The translations under genes were made by a program, and so were the position numbers. A stretch of DNA of 35,504 nucleotides from Gammaproteobacteria bacterium (GTDB lineage Bacteria; Pseudomonadota; Gammaproteobacteria; Steroidobacterales; Steroidobacteraceae): assembly GCA_027452045.1 (NCBI GenBank), contig DAIDHH010000084.1, positions 1-35,504 of the forward strand, in the 5' to 3' direction. Below, piece after piece: positions 1 through 35,504 of the stretch (the stretch's first letter is position 1; each line of letters starts with the position of its first letter). Below the pieces are notes generated by a model. It was not told where the DNA came from. It ran no database searches and saw only the letters and a list, made by a program, of their open reading frames with translations.

Positions 1-498
1 CTCCGCCCACTTGATGAGCGCGGTGAGCGCGTATTTGTCCTCATCCGACAGCAACGCATTCTGCTTTTCGAGCACCTTGCGGCAGTGGCGAATCGCCTTG
101 GCCGCATCGAGATAGTTCGAGCGGCCCATGAGCAGCGCCACCGTAAGCCGCGTGCCCGTCGCGCGCTCGATGAGCGTGACAGCGCGCGCGGCATCGCAGG
201 CCGGATCGAGCGCGGTCGGGACGCCGGGCAGGGTGGCGTAAATCTGCCGCTGAAGCCCGCGCGTGTAGGTCGAATAGATCATGCGCGCGCCCTGCTCGGC
301 GCAGTAGAGGCCCGCGGCCACGGCGTTCGCAATCGTCTTGCCGGTGCCGGTGGAGGCTTGCGCGAAGAGCTGTCCGCACCCGGCCTCGTTCGCCCTCACG
401 ATGCCGGCGTGGACGTGATCGGCGAGGGCGCGCTGCACATCGTTCTCGACGAGTCCCAACGCGGGTCCGTGGATGTTGAGAATTTCAGACGGTTTCAT
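1..498 (-). CDS. csf4: Csf4/CasDinG-like superfamily 2 helicase, N-terminal part (cut by window edge)
   Basis: The frame is open for 166 codons from ATG at 498 to the left edge. It shows a Walker A motif ASTGTGKT (residues 48–55), a motif Ia-like STYTRGLQRQ (about 76–85) and MGRSNYL (about 124–130), as in DinG/XPD-type 5'-3' helicases. In housekeeping DinG the last motif is usually followed by an iron–sulfur cysteine; here an Asp follows. CasDinG enzymes of type IV-A are described as having only a vestigial Fe–S domain, which fits. The start at 498 is preceded by GGAG six bases upstream; an in-frame ATG at 510 lacks a good site. It is the last visible gene of the csf operon, 83 bp after csf2. 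In type IV-A this helicase is needed for interference. The C-terminal helicase motifs cannot be checked here. Confidence 0.8.
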   Translation of the reverse strand, partial: MKPSEILNIHGPALGLVENDVQRALADHVHAGIVRANEAGCGQLFAQASTGTGKTIANAVAAGLYCAEQGARMIYSTYTRGLQRQIYATLPGVPTALDPACDAARAVTLIERATGTRLTVALLMGRSNYLDAAKAIRHCRKVLEKQNALLSDEDKYALTALIKWAE

Positions 499-581
499 GA
501 ATGTCTCCATGGGTCGGGTGATTGCTCCGCGGATGCCCCGCGCCGGGCGTCGACATGACGCTGGCGCGGGTCTGCGGCGGA

Positions 582-1757
582 TCAGGCCGCTTCGTCCTCG
601 CCCACCTCGGTATCCCTGCCGGCCGCCTGGATGGCGGCGTGAGTCAGATCGAGGCTGCCCGCGGCGGCCAGGGCGCGAAGCGACTTCGCCTCGAGCCACT
701 CGGCGGCGCGTCCCGTGACCTCGAGAGTCCCACCGCTGCCGTCGAACGCGACCCGGCCTGCCGCGGTCCACTCGCGCGAACCGGACTCGCGCACCGTGAC
801 ATCGTAGGCCGCCGACACCTGACCGCAGCCGTGGAACCACCGCCCACCGTAATACGGCCAGGCCGCCCAGGCATCGAGCGCGAGCATGAACAGTTCGAGC
901 TCGGCATCGCTCGGATCGCGCAGCATCCACGAGTGCGCGAACACCGTGGCCTTGCGGATGCACTCGTAGCTGAGGTCCGGCTGCGCGAGCGACACGTGCT
1001 CGATGCCGGCGAGCTCGGTCTCGATGATAGCGAGCGCCGCGCGGGCCTCGGCGATTGCCCTCGTGTCATTCTTTGCCCGGGCGGCGGAAAGTTGCCGCTG
1101 CGCCGCCCTCTTTCGCTGCTTGATCTCGCTGCCCTTCTTCGCCTCCTCGCGCCGGATGAGATAGGACTCGACGTCATCGGCCGACCAGTCGAACCGATCG
1201 GGATTGCGCGCGAGGTCATCGCAGCGGCTGTGCCTGACCGTATCGCACCAGGGGTCATACTCCCGGCGTTTCCCGGTCTTGGGGTCCTCCGTCTCCATGG
1301 GGCCAAAGAATTCCCCCGGCGTCTTGGCAATCGCGTGCTCACACCAGAGCCGCCCGCCGACCCCATTCACCATCGATCCGAAGAGGTGCACCAGCGGGTT
1401 GTGCACGCGGGCAAACCGCTCGCGCAGCATCGGGGAAATGGAGTCCGCGCTGCTCGATTTCTCGCCCTCGCCCTCCCCCTCGGTCTTATCCTTCTTGTCC
1501 TTCTTCCCCTTCTTGTCCGCCTTGTCGACGATGCCGCCCTGGGCGAGCAAGAAGTGATCGTCCGGATTTGGCTTGAACCCGATGAGATCGCACAGGATAT
1601 CCGACCCGCCGTGGCGCACGATGCCGCGCAGCGCCGAGGCGGTGAGATACGGCCGGCCGCCGAGGCGCGGGATCCCCGCGATGCCGGCGATGGTGTAACT
1701 GATCGGCGAGAGCGCGGCGATCTCGCCCGTGAAGCGAACGATACGGGGTGTCTTCAT
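582..1757 (-). CDS. csf2: Type IV CRISPR backbone protein Csf2 (Cas7-like)
   Basis: The protein has 391 residues. The N-terminus has the RAMP/Cas7 pattern: FTGEIAALSPISYTIAG, then PYLTASALRGIVRH (about 36–49). NPLVHLFGSMVNGVGGRL (about 120–137) matches the NP-LFG-GRL signature of Csf2 proteins. Csf2 forms the helical filament that coats the crRNA in type IV complexes. Two insertions stand out: a Lys/Glu/Ser-rich low-complexity linker (about 79–106) and a charged helical stretch (about 200–260) that could form a coiled coil. The start is supported by GGAG six bases upstream, and the gene begins 3 bp after csf3 ends, so it is co-transcribed. The family call rests on motifs read by eye. Confidence 0.82.
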   Translation of the reverse strand: MKTPRIVRFTGEIAALSPISYTIAGIAGIPRLGGRPYLTASALRGIVRHGGSDILCDLIGFKPNPDDHFLLAQGGIVDKADKKGKKDKKDKTEGEGEGEKSSSADSISPMLRERFARVHNPLVHLFGSMVNGVGGRLWCEHAIAKTPGEFFGPMETEDPKTGKRREYDPWCDTVRHSRCDDLARNPDRFDWSADDVESYLIRREEAKKGSEIKQRKRAAQRQLSAARAKNDTRAIAEARAALAIIETELAGIEHVSLAQPDLSYECIRKATVFAHSWMLRDPSDAELELFMLALDAWAAWPYYGGRWFHGCGQVSAAYDVTVRESGSREWTAAGRVAFDGSGGTLEVTGRAAEWLEAKSLRALAAAGSLDLTHAAIQAAGRDTEVGEDEAA

Positions 1758-1760
1758 GAT

Positions 1761-2558
1761 TTACTCCGAGAGAGAATCGGTTGACGGTTGAAAAGAGCAG
1801 AGCAGGAGCCAGCGTTGGGCGTCATCCGCCCACCACGCCCGCCGGGTCGGCGGCAACACACACAGACGCTGCGTGCGGGCCTCGAAATACGGCATGCGAT
1901 CGGCCGCGGACTCGAGGCGCAATCCCTCCGTGCCGAAACCCACGGCCTGCCATGTGTCGATATCCACCGGCCGCATCGGGACCGCCACGGGCGGCCGCGC
2001 CGCTCGATCCTCGAGCGGCCAGGCGATCGAGCGGTCGGCCTCGTAGGGCTCGATCCTGAGACTGCCCGGTACGAGCTTGCCGTACCCCTGCCGCGCCTTG
2101 CGGCCGATATGCGTGAGCTCCGACAGAAAATCGCGGACAGCGGCGATATCGCCCCGACCGAACCACACGATCTGTTCGGCTTCGAGCGCCTCGTAGGCAT
2201 CGAGCGTATTGCGATACGCCCCGGCCTTCGGGTTGATCGCCGTGTACTCGCGGCGTCCCTTGAACTTGCGCGAAGGCCACACGAAGCGCGGTTCGCTCGC
2301 CTCGCGCGGGGCAAGCCCGCTCCGGAACACCGCCGTGCCGCGCGGGGCGGAGCGTACATCGCCCTTGAGAAAGGCGGCACTGCCGTGCCGAATGCCGTTC
2401 GTCTCGGCGAGCGGCACCGCGCGCATCGCGAGCGCGGCATCCTGGGTGCGCTCGAAAATGAGCGCACCGATCAGAGCATCGAGCGTGAGAAAGGCGCGCG
2501 GATTGAGGATGAGCGGCGTATCAAGCGCGGCGCTCACGGCGAAATTCTGGTGATCCAT
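1761..2558 (-). CDS. csf3: Type IV CRISPR protein Csf3 (Cas5-like)
   Basis: The protein has 265 residues. It begins with a hydrophobic RAMP-like strand and NPRAFLTLDALIGALIFER (about 19–37), has a middle basic segment (SRKFKGRREY, 96–105), and a glycine-rich IGRKARQGYGKL (151–162) like the G-loop of Cas5/Csf3 proteins. Csf3 is expected to cap the 5' handle of the crRNA and anchor the Csf2 filament. The start at 2558 has GGAG five bases upstream. It lies 9 bp after the cas6-like gene and 3 bp before csf2. The position beside csf2 and the G-loop make Csf3 the best reading, but a diverged second RAMP subunit cannot be excluded without a profile search. Confidence 0.72.
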   Translation of the reverse strand: MDHQNFAVSAALDTPLILNPRAFLTLDALIGALIFERTQDAALAMRAVPLAETNGIRHGSAAFLKGDVRSAPRGTAVFRSGLAPREASEPRFVWPSRKFKGRREYTAINPKAGAYRNTLDAYEALEAEQIVWFGRGDIAAVRDFLSELTHIGRKARQGYGKLVPGSLRIEPYEADRSIAWPLEDRAARPPVAVPMRPVDIDTWQAVGFGTEGLRLESAADRMPYFEARTQRLCVLPPTRRAWWADDAQRWLLLCSFQPSTDSLSE

Positions 2559-2567
2559 GTGGGCTCC

Positions 2568-3191
2568 TCACTGCCGCTCGGCGGGCGGAGCCCCGCACGG
2601 GAATGCCGTTCGCGGGACCTGCGGCCGGAAGTGCAGGACACCGAAGCCGAACCCGCGCGCCCGGCCAAAGCCACGCTCGTGCGCTGCGCGCGCCCGTTCG
2701 AGGTCCTCGATCGTGACGGTGCCGGCGAAATTGATCGGCACGAAGTGAAACTCGCCGCGACCCGGCTTTCGGATCGCGACCGTGGGTTCCGTCCACACCT
2801 CGAGCGAGGAGACCCCAAGGCCCGCCCGCTCGGCAAGGAGCGGCGCGAGAACGCGCGCGAAGTCAGAGCGCCGCACGGCATAGGATGTGACCTTCGCCCG
2901 GTGCTCGAGGCGGTGGTAATCGAGCGCGATGCGGCCCAACACCTTGTAGTGGCCCCCCGCGATGAGCGGGGTGAGTTCTCGCCAGGGTATTTCCTCACCC
3001 GCTGAGCGCGTGGCCGCGCGCAGGTAGAGCACGCCCTGCGGGGCGCAAAACTCATAGAGGTAATCCCGGGGGTTGCGATTCATCAGACCCGCCACCCGCT
3101 CGTGAATCTCGTACGCGCCGAGGCCGGCGAGCGGTCCCAGACCGGCGTACGGCGTGCGAAGAACGGTCTCGTACATGGTGAAAGCCCTCAT
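2568..3191 (-). CDS. Cas6/Csf5-like crRNA-processing endoribonuclease
   Basis: The protein has 207 residues. A GAYEIHERVAGLM segment places a histidine at residue 30 (or 25 if translation starts at the second Met), the position and context of the catalytic His in Cas6e-type enzymes. Near the C-terminus HERGFGRARGFGFGVL (171–186) is a typical Cas6 glycine-rich loop. Cas6/Csf5 cuts CRISPR repeat RNA to mature crRNA. The ATG at 3191 overlaps the stop of the upstream gene by 4 bp; an in-frame ATG at 3176 has GAGG about nine bases upstream and is an alternative. A processing nuclease implies a repeat array somewhere, but none lies in this window. It could be called csf5 or cas6 depending on which family it clusters with. 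Confidence 0.68.
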   Translation of the reverse strand: MRAFTMYETVLRTPYAGLGPLAGLGAYEIHERVAGLMNRNPRDYLYEFCAPQGVLYLRAATRSAGEEIPWRELTPLIAGGHYKVLGRIALDYHRLEHRAKVTSYAVRRSDFARVLAPLLAERAGLGVSSLEVWTEPTVAIRKPGRGEFHFVPINFAGTVTIEDLERARAAHERGFGRARGFGFGVLHFRPQVPRTAFPCGAPPAERQ

Positions 3192-3892
3192 GCGGCCGAG
3201 GAAATGCCGGTGGCGGCGGCATCGCCCGCGCTAGCGCGTTCGTGGTACCAATCGAGATAGTTGCCGAGAAGTCCCTGGCGCATACCGGACTCGAGATACG
3301 CGCTGACCATGGCCGCGACGGTCTGTAGGTCGAGCGACTGCCGCGCCGCGAATTTCTCGAGCGCCTCGCGATAGGCGCGCGAGGAGGCCCCGGAGGCTTC
3401 CTCCCGGGCGCGCCGCGCGGCGGCGAGAAGCACCCCGATGTGCGCGCTCTTTGGAAACGCGAGCGCCCCCGCGATCGCCTCGAGCACCGCCGGATACGCG
3501 AAGACCGGCCCGCCCGAGCGCACGTCGTAGTAGCCGGGCGCGGCCGAGCCCGGGAAATTGAGCACGAGGTGCTTCGGGTCGGCCGCAGGCTTTGCAAACA
3601 CGACCCCGACCCATTGGTAAGACAGTCCTTGGAAGAGCGCCTCGCGGATGCGCTTGATCCCGACGCCCTGCTCACCGCGCGATTTGAGGCCCGCGGCCGG
3701 ATAATCCGCCCCGTAGACCTCGGGCTGACCGTTCTCTGGGATGAACACCGCGGTCATGCTGCGACGGCCGGGGTAATACCGGCCGTCCCTCGGATCGAGT
3801 CCCGCCAATCCGAACCACCCTGCGGGGTTTCCCGGGGCGATCAAGCGCCCGTAGCGCTCGTATGCGAATTCAATGGCTGTCTCTGATGACAT
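3188..3892 (-). CDS. First gene of the csf operon; candidate diverged Csf1 (Cas8-like subunit)
   Basis: The protein has 234 residues from ATG at 3892, which has GGAG eight bases upstream; the open frame continues further upstream but through the promoter, so longer starts are unlikely. The N-terminal half is rich in aromatic, Gly and Pro residues (AYERYGRLIAPGNPAGWFGL). The C-terminal third is helical and charged (about 160–225). The protein has no cysteine at all, so it cannot have the four-Cys zinc finger known in many Csf1 proteins. I do not recognise a domain with certainty. The Csf1 call rests on its place in the operon, being the only missing type IV-A subunit, and its size. It could instead be an unrelated accessory protein. 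Confidence 0.5.
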   Translation of the reverse strand: MSSETAIEFAYERYGRLIAPGNPAGWFGLAGLDPRDGRYYPGRRSMTAVFIPENGQPEVYGADYPAAGLKSRGEQGVGIKRIREALFQGLSYQWVGVVFAKPAADPKHLVLNFPGSAAPGYYDVRSGGPVFAYPAVLEAIAGALAFPKSAHIGVLLAAARRAREEASGASSRAYREALEKFAARQSLDLQTVAAMVSAYLESGMRQGLLGNYLDWYHERASAGDAAATGISSAA

Positions 3893-3923
3893 CGACCCGT
3901 CTCCAGTCCTGATGGTATGGGTG

Positions 3924-3952
3924 ATGGTATGGCTTGCCATACTCCAAGTCAA
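3924..3952 (-). promoter_or_regulatory. csf operon promoter with operator A between -35 and -10
   Basis: On the minus strand, -35 TTGACT (3952–3947) and -10 TACCAT (3929–3924) are 17 bp apart. The spacer and part of the -10 box hold the palindrome GTATGGC-AA-GCCATAC (3927–3942), with perfect 7-bp arms. It matches 15 of 17 positions of the element-wide operator GGTATGGCATGCCATAC. A further GGTATGG half-site lies at 3914–3920. The start codon of the first csf gene is about 30 bp downstream. A bound repressor would block RNA polymerase. Confidence 0.75.
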
Positions 3953-3992
3953 GTCAGCCTGGATAGGGCGGGCATCAGACTCTGGAATAGAA

Positions 3993-4009
3993 ACGCTATC
4001 CGATAGCGT
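3993..4009 (-). terminator. Palindrome, possible terminator after the methyltransferase–ASCH operon
   Basis: ACGCTATC and GATAGCGT are perfect 8-bp arms around one base. Read on the minus strand it can fold as a 6-bp stem with a 5-base loop followed by TTTCTATT, as in an intrinsic terminator. It sits between the last gene of the upstream operon (ends 4115) and the csf promoter. It could also be an operator for a second regulator, as TATCGGA occurs twice, 11 bp apart. The rest of 3893–4114 holds only the csf promoter. Confidence 0.45.
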
Positions 4010-4114
4010 CCGATACCCTCTGACCGGTGCTGCAAGGTCGTGCAACGTTGTGCGAAGTGGTGACGAGCGGCGTCACGCGGAGGCGACGGGCGAAGAGCGG
4101 TGTACTGCGCCCCA

Positions 4115-4489
4115 TCACTCACGTGTGTACTCGAACTCGATCCGCGTCACGAGGTCCCCGGGACCGCAGGCATGGGTCCGGCAGAAGAACTCGATGAAGT
4201 CCTGCGGACGGGAGAGCACAGGATCGTCCCCGAAGCCCTCGAGCGCGCACTCCCGCCGTCCGTATGCCTCGTCGATCAGCAGGTCGACGAGCGCCTCCTG
4301 GCGCACGCTGACGATACGGAGCGGCGCGCGGATCACCTCCACCTTCTCGCCCCGCTTCAAGCCCTGGGACTTCACGACGGGGCGCACGAGGTCGCTCGGC
4401 TTCAAGAACGTCCACCCCATCCGGCGCGTCACCGTCTTCGTGCCAGCGCGCACCTGCGCGGTCGTGAGCGCAAAACTCATGTTACGCAT
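4115..4489 (-). CDS. ASCH-domain-like phage protein
   Basis: The protein has 124 residues. It begins MSFALTTAQVRAGTKTVTRR, then GWTFLKPSDLVRPV, the pattern of small phage ASCH-type proteins in which a TxxVRxGxKTVTRR segment is followed by a LKPGD loop. ASCH domains are beta-barrels related to PUA and are thought to bind RNA or modified nucleotides; the role in phages is not settled. ATG at 4489 and in-frame ATG at 4480 are both possible. It is the last gene of the long minus-strand operon starting near 12,748. Confidence 0.6.
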   Translation of the reverse strand: MRNMSFALTTAQVRAGTKTVTRRMGWTFLKPSDLVRPVVKSQGLKRGEKVEVIRAPLRIVSVRQEALVDLLIDEAYGRRECALEGFGDDPVLSRPQDFIEFFCRTHACGPGDLVTRIEFEYTRE

Positions 4490-4565
4490 CCGGGTTCTCC
4501 TGACAAACTCCGCTCGATTCGATCACCTCCACTGCGGCAGCCATCACACAAGCCGATTGATTCAT
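4482..4565 (-). CDS. Tiny coupled ORF, 27 codons
   Basis: The reading frame starts with ATG at 4565, overlapping the stop of the Gp37/Gp68-like gene as ATGA, and stops at 4482 inside the first codons of the ASCH gene. It encodes MNQSACVMAAAVEVIESSGV and seven more residues. The 4-bp overlap is the same join used along the rest of the operon, which is the only argument that it is translated. It may simply carry ribosomes across the gap. Confidence 0.35.
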   Translation of the reverse strand: MNQSACVMAAAVEVIESSGVCQENPDA

Positions 4566-5482
4566 GGCACCGGAAACTCCGCCCAAACTTTCCCATCGAG
4601 CTCCCGGCCGGCCCGTCGCGTGCCGCAGCGGAACATGACACCCATCTTCCCCGGTTCCGGCCGCTTCGTGGTCGGATGCGCAGCCTTGGTATCGCAGAGA
4701 CAGTTCGCTGCCCATTCCCCCCACTGCTTGAAGTGAAACGGCACGCGCGCGTCGACGCACTGATCCCGGATGGCGCGGACCCACTCCGGATGCATCGGCC
4801 GCGCCTCCGGTCCGCTCTCCCCGCCGACGATCACCCAATTGATCGAGGGCTGGCTGAATATCTGTCCGGCGCAGGAGTGCTCGTCGGCATTCAAGGCACA
4901 GAACTCATCGTCGCAATCGTCCGCGTGCCCGAAGGACTCCGATTCCAGCCACTCGTGATCGAACTCAATCGGCCCGAGCAACGGCTCGCAGGACACGAAG
5001 TGCGCCGCCGCGGGCGCTGCGAGGAGCTTCGGAATGTCCCGGTCCGCCTCCTCCTGATTCACCACTGTCGCGCCGAGCCACACATTGGGCAATGGGCGCT
5101 CGAGCCAAGCTGGCGGCAGCATGCGCGGCGCATTCCCGATGCGCTTCGTGAGCAGCAGCCAGGTGAGCGCTGGCGTCGCCTCGATCAGCGCCCAGAGGTC
5201 CGCGCGCCAAGCATCGGGCACCGCGTTGTCGAAGACATCGCCGAGGCTTGCACAGAACACGCGCACGCCACGACCCGACCGTACCGCGTTTGCGTTCCAA
5301 GCGAGCGGCTTGCGCCAGTTCGCAGCCGAAGTCCGCACCGGAGGTCCATCCCATTCGACGAGGCCGAATCGCGCGGCCCATCGCTCGGCGTAGCAGTGCG
5401 AGCAGGCCGGCGACACCTTCGTGCACCCGATCCACGGATTGAAGGTCGCATCGCACCAGGAAATTGCGCTCTGTTCAGCCAT
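4562..5482 (-). CDS. Phage Gp37/Gp68 family protein (DUF5131)
   Basis: The protein has 306 residues. It opens with ISWCDATFNPWIGC, then TKVSPACSHCYAERWA (about 21–36), the cysteine pattern that defines the phage Gp37/Gp68 family; further on WLLLTKRIGN and VIVGGESGPEARPMHPEWV (about 217–235) are family hallmarks. The C-x6-C-x2-C cluster resembles the Fe–S site of radical-SAM enzymes, but the reaction is unknown. Genes of this family are common among phage early genes. It lies 9 bp downstream of a small zinc protein gene and overlaps the tiny ORF after it. Confidence 0.85.
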   Translation of the reverse strand: MAEQSAISWCDATFNPWIGCTKVSPACSHCYAERWAARFGLVEWDGPPVRTSAANWRKPLAWNANAVRSGRGVRVFCASLGDVFDNAVPDAWRADLWALIEATPALTWLLLTKRIGNAPRMLPPAWLERPLPNVWLGATVVNQEEADRDIPKLLAAPAAAHFVSCEPLLGPIEFDHEWLESESFGHADDCDDEFCALNADEHSCAGQIFSQPSINWVIVGGESGPEARPMHPEWVRAIRDQCVDARVPFHFKQWGEWAANCLCDTKAAHPTTKRPEPGKMGVMFRCGTRRAGRELDGKVWAEFPVP

Positions 5483-5491
5483 GGCTTTCCC

Positions 5492-5704
5492 TCACAACTG
5501 CGGGGGCGCGCAGGCCGCCCCGAGTCCCAACCGTCTCTGACAGCCCTTGCAGGTGCTGAGCCGACGCCGGTGTCCCGGTGGGCCGACCACCCGGAACTGC
5601 GCGAGCGGCTTCGGATCGCCGCAGCACTTGCAAAGCCGTTCGCCTCTGTGCGGGACGGTACCGGCTACCGGACCGACCGAACCGTGGTCAATGGCGTTCG
5701 TCAT
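5492..5704 (-). CDS. Small Cys-rich zinc-finger protein
   Basis: The protein has 70 residues from ATG at 5704, which overlaps the methyltransferase stop as ATGA. LCKCCGDPKPLAQF followed by STCKGCQRR gives two CxxC pairs spaced for one zinc ion. Such treble-clef-like fingers are frequent in phage early operons, where some are nucleases or DNA-binding adaptors. No catalytic His/Asn pair typical of HNH is evident. The function is unknown. Confidence 0.6.
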   Translation of the reverse strand: MTNAIDHGSVGPVAGTVPHRGERLCKCCGDPKPLAQFRVVGPPGHRRRLSTCKGCQRRLGLGAACAPPQL

Positions 5705-6669
5705 AGTGGCATCCCCACTGTGGTGCGCCGCAGGTCGTGCAGCGCGAGATACTTCGGGTTGAGCTCGCAGCCGATGAAGTCGCGACCCAAACGCGTCGCG
5801 ACCTCTGCGGTCGTGCCGGAACCCATGAACGGGTCGAGAACCGTGCCCCCCGCAGAGGCACCGGCGAGGACGCAGGGTTCGATGAGCGCCGCGGGAAAGC
5901 ACGCGAAATGCGCGCCCGGAAACGGCGTCGTGGGCACCGTCCACACCGAGCGCCTATTGCGCCCCTTTCCGACCCGCCCCGCCGCGCTTCGGATCCCCCG
6001 ATGCGGGGCCATGAGCCCGCCACTCGGTTCCCTGGCGCATAGCGTGTTACGCGGATGATCCTGACCGCTGTCGGGCTCACGGATCGCTTCCGCGTCGTAG
6101 TAATAGCGCTCGGATTTCGAGAGGAGAAACAGGTACTCGTGCGCCTTGGTGGGCCGATCCGTCACGCTCTCCGGCATGGGATTCGGCTTCGACCAGATGA
6201 TGTCCGCGCGCAGATACCACCCGTCGGCCTGCAGCGCCAAGGCGACGCGCCAGGGAATGCCGAGAAGCTGTTTATTCGGGAGAGGCCGCGCGAGACACGG
6301 CGCACCGTAGCCGGCATCCTCGGTGATCGCGGCATGAAATCCGGTCCCACGTTTCGCGTCGCTCGGATTTTCGGTCCGCGTGCCTCGGCCGTAACTGTCC
6401 CCGAGATTGAGCCAAACGGTGCCGCCCTCGGCGAGCACGTCCCTCACGGCTCGAAATACCTCGACCATCCCATCGACATACTCCGCGGGACTCTTCTCGA
6501 GACCCATCTGGCCCGCGACGCCATAGTCGCGAAGCCCGAAGTACGGCGGCGAGGTGATGCAAGTCTGGACGCGCACGCCGTCCTCCGCCATCTCCCGCAG
6601 CAACGCGCGGCAATCCCCGACATGAGTGCGATTCAGCCACTCACGCATGGTGGCGATGCTCATGCTCAT
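5701..6669 (-). CDS. DNA methyltransferase, N4-cytosine/N6-adenine type (SPPY)
   Basis: The protein has 322 residues from ATG at 6669. Catalytic motif IV is TSPPYFGLRDYG (39–50); the SAM-binding FxGxG motif is DPFMGSGTTAEVA (about 279–291), so motif IV precedes motif I as in beta-class enzymes. SPPY favours N4-cytosine, but N6-adenine cannot be excluded. No restriction enzyme is adjacent, so it looks like an orphan phage enzyme that protects element DNA. The start was chosen for GAGG eight bases upstream; in-frame ATGs at 6663 and 6705 are alternatives. The first ~29 bp overlap the end of the upstream gene. Confidence 0.85.
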   Translation of the reverse strand: MSMSIATMREWLNRTHVGDCRALLREMAEDGVRVQTCITSPPYFGLRDYGVAGQMGLEKSPAEYVDGMVEVFRAVRDVLAEGGTVWLNLGDSYGRGTRTENPSDAKRGTGFHAAITEDAGYGAPCLARPLPNKQLLGIPWRVALALQADGWYLRADIIWSKPNPMPESVTDRPTKAHEYLFLLSKSERYYYDAEAIREPDSGQDHPRNTLCAREPSGGLMAPHRGIRSAAGRVGKGRNRRSVWTVPTTPFPGAHFACFPAALIEPCVLAGASAGGTVLDPFMGSGTTAEVATRLGRDFIGCELNPKYLALHDLRRTTVGMPL

Positions 6670-7084
6670 CGAGAGCCCCTCGCTGCGGCGGGTCACGAAT
6701 CTCAAAGAACCCGCGTAGCGAAGGACTCACGCACATCGCGAGACGTGCGAGTCCAGCCGTAGCGCAGTTATCGATCTTGAAGTGTCGCGCGCGCGAGCGA
6801 TACTTTTCGCTCACCTCCGTGCGCCAGCGCAATACGTGACAGAGCCCATCGGCCGACCACCGACTGGTCCCCCGGCGGCGCGACAGCCGCGCGAGACGCA
6901 CGAACGCATCGAAGACGTGGCGGTTCTCCGCGATCCAGGGCCAAAAGTCACGCGGATAGCTGCCATCGTCGTACTTGCGCCGCCATTCGCGTACCGTATC
7001 CGATGCGCGGCAGTTGGCGCGCTTGGCGGTCCCACGCTTGCCCGCCCGTCGGCGGGAGTCCTTCTGAGCGTTTGCGCGGGTCAT
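6641..7084 (-). CDS. Conserved-looking phage hypothetical protein
   Basis: The protein has 147 residues. After a basic N-terminus (KDSRRRAGKRG) comes WPWIAENRHVFDAFVRLA, then RWSADGLCHVLRW and FKIDNCATAGLARLAM. The W-I-x-E-N/F-x-x-F and FKINN-like segments recall a small protein often found beside methyltransferases in phage early regions, but no function is established. Its ATG overlaps the preceding stop by 4 bp, and its end overlaps the methyltransferase start. Confidence 0.6.
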   Translation of the reverse strand: MTRANAQKDSRRRAGKRGTAKRANCRASDTVREWRRKYDDGSYPRDFWPWIAENRHVFDAFVRLARLSRRRGTSRWSADGLCHVLRWRTEVSEKYRSRARHFKIDNCATAGLARLAMCVSPSLRGFFEIRDPPQRGALDEHEHRHHA

Positions 7085-7617
7085 GAGCCGCCTCCGTCCC
7101 GGCGATAGCGCGCGCGACGGTCACGCGAGCGAAGCGTGGACTTCGACAACCCCACCTCATCGGCGGCGCGCCCCCGCGACCACCCGACTTGTCGCAACAA
7201 CTCGAGATTCGATAGATGTCTATTGGCGCGGCAATGCTCCCGAATGGCGGCGGCAAGGTTCCCTTCACGATCAGCGCGATCCTCTATGGCCTCGATGAGC
7301 GCGTCCAGGCCGCAGCATTGCGCGGCCTGTAAGCACTCGGCGGGCGCGCGCTCGGGAATGGCTGATTCAACCTCGACTCGATATTCGAGATACCGCTTCG
7401 TCCTGCCCCACATGCGACCTGCCACGTACGACGTCGCGCTGCCGGCGGCGTTTGAATAGTTCGTCTCACCTCTCGTGAGTTCGAGGCAGAACACATACAG
7501 GTCCTGCCGGATGTCCTCGAGCGGGGCGTGGGAGCGCGCGGCCCACTGTTTACAACTCGGCTCGAGCGTCTCAAAGAGGCTTTGTGCCGCCGCGGCGCGC
7601 CAGTCGTTTTCGATCAT
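7081..7617 (-). CDS. Sigma/HTH-like regulator, copy 2 of a tandem pair
   Basis: The protein has 178 residues from ATG at 7617 (ATGA overlap with the gene before). The N-terminal part AQSLFETLEPSCKQWAAR with LEDIRQDLYVFCLE resembles the region 2 helices of sigma-70-family proteins. The C-terminal part ends in a helix-turn-helix, WSRGRAADEVGLSKSTLRSR, like region 4. It is closely similar to the gene just upstream: I count 29 identities in a 44-residue aligned block. Possible roles are a late-gene activator or a dedicated sigma factor. It could equally be an unrelated HTH protein; the sigma reading is inference. Confidence 0.6.
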   Translation of the reverse strand: MIENDWRAAAAQSLFETLEPSCKQWAARSHAPLEDIRQDLYVFCLELTRGETNYSNAAGSATSYVAGRMWGRTKRYLEYRVEVESAIPERAPAECLQAAQCCGLDALIEAIEDRADREGNLAAAIREHCRANRHLSNLELLRQVGWSRGRAADEVGLSKSTLRSRDRRARYRRDGGGS

Positions 7618-8375
7618 GACGCACTCTCCGCCCGGCGCTTGCGTTCGCGCCGCTCGCGCGAACGAATGGTGGCCTTGGAGAGCCCGATCTCCCGAGCCGC
7701 GCGGCTTTGCGACCAAGTAGCGCGACGCATGATCTCAAGCGACGACAATTCGGCATGCGCCCGGTAATTCTTGCGCAGCGCGGCAGCATCCTCCCGGTCC
7801 TTCTCTCGGCGCCGCTCGATTACTTCCAACCGCTCATCGATGGCGAGACACTGCTCCGCATGGGTCGTGTCTGCCGCCGGGCGCTCGGGCAGCACCTTGT
7901 CGGGGCGCGCGCGGAATTCCCGGTAGCGCTCGGCCGCACCCCACATCCGCCCCGACACGTACACGCTCGCCGCGGCGAATGAGGACTCCGGAGGAGGTCC
8001 ATCCGATGGCGACAGGGGCGCGCTCGGCGCGCGCGTTCGATACTCCGTCTCACCGAGCACGACCTCGAGACACAGGACGTAGAGATCCTGGCGGATATCC
8101 TCGATCGACACGCGCGCGCGGCTGGCCCACTTCTCGCAACTCGGCTCGAGCGCGTTAAAGAGGCTTTGTGCGGCGAGCACTTTCTCCGCCCGCGCATCTG
8201 AATTGCGCTTCACGGGAGCCGTCCGGCGGCCGCCTCTCTCGAAAGAAGCGGCCGCGCGGTTTGTCGCATGACGGTCGGCGGACCCGTCCACCGCGTCCCT
8301 GGGCCCATCGAACCGGTCAGCGGCCGGCGCGCCCGGGGCGGATGTGGGAGACTCCACTGCTGTGCCGAGCATCAT
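7614..8375 (-). CDS. Sigma/HTH-like regulator, copy 1 of a tandem pair
   Basis: The protein has 253 residues from ATG at 8375, overlapping the parB-like stop as ATGA. A disordered N-terminal extension of about 75 residues precedes AQSLFNALEPSCEKWASR and IEDIRQDLYVLCLE, then ends with WSQSRAAREIGLSKATIRSR. The C-terminal two-thirds align with the next gene, so the two arose by duplication. Copy 1 also has an inserted Pro/Ser-rich loop before VYVSGRMWGAAERY; the VAGRMWG/VSGRMWG segment is shared by both. The position near the end of the early operon would suit a middle or late regulator. Confidence 0.6.
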   Translation of the reverse strand: MMLGTAVESPTSAPGAPAADRFDGPRDAVDGSADRHATNRAAASFERGGRRTAPVKRNSDARAEKVLAAQSLFNALEPSCEKWASRARVSIEDIRQDLYVLCLEVVLGETEYRTRAPSAPLSPSDGPPPESSFAAASVYVSGRMWGAAERYREFRARPDKVLPERPAADTTHAEQCLAIDERLEVIERRREKDREDAAALRKNYRAHAELSSLEIMRRATWSQSRAAREIGLSKATIRSRERRERKRRAESAS

Positions 8376-9613
8376 GCCGCCGCCCCTGCCGAGGGCGCGC
8401 GTCCATCCGCGGACGCCGGAGCGCGCTCGGACCACTTGACGTAGGCCCCCTGAACGCCAAACCCCGGCGGTCCCATGTCTCCGCAGACGTAACACGTGAC
8501 GCGCCAGGTATCGCTCGGTCGATCCACGCACACCGCGGCGTGCGCACCCTTCCCGCAATGCGGGCACGGCGGTCCCGCCATCCCGCGATGACCGGGATCC
8601 GGTCCTTCCGAAAGGCGCCTTCCCTCCTGGGGTTGCTGAGAAGTCTGGCTTGCCAGACCCGCTGAGCCAAAAGAAGGGTCCGATCCAGGCGCGGCACCGT
8701 CGCCGGCAGCACTGTCAAAGTCAGAGGACTCCTCGGTCTTGGAGGTCTCAAAGGCTTGTGACCCGATTCCCTTACCACACTGCCCCGTGATCGCCGCCTC
8801 GGCGCATTCGGTCCCAAGCTCCGTCATCTCCCCATCCGACGATGAGTTCTTCCCTGTCGCGCCTTCGACATCCTCCACGGGCGTATCGCCCCCATGCGTT
8901 GCGGACCCTGCCTTCGTCGGACCGCCGCCGGGGCCAAAGAGCGCGGTCTGCTTCTTGGCATTCTGCCGCTCGATGAAGGCCAACGCCTTGCGGCAGCGGC
9001 CGACGGAGATCGGATCGATGGAATCGAGCAGGATCTTCTTCGCCTCGGGGGGCAACGCGCAGTACGACTGCCATGCCTCGACGCTCGAGAGTCGATCGGC
9101 ATGGATGAGCGCGAGTGCATCGGGCGTGCGCGCGATATCGAGCGCGCCTTTGACCCACTCCTCGCTCCGCGCGAGCACATGGGCGATCACCTCCGGCTCC
9201 ATACCGCCTTCCACCAGTTCGCGTACCGCCTCGGCGTACTCGTCGAGCTTCAACTCCTCGCGATGCATGTTCTCCGAGGTCTGCAGCACGCGAAGTTCAG
9301 TCACGCTATGCGTGAGGTAGATACGGCACGGCAGCGTCTCAAGCCCGATGAACTTCGCCGCGCGCCATCGACGCTCGCCGTCGATGATCATCCAGCGCTT
9401 CGTCCCGGGGGCAATCTCGTGCACCCCGATTGGGTGCAGTAGTCCGATGACCGCGATGCTGCGACAGAGCTCACTGAAGCGGTCGGGGTCGATGAACGTG
9501 CGGATCTGATCGGGGTCCGGCACGATATCGTTGACGGGGAGTTCTCGAAACTCCCTGGGTTTCAACGGCCCATCCCCGAACGGTAGTTCGGGGGCAATGT
9601 TTCGCTCGCTCAT
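8372..9613 (-). CDS. ParB-like protein fused to a Lar-type zinc ribbon
   Basis: The protein has 413 residues from ATG at 9613, with GAGG eight bases upstream. The N-terminal ParB/Spo0J domain shows ELPVNDIVPDPDQIRTF (24–40), DGERRWRAAKFIG (78–90) and SENMHREELKLDEYAEAV (113–130), followed by a helix-turn-helix (about 135–160). A long Ser/Gly/Glu-rich linker leads to a C-terminal zinc ribbon PCPHCG…WRVTCYVCGDMGPPG (Cys 350, 353, 374, 377) and an A-x4-W tail like restriction-alleviation protein Lar. No ParA is seen, so classical partition is unlikely. The gene lies between methyltransferases and regulators; a link to DNA modification or anti-restriction is inference. An operator-like palindrome lies inside the gene. 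Confidence 0.8.
   Translation of the reverse strand: MSERNIAPELPFGDGPLKPREFRELPVNDIVPDPDQIRTFIDPDRFSELCRSIAVIGLLHPIGVHEIAPGTKRWMIIDGERRWRAAKFIGLETLPCRIYLTHSVTELRVLQTSENMHREELKLDEYAEAVRELVEGGMEPEVIAHVLARSEEWVKGALDIARTPDALALIHADRLSSVEAWQSYCALPPEAKKILLDSIDPISVGRCRKALAFIERQNAKKQTALFGPGGGPTKAGSATHGGDTPVEDVEGATGKNSSSDGEMTELGTECAEAAITGQCGKGIGSQAFETSKTEESSDFDSAAGDGAAPGSDPSFGSAGLASQTSQQPQEGRRLSEGPDPGHRGMAGPPCPHCGKGAHAAVCVDRPSDTWRVTCYVCGDMGPPGFGVQGAYVKWSERAPASADGRAPSAGAAA
8643..8658. promoter_or_regulatory. Operator-like palindrome inside the parB-like gene
   Basis: GTCTGGC-TT-GCCAGAC has perfect 7-bp arms. It matches the GGTCTGGCATGC variant seen at the pL- and pR-like operators. It lies in coding sequence for the linker, and I see no convincing -35/-10 pair around it on either strand. 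It could be an auxiliary repressor site (looping or roadblock), a ParB-like binding site, or chance. Confidence 0.4.
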
Positions 9614-11310
9614 GATGATTTCCTCACCGTCTCCTGTTCGAATGGTTCTTGGTCGCGAAGGATTTCCTCGACCATCTGGATGCGTGCACCGACCCACGAC
9701 ATGACGTTGATCGCCATGCTGTTGCCGAGCGCCTTGTAGCGGGGACCATCCGCGGCAGACTTGCCGCGGTATGGAATGAGCGTGTAGTCATCGGGAAATC
9801 CCTGAAGCCGCTCGCACTCCCTTGGCGTCAGTCGGCGCACGCCCGCGACATAGCTCACAGTCATGGGGTCGCCGTCACGGCGCATCACGGGCTGAGGCGG
9901 TTCTTCTGGGTTGCTCGGATCGCTGCCGAGACCGACCGAGCGCGCCACATAGCTACGCGAGCTTCCGCCGGTGGCGGCTCGCACCGAGGCAACGTCGGAC
10001 GTTTCGGGCTGTGATCCTCCCTCGCGGCCGCGCAGATTGAACGCAACGGCCAACTGCCCGCCGGCATTCGGGTGCGACCCCGAGTGGCCCATGGCGCGCA
10101 GCGTCGGAGCACACCCGTCGAGCGCGTCCGCACCGTGATCCTTACAAGAGAACGCAATCATCGGCACGCCTTGCCCCGGCTTGCCGCCACCGGCGTTGAG
10201 AGCACCGGCGCGCTGGCCGTCGCCGCTTTCGAGTCTCAGTTCAGAGCGACTGTTTTCCGCGAAGGCAATGGCCTGTGGCCGTGCTCGCCCTTCCAGCGTA
10301 TAGGCCACGCCGTCGGTGGAGACGCCGATGCCATCGGGACTTGCGGCAGGGTTTGCCTCCGTTGCGCGCTCTTGAATCGCAGCAACGAGCGGCACGCCGC
10401 GACCGGTGCCGTCCTCGCTGGCATCGGCCCCTTCGGCCTTCAGACAATGCGCGACGAAGGTCTCCGTCTCGAAATCCATGCGCCCGCTGGCCGTCCCGCA
10501 CGCGTTAAGCGCGGTGGCGACATCGATCGGACCACTCGTGTTATTGCCACCGAAGGCACGCGCAATGAGCGTGTTCCGGTCTTCGCGATAAACCCCGCCG
10601 TTTGAGGCACAGAGCGCGTGCGCCGGCTCTACGAGTCCGCCGTCGAGGTCGAAGTCGGTGCCGAAGCCACCGCTGCCTTGAGGGCGCGCGTTAAGTGTGC
10701 CGGTAATTGTTTGCCGCGCGTCTCTGCGCGGCGGAGGATCCCCGCGCAGGCACGCGGGCTCAAAAAGTACCGCCGCGGCGGGTCGGATGTCTCCAAGATA
10801 TCCGACAAGGATGACACGGCGTCGGCGCTGCGGGACGGCACGAGCGTGTGATTCCACTCGCACGTACTGAGCGTCCAGCACTCGGTAGGCCCACCCATAC
10901 CCGAGTTGAGAAAGCGCCCCGAGGAAGGCACCAAAGTCCCGCCCTCCGTTCGATGACAGGACACCGGGTACGTTCTCCCAGACGATCCAGCGCGGAGCAA
11001 AGCACCGAAGAACCTCGAGGTAGACCATCGTGAGCCGACCACGCGAGCCGCGAAGTCCCGCCCGTCGTCCTGCGATAGAAAAGTCCTGACAGGGCGATCC
11101 GCCCACGAGAAGGTCGATTGTTGCATTCGGCCATTCCTCAAACCGATTGATGTCCCCGAGGTTCGCCACCCCGGGGTAGTGATGCGCGAGGAGCGCGGAG
11201 CAGAAGGGGTCGATTTCCGAGAACGACGCCGGCTTCCACCCGAGACGATGCCACGCAACCGTGGCGGCCTCGATGCCGGAGAAGACGCTGCCGTACACGA
11301 GTTCGGTCAC
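9610..11310 (-). CDS. DNA (cytosine-5) methyltransferase, phage type
   Basis: The protein has 566 residues. Motif I FSGIEAATVAW (10–20), motif IV GGSPCQDFS (70–78, catalytic Cys 74), motif VI WENVPGV (111–117), motif VIII QRRRRVILVG (161–170), and C-terminal motifs IX–X LTPRECERLQGFPDDY and ALGNSMA (about 494–533) are all present. Between VIII and IX is an insert of about 290 residues containing repeated LNA-type segments (GTLNARPQGSG, ALNACGTASG, ALNAGGGKPG), probably the target-recognition region. The start is GTG at 11310: AAGGAGG lies seven bases upstream and the codon overlaps the previous stop as GTGA. No cognate endonuclease is present. Confidence 0.92.
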   Translation of the reverse strand: MTELVYGSVFSGIEAATVAWHRLGWKPASFSEIDPFCSALLAHHYPGVANLGDINRFEEWPNATIDLLVGGSPCQDFSIAGRRAGLRGSRGRLTMVYLEVLRCFAPRWIVWENVPGVLSSNGGRDFGAFLGALSQLGYGWAYRVLDAQYVRVESHARAVPQRRRRVILVGYLGDIRPAAAVLFEPACLRGDPPPRRDARQTITGTLNARPQGSGGFGTDFDLDGGLVEPAHALCASNGGVYREDRNTLIARAFGGNNTSGPIDVATALNACGTASGRMDFETETFVAHCLKAEGADASEDGTGRGVPLVAAIQERATEANPAASPDGIGVSTDGVAYTLEGRARPQAIAFAENSRSELRLESGDGQRAGALNAGGGKPGQGVPMIAFSCKDHGADALDGCAPTLRAMGHSGSHPNAGGQLAVAFNLRGREGGSQPETSDVASVRAATGGSSRSYVARSVGLGSDPSNPEEPPQPVMRRDGDPMTVSYVAGVRRLTPRECERLQGFPDDYTLIPYRGKSAADGPRYKALGNSMAINVMSWVGARIQMVEEILRDQEPFEQETVRKSS

Positions 11311-12500
11311 CGCCTGACCTCCTTGGCGACCCGGACATCGTTTGTGATGCGCGCCACCCGTCCCCGCGCGATCTCGTAATATGACGGCTCTTTCTCGCAC
11401 CCCATGAAGCGAAACCCCTCGCGCAGCGCCGCGACACCGGTACTGCCGCTGCCCATGAACGGGTCGAGAACAACGCCCTCATCAGGGGTCACGAGGCGAC
11501 AGAGGTAGCCAAGGAGTGCCGTCGGCTTCACGGTCGGATGCGCGTTGCCGGTACCCCGGTCCGCGCGACTCGCCTTCGCGCAGTAAAAGAACCGCGCGGC
11601 AGTGCTGCGCCCCGCATCCCCGGAATCGGCTCGAGGCTCCGGCTGACGAGTGACGTGCCTCAGCACGCCGTACACCGAGTTGCGCTGCGGCTCCCCGTCG
11701 TTTCTTGCCGGCGCGAGCTGGCCTGGCGCCTCCGGAAAGTGTCCGAGGACCTCCTCGCTCCCGTCGTGGACGACGTTCGCGGGCCACCGTCCCAGGCGCT
11801 GCGGCGAGACCCGCGATCCGCCCTTGAGTCCGCCGCCGAATCCGCGCTTCGCTCCACTCTCAAAGTGCGCGATCCGCACCACTGCCCCTTCCGGTGCCGG
11901 GACGCGGCACGCATCGATGTGGAGCGCACCGGTTCCGTAGCGCGCGACGTTCGCCTCGAGCGTCCGCTCCGCGAGTGGCTTCCTCGCGAGCACGATGGGC
12001 TCACAGGCCGGTTTCAACGCCGAGCCCCAGCCTTGCCATTCCTCGGCGAGATTCTTCGACTTGGGAAATCCGGAGCCGTACAGCCAGAGGATCGAGTCTC
12101 GTATCTCGAATCCCGCATCCTCGATGGCGCACACCATCCGGTGCGCGGTGCGCGCACCGCCGAAGGCGAGGAGATGTGCCCCCGGCTTCAAGACCCTCAG
12201 ACACTCTCGCCAGAGCGTGGGGTCATACGCGATACCGGTCGCGTCCCACGCGAGGCCCATGAACCCGCGCATCACCGCGCCGCGGGTCGCGGCACTGCGT
12301 CCGCCGGGACGGGCCGCAGTGAGTTCGTAGGGTGGGTCGGTGACGATGGCGTCGATCGACTCGGTGGTGATCGCGCCGAGCACCTCACGGCAATCGGCGA
12401 GGTAGAGGGTCGCCCGGCCGACTCGGCACGGCTGCGGGCCTGCGCCAGCGTCACCTTGCAGCCCGTCCCTCTCCGTTTGTGCCCCGGCGCAGCCGGTCAT
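11307..12500 (-). CDS. DNA methyltransferase, DPPY type
   Basis: The protein has 397 residues from ATG at 12500 (ATGA overlap with the previous gene). Motif IV is VTDPPYEL (53–60), and the SAM site is LDPFMGSGSTGVAAL (about 345–359), preceded by HPTVKPTALLGYL. The order IV then I marks a beta-class N6-adenine or N4-cytosine enzyme; DPPY favours N6-adenine. The central part (about 130–300) is the likely target-recognition domain. The ATG is the first in-frame start after the overlap; a longer frame to 12752 reads antisense-like sequence and was not used. It is an orphan phage-type methyltransferase. Confidence 0.88.
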   Translation of the reverse strand: MTGCAGAQTERDGLQGDAGAGPQPCRVGRATLYLADCREVLGAITTESIDAIVTDPPYELTAARPGGRSAATRGAVMRGFMGLAWDATGIAYDPTLWRECLRVLKPGAHLLAFGGARTAHRMVCAIEDAGFEIRDSILWLYGSGFPKSKNLAEEWQGWGSALKPACEPIVLARKPLAERTLEANVARYGTGALHIDACRVPAPEGAVVRIAHFESGAKRGFGGGLKGGSRVSPQRLGRWPANVVHDGSEEVLGHFPEAPGQLAPARNDGEPQRNSVYGVLRHVTRQPEPRADSGDAGRSTAARFFYCAKASRADRGTGNAHPTVKPTALLGYLCRLVTPDEGVVLDPFMGSGSTGVAALREGFRFMGCEKEPSYYEIARGRVARITNDVRVAKEVRR

Positions 12501-12748
12501 GAGGGACGCTCCTGCTCGGTCTGGTAGAGACAGAAGAGCGGCATGTCGAGCCGGGCGATCTCGATCAGAAATCCGACGACCGCTACCTTCCCCATATCGG
12601 CGCGCGTTCTCTCCGCCCACACGACGGACGCCACGCCGCTCGGCGCATCGACTTCGATATTGATCGCGCTCAGCAGATTGGAGCGACTGAGTTGCCGCTC
12701 GATCCACTGCAAGCGCCTCGGTTCGACTTCCGTCACGGTCTGAAACAT
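12497..12748 (-). CDS. Small hypothetical protein, first gene of the modification operon
   Basis: The protein has 83 residues from ATG at 12748, with GGAG seven bases upstream. It begins MFQTVTEVEPRRLQWIERQL and has a mixed alpha/beta pattern (INIEVDAPSGVASVVWAER, VAVVGFLIEIARLDMPLF). I do not recognise it. The frame is open further upstream to ATG codons inside operator B, but that stretch lies over the promoter and is low in structure. It starts the chain of 4-bp overlaps that runs to the small zinc gene at 5492. Confidence 0.6.
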   Translation of the reverse strand: MFQTVTEVEPRRLQWIERQLSRSNLLSAINIEVDAPSGVASVVWAERTRADMGKVAVVGFLIEIARLDMPLFCLYQTEQERPS

Positions 12749-12946
12749 CCACGGACTCCGTGAGCTTGGTGTTTGGGGACAGGGAGAGGCGCCGGTCGCG
12801 GCGGCCGTGCCCGTCAGATCACACGAACTCGCATCGACCTGCGCCCCGCGTGCGGCGCCATCCCTTGCGGTCCTCTCCGCACGCGGTCCCCCTGTGAGTG
12901 GCGTCGGCGGGTTCCGCCAGCCGGCTTCAAACTCAAACGCGTTCAC

Positions 12947-12976
12947 GTGATATGGCATGCCATACCTGGTGAGCAA
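12947..12976 (-). promoter_or_regulatory. Promoter of the modification operon with operator B
   Basis: On the minus strand, TTGCTC (12976–12971) and TATCAC (12952–12947) are 18 bp apart. Between them and over the -10 lies a perfect 14-bp palindrome TATGGCATGCCATA (12951–12964), 16 of 17 matches to the element operator. The remaining part of the 12,749–12,989 gap is a leader of about 200 bp, with no gene that I can support. Confidence 0.65.
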
Positions 12977-12989
12977 AAATAACCGCCGC

Positions 12990-14588
12990 CTAACCACGAC
13001 CGGCCTCCTTCCCCCCAGGTGTGCCGCGCCTACCGTCACCGGTGAGTGCGGGATTGAGTTCCACGACCCATGATCGTCCCTCGCGGACGATCCGGATCCG
13101 GGCGGCGTCTTCCAGAATGGCCAGCGCCTGTGTGAACCGTTCGCGCTCGCGGACGGGACCCAAGCGCTGTACATCGCGCTTCGTGAAACGAGTCTTGGCG
13201 GTATCGGGAGCGCGTTTGACCAACCACCCGTCGATCAGGACCGCGTCGCCGATTTCAACGGGCAGCGCCAGTTGCCCAAAGAACCGCCGCGCCTCCTGCA
13301 GGTGCCAGTTCATGATCGAGGCAGCGGCGCAGATATGACGCTCAGCCACGATCGTCGCGGCCGGGTCCTCGAACACGGCCAGCACCGCCGCGACCCGCGC
13401 GAGGTTGTCTGCCGCCTTCGCCGCTACGTCCTTCAGGTCCGCCATCTCCCGGGTCGGCCGCATGGAGTGCTCGACGTTATCGTGCCACGTGATCCATGCT
13501 TGTTTCGCAGCCGGTTCCAACGGCAGCGCGCGCGGCACCAGACGGCCATGCTCATCCAGTGTCCCCTGCCGCTCGAGCATCGCGCGCAATTGCGCGTGAT
13601 ACGCCGAGAGCGCGGGGAACCCCGGCGGCGGCTCACAGAAGTCACGGTATCCCTGGGTGCTCTCCGGCCATGCGATGAGAAAACGCGCGAGAAACCCGGA
13701 TGAGCGTGCGAGGCCGCGGGTGCTCTGCACAAAGTCGAGCAGCAGTCCCGACTGCACCTGGATACCGACGGTAAGGCGCGCGCCCGCGACCCGGAAGCTC
13801 TCCTTGGTCCGCCGGTCGATCGTCACACTCGCGCCATCCCATAGAACATTGATTAACGCGAGATTGCGGACAAGCGTCTCCTTGCTCATGCCGTGACCGC
13901 CCAGGATCATTCCGCCCTCGGCCGCCATGATGGCCGCGGAGGGCCACTTCTTCGCCAAGCCCCACGCGATCGCCTCCGGCGTCGTGTCCTCATAGAACAT
14001 CTGCGGGACGCGCGGCGCCTCGGGTTTTGCGCGCTGAGCTTCCGCGAGTTCCGCGACGCTATCGGCACTCGCCGCTTTTCCCTTCTCCTTGCGCAACCCG
14101 GCGGTGAGCGCTTCCATCCTAGCGTTCCACGCAGCCATCTCGGCCTCGAAGTCCTTCGCCTGCTCAGTGTGCTCGTCGATGCGAGCCTGTTCATAGTCGC
14201 GCAAGGGCTTCGCGAAGCAGTTGTCGCAGGCGCTCTTGCGTTCGCCCGATTCGGCAACCGTGATCGAAAAGAGACTGCACGGCCCACGCAACCCTTCAGC
14301 GCGCTCCACGTCCGCGATACCCTGTGCGGCGAGACTCATCGCGGTCACCGCGCTGGTCGCCACCATGGACAGAGGCGCTTTCAAAAAGCCTTGTACCTCC
14401 TGCACCGCCTCGCGCACGACATCGGGCAGGGCTTCGATCGGGTACGGCACCGCGGCGAGCGCCGGGATGATCTGCTCGGGCGTCGGCCAGGCGTCGCCGC
14501 CCGCCTCACCGCGTTTCTCGCGGAAGCGCCGCAAGATCTCCTCCGCCGCGGCACCGCGCGGTTCATAGTCGGTACCCTCAGTGGACAC
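12990..14588 (-). CDS. DUF3987-family replication protein (primase/helicase-associated)
   Basis: The protein has 532 residues from GTG at 14588, overlapping the upstream CHC2 gene by 11 bp. The hydrophobic helix after PLSMVATSAVTAMSLAAQG leads into ITVAESGERKSACDNCF (109–124), the G-x-R-K-S Walker A variant of DUF3987 proteins. A charged coiled-coil-like stretch follows (about 130–190). The C-terminal part (FTKRDVQRLGPVRERERFTQ, AARIRIVREGRSWVVELNP) looks like a winged helix. DUF3987 proteins accompany primase zinc-finger proteins in many phages and islands and are thought to act in replication initiation. The neighbours here agree. Confidence 0.75.
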   Translation of the reverse strand: MSTEGTDYEPRGAAAEEILRRFREKRGEAGGDAWPTPEQIIPALAAVPYPIEALPDVVREAVQEVQGFLKAPLSMVATSAVTAMSLAAQGIADVERAEGLRGPCSLFSITVAESGERKSACDNCFAKPLRDYEQARIDEHTEQAKDFEAEMAAWNARMEALTAGLRKEKGKAASADSVAELAEAQRAKPEAPRVPQMFYEDTTPEAIAWGLAKKWPSAAIMAAEGGMILGGHGMSKETLVRNLALINVLWDGASVTIDRRTKESFRVAGARLTVGIQVQSGLLLDFVQSTRGLARSSGFLARFLIAWPESTQGYRDFCEPPPGFPALSAYHAQLRAMLERQGTLDEHGRLVPRALPLEPAAKQAWITWHDNVEHSMRPTREMADLKDVAAKAADNLARVAAVLAVFEDPAATIVAERHICAAASIMNWHLQEARRFFGQLALPVEIGDAVLIDGWLVKRAPDTAKTRFTKRDVQRLGPVRERERFTQALAILEDAARIRIVREGRSWVVELNPALTGDGRRGTPGGKEAGRG

Positions 14589-15057
14589 GGGATCGTCCCC
14601 ATGACCTCACTCGCTCGGCTGCGCGCGCGCAGCGGCCCGCCACGTCAAGCGCGGCCGTGAGACGCCCCCCTGCTTGGGCCAAGCGATCCACTTGTGCTGC
14701 GTCAACGCGCCCTGTTTCCAGACAATCAGACAGGATCAGCGTCGCGACCAATATCTCATGCTCGACCGCATACAGTGCCTGCTCGGCAGCGACACGCAGT
14801 GCTCTACTCTCGAACCCTCCCTCCCTCGCGGTCGACTTGATGGGCGTCGGAAAGAGATCGGACATCGTGAGGCCAATCGCCTTGACAATAGCCTCCGAAT
14901 CGCAACCCCCGAAGCAATGAATCAGCACCCGCCCATCAGCGGTCTCACCAATGGACAGTGAGGGACGCCGGTCCTCATGGGCGGGACACTTCGCCATCCA
15001 CCGACCGGTACCGCAGCGGCGGACCCCCTCGAGGCGTTCGAGCAACTTATCAATCAT
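14578..15057 (-). CDS. CHC2-type primase zinc-finger protein
   Basis: The protein has 159 residues from ATG at 15057. RWMAKCPAHEDRRPSLSI (19–36) and VLIHCFGGCDSEAIVKAIGL (44–63) give the Cys24, His27, Cys48, Cys52 ligands of a DnaG-type CHC2 zinc finger. The Toprim catalytic domain of a full primase is missing, so it would recognise DNA but need a partner to make primers; the DUF3987 gene overlapping its end is the obvious candidate. The C-terminal half is helical without known motifs. The start overlaps the J-like gene stop by 4 bp. Confidence 0.8.
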   Translation of the reverse strand: MIDKLLERLEGVRRCGTGRWMAKCPAHEDRRPSLSIGETADGRVLIHCFGGCDSEAIVKAIGLTMSDLFPTPIKSTAREGGFESRALRVAAEQALYAVEHEILVATLILSDCLETGRVDAAQVDRLAQAGGRLTAALDVAGRCARAAERVRSWGRSRVH

Positions 15058-15371
15058 ACGTTCCGCCTCGTGCGCTCCTGCCGTAGCGAAAGTAGCCAGG
15101 CGGTTGCCTTTTGCGACGCGAGAGAGTTTGCGTGACGGTCAGGGTGACATAGCTGTAATAGCTGCCGGAGACGACGCTCATCCAGCGTCACCTCGCCCAC
15201 TCGCTCTGTGCTCATCTGCGTTCGTCGGTACTGGGCCTCGGCATCCCGGAATCCGACTGCGTACCCTTCTCGACGAGCCTCCGCGCAGCGCTGATCGACA
15301 TAGCAGCGCCAACAGATCCGCGACCACTCCTTCTTTGCTCCACCGCAGTTCGGGCACGTCGTACTGCTCAC
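15054..15371 (-). CDS. Zinc-ribbon plus J-domain-like (HPD) protein
   Basis: The protein has 105 residues from GTG at 15371, with GGAGG eight bases upstream and a GTGA overlap with the preceding frame. The N-terminal CPNCGG and CWRCY (Cys 6, 9, 20, 23) form a zinc ribbon. The C-terminal LRQLLQLCHPDRHANSLASQ (68–87) has the His-Pro-Asp tripeptide of J domains, which stimulates DnaK/Hsp70, but only helices II–III seem present. Similar short HPD proteins occur in phage replication operons. A link between host chaperone and replication complex, as in lambda, is a plausible inference. Confidence 0.65.
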   Translation of the reverse strand: MSSTTCPNCGGAKKEWSRICWRCYVDQRCAEARREGYAVGFRDAEAQYRRTQMSTERVGEVTLDERRLRQLLQLCHPDRHANSLASQKATAWLLSLRQERTRRNV

Positions 15372-16048
15372 GCGGCGATCCTCCGCTGCGCTGAATCCCC
15401 ATCGCCAACGATGAGCCACGGAGAGCGGCCGTGGACGGAGCTGAGCGATGCGCTCCCGGTAGCCCAGGGGCCGGCGTTGAAGCCGTTGGCGCAGCCAGGG
15501 CGTCCGGGGTCGGTGGCGAGTGCCCAGGGGACTCCCCGACCGTGCGGCGACCACCGGACGGCACGGACGCCGGTGCCAGCGGCCCCCGAGGCGCGAGCAC
15601 CAACTGTCGCAAGTGTCGCAACACTGTCGCAGGGAGTTTTGCGACACTTCGCGGAGCACAACTTGTTGACTTCCTTGGAGCTTTTCTGCGAAAAGCCCAA
15701 GTGTCGCAAGTGTCGCAACCTTTCCGGGAGTGTCGCGGGTGACGCGGAATTCGCTAAGGCCAATTTTTTACATTGTTGTTTTACTACAACATCCCCGCCT
15801 TTGACTTTCGCCGTTTTCTCCGAAGACCTTGCGACACTTGCGACACTTCGTGAGTTTTCCTTGGATACTCCGTGACTTACGTCTCCGAAACGAGTGTCGC
15901 AAGGGCTTGCGACACTCTGCGACACTTGCGACACTTCGGAAACGTAACTCATTGACGTGCTTGGCACCGCCCCAAAGTGCCGCAATTTTGGCTGCCGCAA
16001 GCGCTGCAACCTTTGCAGTAAACGTTGTTGTTTTACAACACAGTTCAT
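15368..16048 (-). CDS. Repeat-filled hypothetical ORF between helicase and primase genes
   Basis: The frame has 226 codons. Its ATG at 16048 overlaps the helicase stop (ATGA) and its stop overlaps the J-like GTG start (GTGA), matching the rest of the operon, and it stays open through an AT-richer stretch. The peptide is odd: VVKQQ occurs twice, and runs such as SEVSQVSQSVAS, PCDTRFGDV, RHLRHLG and ATLATVGA all derive from one 7-bp DNA word. No domain is recognised. The protein may be real, or the segment may mainly serve as a DNA site that happens to be open. Confidence 0.4.
   Translation of the reverse strand: MNCVVKQQRLLQRLQRLRQPKLRHFGAVPSTSMSYVSEVSQVSQSVASPCDTRFGDVSHGVSKENSRSVASVARSSEKTAKVKGGDVVVKQQCKKLALANSASPATLPERLRHLRHLGFSQKSSKEVNKLCSAKCRKTPCDSVATLATVGARASGAAGTGVRAVRWSPHGRGVPWALATDPGRPGCANGFNAGPWATGSASLSSVHGRSPWLIVGDGDSAQRRIAA
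15605..15933. repeat. Iteron-like cluster of TGTCGCA repeats (candidate replication origin)
   Basis: TGTCGCA occurs six times on the plus strand (starting 15605, 15614, 15625, 15702, 15711, 15895) and six times inverted (starting 15640, 15830, 15839, 15908, 15918, 15927); a seventh plus copy at 15731 has one mismatch. Pairs are typically 9 bp apart. AT-rich DNA with two GTTGTTTTAC segments (about 15776 and 16026) flanks it. Its position between helicase and primase genes recalls lambda's origin inside gene O. Confidence 0.6.
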
Positions 16049-17673
16049 GCGCCTTCGCTCCTCACATCCGGCGCGAACCCCGGGGCGGCGCCGACCTGTT
16101 GATCGGCGAGCGCGGAACCCCCGTGTGCACGATGCCACTCGGCGTCCCGCGCCCAGATGCGGCGCCGGATTTCCATCGGGCACCCATCGTCCGCCGGCAG
16201 ATACGTCCAACCCGACGGCGGCAGTTCGCCGACGAAATCGCGAAAGATGTAGGCTGCACGCCAGCGACGTTTCCGCTCCGCGCAGCGCGAGCGTCCGACG
16301 TGCGCGCAAATCTGCCGCCAAAAGCGAATTGCGCTCGCGCCATGCACGTCAAAGGGCTCCGGCTGGAGATCACCGTCGATCACCTCGACGGTCTCACCGA
16401 TCTCGCTGTAGCCGCAGGCCCTGCAGTGCGTGCGAAACCCCTCACTGCCACAATTCGGGCAGGGCTTCACCGCTGGCTCCCGGTAGCCGCACTGCGTGCA
16501 TTGATCCTCGAACGGTGCCGAGCCGCACTTCGGACAGGCCGGCAACGCCTCTTCATCCGTTTCCCGGGCCTTCTTGTCCGCCTCCTGCGAGAAGAGCAGC
16601 GTCTCGAATCCGCGTTTGAAGACCACCTGGAAATCGGGCCAAAACCGCCAGGCGTTCCCCGAGCAATCGAGCAGAATGCAGTCACGCTTCCCAGGGGCCG
16701 AGCGCACCCCGCGCCCCCACATCTGGATCACCGAGGAGAGCGACCGTTTAAACGGTCGTGCATCGATGATGCACCCGATATCCGGCACGTCGAAGCCCTT
16801 GCCGAGCGCCTCGACTGAAGTGAGCACCCGGATCGCCGAGTCGGGCTTTCGAAACTCCGCGACGAGTTCTTTGCGCGCCTCCTCGGCCGTCGTCATGGTG
16901 TACGCGGCCGCGCGGACGCCAACTTCCTCGAACGCCTCGGCCAGGAGTTCCGCGTAGCCGATTGTCGGCCCGAAGGCGATCGTCTTGCGCCCCTCGGCCT
17001 TCGCGGCCCACTCGCGCACGACATCCACGATCTTGAGCACGCAGCGTTTCTCGCTGCCGGCGGCGCTCCATTCGCCGCCGATCTTTTTCACCCCGCGCAT
17101 GTCCGGCCGGGGGCCGCGATAGATGCGAAGCGGCACCAGAATGCCTTGCTCGGTGAGGGACTCCATGGTGACGGCATTAATCAGACCGTCGAAGAACTCC
17201 TCCAGACCTTGCGTGCAGGGCGTTGCCGTGAGTCCAATGACGACGGCCTTCTTCCCAGCCAACAACTCGAGCGTGCGCGTGTACTGCGTGTGTGCCTCGT
17301 CGATGATGTAGAGATCGGCGTCCGGGAGTTCACCGCGCCGTCCCAGGGTTTGAGTGCTCGCGATCTGAAACGGTTTCTCCGGAGCGCGACGGGGATGGTT
17401 CGCTTGGATCACCCCGTGACCGAGACCGTACCCGTCAGCGACCTGAGAGGTTTGGTCGATGAGCGATATCCGATCGGCGATGAACACCACGCGCTTTCCC
17501 TTCTCGAGCGTCAGCTTCGCGAGCCACATGGCGGTGTAGGTCTTCCCGGCCCCCGTCGGGGCGCAGAGGATCAGCGCCCGAATCCGCCTGCGAATATGAC
17601 CGCGCAGTGATTCGATCGCCTCGACCTGAAACGGCCGGGGCGGCGGGAACCCATCCGGCGCGGCGACGCTCAT
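16045..17673 (-). CDS. Superfamily 2 DEAH helicase with double zinc ribbon
   Basis: The protein has 542 residues from ATG at 17673 (ATGA overlap). Motif I APTGAGKT (38–45), motif II IIDEAH (123–128), motif III TATP (149–152), and motif VI QMWGRGVRSAPGKRD (317–331) mark a RecG/UvrB-like SF2 ATPase of the kind common in phage replication operons. After the helicase core are two zinc ribbons, CPKCG…CTQCG (380–396) and CPNCG…CRACG (405–421). The C-terminal tail contains WRQICAHVGRSRCAERKRRW and GELPPSGWTYLP. It probably unwinds or remodels DNA at the element's origin together with the CHC2 and DUF3987 proteins. Confidence 0.88.
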   Translation of the reverse strand: MSVAAPDGFPPPRPFQVEAIESLRGHIRRRIRALILCAPTGAGKTYTAMWLAKLTLEKGKRVVFIADRISLIDQTSQVADGYGLGHGVIQANHPRRAPEKPFQIASTQTLGRRGELPDADLYIIDEAHTQYTRTLELLAGKKAVVIGLTATPCTQGLEEFFDGLINAVTMESLTEQGILVPLRIYRGPRPDMRGVKKIGGEWSAAGSEKRCVLKIVDVVREWAAKAEGRKTIAFGPTIGYAELLAEAFEEVGVRAAAYTMTTAEEARKELVAEFRKPDSAIRVLTSVEALGKGFDVPDIGCIIDARPFKRSLSSVIQMWGRGVRSAPGKRDCILLDCSGNAWRFWPDFQVVFKRGFETLLFSQEADKKARETDEEALPACPKCGSAPFEDQCTQCGYREPAVKPCPNCGSEGFRTHCRACGYSEIGETVEVIDGDLQPEPFDVHGASAIRFWRQICAHVGRSRCAERKRRWRAAYIFRDFVGELPPSGWTYLPADDGCPMEIRRRIWARDAEWHRAHGGSALADQQVGAAPGFAPDVRSEGA

Positions 17674-18194
17674 TCGGCAGCCCCGGCCGGGGACATCCCC
17701 ATCTCGCCGACGGACGTGAGGAACGCCGCCATGTTCCAACGATCACCGGGGATGCGCAGTACACCCGTGAGAAGTTCGTCATCGCGGTAACGGATGCCGA
17801 GCATGACCGACACGTCGATCGCCGCGGGACCTACCGGACTCGCATTCTCCACATCCCACGCATACCGAAGGCTGCTATCGGCCCTCAGCCGCTGAACGAC
17901 CTCGCCGCGGCGCCGATGCAACGCAATGGCCGCCGCATCCGCTGGAACGTACCCCTCACAGGCGAAGATCGGCTCCGGCCAGGTTTCCACGTGAAACTTG
18001 GTACACCACCCGTCGATCGACTTCGGCTCCGCCGACCGGCGGAGTTGGAACGAGCGGCACGCGGCGCATCGTGCCATCCCGGGCGGCGGGGCGGACGGTG
18101 ACGCAGGTGTCGCCGCCGCCGGATCAGCGGCAGCACTGTTTGACGGGCGCGCGCCGCCGGAGGGTTCCTCGAAGGCCAGTGGAACCTGCGCCAT
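17670..18194 (-). CDS. Cys4 zinc-binding phage protein
   Basis: The protein has 174 residues from ATG at 18194; an in-frame ATG at 18218 is an alternative, and neither has a strong ribosome site. A Pro/Ala/Ser-rich N-terminal 40 residues is followed by CAACRSFQLR, DGWCTKF and FACEGYVP (Cys 43, 46, 64, 79), a zinc-binding pattern. The rest is alpha/beta, without known motifs. The stop overlaps the helicase start. No function can be assigned. Confidence 0.55.
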   Translation of the reverse strand: MAQVPLAFEEPSGGARPSNSAAADPAAATPASPSAPPPGMARCAACRSFQLRRSAEPKSIDGWCTKFHVETWPEPIFACEGYVPADAAAIALHRRRGEVVQRLRADSSLRYAWDVENASPVGPAAIDVSVMLGIRYRDDELLTGVLRIPGDRWNMAAFLTSVGEMGMSPAGAAE

Positions 18195-18304
18195 CAGTGC
18201 AACGCCCCCCTTGTCCATGCTCCGAAGCCGATCCTCATGCCCCAGTGCCCGCAACCCACGACGGCGGGGTCACCCGAGCGTTTCATGTTCGGGCGCACGG
18301 GCAG

Positions 18305-18583
18305 TTACCGCGCCGGACGGCGCAGATCCGCGAAGGGGACAAGCGCACCGCGCTCTCGCGCGGCCACGCCAAGTCCCTCACCGTCCTCCGCGCGGGCCTC
18401 GCGCGGGACCATGGAAACGAGCACCGTGGCGGTATGAAACTCCGCTTGCGCCCTTTCCTCGACGATTTCCCGCACGGCCTGCTGCATCGTGCAGCCTTGC
18501 AGCCGTGCGCGCGCGGCGATGTAGGCGTAGCCCTTATCGCCGAACTTGATGCGTTTGATGTCATGTCCAAGTGGGAGGCTCAT
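18305..18583 (-). CDS. Small possible ribbon-helix-helix regulator (CII position)
   Basis: The protein has 92 residues from ATG at 18583. HDIKRIKFGDKGYAYIAARA then LQGCTMQQAVREIVEERAQAE reads as a short strand followed by two helices, which would suit a ribbon-helix-helix DNA-binding fold. It is the second gene of the pR-like operon, where lambdoid phages keep cII. I see no direct similarity to CII. About 110 bp between its end and the next gene hold nothing that I recognise. Confidence 0.45.
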   Translation of the reverse strand: MSLPLGHDIKRIKFGDKGYAYIAARARLQGCTMQQAVREIVEERAQAEFHTATVLVSMVPREARAEDGEGLGVAARERGALVPFADLRRPAR

Positions 18584-18606
18584 GTGACGGGTACCTTCGT
18601 GGAGGT

Positions 18607-18903
18607 CTACGGGCGGGGCGGCACGCGCTTCTTCGAAGCGCGACGCGTCGGCGCGCCGACGCACTCGGCAGACCGCCGTGATGAGCCCGAGGGTGCCGTG
18701 CGCCCCGGAATTACCGGCGCGGGGCGACCGAGGTACTCGTTTGGATCGAACTTCAGCTTCCCCGCCGTGATCGCCGAGAGCTGCCAGGCGCGCAACGCCG
18801 GGACCCGTTCACCCCAGGACGTGAGAGACGCCTTCGTGATACCGAGTGCGCGCGCGATCGCGCTTTTCGTGCCGAAGTGGCGGACGGCGTCTTCTGTTCT
18901 CAT
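18607..18903 (-). CDS. Cro-like repressor
   Basis: The protein has 98 residues from ATG at 18903. AVRHFGTKSAIARALGITKA then SLTSWGERVPALRAWQLSAI and TAGKLKFDP follow the P22 Cro/DicC pattern: FG…A…LGI, S…W…VP and TxGxLK. The helix-turn-helix lies at about 11–32. The last ~45 residues are basic and unstructured. The frame is open upstream through the operator, but the predicted transcript starts at or within two bases of this ATG, so the mRNA is probably leaderless. It is the first gene of the minus-strand early arm and should compete with the CI-like protein for the shared operators. Confidence 0.8.
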   Translation of the reverse strand: MRTEDAVRHFGTKSAIARALGITKASLTSWGERVPALRAWQLSAITAGKLKFDPNEYLGRPAPVIPGRTAPSGSSRRSAECVGAPTRRASKKRVPPRP

Positions 18904-18910
18904 ACGGCAC

Positions 18911-18952
18911 AAAATAAAGCATGCCATACCTCATAGTCAAGCATGCCAGACC
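18911..18952 (-). promoter_or_regulatory. pR-like promoter with two operators (oR)
   Basis: On the minus strand, -35 TTGACT (18940–18935) and a -10 TATTTT (18916–18911, 18-bp spacing; TTTATT at 16 bp is an alternative) drive cro. One operator, GTCAAGCATGCCAGACC (18936–18952), overlaps the -35. A second, with a perfect GGTATGGCATGC half (18914–18930), fills the spacer. They are 22 bp apart, about two helical turns. The predicted start point is next to the cro ATG. The region also lies upstream of the CI-like gene; a weak TATACC at 18969–18974 could be its -10. Confidence 0.75.
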
Positions 18953-18975
18953 TTCACCGCGCGAGGCTATACCCC

Positions 18976-19257
18976 ATGGACAGCAAACGCCTAGGCGAGC
19001 GCATTCGTGAGATGCGCCTACAACGCGAGTGGTCTCAGACCGATCTTGGCACCCGGGTCGGCGTGACCAAGGCCACGGTCTCTCAGTGGGAGCACGGACA
19101 GATCAAAGACATCCGGCTCAAGACCGTTCTAAAGCTCGTCCAGGTCCTCGGGACGACGCTTCAATACCTCGTTAACGGGCCTCCGGGTTCTATTACCCCG
19201 CCTCCGCCCGGGCGGCCCGAACGCCTTCGGGTCGTCAAGGGAAACCGTTCTTCCTGA
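18976..19257 (+). CDS. CI-like XRE-family repressor without peptidase domain
   Basis: The protein has 93 residues from ATG at 18976. RLGERIREMRLQREWSQTDL, then GTRVGVTKATVSQWEHGQIK and LVQVLGTTLQYLVNG form a standard XRE/lambda-repressor helix-turn-helix domain (about 5–65). The remaining 25 residues are Pro-rich and basic. Lambda-type CI proteins continue into an S24 self-cleaving domain; nothing like it follows in any frame, so induction by RecA-stimulated cleavage is not expected. It is divergent from cro with the operators between them and lies on the same strand as the pL-like arm, exactly as cI does in lambda. It is the best candidate for the factor binding the repeated operator. Confidence 0.8.
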   Translation: MDSKRLGERIREMRLQREWSQTDLGTRVGVTKATVSQWEHGQIKDIRLKTVLKLVQVLGTTLQYLVNGPPGSITPPPPGRPERLRVVKGNRSS

Positions 19258-19437
19258 GGTTCGCTTCCCATTACCTTGCGCGGCGACTCGGCCGCGCGGA
19301 GCCCCACCGTCTTGCCGCCCGCCGCCCCTGGCCGGCGCCAATTTCACACGCCCTGTTCTAGGCCCGGGCAGATCAACGACCAGGACGTTCTCGATCACCG
19401 CGACGCGCACCCCGCGCACCTCTCGCCATTCAATCAT
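19129..19437 (-). CDS. Possible small ORF antisense to the end of the CI-like gene
   Basis: The frame has 102 codons from ATG at 19437, with GGAG seven bases upstream. The first 26 residues (MIEWREVRGVRVAVIENVLV and on) have strong GC-ending codon use and a plausible strand pattern, but the rest is Gly/Arg-rich and runs 129 bp antisense into the repressor gene. It may be a truncated gene or chance. No function is recognised. Confidence 0.28.
   Translation of the reverse strand: MIEWREVRGVRVAVIENVLVVDLPGPRTGRVKLAPARGGGRQDGGAPRGRVAAQGNGKRTSGRTVSLDDPKAFGPPGRRRGNRTRRPVNEVLKRRPEDLDEL
19278..19297 (+). terminator. GC-rich hairpin after the CI-like gene
   Basis: GCGCGGC and GCCGCGC form a perfect 7-bp stem around a 6-base loop, 20 bp after the repressor stop. 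There is no T-run, so it is at best a weak or factor-dependent terminator. Confidence 0.3.
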
Positions 19438-19491
19438 CGCGAATCTCCGTTCGCCGTCATAGCACGGCTCGTTTTACAGAATTCGGCTGTG

Positions 19492-19532
19492 GGTCTGGCA
19501 TGCTTGACCCATGGTAAAGCTTGCCGTACTCT
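19492..19532 (+). promoter_or_regulatory. pL-like promoter with two operators (oL)
   Basis: -35 TTGACC (19504–19509) and -10 TACTCT (19527–19532) are 17 bp apart. GGTCTGGCATGCTTGAC (19492–19508) overlaps the -35 and is an exact 17-bp inverted copy of the oR site at 18936–18952. GGTAAAGCTTGCCGTAC (about 19514–19529; 13 of 17 matches) fills the spacer, again 22 bp away. The next ATG (19539) begins 6 nt after the -10, so the transcript should be leaderless. Confidence 0.78.
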
Positions 19533-19538
19533 TAGGGC

Positions 19539-19865
19539 ATGACTGCCGCCCATGCGTTTGCTGATTCGAGGGTGTTGAGGCGCTATCTGCGGGGACTTGG
19601 CCCGCTGCCCGACCCGGAGATCCGCCGCGCGCATGACGTTCGTCATCTGGTGGTCTGCGCGGACTGCCGGTGTCTCGCCGACGACCGGCACTGCGTAACC
19701 CGGGCCGGGAAGCCCTATCACGGTCGGTGTTTCTTGCGCAGCTTCGGAATGCGCGCCCTGCAAGCGCTGCCGCCGAAAGCGCGAAGCGGACTTCAGCTTT
19801 CCGACATCGGGGTACTTGTGGCGCGCGTCCTCATCGAGGGCGACGCGGCAGCCCCGTTGCAATAG
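19539..19865 (+). CDS. Leaderless first gene of the pL-like arm, Cys-rich protein
   Basis: The protein has 108 residues from ATG at 19539, only 6 nt after the predicted -10 box and with no ribosome site. A Cys/His cluster CADCRCLADDRHC…YHGRC (about 47–66) suggests zinc binding. The C-terminal half (MRALQALPPKARSGLQLSDI) is helical. It occupies the position of lambda N, so a role in antitermination or early control is worth considering, but there is no Arg-rich motif like that of N and I do not recognise a family. Confidence 0.6.
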   Translation: MTAAHAFADSRVLRRYLRGLGPLPDPEIRRAHDVRHLVVCADCRCLADDRHCVTRAGKPYHGRCFLRSFGMRALQALPPKARSGLQLSDIGVLVARVLIEGDAAAPLQ

Positions 19866-20209
19866 AACCGATATGCACGCCCCGTACAATTCCATTTCCC
19901 AGCGCTGCGCTTCGGTTTATCGGCCGCGCGGTCAGATCCTGCGGCACATATCAGTACGCGACTGCGCATTCACCATGCTAACGGTATCGGCCGCTGGAAC
20001 CGCGCCTGTAGTGGCGCTTCATATCCGCTTTCGCGCGCGCTCATGCGTGCACGCGCCCCGTTCCCGTCCGTCACGGCCCTCCGAACTCGCAAGCCCTGTT
20101 CATCGCACCGACAGTACGGCGCTCGCGCACCCCGCGTCTGTGATCGGCGACGCATCTGTGTCACTGCGCTTGCCCGGGTTGCCGGTGCTATACCGCGAGC
20201 GCAGCCGCG
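19866..20209 (+). other. 344-bp gap with no recognised gene
   Basis: Open frames here look like shadows with poor codon use. I see no clear operator, hairpin or promoter. As the leader-proximal gap of the early arm it could hold antitermination signals, but none is evident. Confidence 0.4.
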
Positions 20210-20482
20210 ATGAGTGATCAACCTCATCCCACGCCCGAGGCGGTGAAGGGCTCGCACGCGCCGGCGCGGGAGCTTCTCGCCTCCATCCGTGCGTACCGCA
20301 AGCTCGGCGGCGCCATCGTCACCATCGAGCGGCGGGGGCGCACCTCTCGCCGCCACCGCATCAGCCTCCGTCGCTACGCCGCCCTTCGCGAGTGGACAGT
20401 CACCCGCGCGCCGCGCCACTGGTGTACGTCGGGCTGGTGGGGCCGCAGTTCCATCTCCGTCTCTCTCTGGAGTGCCTCATGA
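20210..20482 (+). CDS. Small basic hypothetical protein
   Basis: The protein has 90 residues from ATG at 20210; there is no strong ribosome site. The middle is basic (YRKLGGAIVTIERRGRTSRR), with mostly strand-forming residues. It ends with an ATGA overlap into the next gene, which supports the frame. No family is recognised. Confidence 0.5.
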   Translation: MSDQPHPTPEAVKGSHAPARELLASIRAYRKLGGAIVTIERRGRTSRRHRISLRRYAALREWTVTRAPRHWCTSGWWGRSSISVSLWSAS

Positions 20483-20841
20483 ACGCCGTTCTCAGCGCCG
20501 CGACCCGCGTGTGCTCATCATGCCGCCGGTCCCGGCCTGCCGAGTCGTTCGCCCTGATGCGCAGCGGCCGTCGCCGCAGAACCTGCTCGGTCTGCATGAG
20601 CGCCGCGACGGGGCCGGCGCTGCGTCTCTACCCAGACCCGACTGAAACCGATCTCGCGCTCGAGCGCCGCATCGATGGGATCGCCGAGGACCTTCGGCTC
20701 CTCGCGCGCCAGTCGGACACGCTTGCGCGCCGCTACCAGATCGAGCGGCTGAAAGCCGCCCTCGTCGCCGCGGTCCGCCTGCGCAGCGCCGCGCAGATTC
20801 TGCGCCTCGCGATGGAACTCTCGGCCGAGGCTACGCGCTGA
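20479..20841 (+). CDS. Zinc-finger protein with helical tail
   Basis: The protein has 120 residues from ATG at 20479. VCSSCRRSRPAESFALM and TCSVCMSAA provide two CxxC pairs spaced for one zinc ion. The C-terminal 70 residues (ALERRIDGIAEDLRLLARQS and on) are amphipathic and could form a coiled coil. The ATG overlaps the previous stop by 4 bp. DNA or RNA binding is plausible; the function is unknown. Confidence 0.55.
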   Translation: MNAVLSAATRVCSSCRRSRPAESFALMRSGRRRRTCSVCMSAATGPALRLYPDPTETDLALERRIDGIAEDLRLLARQSDTLARRYQIERLKAALVAAVRLRSAAQILRLAMELSAEATR

Positions 20842-20868
20842 ACCTCTGCACCCAATGAGGACTTCCGC

Positions 20869-21510
20869 ATGACACTCAAGCCGATCCACAAGCTCGCGCT
20901 CGGCGTAACCGTGGCAAGCATCGTTGTGGTCGCTGTGTTCTTCAATCCACTGCTGAAGCCCCGTGCGTACTGCTACCGCGGCCAGGACTGTTGGGAAGAC
21001 TTCATTCAAGCGGTCTTTTGGCACACCCGATCGCTTTTCGCCGCGATGACCTGGCTCATCGCCGCGCAGACCGCAGCGGTGGGTCTCCTTTCGTTCGTAG
21101 GGCTCGTGCTCGAGCGTCCGACAAACGGGAGCCCGACGCTCTCGGCTAGGGGGATCGCAGAGCGGCTGATCGGTCCCTGGAAAACACACAAGTCCGGGTG
21201 TCTCTACCCCCACCCGCAACGGCGCGTGCGGGTCGCGGTCGAAACCAACAGCGATTGGGAAGTACTGCAATACGAGGATCGCGACCCTCGGGCGGACTCC
21301 GAGGACTTCGCGCAGGGGCTTCTCGCCATCATGGGCGATGAACTCTGCGCCAATGATGAACTCGCCCTGGTGCGTGCATTGGCCGAGCGGCTCACGGACT
21401 GGCAGGTTAGGCGCGGTTGCGAGGATGATCCCGTTCTCCAAACTCTCGAGGAACTCTTGACTCGACACCGGGAAGCGACGCTCGCGAGCGGCCGGGGAGG
21501 CGGTCAATGA
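20869..21510 (+). CDS. Membrane protein with cytoplasmic C-terminal domain
   Basis: The protein has 213 residues. Two hydrophobic segments (about 11–26 and 60–82) flank a short Cys-containing loop (RAYCYRGQDCWEDF), followed by a soluble acidic domain of about 130 residues ending in RHREATLASGRGGGQ. No enzyme motif is visible. It is one of several small membrane or exported proteins in this arm; such accessory genes often alter host physiology or superinfection, which is inference only. Confidence 0.55.
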   Translation: MTLKPIHKLALGVTVASIVVVAVFFNPLLKPRAYCYRGQDCWEDFIQAVFWHTRSLFAAMTWLIAAQTAAVGLLSFVGLVLERPTNGSPTLSARGIAERLIGPWKTHKSGCLYPHPQRRVRVAVETNSDWEVLQYEDRDPRADSEDFAQGLLAIMGDELCANDELALVRALAERLTDWQVRRGCEDDPVLQTLEELLTRHREATLASGRGGGQ

Positions 21511-21710
21511 AGCGGATCCCTCGCGAATATCCGAATGACATTCGGGAACTCGCCGAGCACCGAGAGCGCGGGTTTCATAGAATCAAACGATGGACTCGAT
21601 GCTCACTATCCCAATTCATAGGACTTCCACATGACTCAAAAGACCTCCAGCAAAACCCGCTCAGTTCCCTCAACGGACGGTGCCGGCACCATCCTAGACA
21701 TCGTCGATGA
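21507..21710 (+). CDS. Doubtful short ORF, 67 codons
   Basis: It starts with an ATGA overlap after the membrane-protein gene and reads MKRIPREYPNDIRELAEHRE with acceptable composition for about 45 codons, then overlaps the next gene by 80 bp. The overlap start favours translation; the overlapping end argues against it. Confidence 0.25.
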   Translation: MKRIPREYPNDIRELAEHRERGFHRIKRWTRCSLSQFIGLPHDSKDLQQNPLSSLNGRCRHHPRHRR

Positions 21711-21858
21711 CCTTGCGAACACCGAGAGTCTGGTCGCCACGGCCATCGCTGCGGTGGGCACCGAGGATGTCGATCCAGAGGACGTGCAGATCGCCCTCGT
21801 CATCGTGCGCGAGCGCCTTCATGCCGCAATGGAGCGCGTCAGCGCTCTGAAGGATTAG
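21631..21858 (+). CDS. Small acidic helical protein
   Basis: The protein has 75 residues from ATG at 21631. After a polar N-terminus (MTQKTSSKTRSVPSTDGAG) it forms one long acidic helical region (TILDIVDDLANTESLVATAI and on to ERLHAAMERVSALKD). It lies 5 bp before the HD-domain gene. No family is recognised. Confidence 0.5.
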   Translation: MTQKTSSKTRSVPSTDGAGTILDIVDDLANTESLVATAIAAVGTEDVDPEDVQIALVIVRERLHAAMERVSALKD

Positions 21859-21863
21859 CCACC

Positions 21864-22442
21864 GTGCCCATGCTCACTGCATCCGGCCGGGCCTTCGAAC
21901 CCAAGTGTCTCGCAGCAGGCGTCAAGACCGAAGCCGTCTGCCTGCCCGACATTGCGCACGCACTGGCGCAGATCTGCCGATTCGGCGGGCACTGCAAGCG
22001 CCACTATTCCGTCGCCGAGCATTCCCTGTTCGTCGCGGACATCCTGAGGTCCCGGGGAATCTCGCCAGCCGGCCAACTCGCCGGTTTGTTGCACGACGCC
22101 CATGAGGCGTATTCCGGAGACATGCCTACGCCGATCAAGCACGCGCTCGGTGAGCCCTGGCGAGAATTCGAATCCGGAGTCGAGAAGGCCGTCCACGTCG
22201 CGCTCGGCGTGAGCGCTCTCATGGAGACATGGCTGGCGGCTGTTCACGACGCCGACCTCTGCGCCCTGGTGACCGAGATTCGGGCGCTCTTTCTCACCCC
22301 TGCGGACGCCGAGGCGCGCATCCGCGCGCTCGGCCTCGAGCACGTCGAGCCGCACAACGTGTGGCCCGCCGCTGCGGCACCCGGTATCGGACTCGCACAG
22401 CGGTTCCTCGAGCGCTACCACACGCTGCGGCAGGAGCTGTGA
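21864..22442 (+). CDS. HD-domain phosphohydrolase (YfbR-like)
   Basis: The protein has 192 residues. HYSVAEHSLFVADI (47–60), GLLHDAHEAYSGDMPTPIK (74–92) and VHDADLCALVTE carry the H…HD…D metal ligands of HD phosphohydrolases. The YSGDMPTPIK segment is typical of YfbR-type 5'-deoxynucleotidases and their phage relatives, which hydrolyse dNMPs. GTG at 21864 with AAGGA nine bases upstream is preferred over ATG at 21870. With the deoxyribonucleotidase at 29584 it suggests that the element manipulates nucleotide pools. Confidence 0.82.
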   Translation: MPMLTASGRAFEPKCLAAGVKTEAVCLPDIAHALAQICRFGGHCKRHYSVAEHSLFVADILRSRGISPAGQLAGLLHDAHEAYSGDMPTPIKHALGEPWREFESGVEKAVHVALGVSALMETWLAAVHDADLCALVTEIRALFLTPADAEARIRALGLEHVEPHNVWPAAAAPGIGLAQRFLERYHTLRQEL

Positions 22443-22444
22443 AC

Positions 22445-22849
22445 ATGCCGAACTTCGACATTCCCCAGTCCGTCGTGAACTGGCTGATCACGGGCGAACG
22501 CGGTCTGTCCAGTGAGTTCATCGTCGAGTACCTGTACGGTTTCCCTCTTCTCGAAGGGCATTGGCGGAGAACGCCCCATCACCCGTTCGACCCGTCTGAT
22601 CTGCGGCGATGTCTCTTGCTGCTCGCGGACTCCCCCGAAACGGCCACCGAGCTTCCGCGCATGCGCGCGGCGAGCCCAGTATGGGCGCGCCTGCTGGACG
22701 CATGGCCGACGCTCGCGGCGCAGCTCACCGAGGAGATCGGCGACCTGCGCGGACCGGCGAACTGGTCGGCGCCGCTCACCTACGCGGCCATGAAGCGGGT
22801 CCTCAATGAGCCGCATGACACATCGGACGCGCCGGTCCGGATGAGATGA
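22445..22849 (+). CDS. Hypothetical phage protein
   Basis: The protein has 134 residues from ATG at 22445, with GGAG eight bases upstream. It contains HHPFDPSDLRRCLLLLADSP, ARLLDAWPTLAAQLTEEIGD and WSAPLTYAAMKRVL, mostly helical. It resembles small phage proteins of unknown function that follow HD or Dcm genes, but I cannot name the family. Confidence 0.6.
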   Translation: MPNFDIPQSVVNWLITGERGLSSEFIVEYLYGFPLLEGHWRRTPHHPFDPSDLRRCLLLLADSPETATELPRMRAASPVWARLLDAWPTLAAQLTEEIGDLRGPANWSAPLTYAAMKRVLNEPHDTSDAPVRMR

Positions 22850-22853
22850 AGCC

Positions 22854-23573
22854 ATGAGGCTGAGTGCACTCCTCGAGACCCTCCAAAGCATCCTGGCGAC
22901 GCGCAGGGACGCGTCGCATCGACATATCATCGTAGTCACCGCCATTCTCGGCACGCTCGCGCTCTGCGCTTGCGGCAAGCACTCTCCCGCGGCCGCGCGC
23001 TGGCGCGCCGAGGCGTGGAAACACGGACGCGAGGTGGCGTGGACTTTCCGGTCGCGCGATGCGGATCGGCCTTACCACACACCCGCGCCGCACGCGCATG
23101 ATCCACTCCATCCCCTTCGGAACGCGCGCCCCAATCCGTCCCTGACCCCGGGTGCCCTCAATCCCGCCGTCACCCAGGCGAATATTCACGAGACGATTTG
23201 CGTGCCGGGTTACTCGCGCAGCATCCGCCCGCCCGAAGACTACACCGAGCGGCTGAAGCGCTTACAGATCCGCGAGTACGGATACCGCGATCGTTGGCTT
23301 CGTGACTATGAGGAAGATCACCTCATCGCTTTGTCCCTGGGGGGCTCGCCGACGAGCCCGGAGAACCTCTGGCCGCAGCCCCATCATGTCGTCGAAGGAT
23401 GGGGCAGTTACGCGAAAGATCGGCTCGAGGCCCGGCTGCATTGGCTGGTGTGCCACCGTGGGCTTCGCTTGACCACAGCGCAACGCGCACTGGCACATGA
23501 CTGGATTGCGGCATACCAGCGATTCGTCGGGCCGGTACCCGACAATCGCCAGCTACATTGGGATCGCGGCTGA
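22854..23573 (+). CDS. Membrane-anchored HNH-nuclease-like protein
   Basis: The protein has 239 residues. An N-terminal hydrophobic segment HIIVVTAILGTLALCACGKH (24–43) could be a signal peptide with a weak lipobox (Cys 38 or 40). The C-terminal part has NPAVTQANIHETICVPGYSR (103–122) and EEDHLIALSLGGSPTSPENL (153–172). The DH…N spacing is that of HNH-like nucleases; the TICxPGYSxSIRPP motif is shared by secreted bacterial proteins with this domain. A nuclease exposed outside the membrane could hinder other DNA entering, which is speculation. Substrate unknown. Confidence 0.65.
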   Translation: MRLSALLETLQSILATRRDASHRHIIVVTAILGTLALCACGKHSPAAARWRAEAWKHGREVAWTFRSRDADRPYHTPAPHAHDPLHPLRNARPNPSLTPGALNPAVTQANIHETICVPGYSRSIRPPEDYTERLKRLQIREYGYRDRWLRDYEEDHLIALSLGGSPTSPENLWPQPHHVVEGWGSYAKDRLEARLHWLVCHRGLRLTTAQRALAHDWIAAYQRFVGPVPDNRQLHWDRG

Positions 23574-23607
23574 TGACCGAGAACATCACCACCGGAGACA
23601 ATCACTC

Positions 23608-24192
23608 ATGAGAATCCCACATACCACGGTTATGTTGAGCGCCATCACCCTCCTCAACATCGCCTTCGTGCTGCTCGCCATCGTGGGCAACGAGTTCATC
23701 CGCCGGCGCGATGCGAGGGGGTGGCAATTCTGGATCCCCGCGAACGCCCTCGCCGTGCTGTACTTCGCCCTGCTGCGCGAGTGGTGGACGCTGGCACTCT
23801 TCGCCTACTACTTCCTTACCTCGATCCTGGGACTCATTCATTGGCGGCGGACCGAGCGGCGCGCGGCGACGCACCGCCTCCTGTTTGTGCGCGACGAAGG
23901 GTTCGACTTCTTTTCGAGTCCCGCCATGCGCGAGGCTATGGGGCGGGCGGTGGCGCGCCGGCATGATTCCGATGCGCCAGGCCGCCCTGCGCCCATCCAG
24001 CCGGCCCGGCGCGCCGAACCCCGCCTGAGCGGCGAGTTGCGCGCCGCGGTGCGGCGGCCCGAGCCGCTCGCACAGCCCCTGCTGATCGAGCGCGAGGCGC
24101 TCCGGATTCGCGAGTCGATCCGGATCGTGCCCGACCGCGATGATATGTCCCCGCTTGAGTCGGACTTCACCCTCCTCGCGCGTCAGGAGTGA
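23608..24192 (+). CDS. Small membrane protein, possibly PnuC-related
   Basis: The protein has 194 residues from ATG at 23608. Hydrophobic segments lie at about 8–28, 42–56 and 60–78. WWTLALFAYYFLTSILGLIHW resembles the last helices of PnuC-type vitamin transporters, but the protein is too short for a full transporter. The C-terminal half is Arg/Pro-rich and soluble, and includes FSSPAMREAMGRAVARRHDS. Function unknown. Confidence 0.5.
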   Translation: MRIPHTTVMLSAITLLNIAFVLLAIVGNEFIRRRDARGWQFWIPANALAVLYFALLREWWTLALFAYYFLTSILGLIHWRRTERRAATHRLLFVRDEGFDFFSSPAMREAMGRAVARRHDSDAPGRPAPIQPARRAEPRLSGELRAAVRRPEPLAQPLLIEREALRIRESIRIVPDRDDMSPLESDFTLLARQE

Positions 24193-24199
24193 GCGCGTC

Positions 24200-24445
24200 A
24201 TGCGATTCACGCTCGCCGTCCTCCTCGCTTGCACGCTTCAATCGGGTATAGCTGTACCGCCAAGCACCCGCTGCCGAAGCGTCGTGATCGCAGTGAGTCC
24301 CTGGAACGGTAACTTACGCGGCGTTTGGACCGCGCGGGTTTATCCGAGCAACCGGGCGTGTTTCGCGGCGCTCGACCCCTCCGGTCTCACGACTGTCGGC
24401 TCTCGCACCTACTACGCCGTGCACACCTGTATCGGGGAACGATGA
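24200..24445 (+). CDS. Small exported protein
   Basis: The protein has 81 residues from ATG at 24200. MRFTLAVLLACTLQSGIAVP reads as a cleavable signal peptide. The mature part has three Cys residues that could form a disulfide. It ends with an ATGATG overlap into the next ORF. Function unknown. Confidence 0.5.
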   Translation: MRFTLAVLLACTLQSGIAVPPSTRCRSVVIAVSPWNGNLRGVWTARVYPSNRACFAALDPSGLTTVGSRTYYAVHTCIGER

Positions 24446-24555
24446 TGTCGTATTTCTTCTTCGGAGTCTGGCTCGGACTCACGATCGGCGGATGGGCCTG
24501 CTTGGGATTGATCTTTCGCATGGGCATAGAGGGTTGCTTCAATGACCCTGCATGA
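24442..24555 (+). CDS. 37-residue single-span membrane peptide
   Basis: The ATG at 24442 overlaps the previous stop, and the end overlaps the next gene by 14 bp. MSYFFFGVWLGLTIGGWACL and then GLIFRMG form one continuous hydrophobic helix. Tight overlaps on both sides support it. Confidence 0.5.
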   Translation: MMSYFFFGVWLGLTIGGWACLGLIFRMGIEGCFNDPA

Positions 24556-25105
24556 ACTTGAGGCCATCCGTGAACGGGACCGCCAAACCACTCCGCGCAG
24601 TGCGGCCGATTGGGACCGCCGCACGTTGTTGGCGATAGTGGATACGCTGGTGCAACGCGACCGCGAGGCCGCAACGCACGTCGAGAGCATCATCGCGATG
24701 CGAACGGCCTTCACCGGAGAGCCTCCATACGTCGGCTGGAAAGGACTCGGATTGGCACTCTCGGAAGCGCTGGATGAACGCGATCGCTTGAAGGCAGAAG
24801 AGACCCGGCGCCGCGATGAGGAATTGCGCGATGTCCAGGGACATACACACGCGGTCGAGGCGGCCTACGACGCCGGATTCGCCATGTGCGCCGCGGAATG
24901 GTCCCATCGCGACGATCTCATCGCGGATATCGGTTCGCCAGCCTATCTCGCGGACCGGGAAAGGGCGCTCGCGCGGCAGGCTCGGCCCGGCGATCAGGGC
25001 GCATCGCAGCGATGCGTCGAATGCGATGCGCCTGTCCGGCCGGGCGACTGTGACCGAGCGATCTGCCCGCATAGACTCGCTGCCCTTTCAGCGACACCGC
25101 AGTGA
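24542..25105 (+). CDS. Coiled-coil protein with C-terminal zinc-finger-like motif
   Basis: The protein has 187 residues. The N-terminus (MTLHELEAIRERDRQTTPRS) and middle (EALDERDRLKAEETRRRDEE) are charged helices. Near the end are CVECDAPVRPGDCDRAICPH (about 158–177), a Cys/His cluster likely to bind zinc. It ends with a GTGA overlap into the XF1762-like gene. No family is recognised. Confidence 0.55.
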   Translation: MTLHELEAIRERDRQTTPRSAADWDRRTLLAIVDTLVQRDREAATHVESIIAMRTAFTGEPPYVGWKGLGLALSEALDERDRLKAEETRRRDEELRDVQGHTHAVEAAYDAGFAMCAAEWSHRDDLIADIGSPAYLADRERALARQARPGDQGASQRCVECDAPVRPGDCDRAICPHRLAALSATPQ

Positions 25106-25581
25106 GGAATGGGATTGTGCTCGAACTCGTCCCCATGACGGTGAAAACCGCTCAGCGCCTGGTCAGGCAGTGGCACCGCCACCTGCCCACCGTCCAGGGC
25201 GGCCTCTTCGCCGCAGCCGTCGCGGAAGGCGATGAGGTTGTCGGCGTTGGCATTGCCGGCAATCCATGCCGGGTCTGGCAGGGCACCGGCCGCATCTATA
25301 TCTTGCGGATCGCCGTCCGGGAGGGCATCCCGAATGGCTGCTCGATGCTCTACGGCGCGCTCGCGCGCGCCGCGAAAGCCCTCGGATACACCGAGGTTTG
25401 GACCTACACCCTCCCCGAGGAACCCGGCACATCGCTGCGTGCCGCCGGCTTCGCGTACATGGGCACAACGGACGGTGGCGAGTGGGACCGCCCCGAGCGG
25501 CCCCGGCAACTCGCACTCCACCCCGAGCCGAAACGCCGCTGGCGGCGGCGGCTTTCCGCACTGAGCGCCGCGAGGGCATAA
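25102..25581 (+). CDS. XF1762-family protein (GNAT-like fold)
   Basis: The protein has 159 residues from GTG at 25102 (GTGA overlap). It shows RQWHRHLPTVQGGLFAAAV, then EGDEVVGVGIAGNPCRVWQG, GIPNGCSMLYGALARAAKAL and TYTLPEEPGTSLRAAGF. These are the conserved blocks of the phage/prophage XF1762 family, which looks like an acetyltransferase fold. The substrate is unknown. The family is common in prophages of Xylella and its relatives. Confidence 0.8.
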   Translation: MRNGIVLELVPMTVKTAQRLVRQWHRHLPTVQGGLFAAAVAEGDEVVGVGIAGNPCRVWQGTGRIYILRIAVREGIPNGCSMLYGALARAAKALGYTEVWTYTLPEEPGTSLRAAGFAYMGTTDGGEWDRPERPRQLALHPEPKRRWRRRLSALSAARA

Positions 25582-25584
25582 CCA

Positions 25585-25920
25585 ATGGGCGTTTACGTCG
25601 ATCAAGCTCAATACCGATATGGCAGGATGCTCATGTGCCATCTGCTGGCCGACTCGCCGGCCGAGCTGCACGCGATGGTCGAGCGCATCGGCGTTGCGCG
25701 GCGCTGGTACCAGCACTCGGCGAGCACGCCTCACTACGATATCGCCAAGGGGAAGCGCGCGCTCGCCCTCCGCTTCGGTGCCATCGAGGTCGACCGCACG
25801 GAGCTCGCCGCGATAATCCATCGCATCCATGACGGAATTCGTGAACGCACGTCCGTCGGATTGGCGTGGGCGGAGGACATCCTGCATCACCGACGTGCCA
25901 GAGGCTCCGTCCAGTCATGA
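25585..25920 (+). CDS. DUF4031-family protein
   Basis: The protein has 111 residues. MGVYVDQAQYRYGRMLMCHL, LLADSPAELHAMVERIGVAR, then HYDIAKGKRALALRFGAIEV follow DUF4031: an N-terminal VYVD strand, a MCHL…DS…ELH block and HYD…R…A…GA. The conserved His/Asp residues suggest a metal-dependent enzyme, but no activity is known. It is often found in phage early operons. It ends with an ATGA overlap into the next gene. Confidence 0.78.
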   Translation: MGVYVDQAQYRYGRMLMCHLLADSPAELHAMVERIGVARRWYQHSASTPHYDIAKGKRALALRFGAIEVDRTELAAIIHRIHDGIRERTSVGLAWAEDILHHRRARGSVQS

Positions 25921-26345
25921 CCGACAACGTCGTCCTCTTCGCGGACATGGCATTCAAGCTCCGCGGGGCGCGCTTGTTCCCAGATGACCGGTGCGAACAC
26001 AAGAAAGTCACCCTCGACGATAACGGCGGGATCGTGACTTGCGATGATTGCGGTCGGCAACTGGATGCCTATCTGACGCTCCGGCGAATGTGCGCGAAGT
26101 GGGACGAGCATAAGCGCGAACTCGATGCCTACCGAGATCGACTCGCACGCGAGGCCGAAGGCTCCATGGTTTTGCGAGCGGCTCGCCAAGTCGAGAAGGC
26201 GTGGCGAAGCCGCTCGATGGCCCCGATTTGCCCGCACTGCGGCCAGGCAATCTTGCCCCAAGACGGCTTTGGCACCGCCGGCTTCGTCAACCTGCAGATG
26301 GAACTGCATCGGCGGAAGTTCAAGCAATCTACCGACGGAAGGTGA
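25917..26345 (+). CDS. Zinc-binding hypothetical protein
   Basis: The protein has 142 residues from ATG at 25917 (ATGA overlap). RCEHKKVTLDDNGGIVTCDD then CGRQLDAY gives one Cys/His cluster, and ICPHCGQAIL near the C-terminus gives a second CxxC. A charged helix separates them (KWDEHKRELDAYRDRLAREA). It may be a nucleic-acid-binding adaptor for the nuclease and helicase genes that follow; that is inferred from position. Confidence 0.55.
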   Translation: MTDNVVLFADMAFKLRGARLFPDDRCEHKKVTLDDNGGIVTCDDCGRQLDAYLTLRRMCAKWDEHKRELDAYRDRLAREAEGSMVLRAARQVEKAWRSRSMAPICPHCGQAILPQDGFGTAGFVNLQMELHRRKFKQSTDGR

Positions 26346-26348
26346 GGC

Positions 26349-26807
26349 GTGACAACCCTGCAACACCACCATACCGGACCGTCCACACCACCACCTAGCG
26401 CCGGATGCCCCGGCACTCAGTCTCTCTGCGCTTCCCTCGTGCGGCTGCTCTCGCGCACCCGCGTCGATCTCTCTTCCGAGAAGGCCATGCAGTCCGGTAT
26501 CGCTGACGCCCTTACGACCGCCGGCCTCCCCTTCGAGCGCGAGTACCGGCTTTCGAGCGAAGACATCCCCGACTTCCTGATCCCATGCCCCCGCGAGCTC
26601 ACCCGGTGGGTCGCGGTCGAATGCAAGCTCAAGGGTCGGGGCGGCGGGCCGCGCAAGATCGACATCTACCGCCAGATCGAGCGGTACGCGCGGCATCCGG
26701 AGGTCGCCGCCATCATCCTCGCCTCAAATCTCAGCATGGGGCTGCCGGCCGAGATCGGCGGCAAGCCCGTGTATGTCGCTTCCCTCTCCAAGGGGTGGCT
26801 GCTGTGA
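26349..26807 (+). CDS. PD-(D/E)XK nuclease-like protein
   Basis: The protein has 152 residues from GTG at 26349. KAMQSGIADALTTAGLPFER (45–64), then IPDFLIP (73–79) and VAVECKLKG (88–96) give the D75…E91-x-K93 core of PD-(D/E)XK nucleases, with E44 as a possible additional ligand. RKIDIYRQIERYARHPEVAA follows, as in VRR-NUC/Holliday-junction-type relatives. It ends with a GTGA overlap into the SNF2 gene; a small nuclease paired with an SNF2 helicase is a frequent phage replication/recombination arrangement. Confidence 0.75.
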   Translation: MTTLQHHHTGPSTPPPSAGCPGTQSLCASLVRLLSRTRVDLSSEKAMQSGIADALTTAGLPFEREYRLSSEDIPDFLIPCPRELTRWVAVECKLKGRGGGPRKIDIYRQIERYARHPEVAAIILASNLSMGLPAEIGGKPVYVASLSKGWLL

Positions 26808-28573
26808 GCAGCAGCACTGCGTGCAGCATTCCCTTACCGCTTGCGATTCCGCAGCAAGCACGCGGACCGGTGGGCCGGACCTATGGGACCATGCAGTTAA
26901 CTCCTGATGGCAAGCGGTGGGAACTCACGGACCTCGAACCGCACGTCGCGATCCGCTTCAAGCACCTCTTCCCGCGTGTGCCGAAGGAATCGGCCGGCCC
27001 CTTCCACCTGCCGAACGATCTGATGCACGCTGCGGACCTCGAGTGGTTCACCTTGCGCTATCCGCTCGCCATGACGGCCGAAGATCGTCACGTCCTCGAG
27101 ACCGGCCGGCGTGGATGGGACCTCGAGCAGGCCGAACTCGAGCGCATCCTGCTGCCCGACTATCGAGCGCCCGCCATCGACGGCGTGAGGCCCGGACAGC
27201 GGATCCGCGACTACCAGGCGCAGGCGATCGAGGTTCTGCGTAGGCGCAAGAGTCTTCTCCTCGGTGATGAGGGCGGACTCGGCAAGACCTACACCGCGGC
27301 GGGATTCCTCGCGAGCACACCGGGTACGCTGCCCGCCGCCGTCGTCTGCGATGCCCACATGCAGCAGCAGTGGGTGGACAAGATCACCGCCTTCACGGCG
27401 CTCTCGGTCCACCTGATCAAGAAGGGCTCTCCGTACAACCTGCCGCCTGCGGACGTGTACATCTTTCGCGTGAGTCAGATCGGCGGGTGGATCCAGTTCT
27501 TCAAGTCGCACGGGGGTTTCTTCAAGGCTGCTGTGTATGACGAGCCGCAGAGCCTGCGCACCGGCAAGGGTACGCAGAAAGGTGCCGCGGCGTTCCTTCT
27601 CTCCCAGGGGGTCACGTACCGCCTCGGGCTCACCGCCACGCCGATCTACAACTACGGCATCGAGATGTGGAACGTGATGCAGTTCATCGACGACGCGGTG
27701 CTCGGCGAGTGGGCGGACTTCGAGCGCGAATGGGTCCTGCGGACGGTATCCCTGGGACAGGCCGGCGGGAGGATCAAGGACCCGAAGGCCCTCGGCACGT
27801 ACCTGCGCGAGCAGCACGCCCTCATCCGCCGGCTCAAGAGCGACGTGGGGCAGCAACTGCCCAGGACTTCCATCATCGTCGAGACCATCGACTATGATGC
27901 GAAAACCGTCGAATCTGTCGAAGCGCTCGCTCAGCAGCTCGCCATTCGGGCTACCACCGGCAGCTTCATCGAGCGCGGCCAGGCGGCCCGCGAGCTCGAT
28001 ATCATGGTCCGCCAGACCACAGGGATCGCCAAGGCCAAAGCCGTCGCGACGTTCGCGCGACTCATGGTGGAAGCCGGCGAGCCAGTGCTGCTCGTCGGGT
28101 GGCACCGCGAGGTCTATCGGATCTGGCTCGAGGCACTCGCGGACTTGAAGCCCGCGATGTACACCGGGTCCGAGACCGCCGCGCGCAAGGAAGCCGAGAA
28201 GCGCCGGTTTCTCGATGGAGACACCGACATCCTGATTCTGTCGCTGCGCTCCGGCGCGGGCGTGGACGGCCTTCAGTACCGCTCCTCCGTCGTGATTCTC
28301 GGAGAGCTCGATTGGTCGCCCGGCATCCACCAGCAGATTCTCTGGCGGCTTGATCGAGAAGGCCAGAAGAACCCGGTGACATGCTTCCTGCTCGTGACCG
28401 ATGACGGCTCTGACCCGCCCATGATGGACGTGCTCGGGATCAAGAAAAGCGAGGCCACGCAGATCGTGGACCCCCATCTCGGTGTGCAAGTCGCGCAGAG
28501 CGACGAGAGTCACCTCAGACGGCTGGTGGAACGGTATCTCTCGCGCGGTGCTGATATCAAGCAACAGGCATGA
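26804..28573 (+). CDS. SNF2-family (SF2) helicase/ATPase
   Basis: The protein has 589 residues from GTG at 26804. RIRDYQAQAIEVLRRRKSLL precedes Walker A GDEGGLGKT (154–162); motif II is DEPQ (246–249) rather than DEAH; motif III is LTATP (276–280). The C-terminal lobe has LVGWHREVYRIW, TDILILSLRSGAGVDGLQY and the arginine-finger motif QQILWRLDREGQ (about 510–521). This is the phage SNF2 type, which probably remodels DNA during replication or recombination with the overlapping nuclease gene. Confidence 0.88.
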   Translation: MSSSTACSIPLPLAIPQQARGPVGRTYGTMQLTPDGKRWELTDLEPHVAIRFKHLFPRVPKESAGPFHLPNDLMHAADLEWFTLRYPLAMTAEDRHVLETGRRGWDLEQAELERILLPDYRAPAIDGVRPGQRIRDYQAQAIEVLRRRKSLLLGDEGGLGKTYTAAGFLASTPGTLPAAVVCDAHMQQQWVDKITAFTALSVHLIKKGSPYNLPPADVYIFRVSQIGGWIQFFKSHGGFFKAAVYDEPQSLRTGKGTQKGAAAFLLSQGVTYRLGLTATPIYNYGIEMWNVMQFIDDAVLGEWADFEREWVLRTVSLGQAGGRIKDPKALGTYLREQHALIRRLKSDVGQQLPRTSIIVETIDYDAKTVESVEALAQQLAIRATTGSFIERGQAARELDIMVRQTTGIAKAKAVATFARLMVEAGEPVLLVGWHREVYRIWLEALADLKPAMYTGSETAARKEAEKRRFLDGDTDILILSLRSGAGVDGLQYRSSVVILGELDWSPGIHQQILWRLDREGQKNPVTCFLLVTDDGSDPPMMDVLGIKKSEATQIVDPHLGVQVAQSDESHLRRLVERYLSRGADIKQQA

Positions 28574-28582
28574 GGATAAATC

Positions 28583-28882
28583 ATGAGCGACCCGATTCAA
28601 TATCGGTATCCCACCAATCCTTCTTGGAATGAAATATGCGACTGGGCTCAAACTATCGCCGGGCGCGCGGTTCTGCGAGGTTCCATTGGCATTTGGGAGT
28701 ACGGTCCAGAAGCCGGACCGAACCTACGTATATTCGTCGACGAGGCTGTTTCCGGATTTCTCACGGACGAATTGCGAGCGCAACTCGAAGATGACTTATC
28801 TGAGAATCCTGACGGAATAGTTGTGCGGGCAGTGGCATGGCAGTGCCACCGGCGCCGCCCTCACGGTAGAAAAAGCAAATGA
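28583..28882 (+). CDS. AT-richer hypothetical protein
   Basis: The protein has 99 residues from ATG at 28583, with GAGG seven bases upstream. It reads MSDPIQYRYPTNPSWNEICD, then RGSIGIWEYGPEAGPNLRIF. Codons ending in A or T are much more frequent than in neighbouring genes, which hints at a more recent arrival. It ends with an ATGA overlap into the next small ORF. No family is recognised. Confidence 0.55.
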   Translation: MSDPIQYRYPTNPSWNEICDWAQTIAGRAVLRGSIGIWEYGPEAGPNLRIFVDEAVSGFLTDELRAQLEDDLSENPDGIVVRAVAWQCHRRRPHGRKSK

Positions 28883-29007
28883 ATCAACAGCCGATGCCCT
28901 GGAACCGCATGGTCCAGCACGTGCCGACGACGCAGGGGAATGCTAGTGAACAGGCGACCCCATGCCCGTCCACGACGGGCGCAGGAGACGTGACATGCGT
29001 GGCGTGA
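28879..29007 (+). CDS. 42-residue coupled ORF before ssb
   Basis: The ATG at 28879 overlaps the previous stop by 4 bp, and the stop at 29005–29007 lies 13 bp inside ssb. It encodes [20 protein letters not shown] and 22 more polar residues. Overlaps at both ends fit the operon style and would couple ssb translation to the upstream gene. Confidence 0.4.
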
Positions 29008-29564
29008 ACAAGGTGATCTTGGTCGGAAACCTGGGACAGAACCCTGACATCCGTGCCCTGCCCTCGGGCTCGGCCGTGGCGAACGTCAGTCTCGCCACGA
29101 ACGAGTCCTGGCGCGACAAGCAGACCGGCGAGCAACACGAGCGTACGGAGTGGCACCGGTGCGTGTTCTTCGGCCGGCTCGCCGAAATCGTGGGCCAATA
29201 CCTGCGCAAGGGCTCTCAGATTTACGTCGAGGGGAGCCTGCGCACGCGCAAGTGGCAGGACTCGAACGGCGTTGATCGTTACAGCACCGAGATCATCGTG
29301 AACGACCTGCAGATGCTCGGCGGTCCCGCGAGCCGCGGATCGGAGAACCGGGCACAAGGCGCGTCCCCGAACCCGTCGAACCGGTCCGCGACCGGCGCTG
29401 CCGCCGCAGGTGGGAATGCCGCAGCGCAGCCAGCGCCCGCCGCAGGAGCGCCGTCCGCAGGACTCGACTTCGATGATGACATTCCCTTTGCCTGGGGCGC
29501 GCTTCTGCCCATCGGTGCCCTACTCGCCGCCCTCGCCCCGCACGTTGCGCGGCTCCTCGCCTGA
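28995..29564 (+). CDS. ssb: Single-stranded DNA-binding protein with hydrophobic C-terminal extension
   Basis: The protein has 189 residues from ATG at 28995, with GGAG upstream. The OB-fold begins [20 protein letters not shown] and includes [16 protein letters not shown] and [20 protein letters not shown]. The linker is Ala/Gly/Pro-rich. The usual SSB tip DFDDDIPF is present at 158–165, but the protein continues for 24 hydrophobic residues ([20 protein letters not shown] and on) instead of ending there. The acidic tip normally must be terminal to dock partner proteins, so this tail could alter or block docking. The extension keeps the local GC-ending codon use. Confidence 0.93.
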
Positions 29565-29583
29565 CTCTTCGCCGGCCCGCCCT

Positions 29584-30210
29584 ATGCTGATACTGCTCGA
29601 TCAGGACGGCGTGCTCGCGGACTTCGAGCGCGGATTCCGCGACGCGTGGAACCTGCGCTATGCCGATCAGATGCCGGCGCTCGGGCCGGCCGATCGCAAG
29701 TCGTTTCACTTGCGCGAGGATTACCCTGCGCGCCTGTATGACGCGGTGCGAAGTATTTACGAGGCACCGGGGTTTTATCGCAATCTCCTTCCGATGCCGG
29801 GCGCGCTCGAGGGCGCGCGCGGCCTGCTCGAGGAAGGGCATGACGTGCGAATCTGCACTTCCCCGCTCACCTTCTGGCGTCACTGCGTGCCGGAGAAGTA
29901 CGAGTGGGTCGAGCGGCACCTCGGGGCAGACTTCCTGCAACGGCTGATCGTCACGAAGGACAAGACCTTGGTGCGCGGCCACGTGCTCGTGGATGACAAG
30001 CCGCGCATCGATGGCGCCGAAATGCCGCTGTGGCGTCACGTGATCTTCGATGCGCCATACAACGCGAACGCCGCCGGGCCCCGCATGACCTGGCGCACCT
30101 GGCGCGAGACGATGGTTCGCGTGGAAAATCAGATGAGCGCGAAGTCCCATATGGACACGCGACCGAGGATTTCCGTACCCTCCGACCGTTCAGCGGACGA
30201 GGGACGCTGA
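29584..30210 (+). CDS. 5'(3')-deoxyribonucleotidase-like HAD phosphatase
   Basis: The protein has 208 residues from ATG at 29584. The N-terminus LLDQDGVLADFERGF carries the HAD nucleophile and acid Asp 6 and Asp 8. RICTSPLTFWRHCVPEKYEW provides the motif II Ser/Thr, VTKDKTLVRGHVLVDDKPRI the motif III Lys and motif IV DD. This is the NT5C-type deoxyribonucleotidase pattern; such enzymes dephosphorylate dNMPs. It lies 19 bp after ssb. The last 30 residues are polar and probably disordered. Confidence 0.82.
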   Translation: MLILLDQDGVLADFERGFRDAWNLRYADQMPALGPADRKSFHLREDYPARLYDAVRSIYEAPGFYRNLLPMPGALEGARGLLEEGHDVRICTSPLTFWRHCVPEKYEWVERHLGADFLQRLIVTKDKTLVRGHVLVDDKPRIDGAEMPLWRHVIFDAPYNANAAGPRMTWRTWRETMVRVENQMSAKSHMDTRPRISVPSDRSADEGR

Positions 30211-30264
30211 CCGGAATCCATGCCTTCGGCACCGCAACGAGACGCTCGTCACGACATGCCGGAC

Positions 30265-30294
30265 TTGACAGGAAGGTAAGGCATGCCATACTCT
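30265..30294 (+). promoter_or_regulatory. xis–int promoter with operator E
   Basis: -35 TTGACA (30265–30270) and -10 TACTCT (30289–30294) are 18 bp apart. GGTAAGGCATGCCATAC (30275–30291) matches 16 of 17 positions of the element operator and overlaps the -10. An ATG follows 6 nt after the -10, as at the pL-like promoter. Confidence 0.75.
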
Positions 30295-30300
30295 GAAACC

Positions 30301-30351
30301 ATGTTCTACGCGCCCTTTCACGAGCTCACGCCGGGAGGACGGTCATCATGA
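30301..30351 (+). CDS. Leaderless 16-codon ORF in front of xis
   Basis: MFYAPFHELTPGGRSS is encoded from ATG at 30301, 6 nt after the -10 box. Its stop overlaps the xis start as ATGA, and the xis ribosome site (GGAGG, nine bases before the ATG) lies inside it. It could be a leader peptide coupling leaderless initiation to xis translation. Confidence 0.45.
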   Translation: MFYAPFHELTPGGRSS

Positions 30352-30740
30352 CCGCCCAATCGATGCCGCCGCTGCCGATCCTCTTTACCCTGGAGGAGGT
30401 GGCGGGGCATCTGAGAGTGAGCGTGCGTACCGTGAAGCGATTCGTCCAATCCGGTAAGCTCGCCGCCGTGCGGTTCGGGCGTTCGGCCCGGGTCCGCCGG
30501 GAAGACCTCGAAATCTTTCTGCGCGAGGGCACATGCAAGACGAACGTGACCGGGTCGGACGCTTCTTCCTCAAGCGTTACAACAGCGCGAAATACTGGTA
30601 TATCTGCTGGTACGACCCCAAGACACGACAGACGGCTGGTGTTTCAACTGGCACGGCAGACCGCGACGCGGCGAGGCAAGCCCTCCTCGACCATGCCCTG
30701 CGACACGAGCGACCCACCGTCGGCGCCGATGCGCAGTTAG
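30348..30740 (+). CDS. xis: Excisionase-like MerR/HTH_17 protein
   Basis: The protein has 130 residues. LFTLEEVAGHLRVSVRTVKR, FVQSGKLAAVRFGRSARVRR and EDLEIFLREG (about 12–61) form a winged-helix excisionase domain. The remaining ~65 residues are low in structure and overlap the integrase gene by 208 bp in another frame, so the functional part is probably the first half. Excisionases bend attachment-site DNA and direct the integrase towards excision. Expression should follow the operator-controlled promoter just upstream. Confidence 0.75.
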   Translation: MTAQSMPPLPILFTLEEVAGHLRVSVRTVKRFVQSGKLAAVRFGRSARVRREDLEIFLREGTCKTNVTGSDASSSSVTTARNTGISAGTTPRHDRRLVFQLARQTATRRGKPSSTMPCDTSDPPSAPMRS

Positions 30741-31852
30741 CCGAAGTTCTCCAAGCCTACTACATCCACTACGCGCAGCACCTGCCGAGCGCACCGGCGC
30801 AGCGGGCCGCGCAGCGCGATGCGCTCGATCTGTGGGGTGACGCGAATGTCAGCGCGCTCACCCGGAACAAGCAGTTGGAACTCGTGACCGCGCTACGCGA
30901 GCGCGGTCTCTCGGACTGGACCATCGACGGGCGCCTCAACCGCATCTGGGCCGCGATGAGCTGGTGCAAGCGCGACAACAAGGACCTCGTCATCCCCGAG
31001 CAAATCACGGCGGAGGATTGGAAACCGGTCCTCGTCGACCGTGACCGCACCTTCTCGCTCGAGGAACTCGCGGCGCTCTTCAACGCAGCGGCCGCCCGGC
31101 CGGAGAATGAGCGCTATACCCGCGAGCACTGGTGGCGATTTCTCGTGCTCGCAGTCGGTACGGCGAGCCGCGAGGCGGCGTTGCGAGAGCTCACCTGGGA
31201 TCGCGTCGATCTTCGTCTCGGGCGAATCCAACTCAACCCCGAGGGTCGACGCCAGACGAAAAAGCGCCGGCCGACCATCGTGATCGCCCCGACGCTCGCC
31301 GCGGAACTCGCCGCCTGGCGCGAAGAGGACGTGGCGGCAGGTGCCGCCACCCATGCCAAGGTCCCGCCGAGGCCCCCTGGCGCGGCCGGCACACTCGGTA
31401 CCCGGGGCGAGGCGCATGTCATCACGTACTACGGCAAGCCGCTTGCCACCCGCGAGTTCTTCGACTTGCTCGCAGAGAAGGCCGGTGTCAGCGGCGGGCC
31501 GAACGTCATTCGGCACACCGTGCGCACGTGGCTCGCGGAGGATGGCGTGCCGGACTCCGAGGCGGATGTCTTCATGGGGCACCGGGAGGAAGGCAGCCCC
31601 ACAGGGCGGCGGTACAAGCACCGGCGGCCCGAGTATCTGCGCAACGTGGCGGACAGCATCGAGGGTCTCTACGAGGCGGTCGCAGGACTCCTCACGCGGT
31701 CCTTCAAGAGTCACGTGACGGTGGACCAGCCGGCGCCGGATGACCCCCATGTACGCGCGGCCGCCGCCATGGCGAGGCGGCGCGGCGAGACGCGGGTGTG
31801 CAATTTCTTCGATCCGGTCGCCGCCGAAGACTCGGGAGCCGGCGGAGAGTGA
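30533..31852 (+). CDS. int: Tyrosine-recombinase integrase
   Basis: The protein has 439 residues from ATG at 30533, with GAGG just upstream. The N-terminal KYWYICWYDPKTRQTAGVST is an arm-binding-type domain; a core-binding domain follows (about 65–160). The catalytic set is complete: Arg213 (GTASREAALRELTWD), His328 and Arg331 (IRHTVR), His350 (FMGHREEG) and nucleophile Tyr361 (RRYKH). A C-terminal tail of about 60 residues is extra. It is the last gene of the plus arm and stands 74 bp from the tRNA-Gly 3' end, the usual place for an integrase that uses a tRNA attachment site. Confidence 0.93.
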   Translation: MQDERDRVGRFFLKRYNSAKYWYICWYDPKTRQTAGVSTGTADRDAARQALLDHALRHERPTVGADAQLAEVLQAYYIHYAQHLPSAPAQRAAQRDALDLWGDANVSALTRNKQLELVTALRERGLSDWTIDGRLNRIWAAMSWCKRDNKDLVIPEQITAEDWKPVLVDRDRTFSLEELAALFNAAAARPENERYTREHWWRFLVLAVGTASREAALRELTWDRVDLRLGRIQLNPEGRRQTKKRRPTIVIAPTLAAELAAWREEDVAAGAATHAKVPPRPPGAAGTLGTRGEAHVITYYGKPLATREFFDLLAEKAGVSGGPNVIRHTVRTWLAEDGVPDSEADVFMGHREEGSPTGRRYKHRRPEYLRNVADSIEGLYEAVAGLLTRSFKSHVTVDQPAPDDPHVRAAAAMARRRGETRVCNFFDPVAAEDSGAGGE

Positions 31853-31857
31853 TGCAG

Positions 31858-31887
31858 ATCACGCGCGGCGCGTGGTTCGCGCGTGAT
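31858..31887 (+). terminator. Hairpin after int
   Basis: ATCACGCGC (31858–31866) pairs perfectly with GCGCGTGAT (31879–31887) around a 12-base loop, 6 bp after the integrase stop. No T-run follows, so it may end transcription weakly, protect the mRNA end, or be an integrase arm or attachment-site feature. The region up to 31926 is otherwise empty and turns AT-rich towards the tRNA. Confidence 0.5.
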
Positions 31888-31926
31888 TCTGCCGGGGCCA
31901 CCGGATGTGCTAAGTAATTGATTTTA

Positions 31927-31950
31927 TGGAGCGGGAAACGAGGCTCGAAC
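31927..31950. other. Likely attachment-site core in the tRNA 3' end
   Basis: The integrase lies next to the T-arm and acceptor end of tRNA-Gly, with the CCA end (31927–31929) facing the element. Elements of this type recombine in that segment and restore the tRNA sequence. The exact core cannot be set because the other junction is outside the window. Confidence 0.5.
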
Positions 31951-32002
31951 TCGCGACCTCAACCTTGGCAAGGTTGCGCTCTACCAACTGAGCTATTCCC
32001 GC
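31927..32002 (-). tRNA. tRNA-Gly (GCC anticodon)
   Basis: The 76-nt gene folds as a full cloverleaf on the minus strand: acceptor GCGGGAA pairs with TTCCCGC, D-loop AGCTCAGTTGGTAGAGC, anticodon stem AACCT-TGCCAAG-style loop with GCC, T-arm GTTCGAGCC, discriminator T and encoded CCA. It is intact despite the neighbouring integration. Gene order uvrC–pgsA–tRNA-Gly is a known island insertion point in gammaproteobacteria. Confidence 0.96.
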
Positions 32003-32020
32003 ATCGCGGTGAGAGGCGGC

Positions 32021-32048
32021 ATTTTAGAGGCCGCCTGTCCGAAGTCAA
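32021..32048 (-). promoter_or_regulatory. Promoter of tRNA-Gly
   Basis: On the minus strand, TTGACT (32048–32043) and TAAAAT (32026–32021) are 16 bp apart, with a GC-rich stretch GCCGCC directly after the -10. That discriminator is typical of stringently controlled tRNA and rRNA promoters. A 7-bp stem (32014–32020 with 32030–32036) surrounds the -10. Confidence 0.65.
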
Positions 32049-32078
32049 GGCGCAGTTGCCGTGCCGGCGCCCGAGCGG

Positions 32079-32647
32079 CTACTCCTTGATCTCCGGGCGC
32101 TTCAGTTCAGGCCACGCGGCGCGCAGGTACGCCACCATCGAGACCAGGGTCGCGAGGGCCGCAAGCTCGGTGAGCATTACGCCGGTCGGGTAGGTCGGAA
32201 ATGCCTTCAGCGGCAGGCGATAGAGCATCATCGACAGCCCCACGATCTCAGAATGGTCTTCACCTTGCCGAGCTGCGATACGGCGACCTTGCGCCGCTGC
32301 CCGATTTCCGCCATCCACTCGCGCAGCGCCGAGATCGTGATCTCGCGCCCGATGATCACCGCCGCCGTGAGCACGATGAGTGGCCGGGTGTCGCGGCTCA
32401 CGATCAGCACCAGCGCGACAGCCACGATGAGCTTGTCGGCCACCGGATCGAGGAAAGCGCCGAGGCGCGAGGTCTGGCCGAGCCGGCGCGCGAAATAGCC
32501 ATCCAGGCTATCGGTGATCCCCGCCGCGGCGAACAGCAGGCCCGATGCCGGGCTCGCCCACGGATACGGCAGGAAAAAGAGCAACACGATGAGCGGGATA
32601 GCCGCGATGCGCAGCCACGTCAGCGTGTTCGGCAGGTTCCAGGGCAA
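32079..32647 (-). pseudogene. pgsA: pgsA (phosphatidylglycerophosphate synthase) with apparent frameshift
   Basis: Translation from TTG at 32647 gives NLPNTLTWLRIAAIPLIVLL, then the CDP-alcohol phosphotransferase motif DSLDGYFARRLGQTSRLGAF and LDPVADKL (D-G-x-x-A-R…G…D…D complete), and membrane helices. After QLGKVKTIL the frame runs into a stop at 32228. In the next frame the normal end continues (EIVGLSMMLYRLPLKAFPTY and on to ELKRPEIKE, stop at 32079). One base appears to be missing between 32248 and 32249; restoring it gives about 189 residues, normal for PgsA. The enzyme makes phosphatidylglycerol phosphate and is usually essential, so a sequencing or assembly error is at least as likely as a true mutation. 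Confidence 0.85.
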
Positions 32648-32659
32648 GGGCTCTCCCCT

Positions 32660-34480
32660 TCATGAGCCGGGATGCAGATGATCGTAAAGGGTGCGCGCCA
32701 TGGTTGCTCCGATTCCGGCCACCTTTTCGAGGTCCGCCACCCCGGCGCGCAACACCCCCTGCAGGCCCCCGAAATGCGTGAGCAGCGCCCGACGCTTGGC
32801 CGGACCCAGACCCGGAACCGTCTCCAGCACCGATTCGGTGTAGCGCCGCGCGCGCTTGCGCCGGTGGCCGGTGATCGCAAAGCGGTGCGCCTCGTCCCGG
32901 ATCCGCTGGATGAGCCGCAGCGCCGGGGAATGGGCCTCGGGGACCCTCGGCACGCGCTCCCCGTACACGAACAGCCGCTCCTGGCCGGGGCGCCGGTCGG
33001 GTCCCTTGGCCACCCCGACCAGGGTGAGCTCGCCGAAACCGAGGGCGCTGAGCGCCTCGTGCACCCCGTCTATCTGCCCGAGACCGCCATCGATGAGCAG
33101 AAGATCGGGCGGCGGCACCTCCTCGTGCCGAATCCGGGTGTAGCGGCGCTCGATGGCCTGGCGGAGGGCGGCATAGTCATCCCCCGGCGTGACGCCCGTG
33201 ATGTTGAAGCGCCGGTATTCCTTCTTGAGCGGGCCTTCCGTTCCAAAGACCACGCACGAGGCGACCGTTCCCTCCCCACCCGTGTGACTGATGTCGAAGC
33301 ATTCCATGCGCGAGGGCGGCGCGAGCAAATCGAGCTCAGCGGCGAGCGCGGCGAGCATCTCCTCCATCCCCTGCCGGCGCGAGAGCCGCATTCGCAACGC
33401 CTGCGCGGCGTTCTCCCGCGTCAGCTCGACCCACCTCACCGCCAGACCTCGCGACGGCGAGCGCACCTGGACGGCGTGCCCGGCCCGGGTGCCTAGCGCC
33501 TGCCCGAGCGCCTCGGCATCCTCGAGCCTGCGCCCGAGGAGCACCTCGGGCGGGGGGTCATGGTTGGCGTAATACTGCATGAGGAAGGATGCAAGCGCCT
33601 CACCGGGCTCGGCCAGTGCCGCCCGGGGAAAGCTGCTGCTGGTGCCGAGGTTGCGACCGCCGCGCACCAACATCACGCTGACCGCATACTCGCCCGGCTC
33701 CCCGGCAATATCGACCACGTCCACATCGCGCTCATCCTCGGCCGTCACCACCTGCTGGGCCTGGATCGCCTTGAGCGCCGCGAGCTGATCCCGGACCTGC
33801 GCGGCGCGCTCGAAATCGAGCTGACTCGAAGCGTCCAGCATGCGCGCCTGCAGGGTGGCGTTGACCTCATTGCTGCGCCCCTCGAGCACCTTGACGGCCG
33901 AGTCGATGTCCTGCGCGTAGGCCTCGCGCGTGATGAGCGCGACGCACGGCGCCGAGCAGCGGCCGATCTGGTACTGCAGGCACGGGCGGCTGCGGTTCTC
34001 GAAGAAACTGTCGCGGCAATTGCGGATGCGGAAGAGCTTCTGCAGCTGGTTCAGGGTATCGCGCACCGCTCCGGCGCCGGGGAAGGGACCGAAGTAGCGC
34101 CCGGGGGCGCTGCGCGGGCCGCGGTAGAAAACGAGCCGCGGGAAGGGGTGATTCGCGGTGAGATGGATGTAGGGATAGCTCTTGTCGTCGCGCAGCACGA
34201 CGTTGTAGCGCGGCCGATGCTCCTTGATGAGGTTGTACTCGAGGAGCAGCGCCTCGGTCTCGGAGTTGGTGACCGTGACCTCGATGTCCGCGATCTGGTG
34301 CACCAGCGCCTGCACCTTCGGGTTGACGTTGCTCGCCACGAAATACGAGCTCACCCGGTCCTTGAGACTGCGCGCCTTGCCGACGTAGAGGAGCTCATGG
34401 GAGGCGCCGTACATGCGATAGACGCCCGGACGGCGCGGCAGCGCGGCGAGGAACGCCTTGTGGTCGAAGGCGGAGTTCAT
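32660..34480 (-). CDS. uvrC: UvrABC excinuclease subunit C
   Basis: The protein has 606 residues, the usual UvrC length. The N-terminal GIY-YIG nuclease reads GVYRMYGASHELLYVGKARS (about 19–38); a Cys-rich segment RPCLQYQIGRCSAPCVALIT follows; the UVR domain is near 195–235 (LDFERAAQVRDQLAALKAIQ). The RNase-H-like nuclease has MECFDISHTGGEGTVASCVV and LLLIDGGLGQIDGV, and the C-terminus holds paired helix-hairpin-helix motifs (ETVPGLGPAKRRALLTHFGG). It makes the two incisions in nucleotide-excision repair. It precedes pgsA by 12 bp. Confidence 0.97.
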   Translation of the reverse strand: MNSAFDHKAFLAALPRRPGVYRMYGASHELLYVGKARSLKDRVSSYFVASNVNPKVQALVHQIADIEVTVTNSETEALLLEYNLIKEHRPRYNVVLRDDKSYPYIHLTANHPFPRLVFYRGPRSAPGRYFGPFPGAGAVRDTLNQLQKLFRIRNCRDSFFENRSRPCLQYQIGRCSAPCVALITREAYAQDIDSAVKVLEGRSNEVNATLQARMLDASSQLDFERAAQVRDQLAALKAIQAQQVVTAEDERDVDVVDIAGEPGEYAVSVMLVRGGRNLGTSSSFPRAALAEPGEALASFLMQYYANHDPPPEVLLGRRLEDAEALGQALGTRAGHAVQVRSPSRGLAVRWVELTRENAAQALRMRLSRRQGMEEMLAALAAELDLLAPPSRMECFDISHTGGEGTVASCVVFGTEGPLKKEYRRFNITGVTPGDDYAALRQAIERRYTRIRHEEVPPPDLLLIDGGLGQIDGVHEALSALGFGELTLVGVAKGPDRRPGQERLFVYGERVPRVPEAHSPALRLIQRIRDEAHRFAITGHRRKRARRYTESVLETVPGLGPAKRRALLTHFGGLQGVLRAGVADLEKVAGIGATMARTLYDHLHPGS

Positions 34481-34489
34481 CCGCCCATT

Positions 34490-35161
34490 TTAGACGCCTG
34501 CGAGCTCGCAGGCTCGCGCCACGACCTTCTGGAACATCGGCGCGGTGAGGCGGCGGGTCGAGGTGTTGTAGCGGCTGCAGTGGTAGGAGTCGATGAGATG
34601 CATCCCCTCACCGAGGGGGTGTTCGCGGCCATGGGCGAAGGGGAATGCACTGCGCTTGCGCCCGGTGGCCGTGAGGAAGGCGTCATGGGCGATCCGTCCG
34701 AGCGCCAGCACCACCCGCACGTGCTTCAGTCCCTCGAGCTCGGCGGCGAGATATCCATTGCAGGTGCGGATCTCCGCCGGCAGGGGCTTGTTCTGCGGCG
34801 GCACGCACTTGACGGAGTTGATGATGCGCAGATGACGCAGCTTGAGCGGATCATCTGCCGACTCGGAGTGCGCTCCCGTGGCGAGCCCCGCCGCGTGCAG
34901 CGTCTGGTAGAGCAGAATCCCCGCGTAGTCGCCCGTGAAGGGCCGTCCGGTTCGATTGGCGCCGTGCAGCCCCGGCGCGAGGCCCACGATCACGATGCGA
35001 GGGTCCGTCGCCCCGAACGACGGCACCGGGCGCGCCCAATAGTCCGGGTAGCGCTCCCGGACCTCCGCGAGGAACGCCGCGAGCCGCGGGCAGCGCGCGC
35101 AGTCCGGATCGTACGTCCGGTCGCGGTGAACCTTCAGTGCCGGCCGTCCCGACTCAGTCAT
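34490..35161 (-). CDS. Family 5 uracil-DNA glycosylase (UDGb-like)
   Basis: The protein has 223 residues from ATG at 35161. [20 protein letters not shown] carries two of the Fe–S cysteines; motif A is [20 protein letters not shown] (about 59–78), with the Ala/Gly-rich form of family 5; [20 protein letters not shown] supplies the other cysteines; the C-terminal motif is [15 protein letters not shown]. It removes uracil and some other deaminated bases. The last motif usually reads HPS; here it is HCS. It overlaps the end of icd by 8 bp. Confidence 0.85.
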
Positions 35162-35504
35162 CCATGTGTCGGATGATGGCCGTGGCGAAGCCCGAGCAGC
35201 TCATGAGCGTGGCGCCCGGGATGAGGCGCTGCAGATCCTCCTCGACGCTCTTGCGCGCGGCGAGCTCGCGCTTCGGCGCCTTGATGGCCTCGCGCAGTCG
35301 CGCCAGATCGTAGGTGAGCTCCTTGGCGGCGATCGTGTTGGTCACACCCTTGGTGATCAGATCCGCGGCCTCCGTCCAGCCGAGGTAGCGCAGCATCATC
35401 TCCGCGGAGAGGATGAGCGAGCTCGGATTGACGCGGTCCTTGCCCGCAAAGCCAGGCGCCGTGCCGTGGGTGGCCTCGAACACCGCCAGGCCGTCGCCGA
35501 TGTT
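35154..35504 (-). CDS. icd: NADP-dependent isocitrate dehydrogenase, C-terminal part (cut by window edge)
   Basis: The last 116 codons are visible. [20 protein letters not shown] then [20 protein letters not shown] is the conserved nucleotide-binding region of bacterial homodimeric isocitrate dehydrogenase. The protein ends [13 protein letters not shown], near the family's usual end. The enzyme converts isocitrate to 2-oxoglutarate in the TCA cycle. The ATG lies outside the window to the right. Confidence 0.93.

Follow-up and report, generated by a model that had tools for sequence, protein, structure and literature searches.

Type IV-A CRISPR systems typically act without cleaving their targets (PMC11551745, PMC11656645), and type IV systems have already been described in integrating conjugative elements and in some prophages (PMC11656645). 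The SXT/R391 conjugative elements carry the repressor SetR and a predicted Cro-like protein, with several dyad operators and early promoters that are repressed (PMC4542580). Each of the parts is known separately: integrating conjugative elements with type IV systems, CI/Cro-type control in such elements, and plasmid competition that works through type IV. What looks new in the DNA described here is the predicted wiring of a csf operon to the CI/Cro switch of its own element.

The window, meaning the whole analysed stretch of 35,504 nucleotides, is one entire contig (G000:C84) of a 3.72 Mb assembly, which comes in 198 contigs and is 75% complete. The searches brought up a single close relative of the element as a whole, in genome G038 of the same genus (record JAJZDX010000008.1, a Proteobacteria MAG). 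There the element sits at the same tRNA, with matching genes in the same order. The window and G038 are the only two elements with this csf operon in this analysis.

Our main reading, to which we give a probability of roughly 78%, is that a type IV-A-like csf operon belongs to the CI/Cro regulon of the element, and that it would be silent when integrated and expressed upon induction or entry. We infer the binding protein, the sign of the regulation and its timing from sequence. The initial annotation had already placed csf among the genes with this operator, and that membership is supported by the position of the site, by its genome-wide specificity, by a matrix built without csf, and by conservation in the diverged G038 copy.

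The proposed mechanism is as follows. While the element is integrated, CI would sit on the operator of csf and keep the effector silent together with the excision and early genes. Upon loss of CI, or entry into a cell that has none, csf would be expressed along with these genes. The type IV-A complex would then repress rival conjugative elements without cleaving the target; given this mode of action, csf expression would silence rather than kill. Single operators are also predicted on xis-int, on a methyltransferase and on a regulator-like gene pair. If this is right, the likely controlling signal can be read from the sequence, as the element's own dormancy switch. It also offers a simple answer to the question of when a conjugative element fights its rivals.

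Table 1. Features of the window that bear on the csf operon and its predicted control. Positions are those of the window.
Feature	Position	Strand	Basis and remarks
csf4/dinG helicase, 5' part	1..498	-	PADLOC typeIV_DinG Csf4_0_IVA E 1e-15 (stretch 1-381)
csf2 (Cas7-like)	582..1757	-	PADLOC typeIV_Cas7 E 1e-27; RAMP; 78% identical in G038
csf3 (Cas5-like)	1761..2558	-	NCBIfam cas5_csf3 E 4e-12, below cut-off; PADLOC typeIV_Cas5 E 3e-29
Cas6-type crRNA endonuclease	2568..3191	-	Pfam CRISPR_assoc E 3.3e-10; PADLOC Cas6; start may be 3176
First csf gene (Csf1 position)	3188..3892	-	named by position only
csf promoter	3924..3952	-	TTGACT 3952-3947, N17, TACCAT 3929-3924
csf operator (predicted)	3927..3942	.	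perfect 7-2-7 palindrome GTATGGC-TT-GCCATAC; mismatch-free in G038 too
ParB-family protein	8372-9697		ParB_N E 6.5e-16
Operator inside parB 3' end	8643..8658	.	2 mismatches; same place in G038, 122200
Methyltransferase upstream operator	12950..12965	.	1 mismatch; lacks a good -35; G038 counterpart at 118073
cro-like regulator (P22_Cro)	18607..18903	-	Pfam P22_Cro E 1e-20; sub-threshold NCBIfam DicC match
cro promoter operator	18914..18929	.	3 mismatches; TTGACT upstream, minus strand
Candidate second operator, cro-CI gap	18936..18951	.	22 bp from first; matrix score 14.4
CI-like repressor, 93 aa	18976..19257	+	Pfam HTH_3 E 5e-15; sub-threshold NCBIfam DicA match
Candidate second operator, pL-like promoter	19493..19508	.	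16-mer identical to 18936-18951 on other strand; score 14.4
pL-like promoter operator	19514..19529	.	3 mismatches; TTGACC upstream, plus strand
xis-int promoter operator	30276..30291	.	1 mismatch; TTGACA upstream, plus strand; 0 mismatches at G038 101207
Excisionase-like HTH protein	30348..30740	+	Pfam HTH_17; PHROG excisionase
Tyrosine integrase	30533..31852	+	Pfam Phage_integrase E 2e-9; 89% identical in G038; adjoins tRNA-Gly
tRNA-Gly (GCC), probable attachment gene	31927..32002	-	beside integrase; same neighbour in G038

The csf operon comprises the gene in csf1 position, cas6, csf3, csf2 and the start of dinG, which is cut by the contig end. A full-length DinG homologue is seen in G038 only (E 3e-99). 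PADLOC, NCBIfam and Pfam together recognize Csf2, Csf3, a Cas6-type nuclease and DinG in one operon, with csf scores that in NCBIfam do not reach the curated cut-offs. Judged by these genes, the operon is a type IV-A-like CRISPR system. The first gene is called csf1 by position only, because searches of Pfam, NCBIfam, PADLOC and PDB sequences gave no convincing match to Csf1 (Cas8-like). Type IV-A systems on plasmids and integrative conjugative elements likewise have csf2, csf3, cas6 and dinG, and spacers against conjugative elements (PMC11656645); the difference is this first gene, which matches no Csf1 model. The available text of the same source does not mention an element-repressor operator at a csf promoter.

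The csf promoter, TTGACT-N17-TACCAT on the minus strand, contains the exact 16-bp palindrome GTATGGCAAGCCATAC, which fills most of the spacer. The last three bases of the palindrome (TAC) are also the first three of the -10 box. The initial annotation had described these boxes and this exact palindrome correctly, but had put the palindrome wholly between the boxes, where in fact three of its bases belong to the -10. A protein bound over the spacer and the first bases of the -10 would be expected to repress sterically. The start codon of the csf1-position gene (3892) comes 34 bases past the end of the operator, with a GGAG motif ahead of it; csf has a leader with a ribosome site. A simple promoter scan of the first 20 kb found 3 sigma-70-like promoters, close to the 2.4 that shuffles give, but two of the three are csf and cro, both with operators inside.

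The cro start codon is 10 nt past its operator (18903-18929), and the start of the pL-like gene 9 nt past the operator there (19514-19539). These transcripts therefore look nearly leaderless, unlike that of csf. At xis, the operator is followed after 9 nt by a leader ORF of 16 codons (30301-30351), which overlaps the start codon of xis (ATGA). An ORF of the same size and with the same end is seen by eye at this place in G038.

Palindromes with at most 3 mismatches occur 8 times in the window; 100 dinucleotide shuffles have 1.04 on average and never more than 4. In 4 places of the window such a palindrome follows 4-6 nt after a TTGACA-like box with no more than 1 mismatch, a pairing that 100 Markov copies of the window contain 0.02 times on average and at most twice. 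Across the whole assembly, all 3 sites with at most 1 mismatch fall in this one contig. The chance expectation for the assembly, under an assumed base composition, is around 0.59 such sites and 0.013 perfect ones.

A matrix was also built from the 12 sites in the window and G038 that are not csf, with reversed sequences as control (best score 12.9). By this matrix the csf site scores highest of all in the window, and in G038 it shares the top rank (25.3 bits). In the window, csf is followed by the other five sites, and then by the two candidate second operators of Table 1. A chance palindrome is rejected on the basis of the shuffles, the assembly-wide scan, the matrix and the Markov controls.

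Within the window, the palindrome is exact at csf only. The TTGACA-like box stands 4-5 nt upstream of four window sites, and is missing at the methyltransferase and parB sites. The full arrangement of a TTGAC box, 4-5 nt, and an operator whose end starts the -10 is present at 4 promoters in the window and 5 in G038. At the methyltransferase, the -35 position reads TTGCTC in the window, and there is no -35 in G038. It had been claimed that the same palindrome occupies the same place in the cro, pL-like, methyltransferase and xis-int promoters. Variants with 1-3 mismatches do occupy that position at cro, pL-like and xis-int. The stronger wording fails twice, as the window has no further exact copy and the methyltransferase site lacks a proper -35. 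The site at 8643-8658, upstream of two HTH/sigma-like ORFs, was absent from that earlier list, as were the candidate second operators at 18936-18951 and 19493-19508. Two sites with 3 mismatches, at 10885 and 31540, fall inside genes and are taken as background.

The element is wired much as a lambdoid immunity region is. The CI and Cro genes are divergent, with sites between them and at the early promoters, and CI lies between the leftward cro promoter and the rightward pL-like promoter, each with an operator. G038 repeats this. Both promoters probably have a second operator as well, judging from the matrix, where these candidates score 14.4 against 12.9 for the best control and so stand barely above it; the one at 19493-19508 is 21 bp from the pL site. 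Lambdoid immunity regions have tandem operators on both sides of CI. If the second operators are real, then tandem operators flank CI here too.

Between window and G038, the identity is 57% for CI and 62% for Cro. In both proteins the stretch that by eye is likely to be the recognition helix reads T-K/R-A-S/T-V/L, and this similarity fits with shared operators. The 3 mismatches of the cro and pL sites in the window are not what one would expect of a master switch.

Like SXT/R391, this probable conjugative or mobilizable element has CI-like and Cro-like proteins and several putative dyad operators, and would be silent when integrated (PMC4542580). There are differences. SetR has 215 aa and a LexA-like peptidase, and responds to SOS (PMC4542580), while the CI-like protein here has 93 aa, with HTH_3 and no peptidase family among its Pfam matches; it is not by this measure a LexA-like peptidase repressor of the SXT/R391 type. 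The derepressing signal is therefore probably not direct RecA-driven cleavage as in SetR. The simplest route to derepression would be entry into a cell without CI. The operators of SetR are in one intergenic region, with a further suggested site 800 bp downstream (PMC4542580), whereas here they are spread over some 26 kb. The word CRISPR is absent from the SXT/R391 repressor paper (PMC4542580).

The palindrome might instead be read by some other protein of the element, for example the ParB-family protein, acting as a KorB-type regulator or by binding a partition site. KorB is a ParB-family repressor. The protein has a ParB_N domain, and the 16-bp palindromes are scattered over the element, with one inside parB itself. 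A G210 contig (L086) moreover has a ParB-like stretch and two operator sites, with no CI match. Most sites however are at a fixed distance from -35 and -10 boxes and on both sides of CI. In addition, short contigs of G210 and G166 pair CI homologues with operator-like sites, although parB may lie elsewhere in those genomes. Binding by ParB or another such protein in place of CI and Cro is therefore judged improbable.

The operator is conserved in G038. The csf and xis-int sites of G038 have 0 mismatches, five more sites have 1, and the site before a nuclease-like gene has 2. All 7 sites with at most 1 mismatch in the G038 genome fall in the element. When the csf promoters are aligned, 28 of the 63 columns before the -35 are identical, and 53 of all 96 upstream columns. 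The operator itself is identical in 14 of 16 columns, only the two free centre bases differing, and the -35 keeps TTGAC. The csf leader has 26 of 33 identical, meaning that the operator is not the sole conserved part. A further palindrome in G038, ATCTGGCGTGCCAGAT at G038:C70:110335-110350, scores 13.5, just above the control, and has no assigned role.

It is conceivable that csf is in the regulon with an operator that activates, with CI bound in the integrated state, or that merely fine-tunes, or that csf is expressed mainly through read-through. CI-type proteins can activate from suitably placed sites, and the rival-element sequences in the assembly of G038 itself would be useful targets in the resident state. 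No terminator-like site is listed at 3950-4115 on the minus strand, upstream of csf, so read-through from the upstream leftward genes could reach it. That leftward block has operators too, which would place such read-through under control as well. As for activation, an operator on the spacer and the start of the -10 is in a repressing position, as it is at xis-int and cro. We consider this group of alternatives rather unlikely, and keep to repression by CI in the integrated state.

As to what kind of element this is, the absence of structural families among the window proteins scanned and the presence of transfer genes in G038 suggest an integrative conjugative or mobilizable element that has tRNA-Gly as its insertion site. 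A PHROGs scan of 20 selected window proteins found no head, tail, capsid, portal or terminase family. The families it did find concern replication, methylation, regulation or integration, while several others have no known function. Both copies have the integrase, xis and tRNA-Gly that go with integration. Past csf, G038 continues with dinG, the CRISPR array, a TopB-like topoisomerase, TraT, DUF4942 and AbiEii-like genes. Further on come a NikA-like protein and a MobA/VirD2-type relaxase (E 9e-23), and then the contig ends. Relaxase and transfer genes are seen in G038 only; the window contig ends before that region. A complete secretion system was not seen in G038 up to its contig end, and the G038 stretch, which ends there too, has no second att copy of at least 13 bases.

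The initial annotation spoke of a prophage and its lysogenic state, for which there is no support in these genes. That the element is nevertheless a temperate phage, with csf as a lysogeny-regulated moron gene, is highly improbable. The P22-type Cro, the CI-like protein, the lambda-like topology, the integrase and xis would all suit a phage, as would the many PHROG matches and the filing of a matching contig as viral by IMG/VR, but none of the 20 window proteins scanned belongs to a capsid, portal, terminase or tail family, and G038 runs on into genes for transfer. The prophage was dropped as the main reading once the G038 contig showed these. For an integrative element that is not a prophage, the relevant states are integrated and quiescent on the one hand, and excised, transferring or newly arrived on the other.

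Going leftward from tRNA-Gly, the order is integrase, excisionase-like gene, a rightward early block, CI, Cro, and a leftward block. The leftward block holds a helicase, primase-like genes, methyltransferases, ParB, the two HTH/sigma-like ORFs and others, with the csf operon last. The two HTH/sigma-like ORFs (7081-8567) are related and in tandem, with a 71% DNA repeat over 156 nt, and lie downstream of the conserved operator in parB. These ORFs may activate transfer in the manner of SetCD. Clustered TTGCGACACTTGCGACAC-type repeats at 15600-15950 adjoin a primase-like gene, and are perhaps the iterons of a replication origin.

The array of G038 (L012:2860-4180) has 17 repeat cores, of which the later ones are decayed. 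For the window copy no array is seen, because the contig ends in dinG and a search of the window's assembly for the G038 repeat, allowing 1 mismatch, gave no match. Spacers against conjugative elements are thus a finding of G038 only.

Among normal-length spacers, 7 of 14 (sp1, sp3, sp4, sp5, sp7, sp11 and sp15) have full-length matches of roughly 89-97% to other DNA in the genus, within 12 loci that had been fetched for earlier matches and are not a random sample. Twenty sets of letter-shuffled spacers gave 5 matches in all. The long degenerate intervals sp12 and sp14 are left out of the 14, and sp8 (25/31) and sp13 (23/30) are not counted as matches. An interval of the decayed part also matches other contigs, including one in G000. 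Spacers sp1, sp3, sp4 and sp5 match one large gene of rival elements in G111, G172 and G127 (27/36 to 35/36), and the gene next to it is TrbL/VirB6 in G111 and G127. Upstream of most full matches, the flanking sequence has T as its final base, and often TT. A search of plasmids with the whole array gave 4 weak Streptomyces matches, which are taken as chance, and a search of phages gave no match.

Some of the spacer matches lie in the assembly of G038 itself, for example in G038:C48. Going by these matches, the array likely targets its own genome; this is likely and not proven, since MAGs can mix strains. Silence of csf in the resident state could be part of the reason why a host tolerates an array with matches in its own assembly. 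Action without cleavage, as in type IV-A, would be an additional reason.

It is tempting to go one step further and see a CRISPR weapon that is conditional on arrival. In a cell without CI, csf would fire together with the replication, methylation and excision genes, and silence the conjugation genes of resident rivals through the type IV-A complex. As CI builds up the weapon would be switched off again, and in a cell with the same immunity it would never fire. We hold this extension tentatively, at somewhat less than even odds. If true, it would tie CRISPR activity to superinfection immunity. Leading-region plasmid genes are likewise timed to entry into the recipient, but these are anti-defence genes, partly with single-strand promoters (PMC11541004), and here there is a CRISPR operon under a putative repressor operator, with timing that we infer.

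A CRISPR system on an excisable conjugative island is also known from pKLC102 of Pseudomonas aeruginosa. That system however is type I-C, its matched spacers are mostly against phages and prophages, and the available text describes no link to an element repressor (PMC7913775). The portion of a review of CRISPR regulation that was available contains no cas operon under the immunity repressor of a mobile element (PMC10013973). Full-text literature searches, mostly of non-subscription papers, found no case of a cas operon in such a regulon either. CRISPR systems borne by elements are known, but the literature searched describes no control of them by the element that bears them.

Parts of the regulon exist elsewhere. 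CI homologues with E <1e-12 were found in 4 of 217 family genomes, namely G000, G038, G166 and G210. Three contigs from G210 and G166 have CI homologues that are 56-57% identical, with operator-like sites (scores 14.3-21.8, the floor for all these contigs being 12.9). All three have a site ahead of the pL-like gene (15.8), two have one upstream of CI (14.3), and one has a site ahead of the nuclease-like gene (21.8). Only one of them has a Cro match, which does not adjoin CI. Contigs of G210 and G205 that have no CI match carry sites before a methyltransferase-like stretch (21.8), and the one from G210 has an exact site before the o6641 gene (25.3). None of these five contigs has a match to csf. 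In a scan of 58 genomes of the genus, 13 had sites with at most 1 mismatch; single sites that lie outside these elements are about as frequent as in the reversed-pattern control.

A csf2 scan of the family found 4 of 200 genomes, being the window's own, G038, and the weak G065 and G084. A csf1 scan of the class found 2 of 369, the window's own and a weak G229. Among GTDB contigs searched for relatives of csf1 and csf2 there was the G038 record only, and a search of phages found no closer relatives. In plasmids, 36 records have Csf2 matches, all below 60% identity. A csf2 search of IMG/VR found no closer relative, and a csf1 search there found the contig L005 alone. This contig is nearly identical to the window through the csf promoter, which it has letter for letter, and it is also the only hit of an exact scan of IMG/VR for promoter plus operator. 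L005 is filed as viral although the element looks conjugative, which is likely a misfiling.

Other scans brought up further candidates. The integrase scan matched 5 of 217 genomes, with G085 at 38%, and the fetched stretches of G069 and G091 share int and xis only. The DUF3987 scan matched 6 of 58 genomes. In G111, G172, G127, G190 and a second G038 contig, the DUF3987 gene is the only thing in common in the fetched stretches. The stretches fetched from these two scans have no site with at most 2 mismatches, except for one 2-mismatch site in G069. The DUF3987 gene of the window (12990-14588) is 76-88% identical in the elements of G111, G172, G127 and the second G038 contig, and three of these contigs are also among those matched by the G038 spacers.
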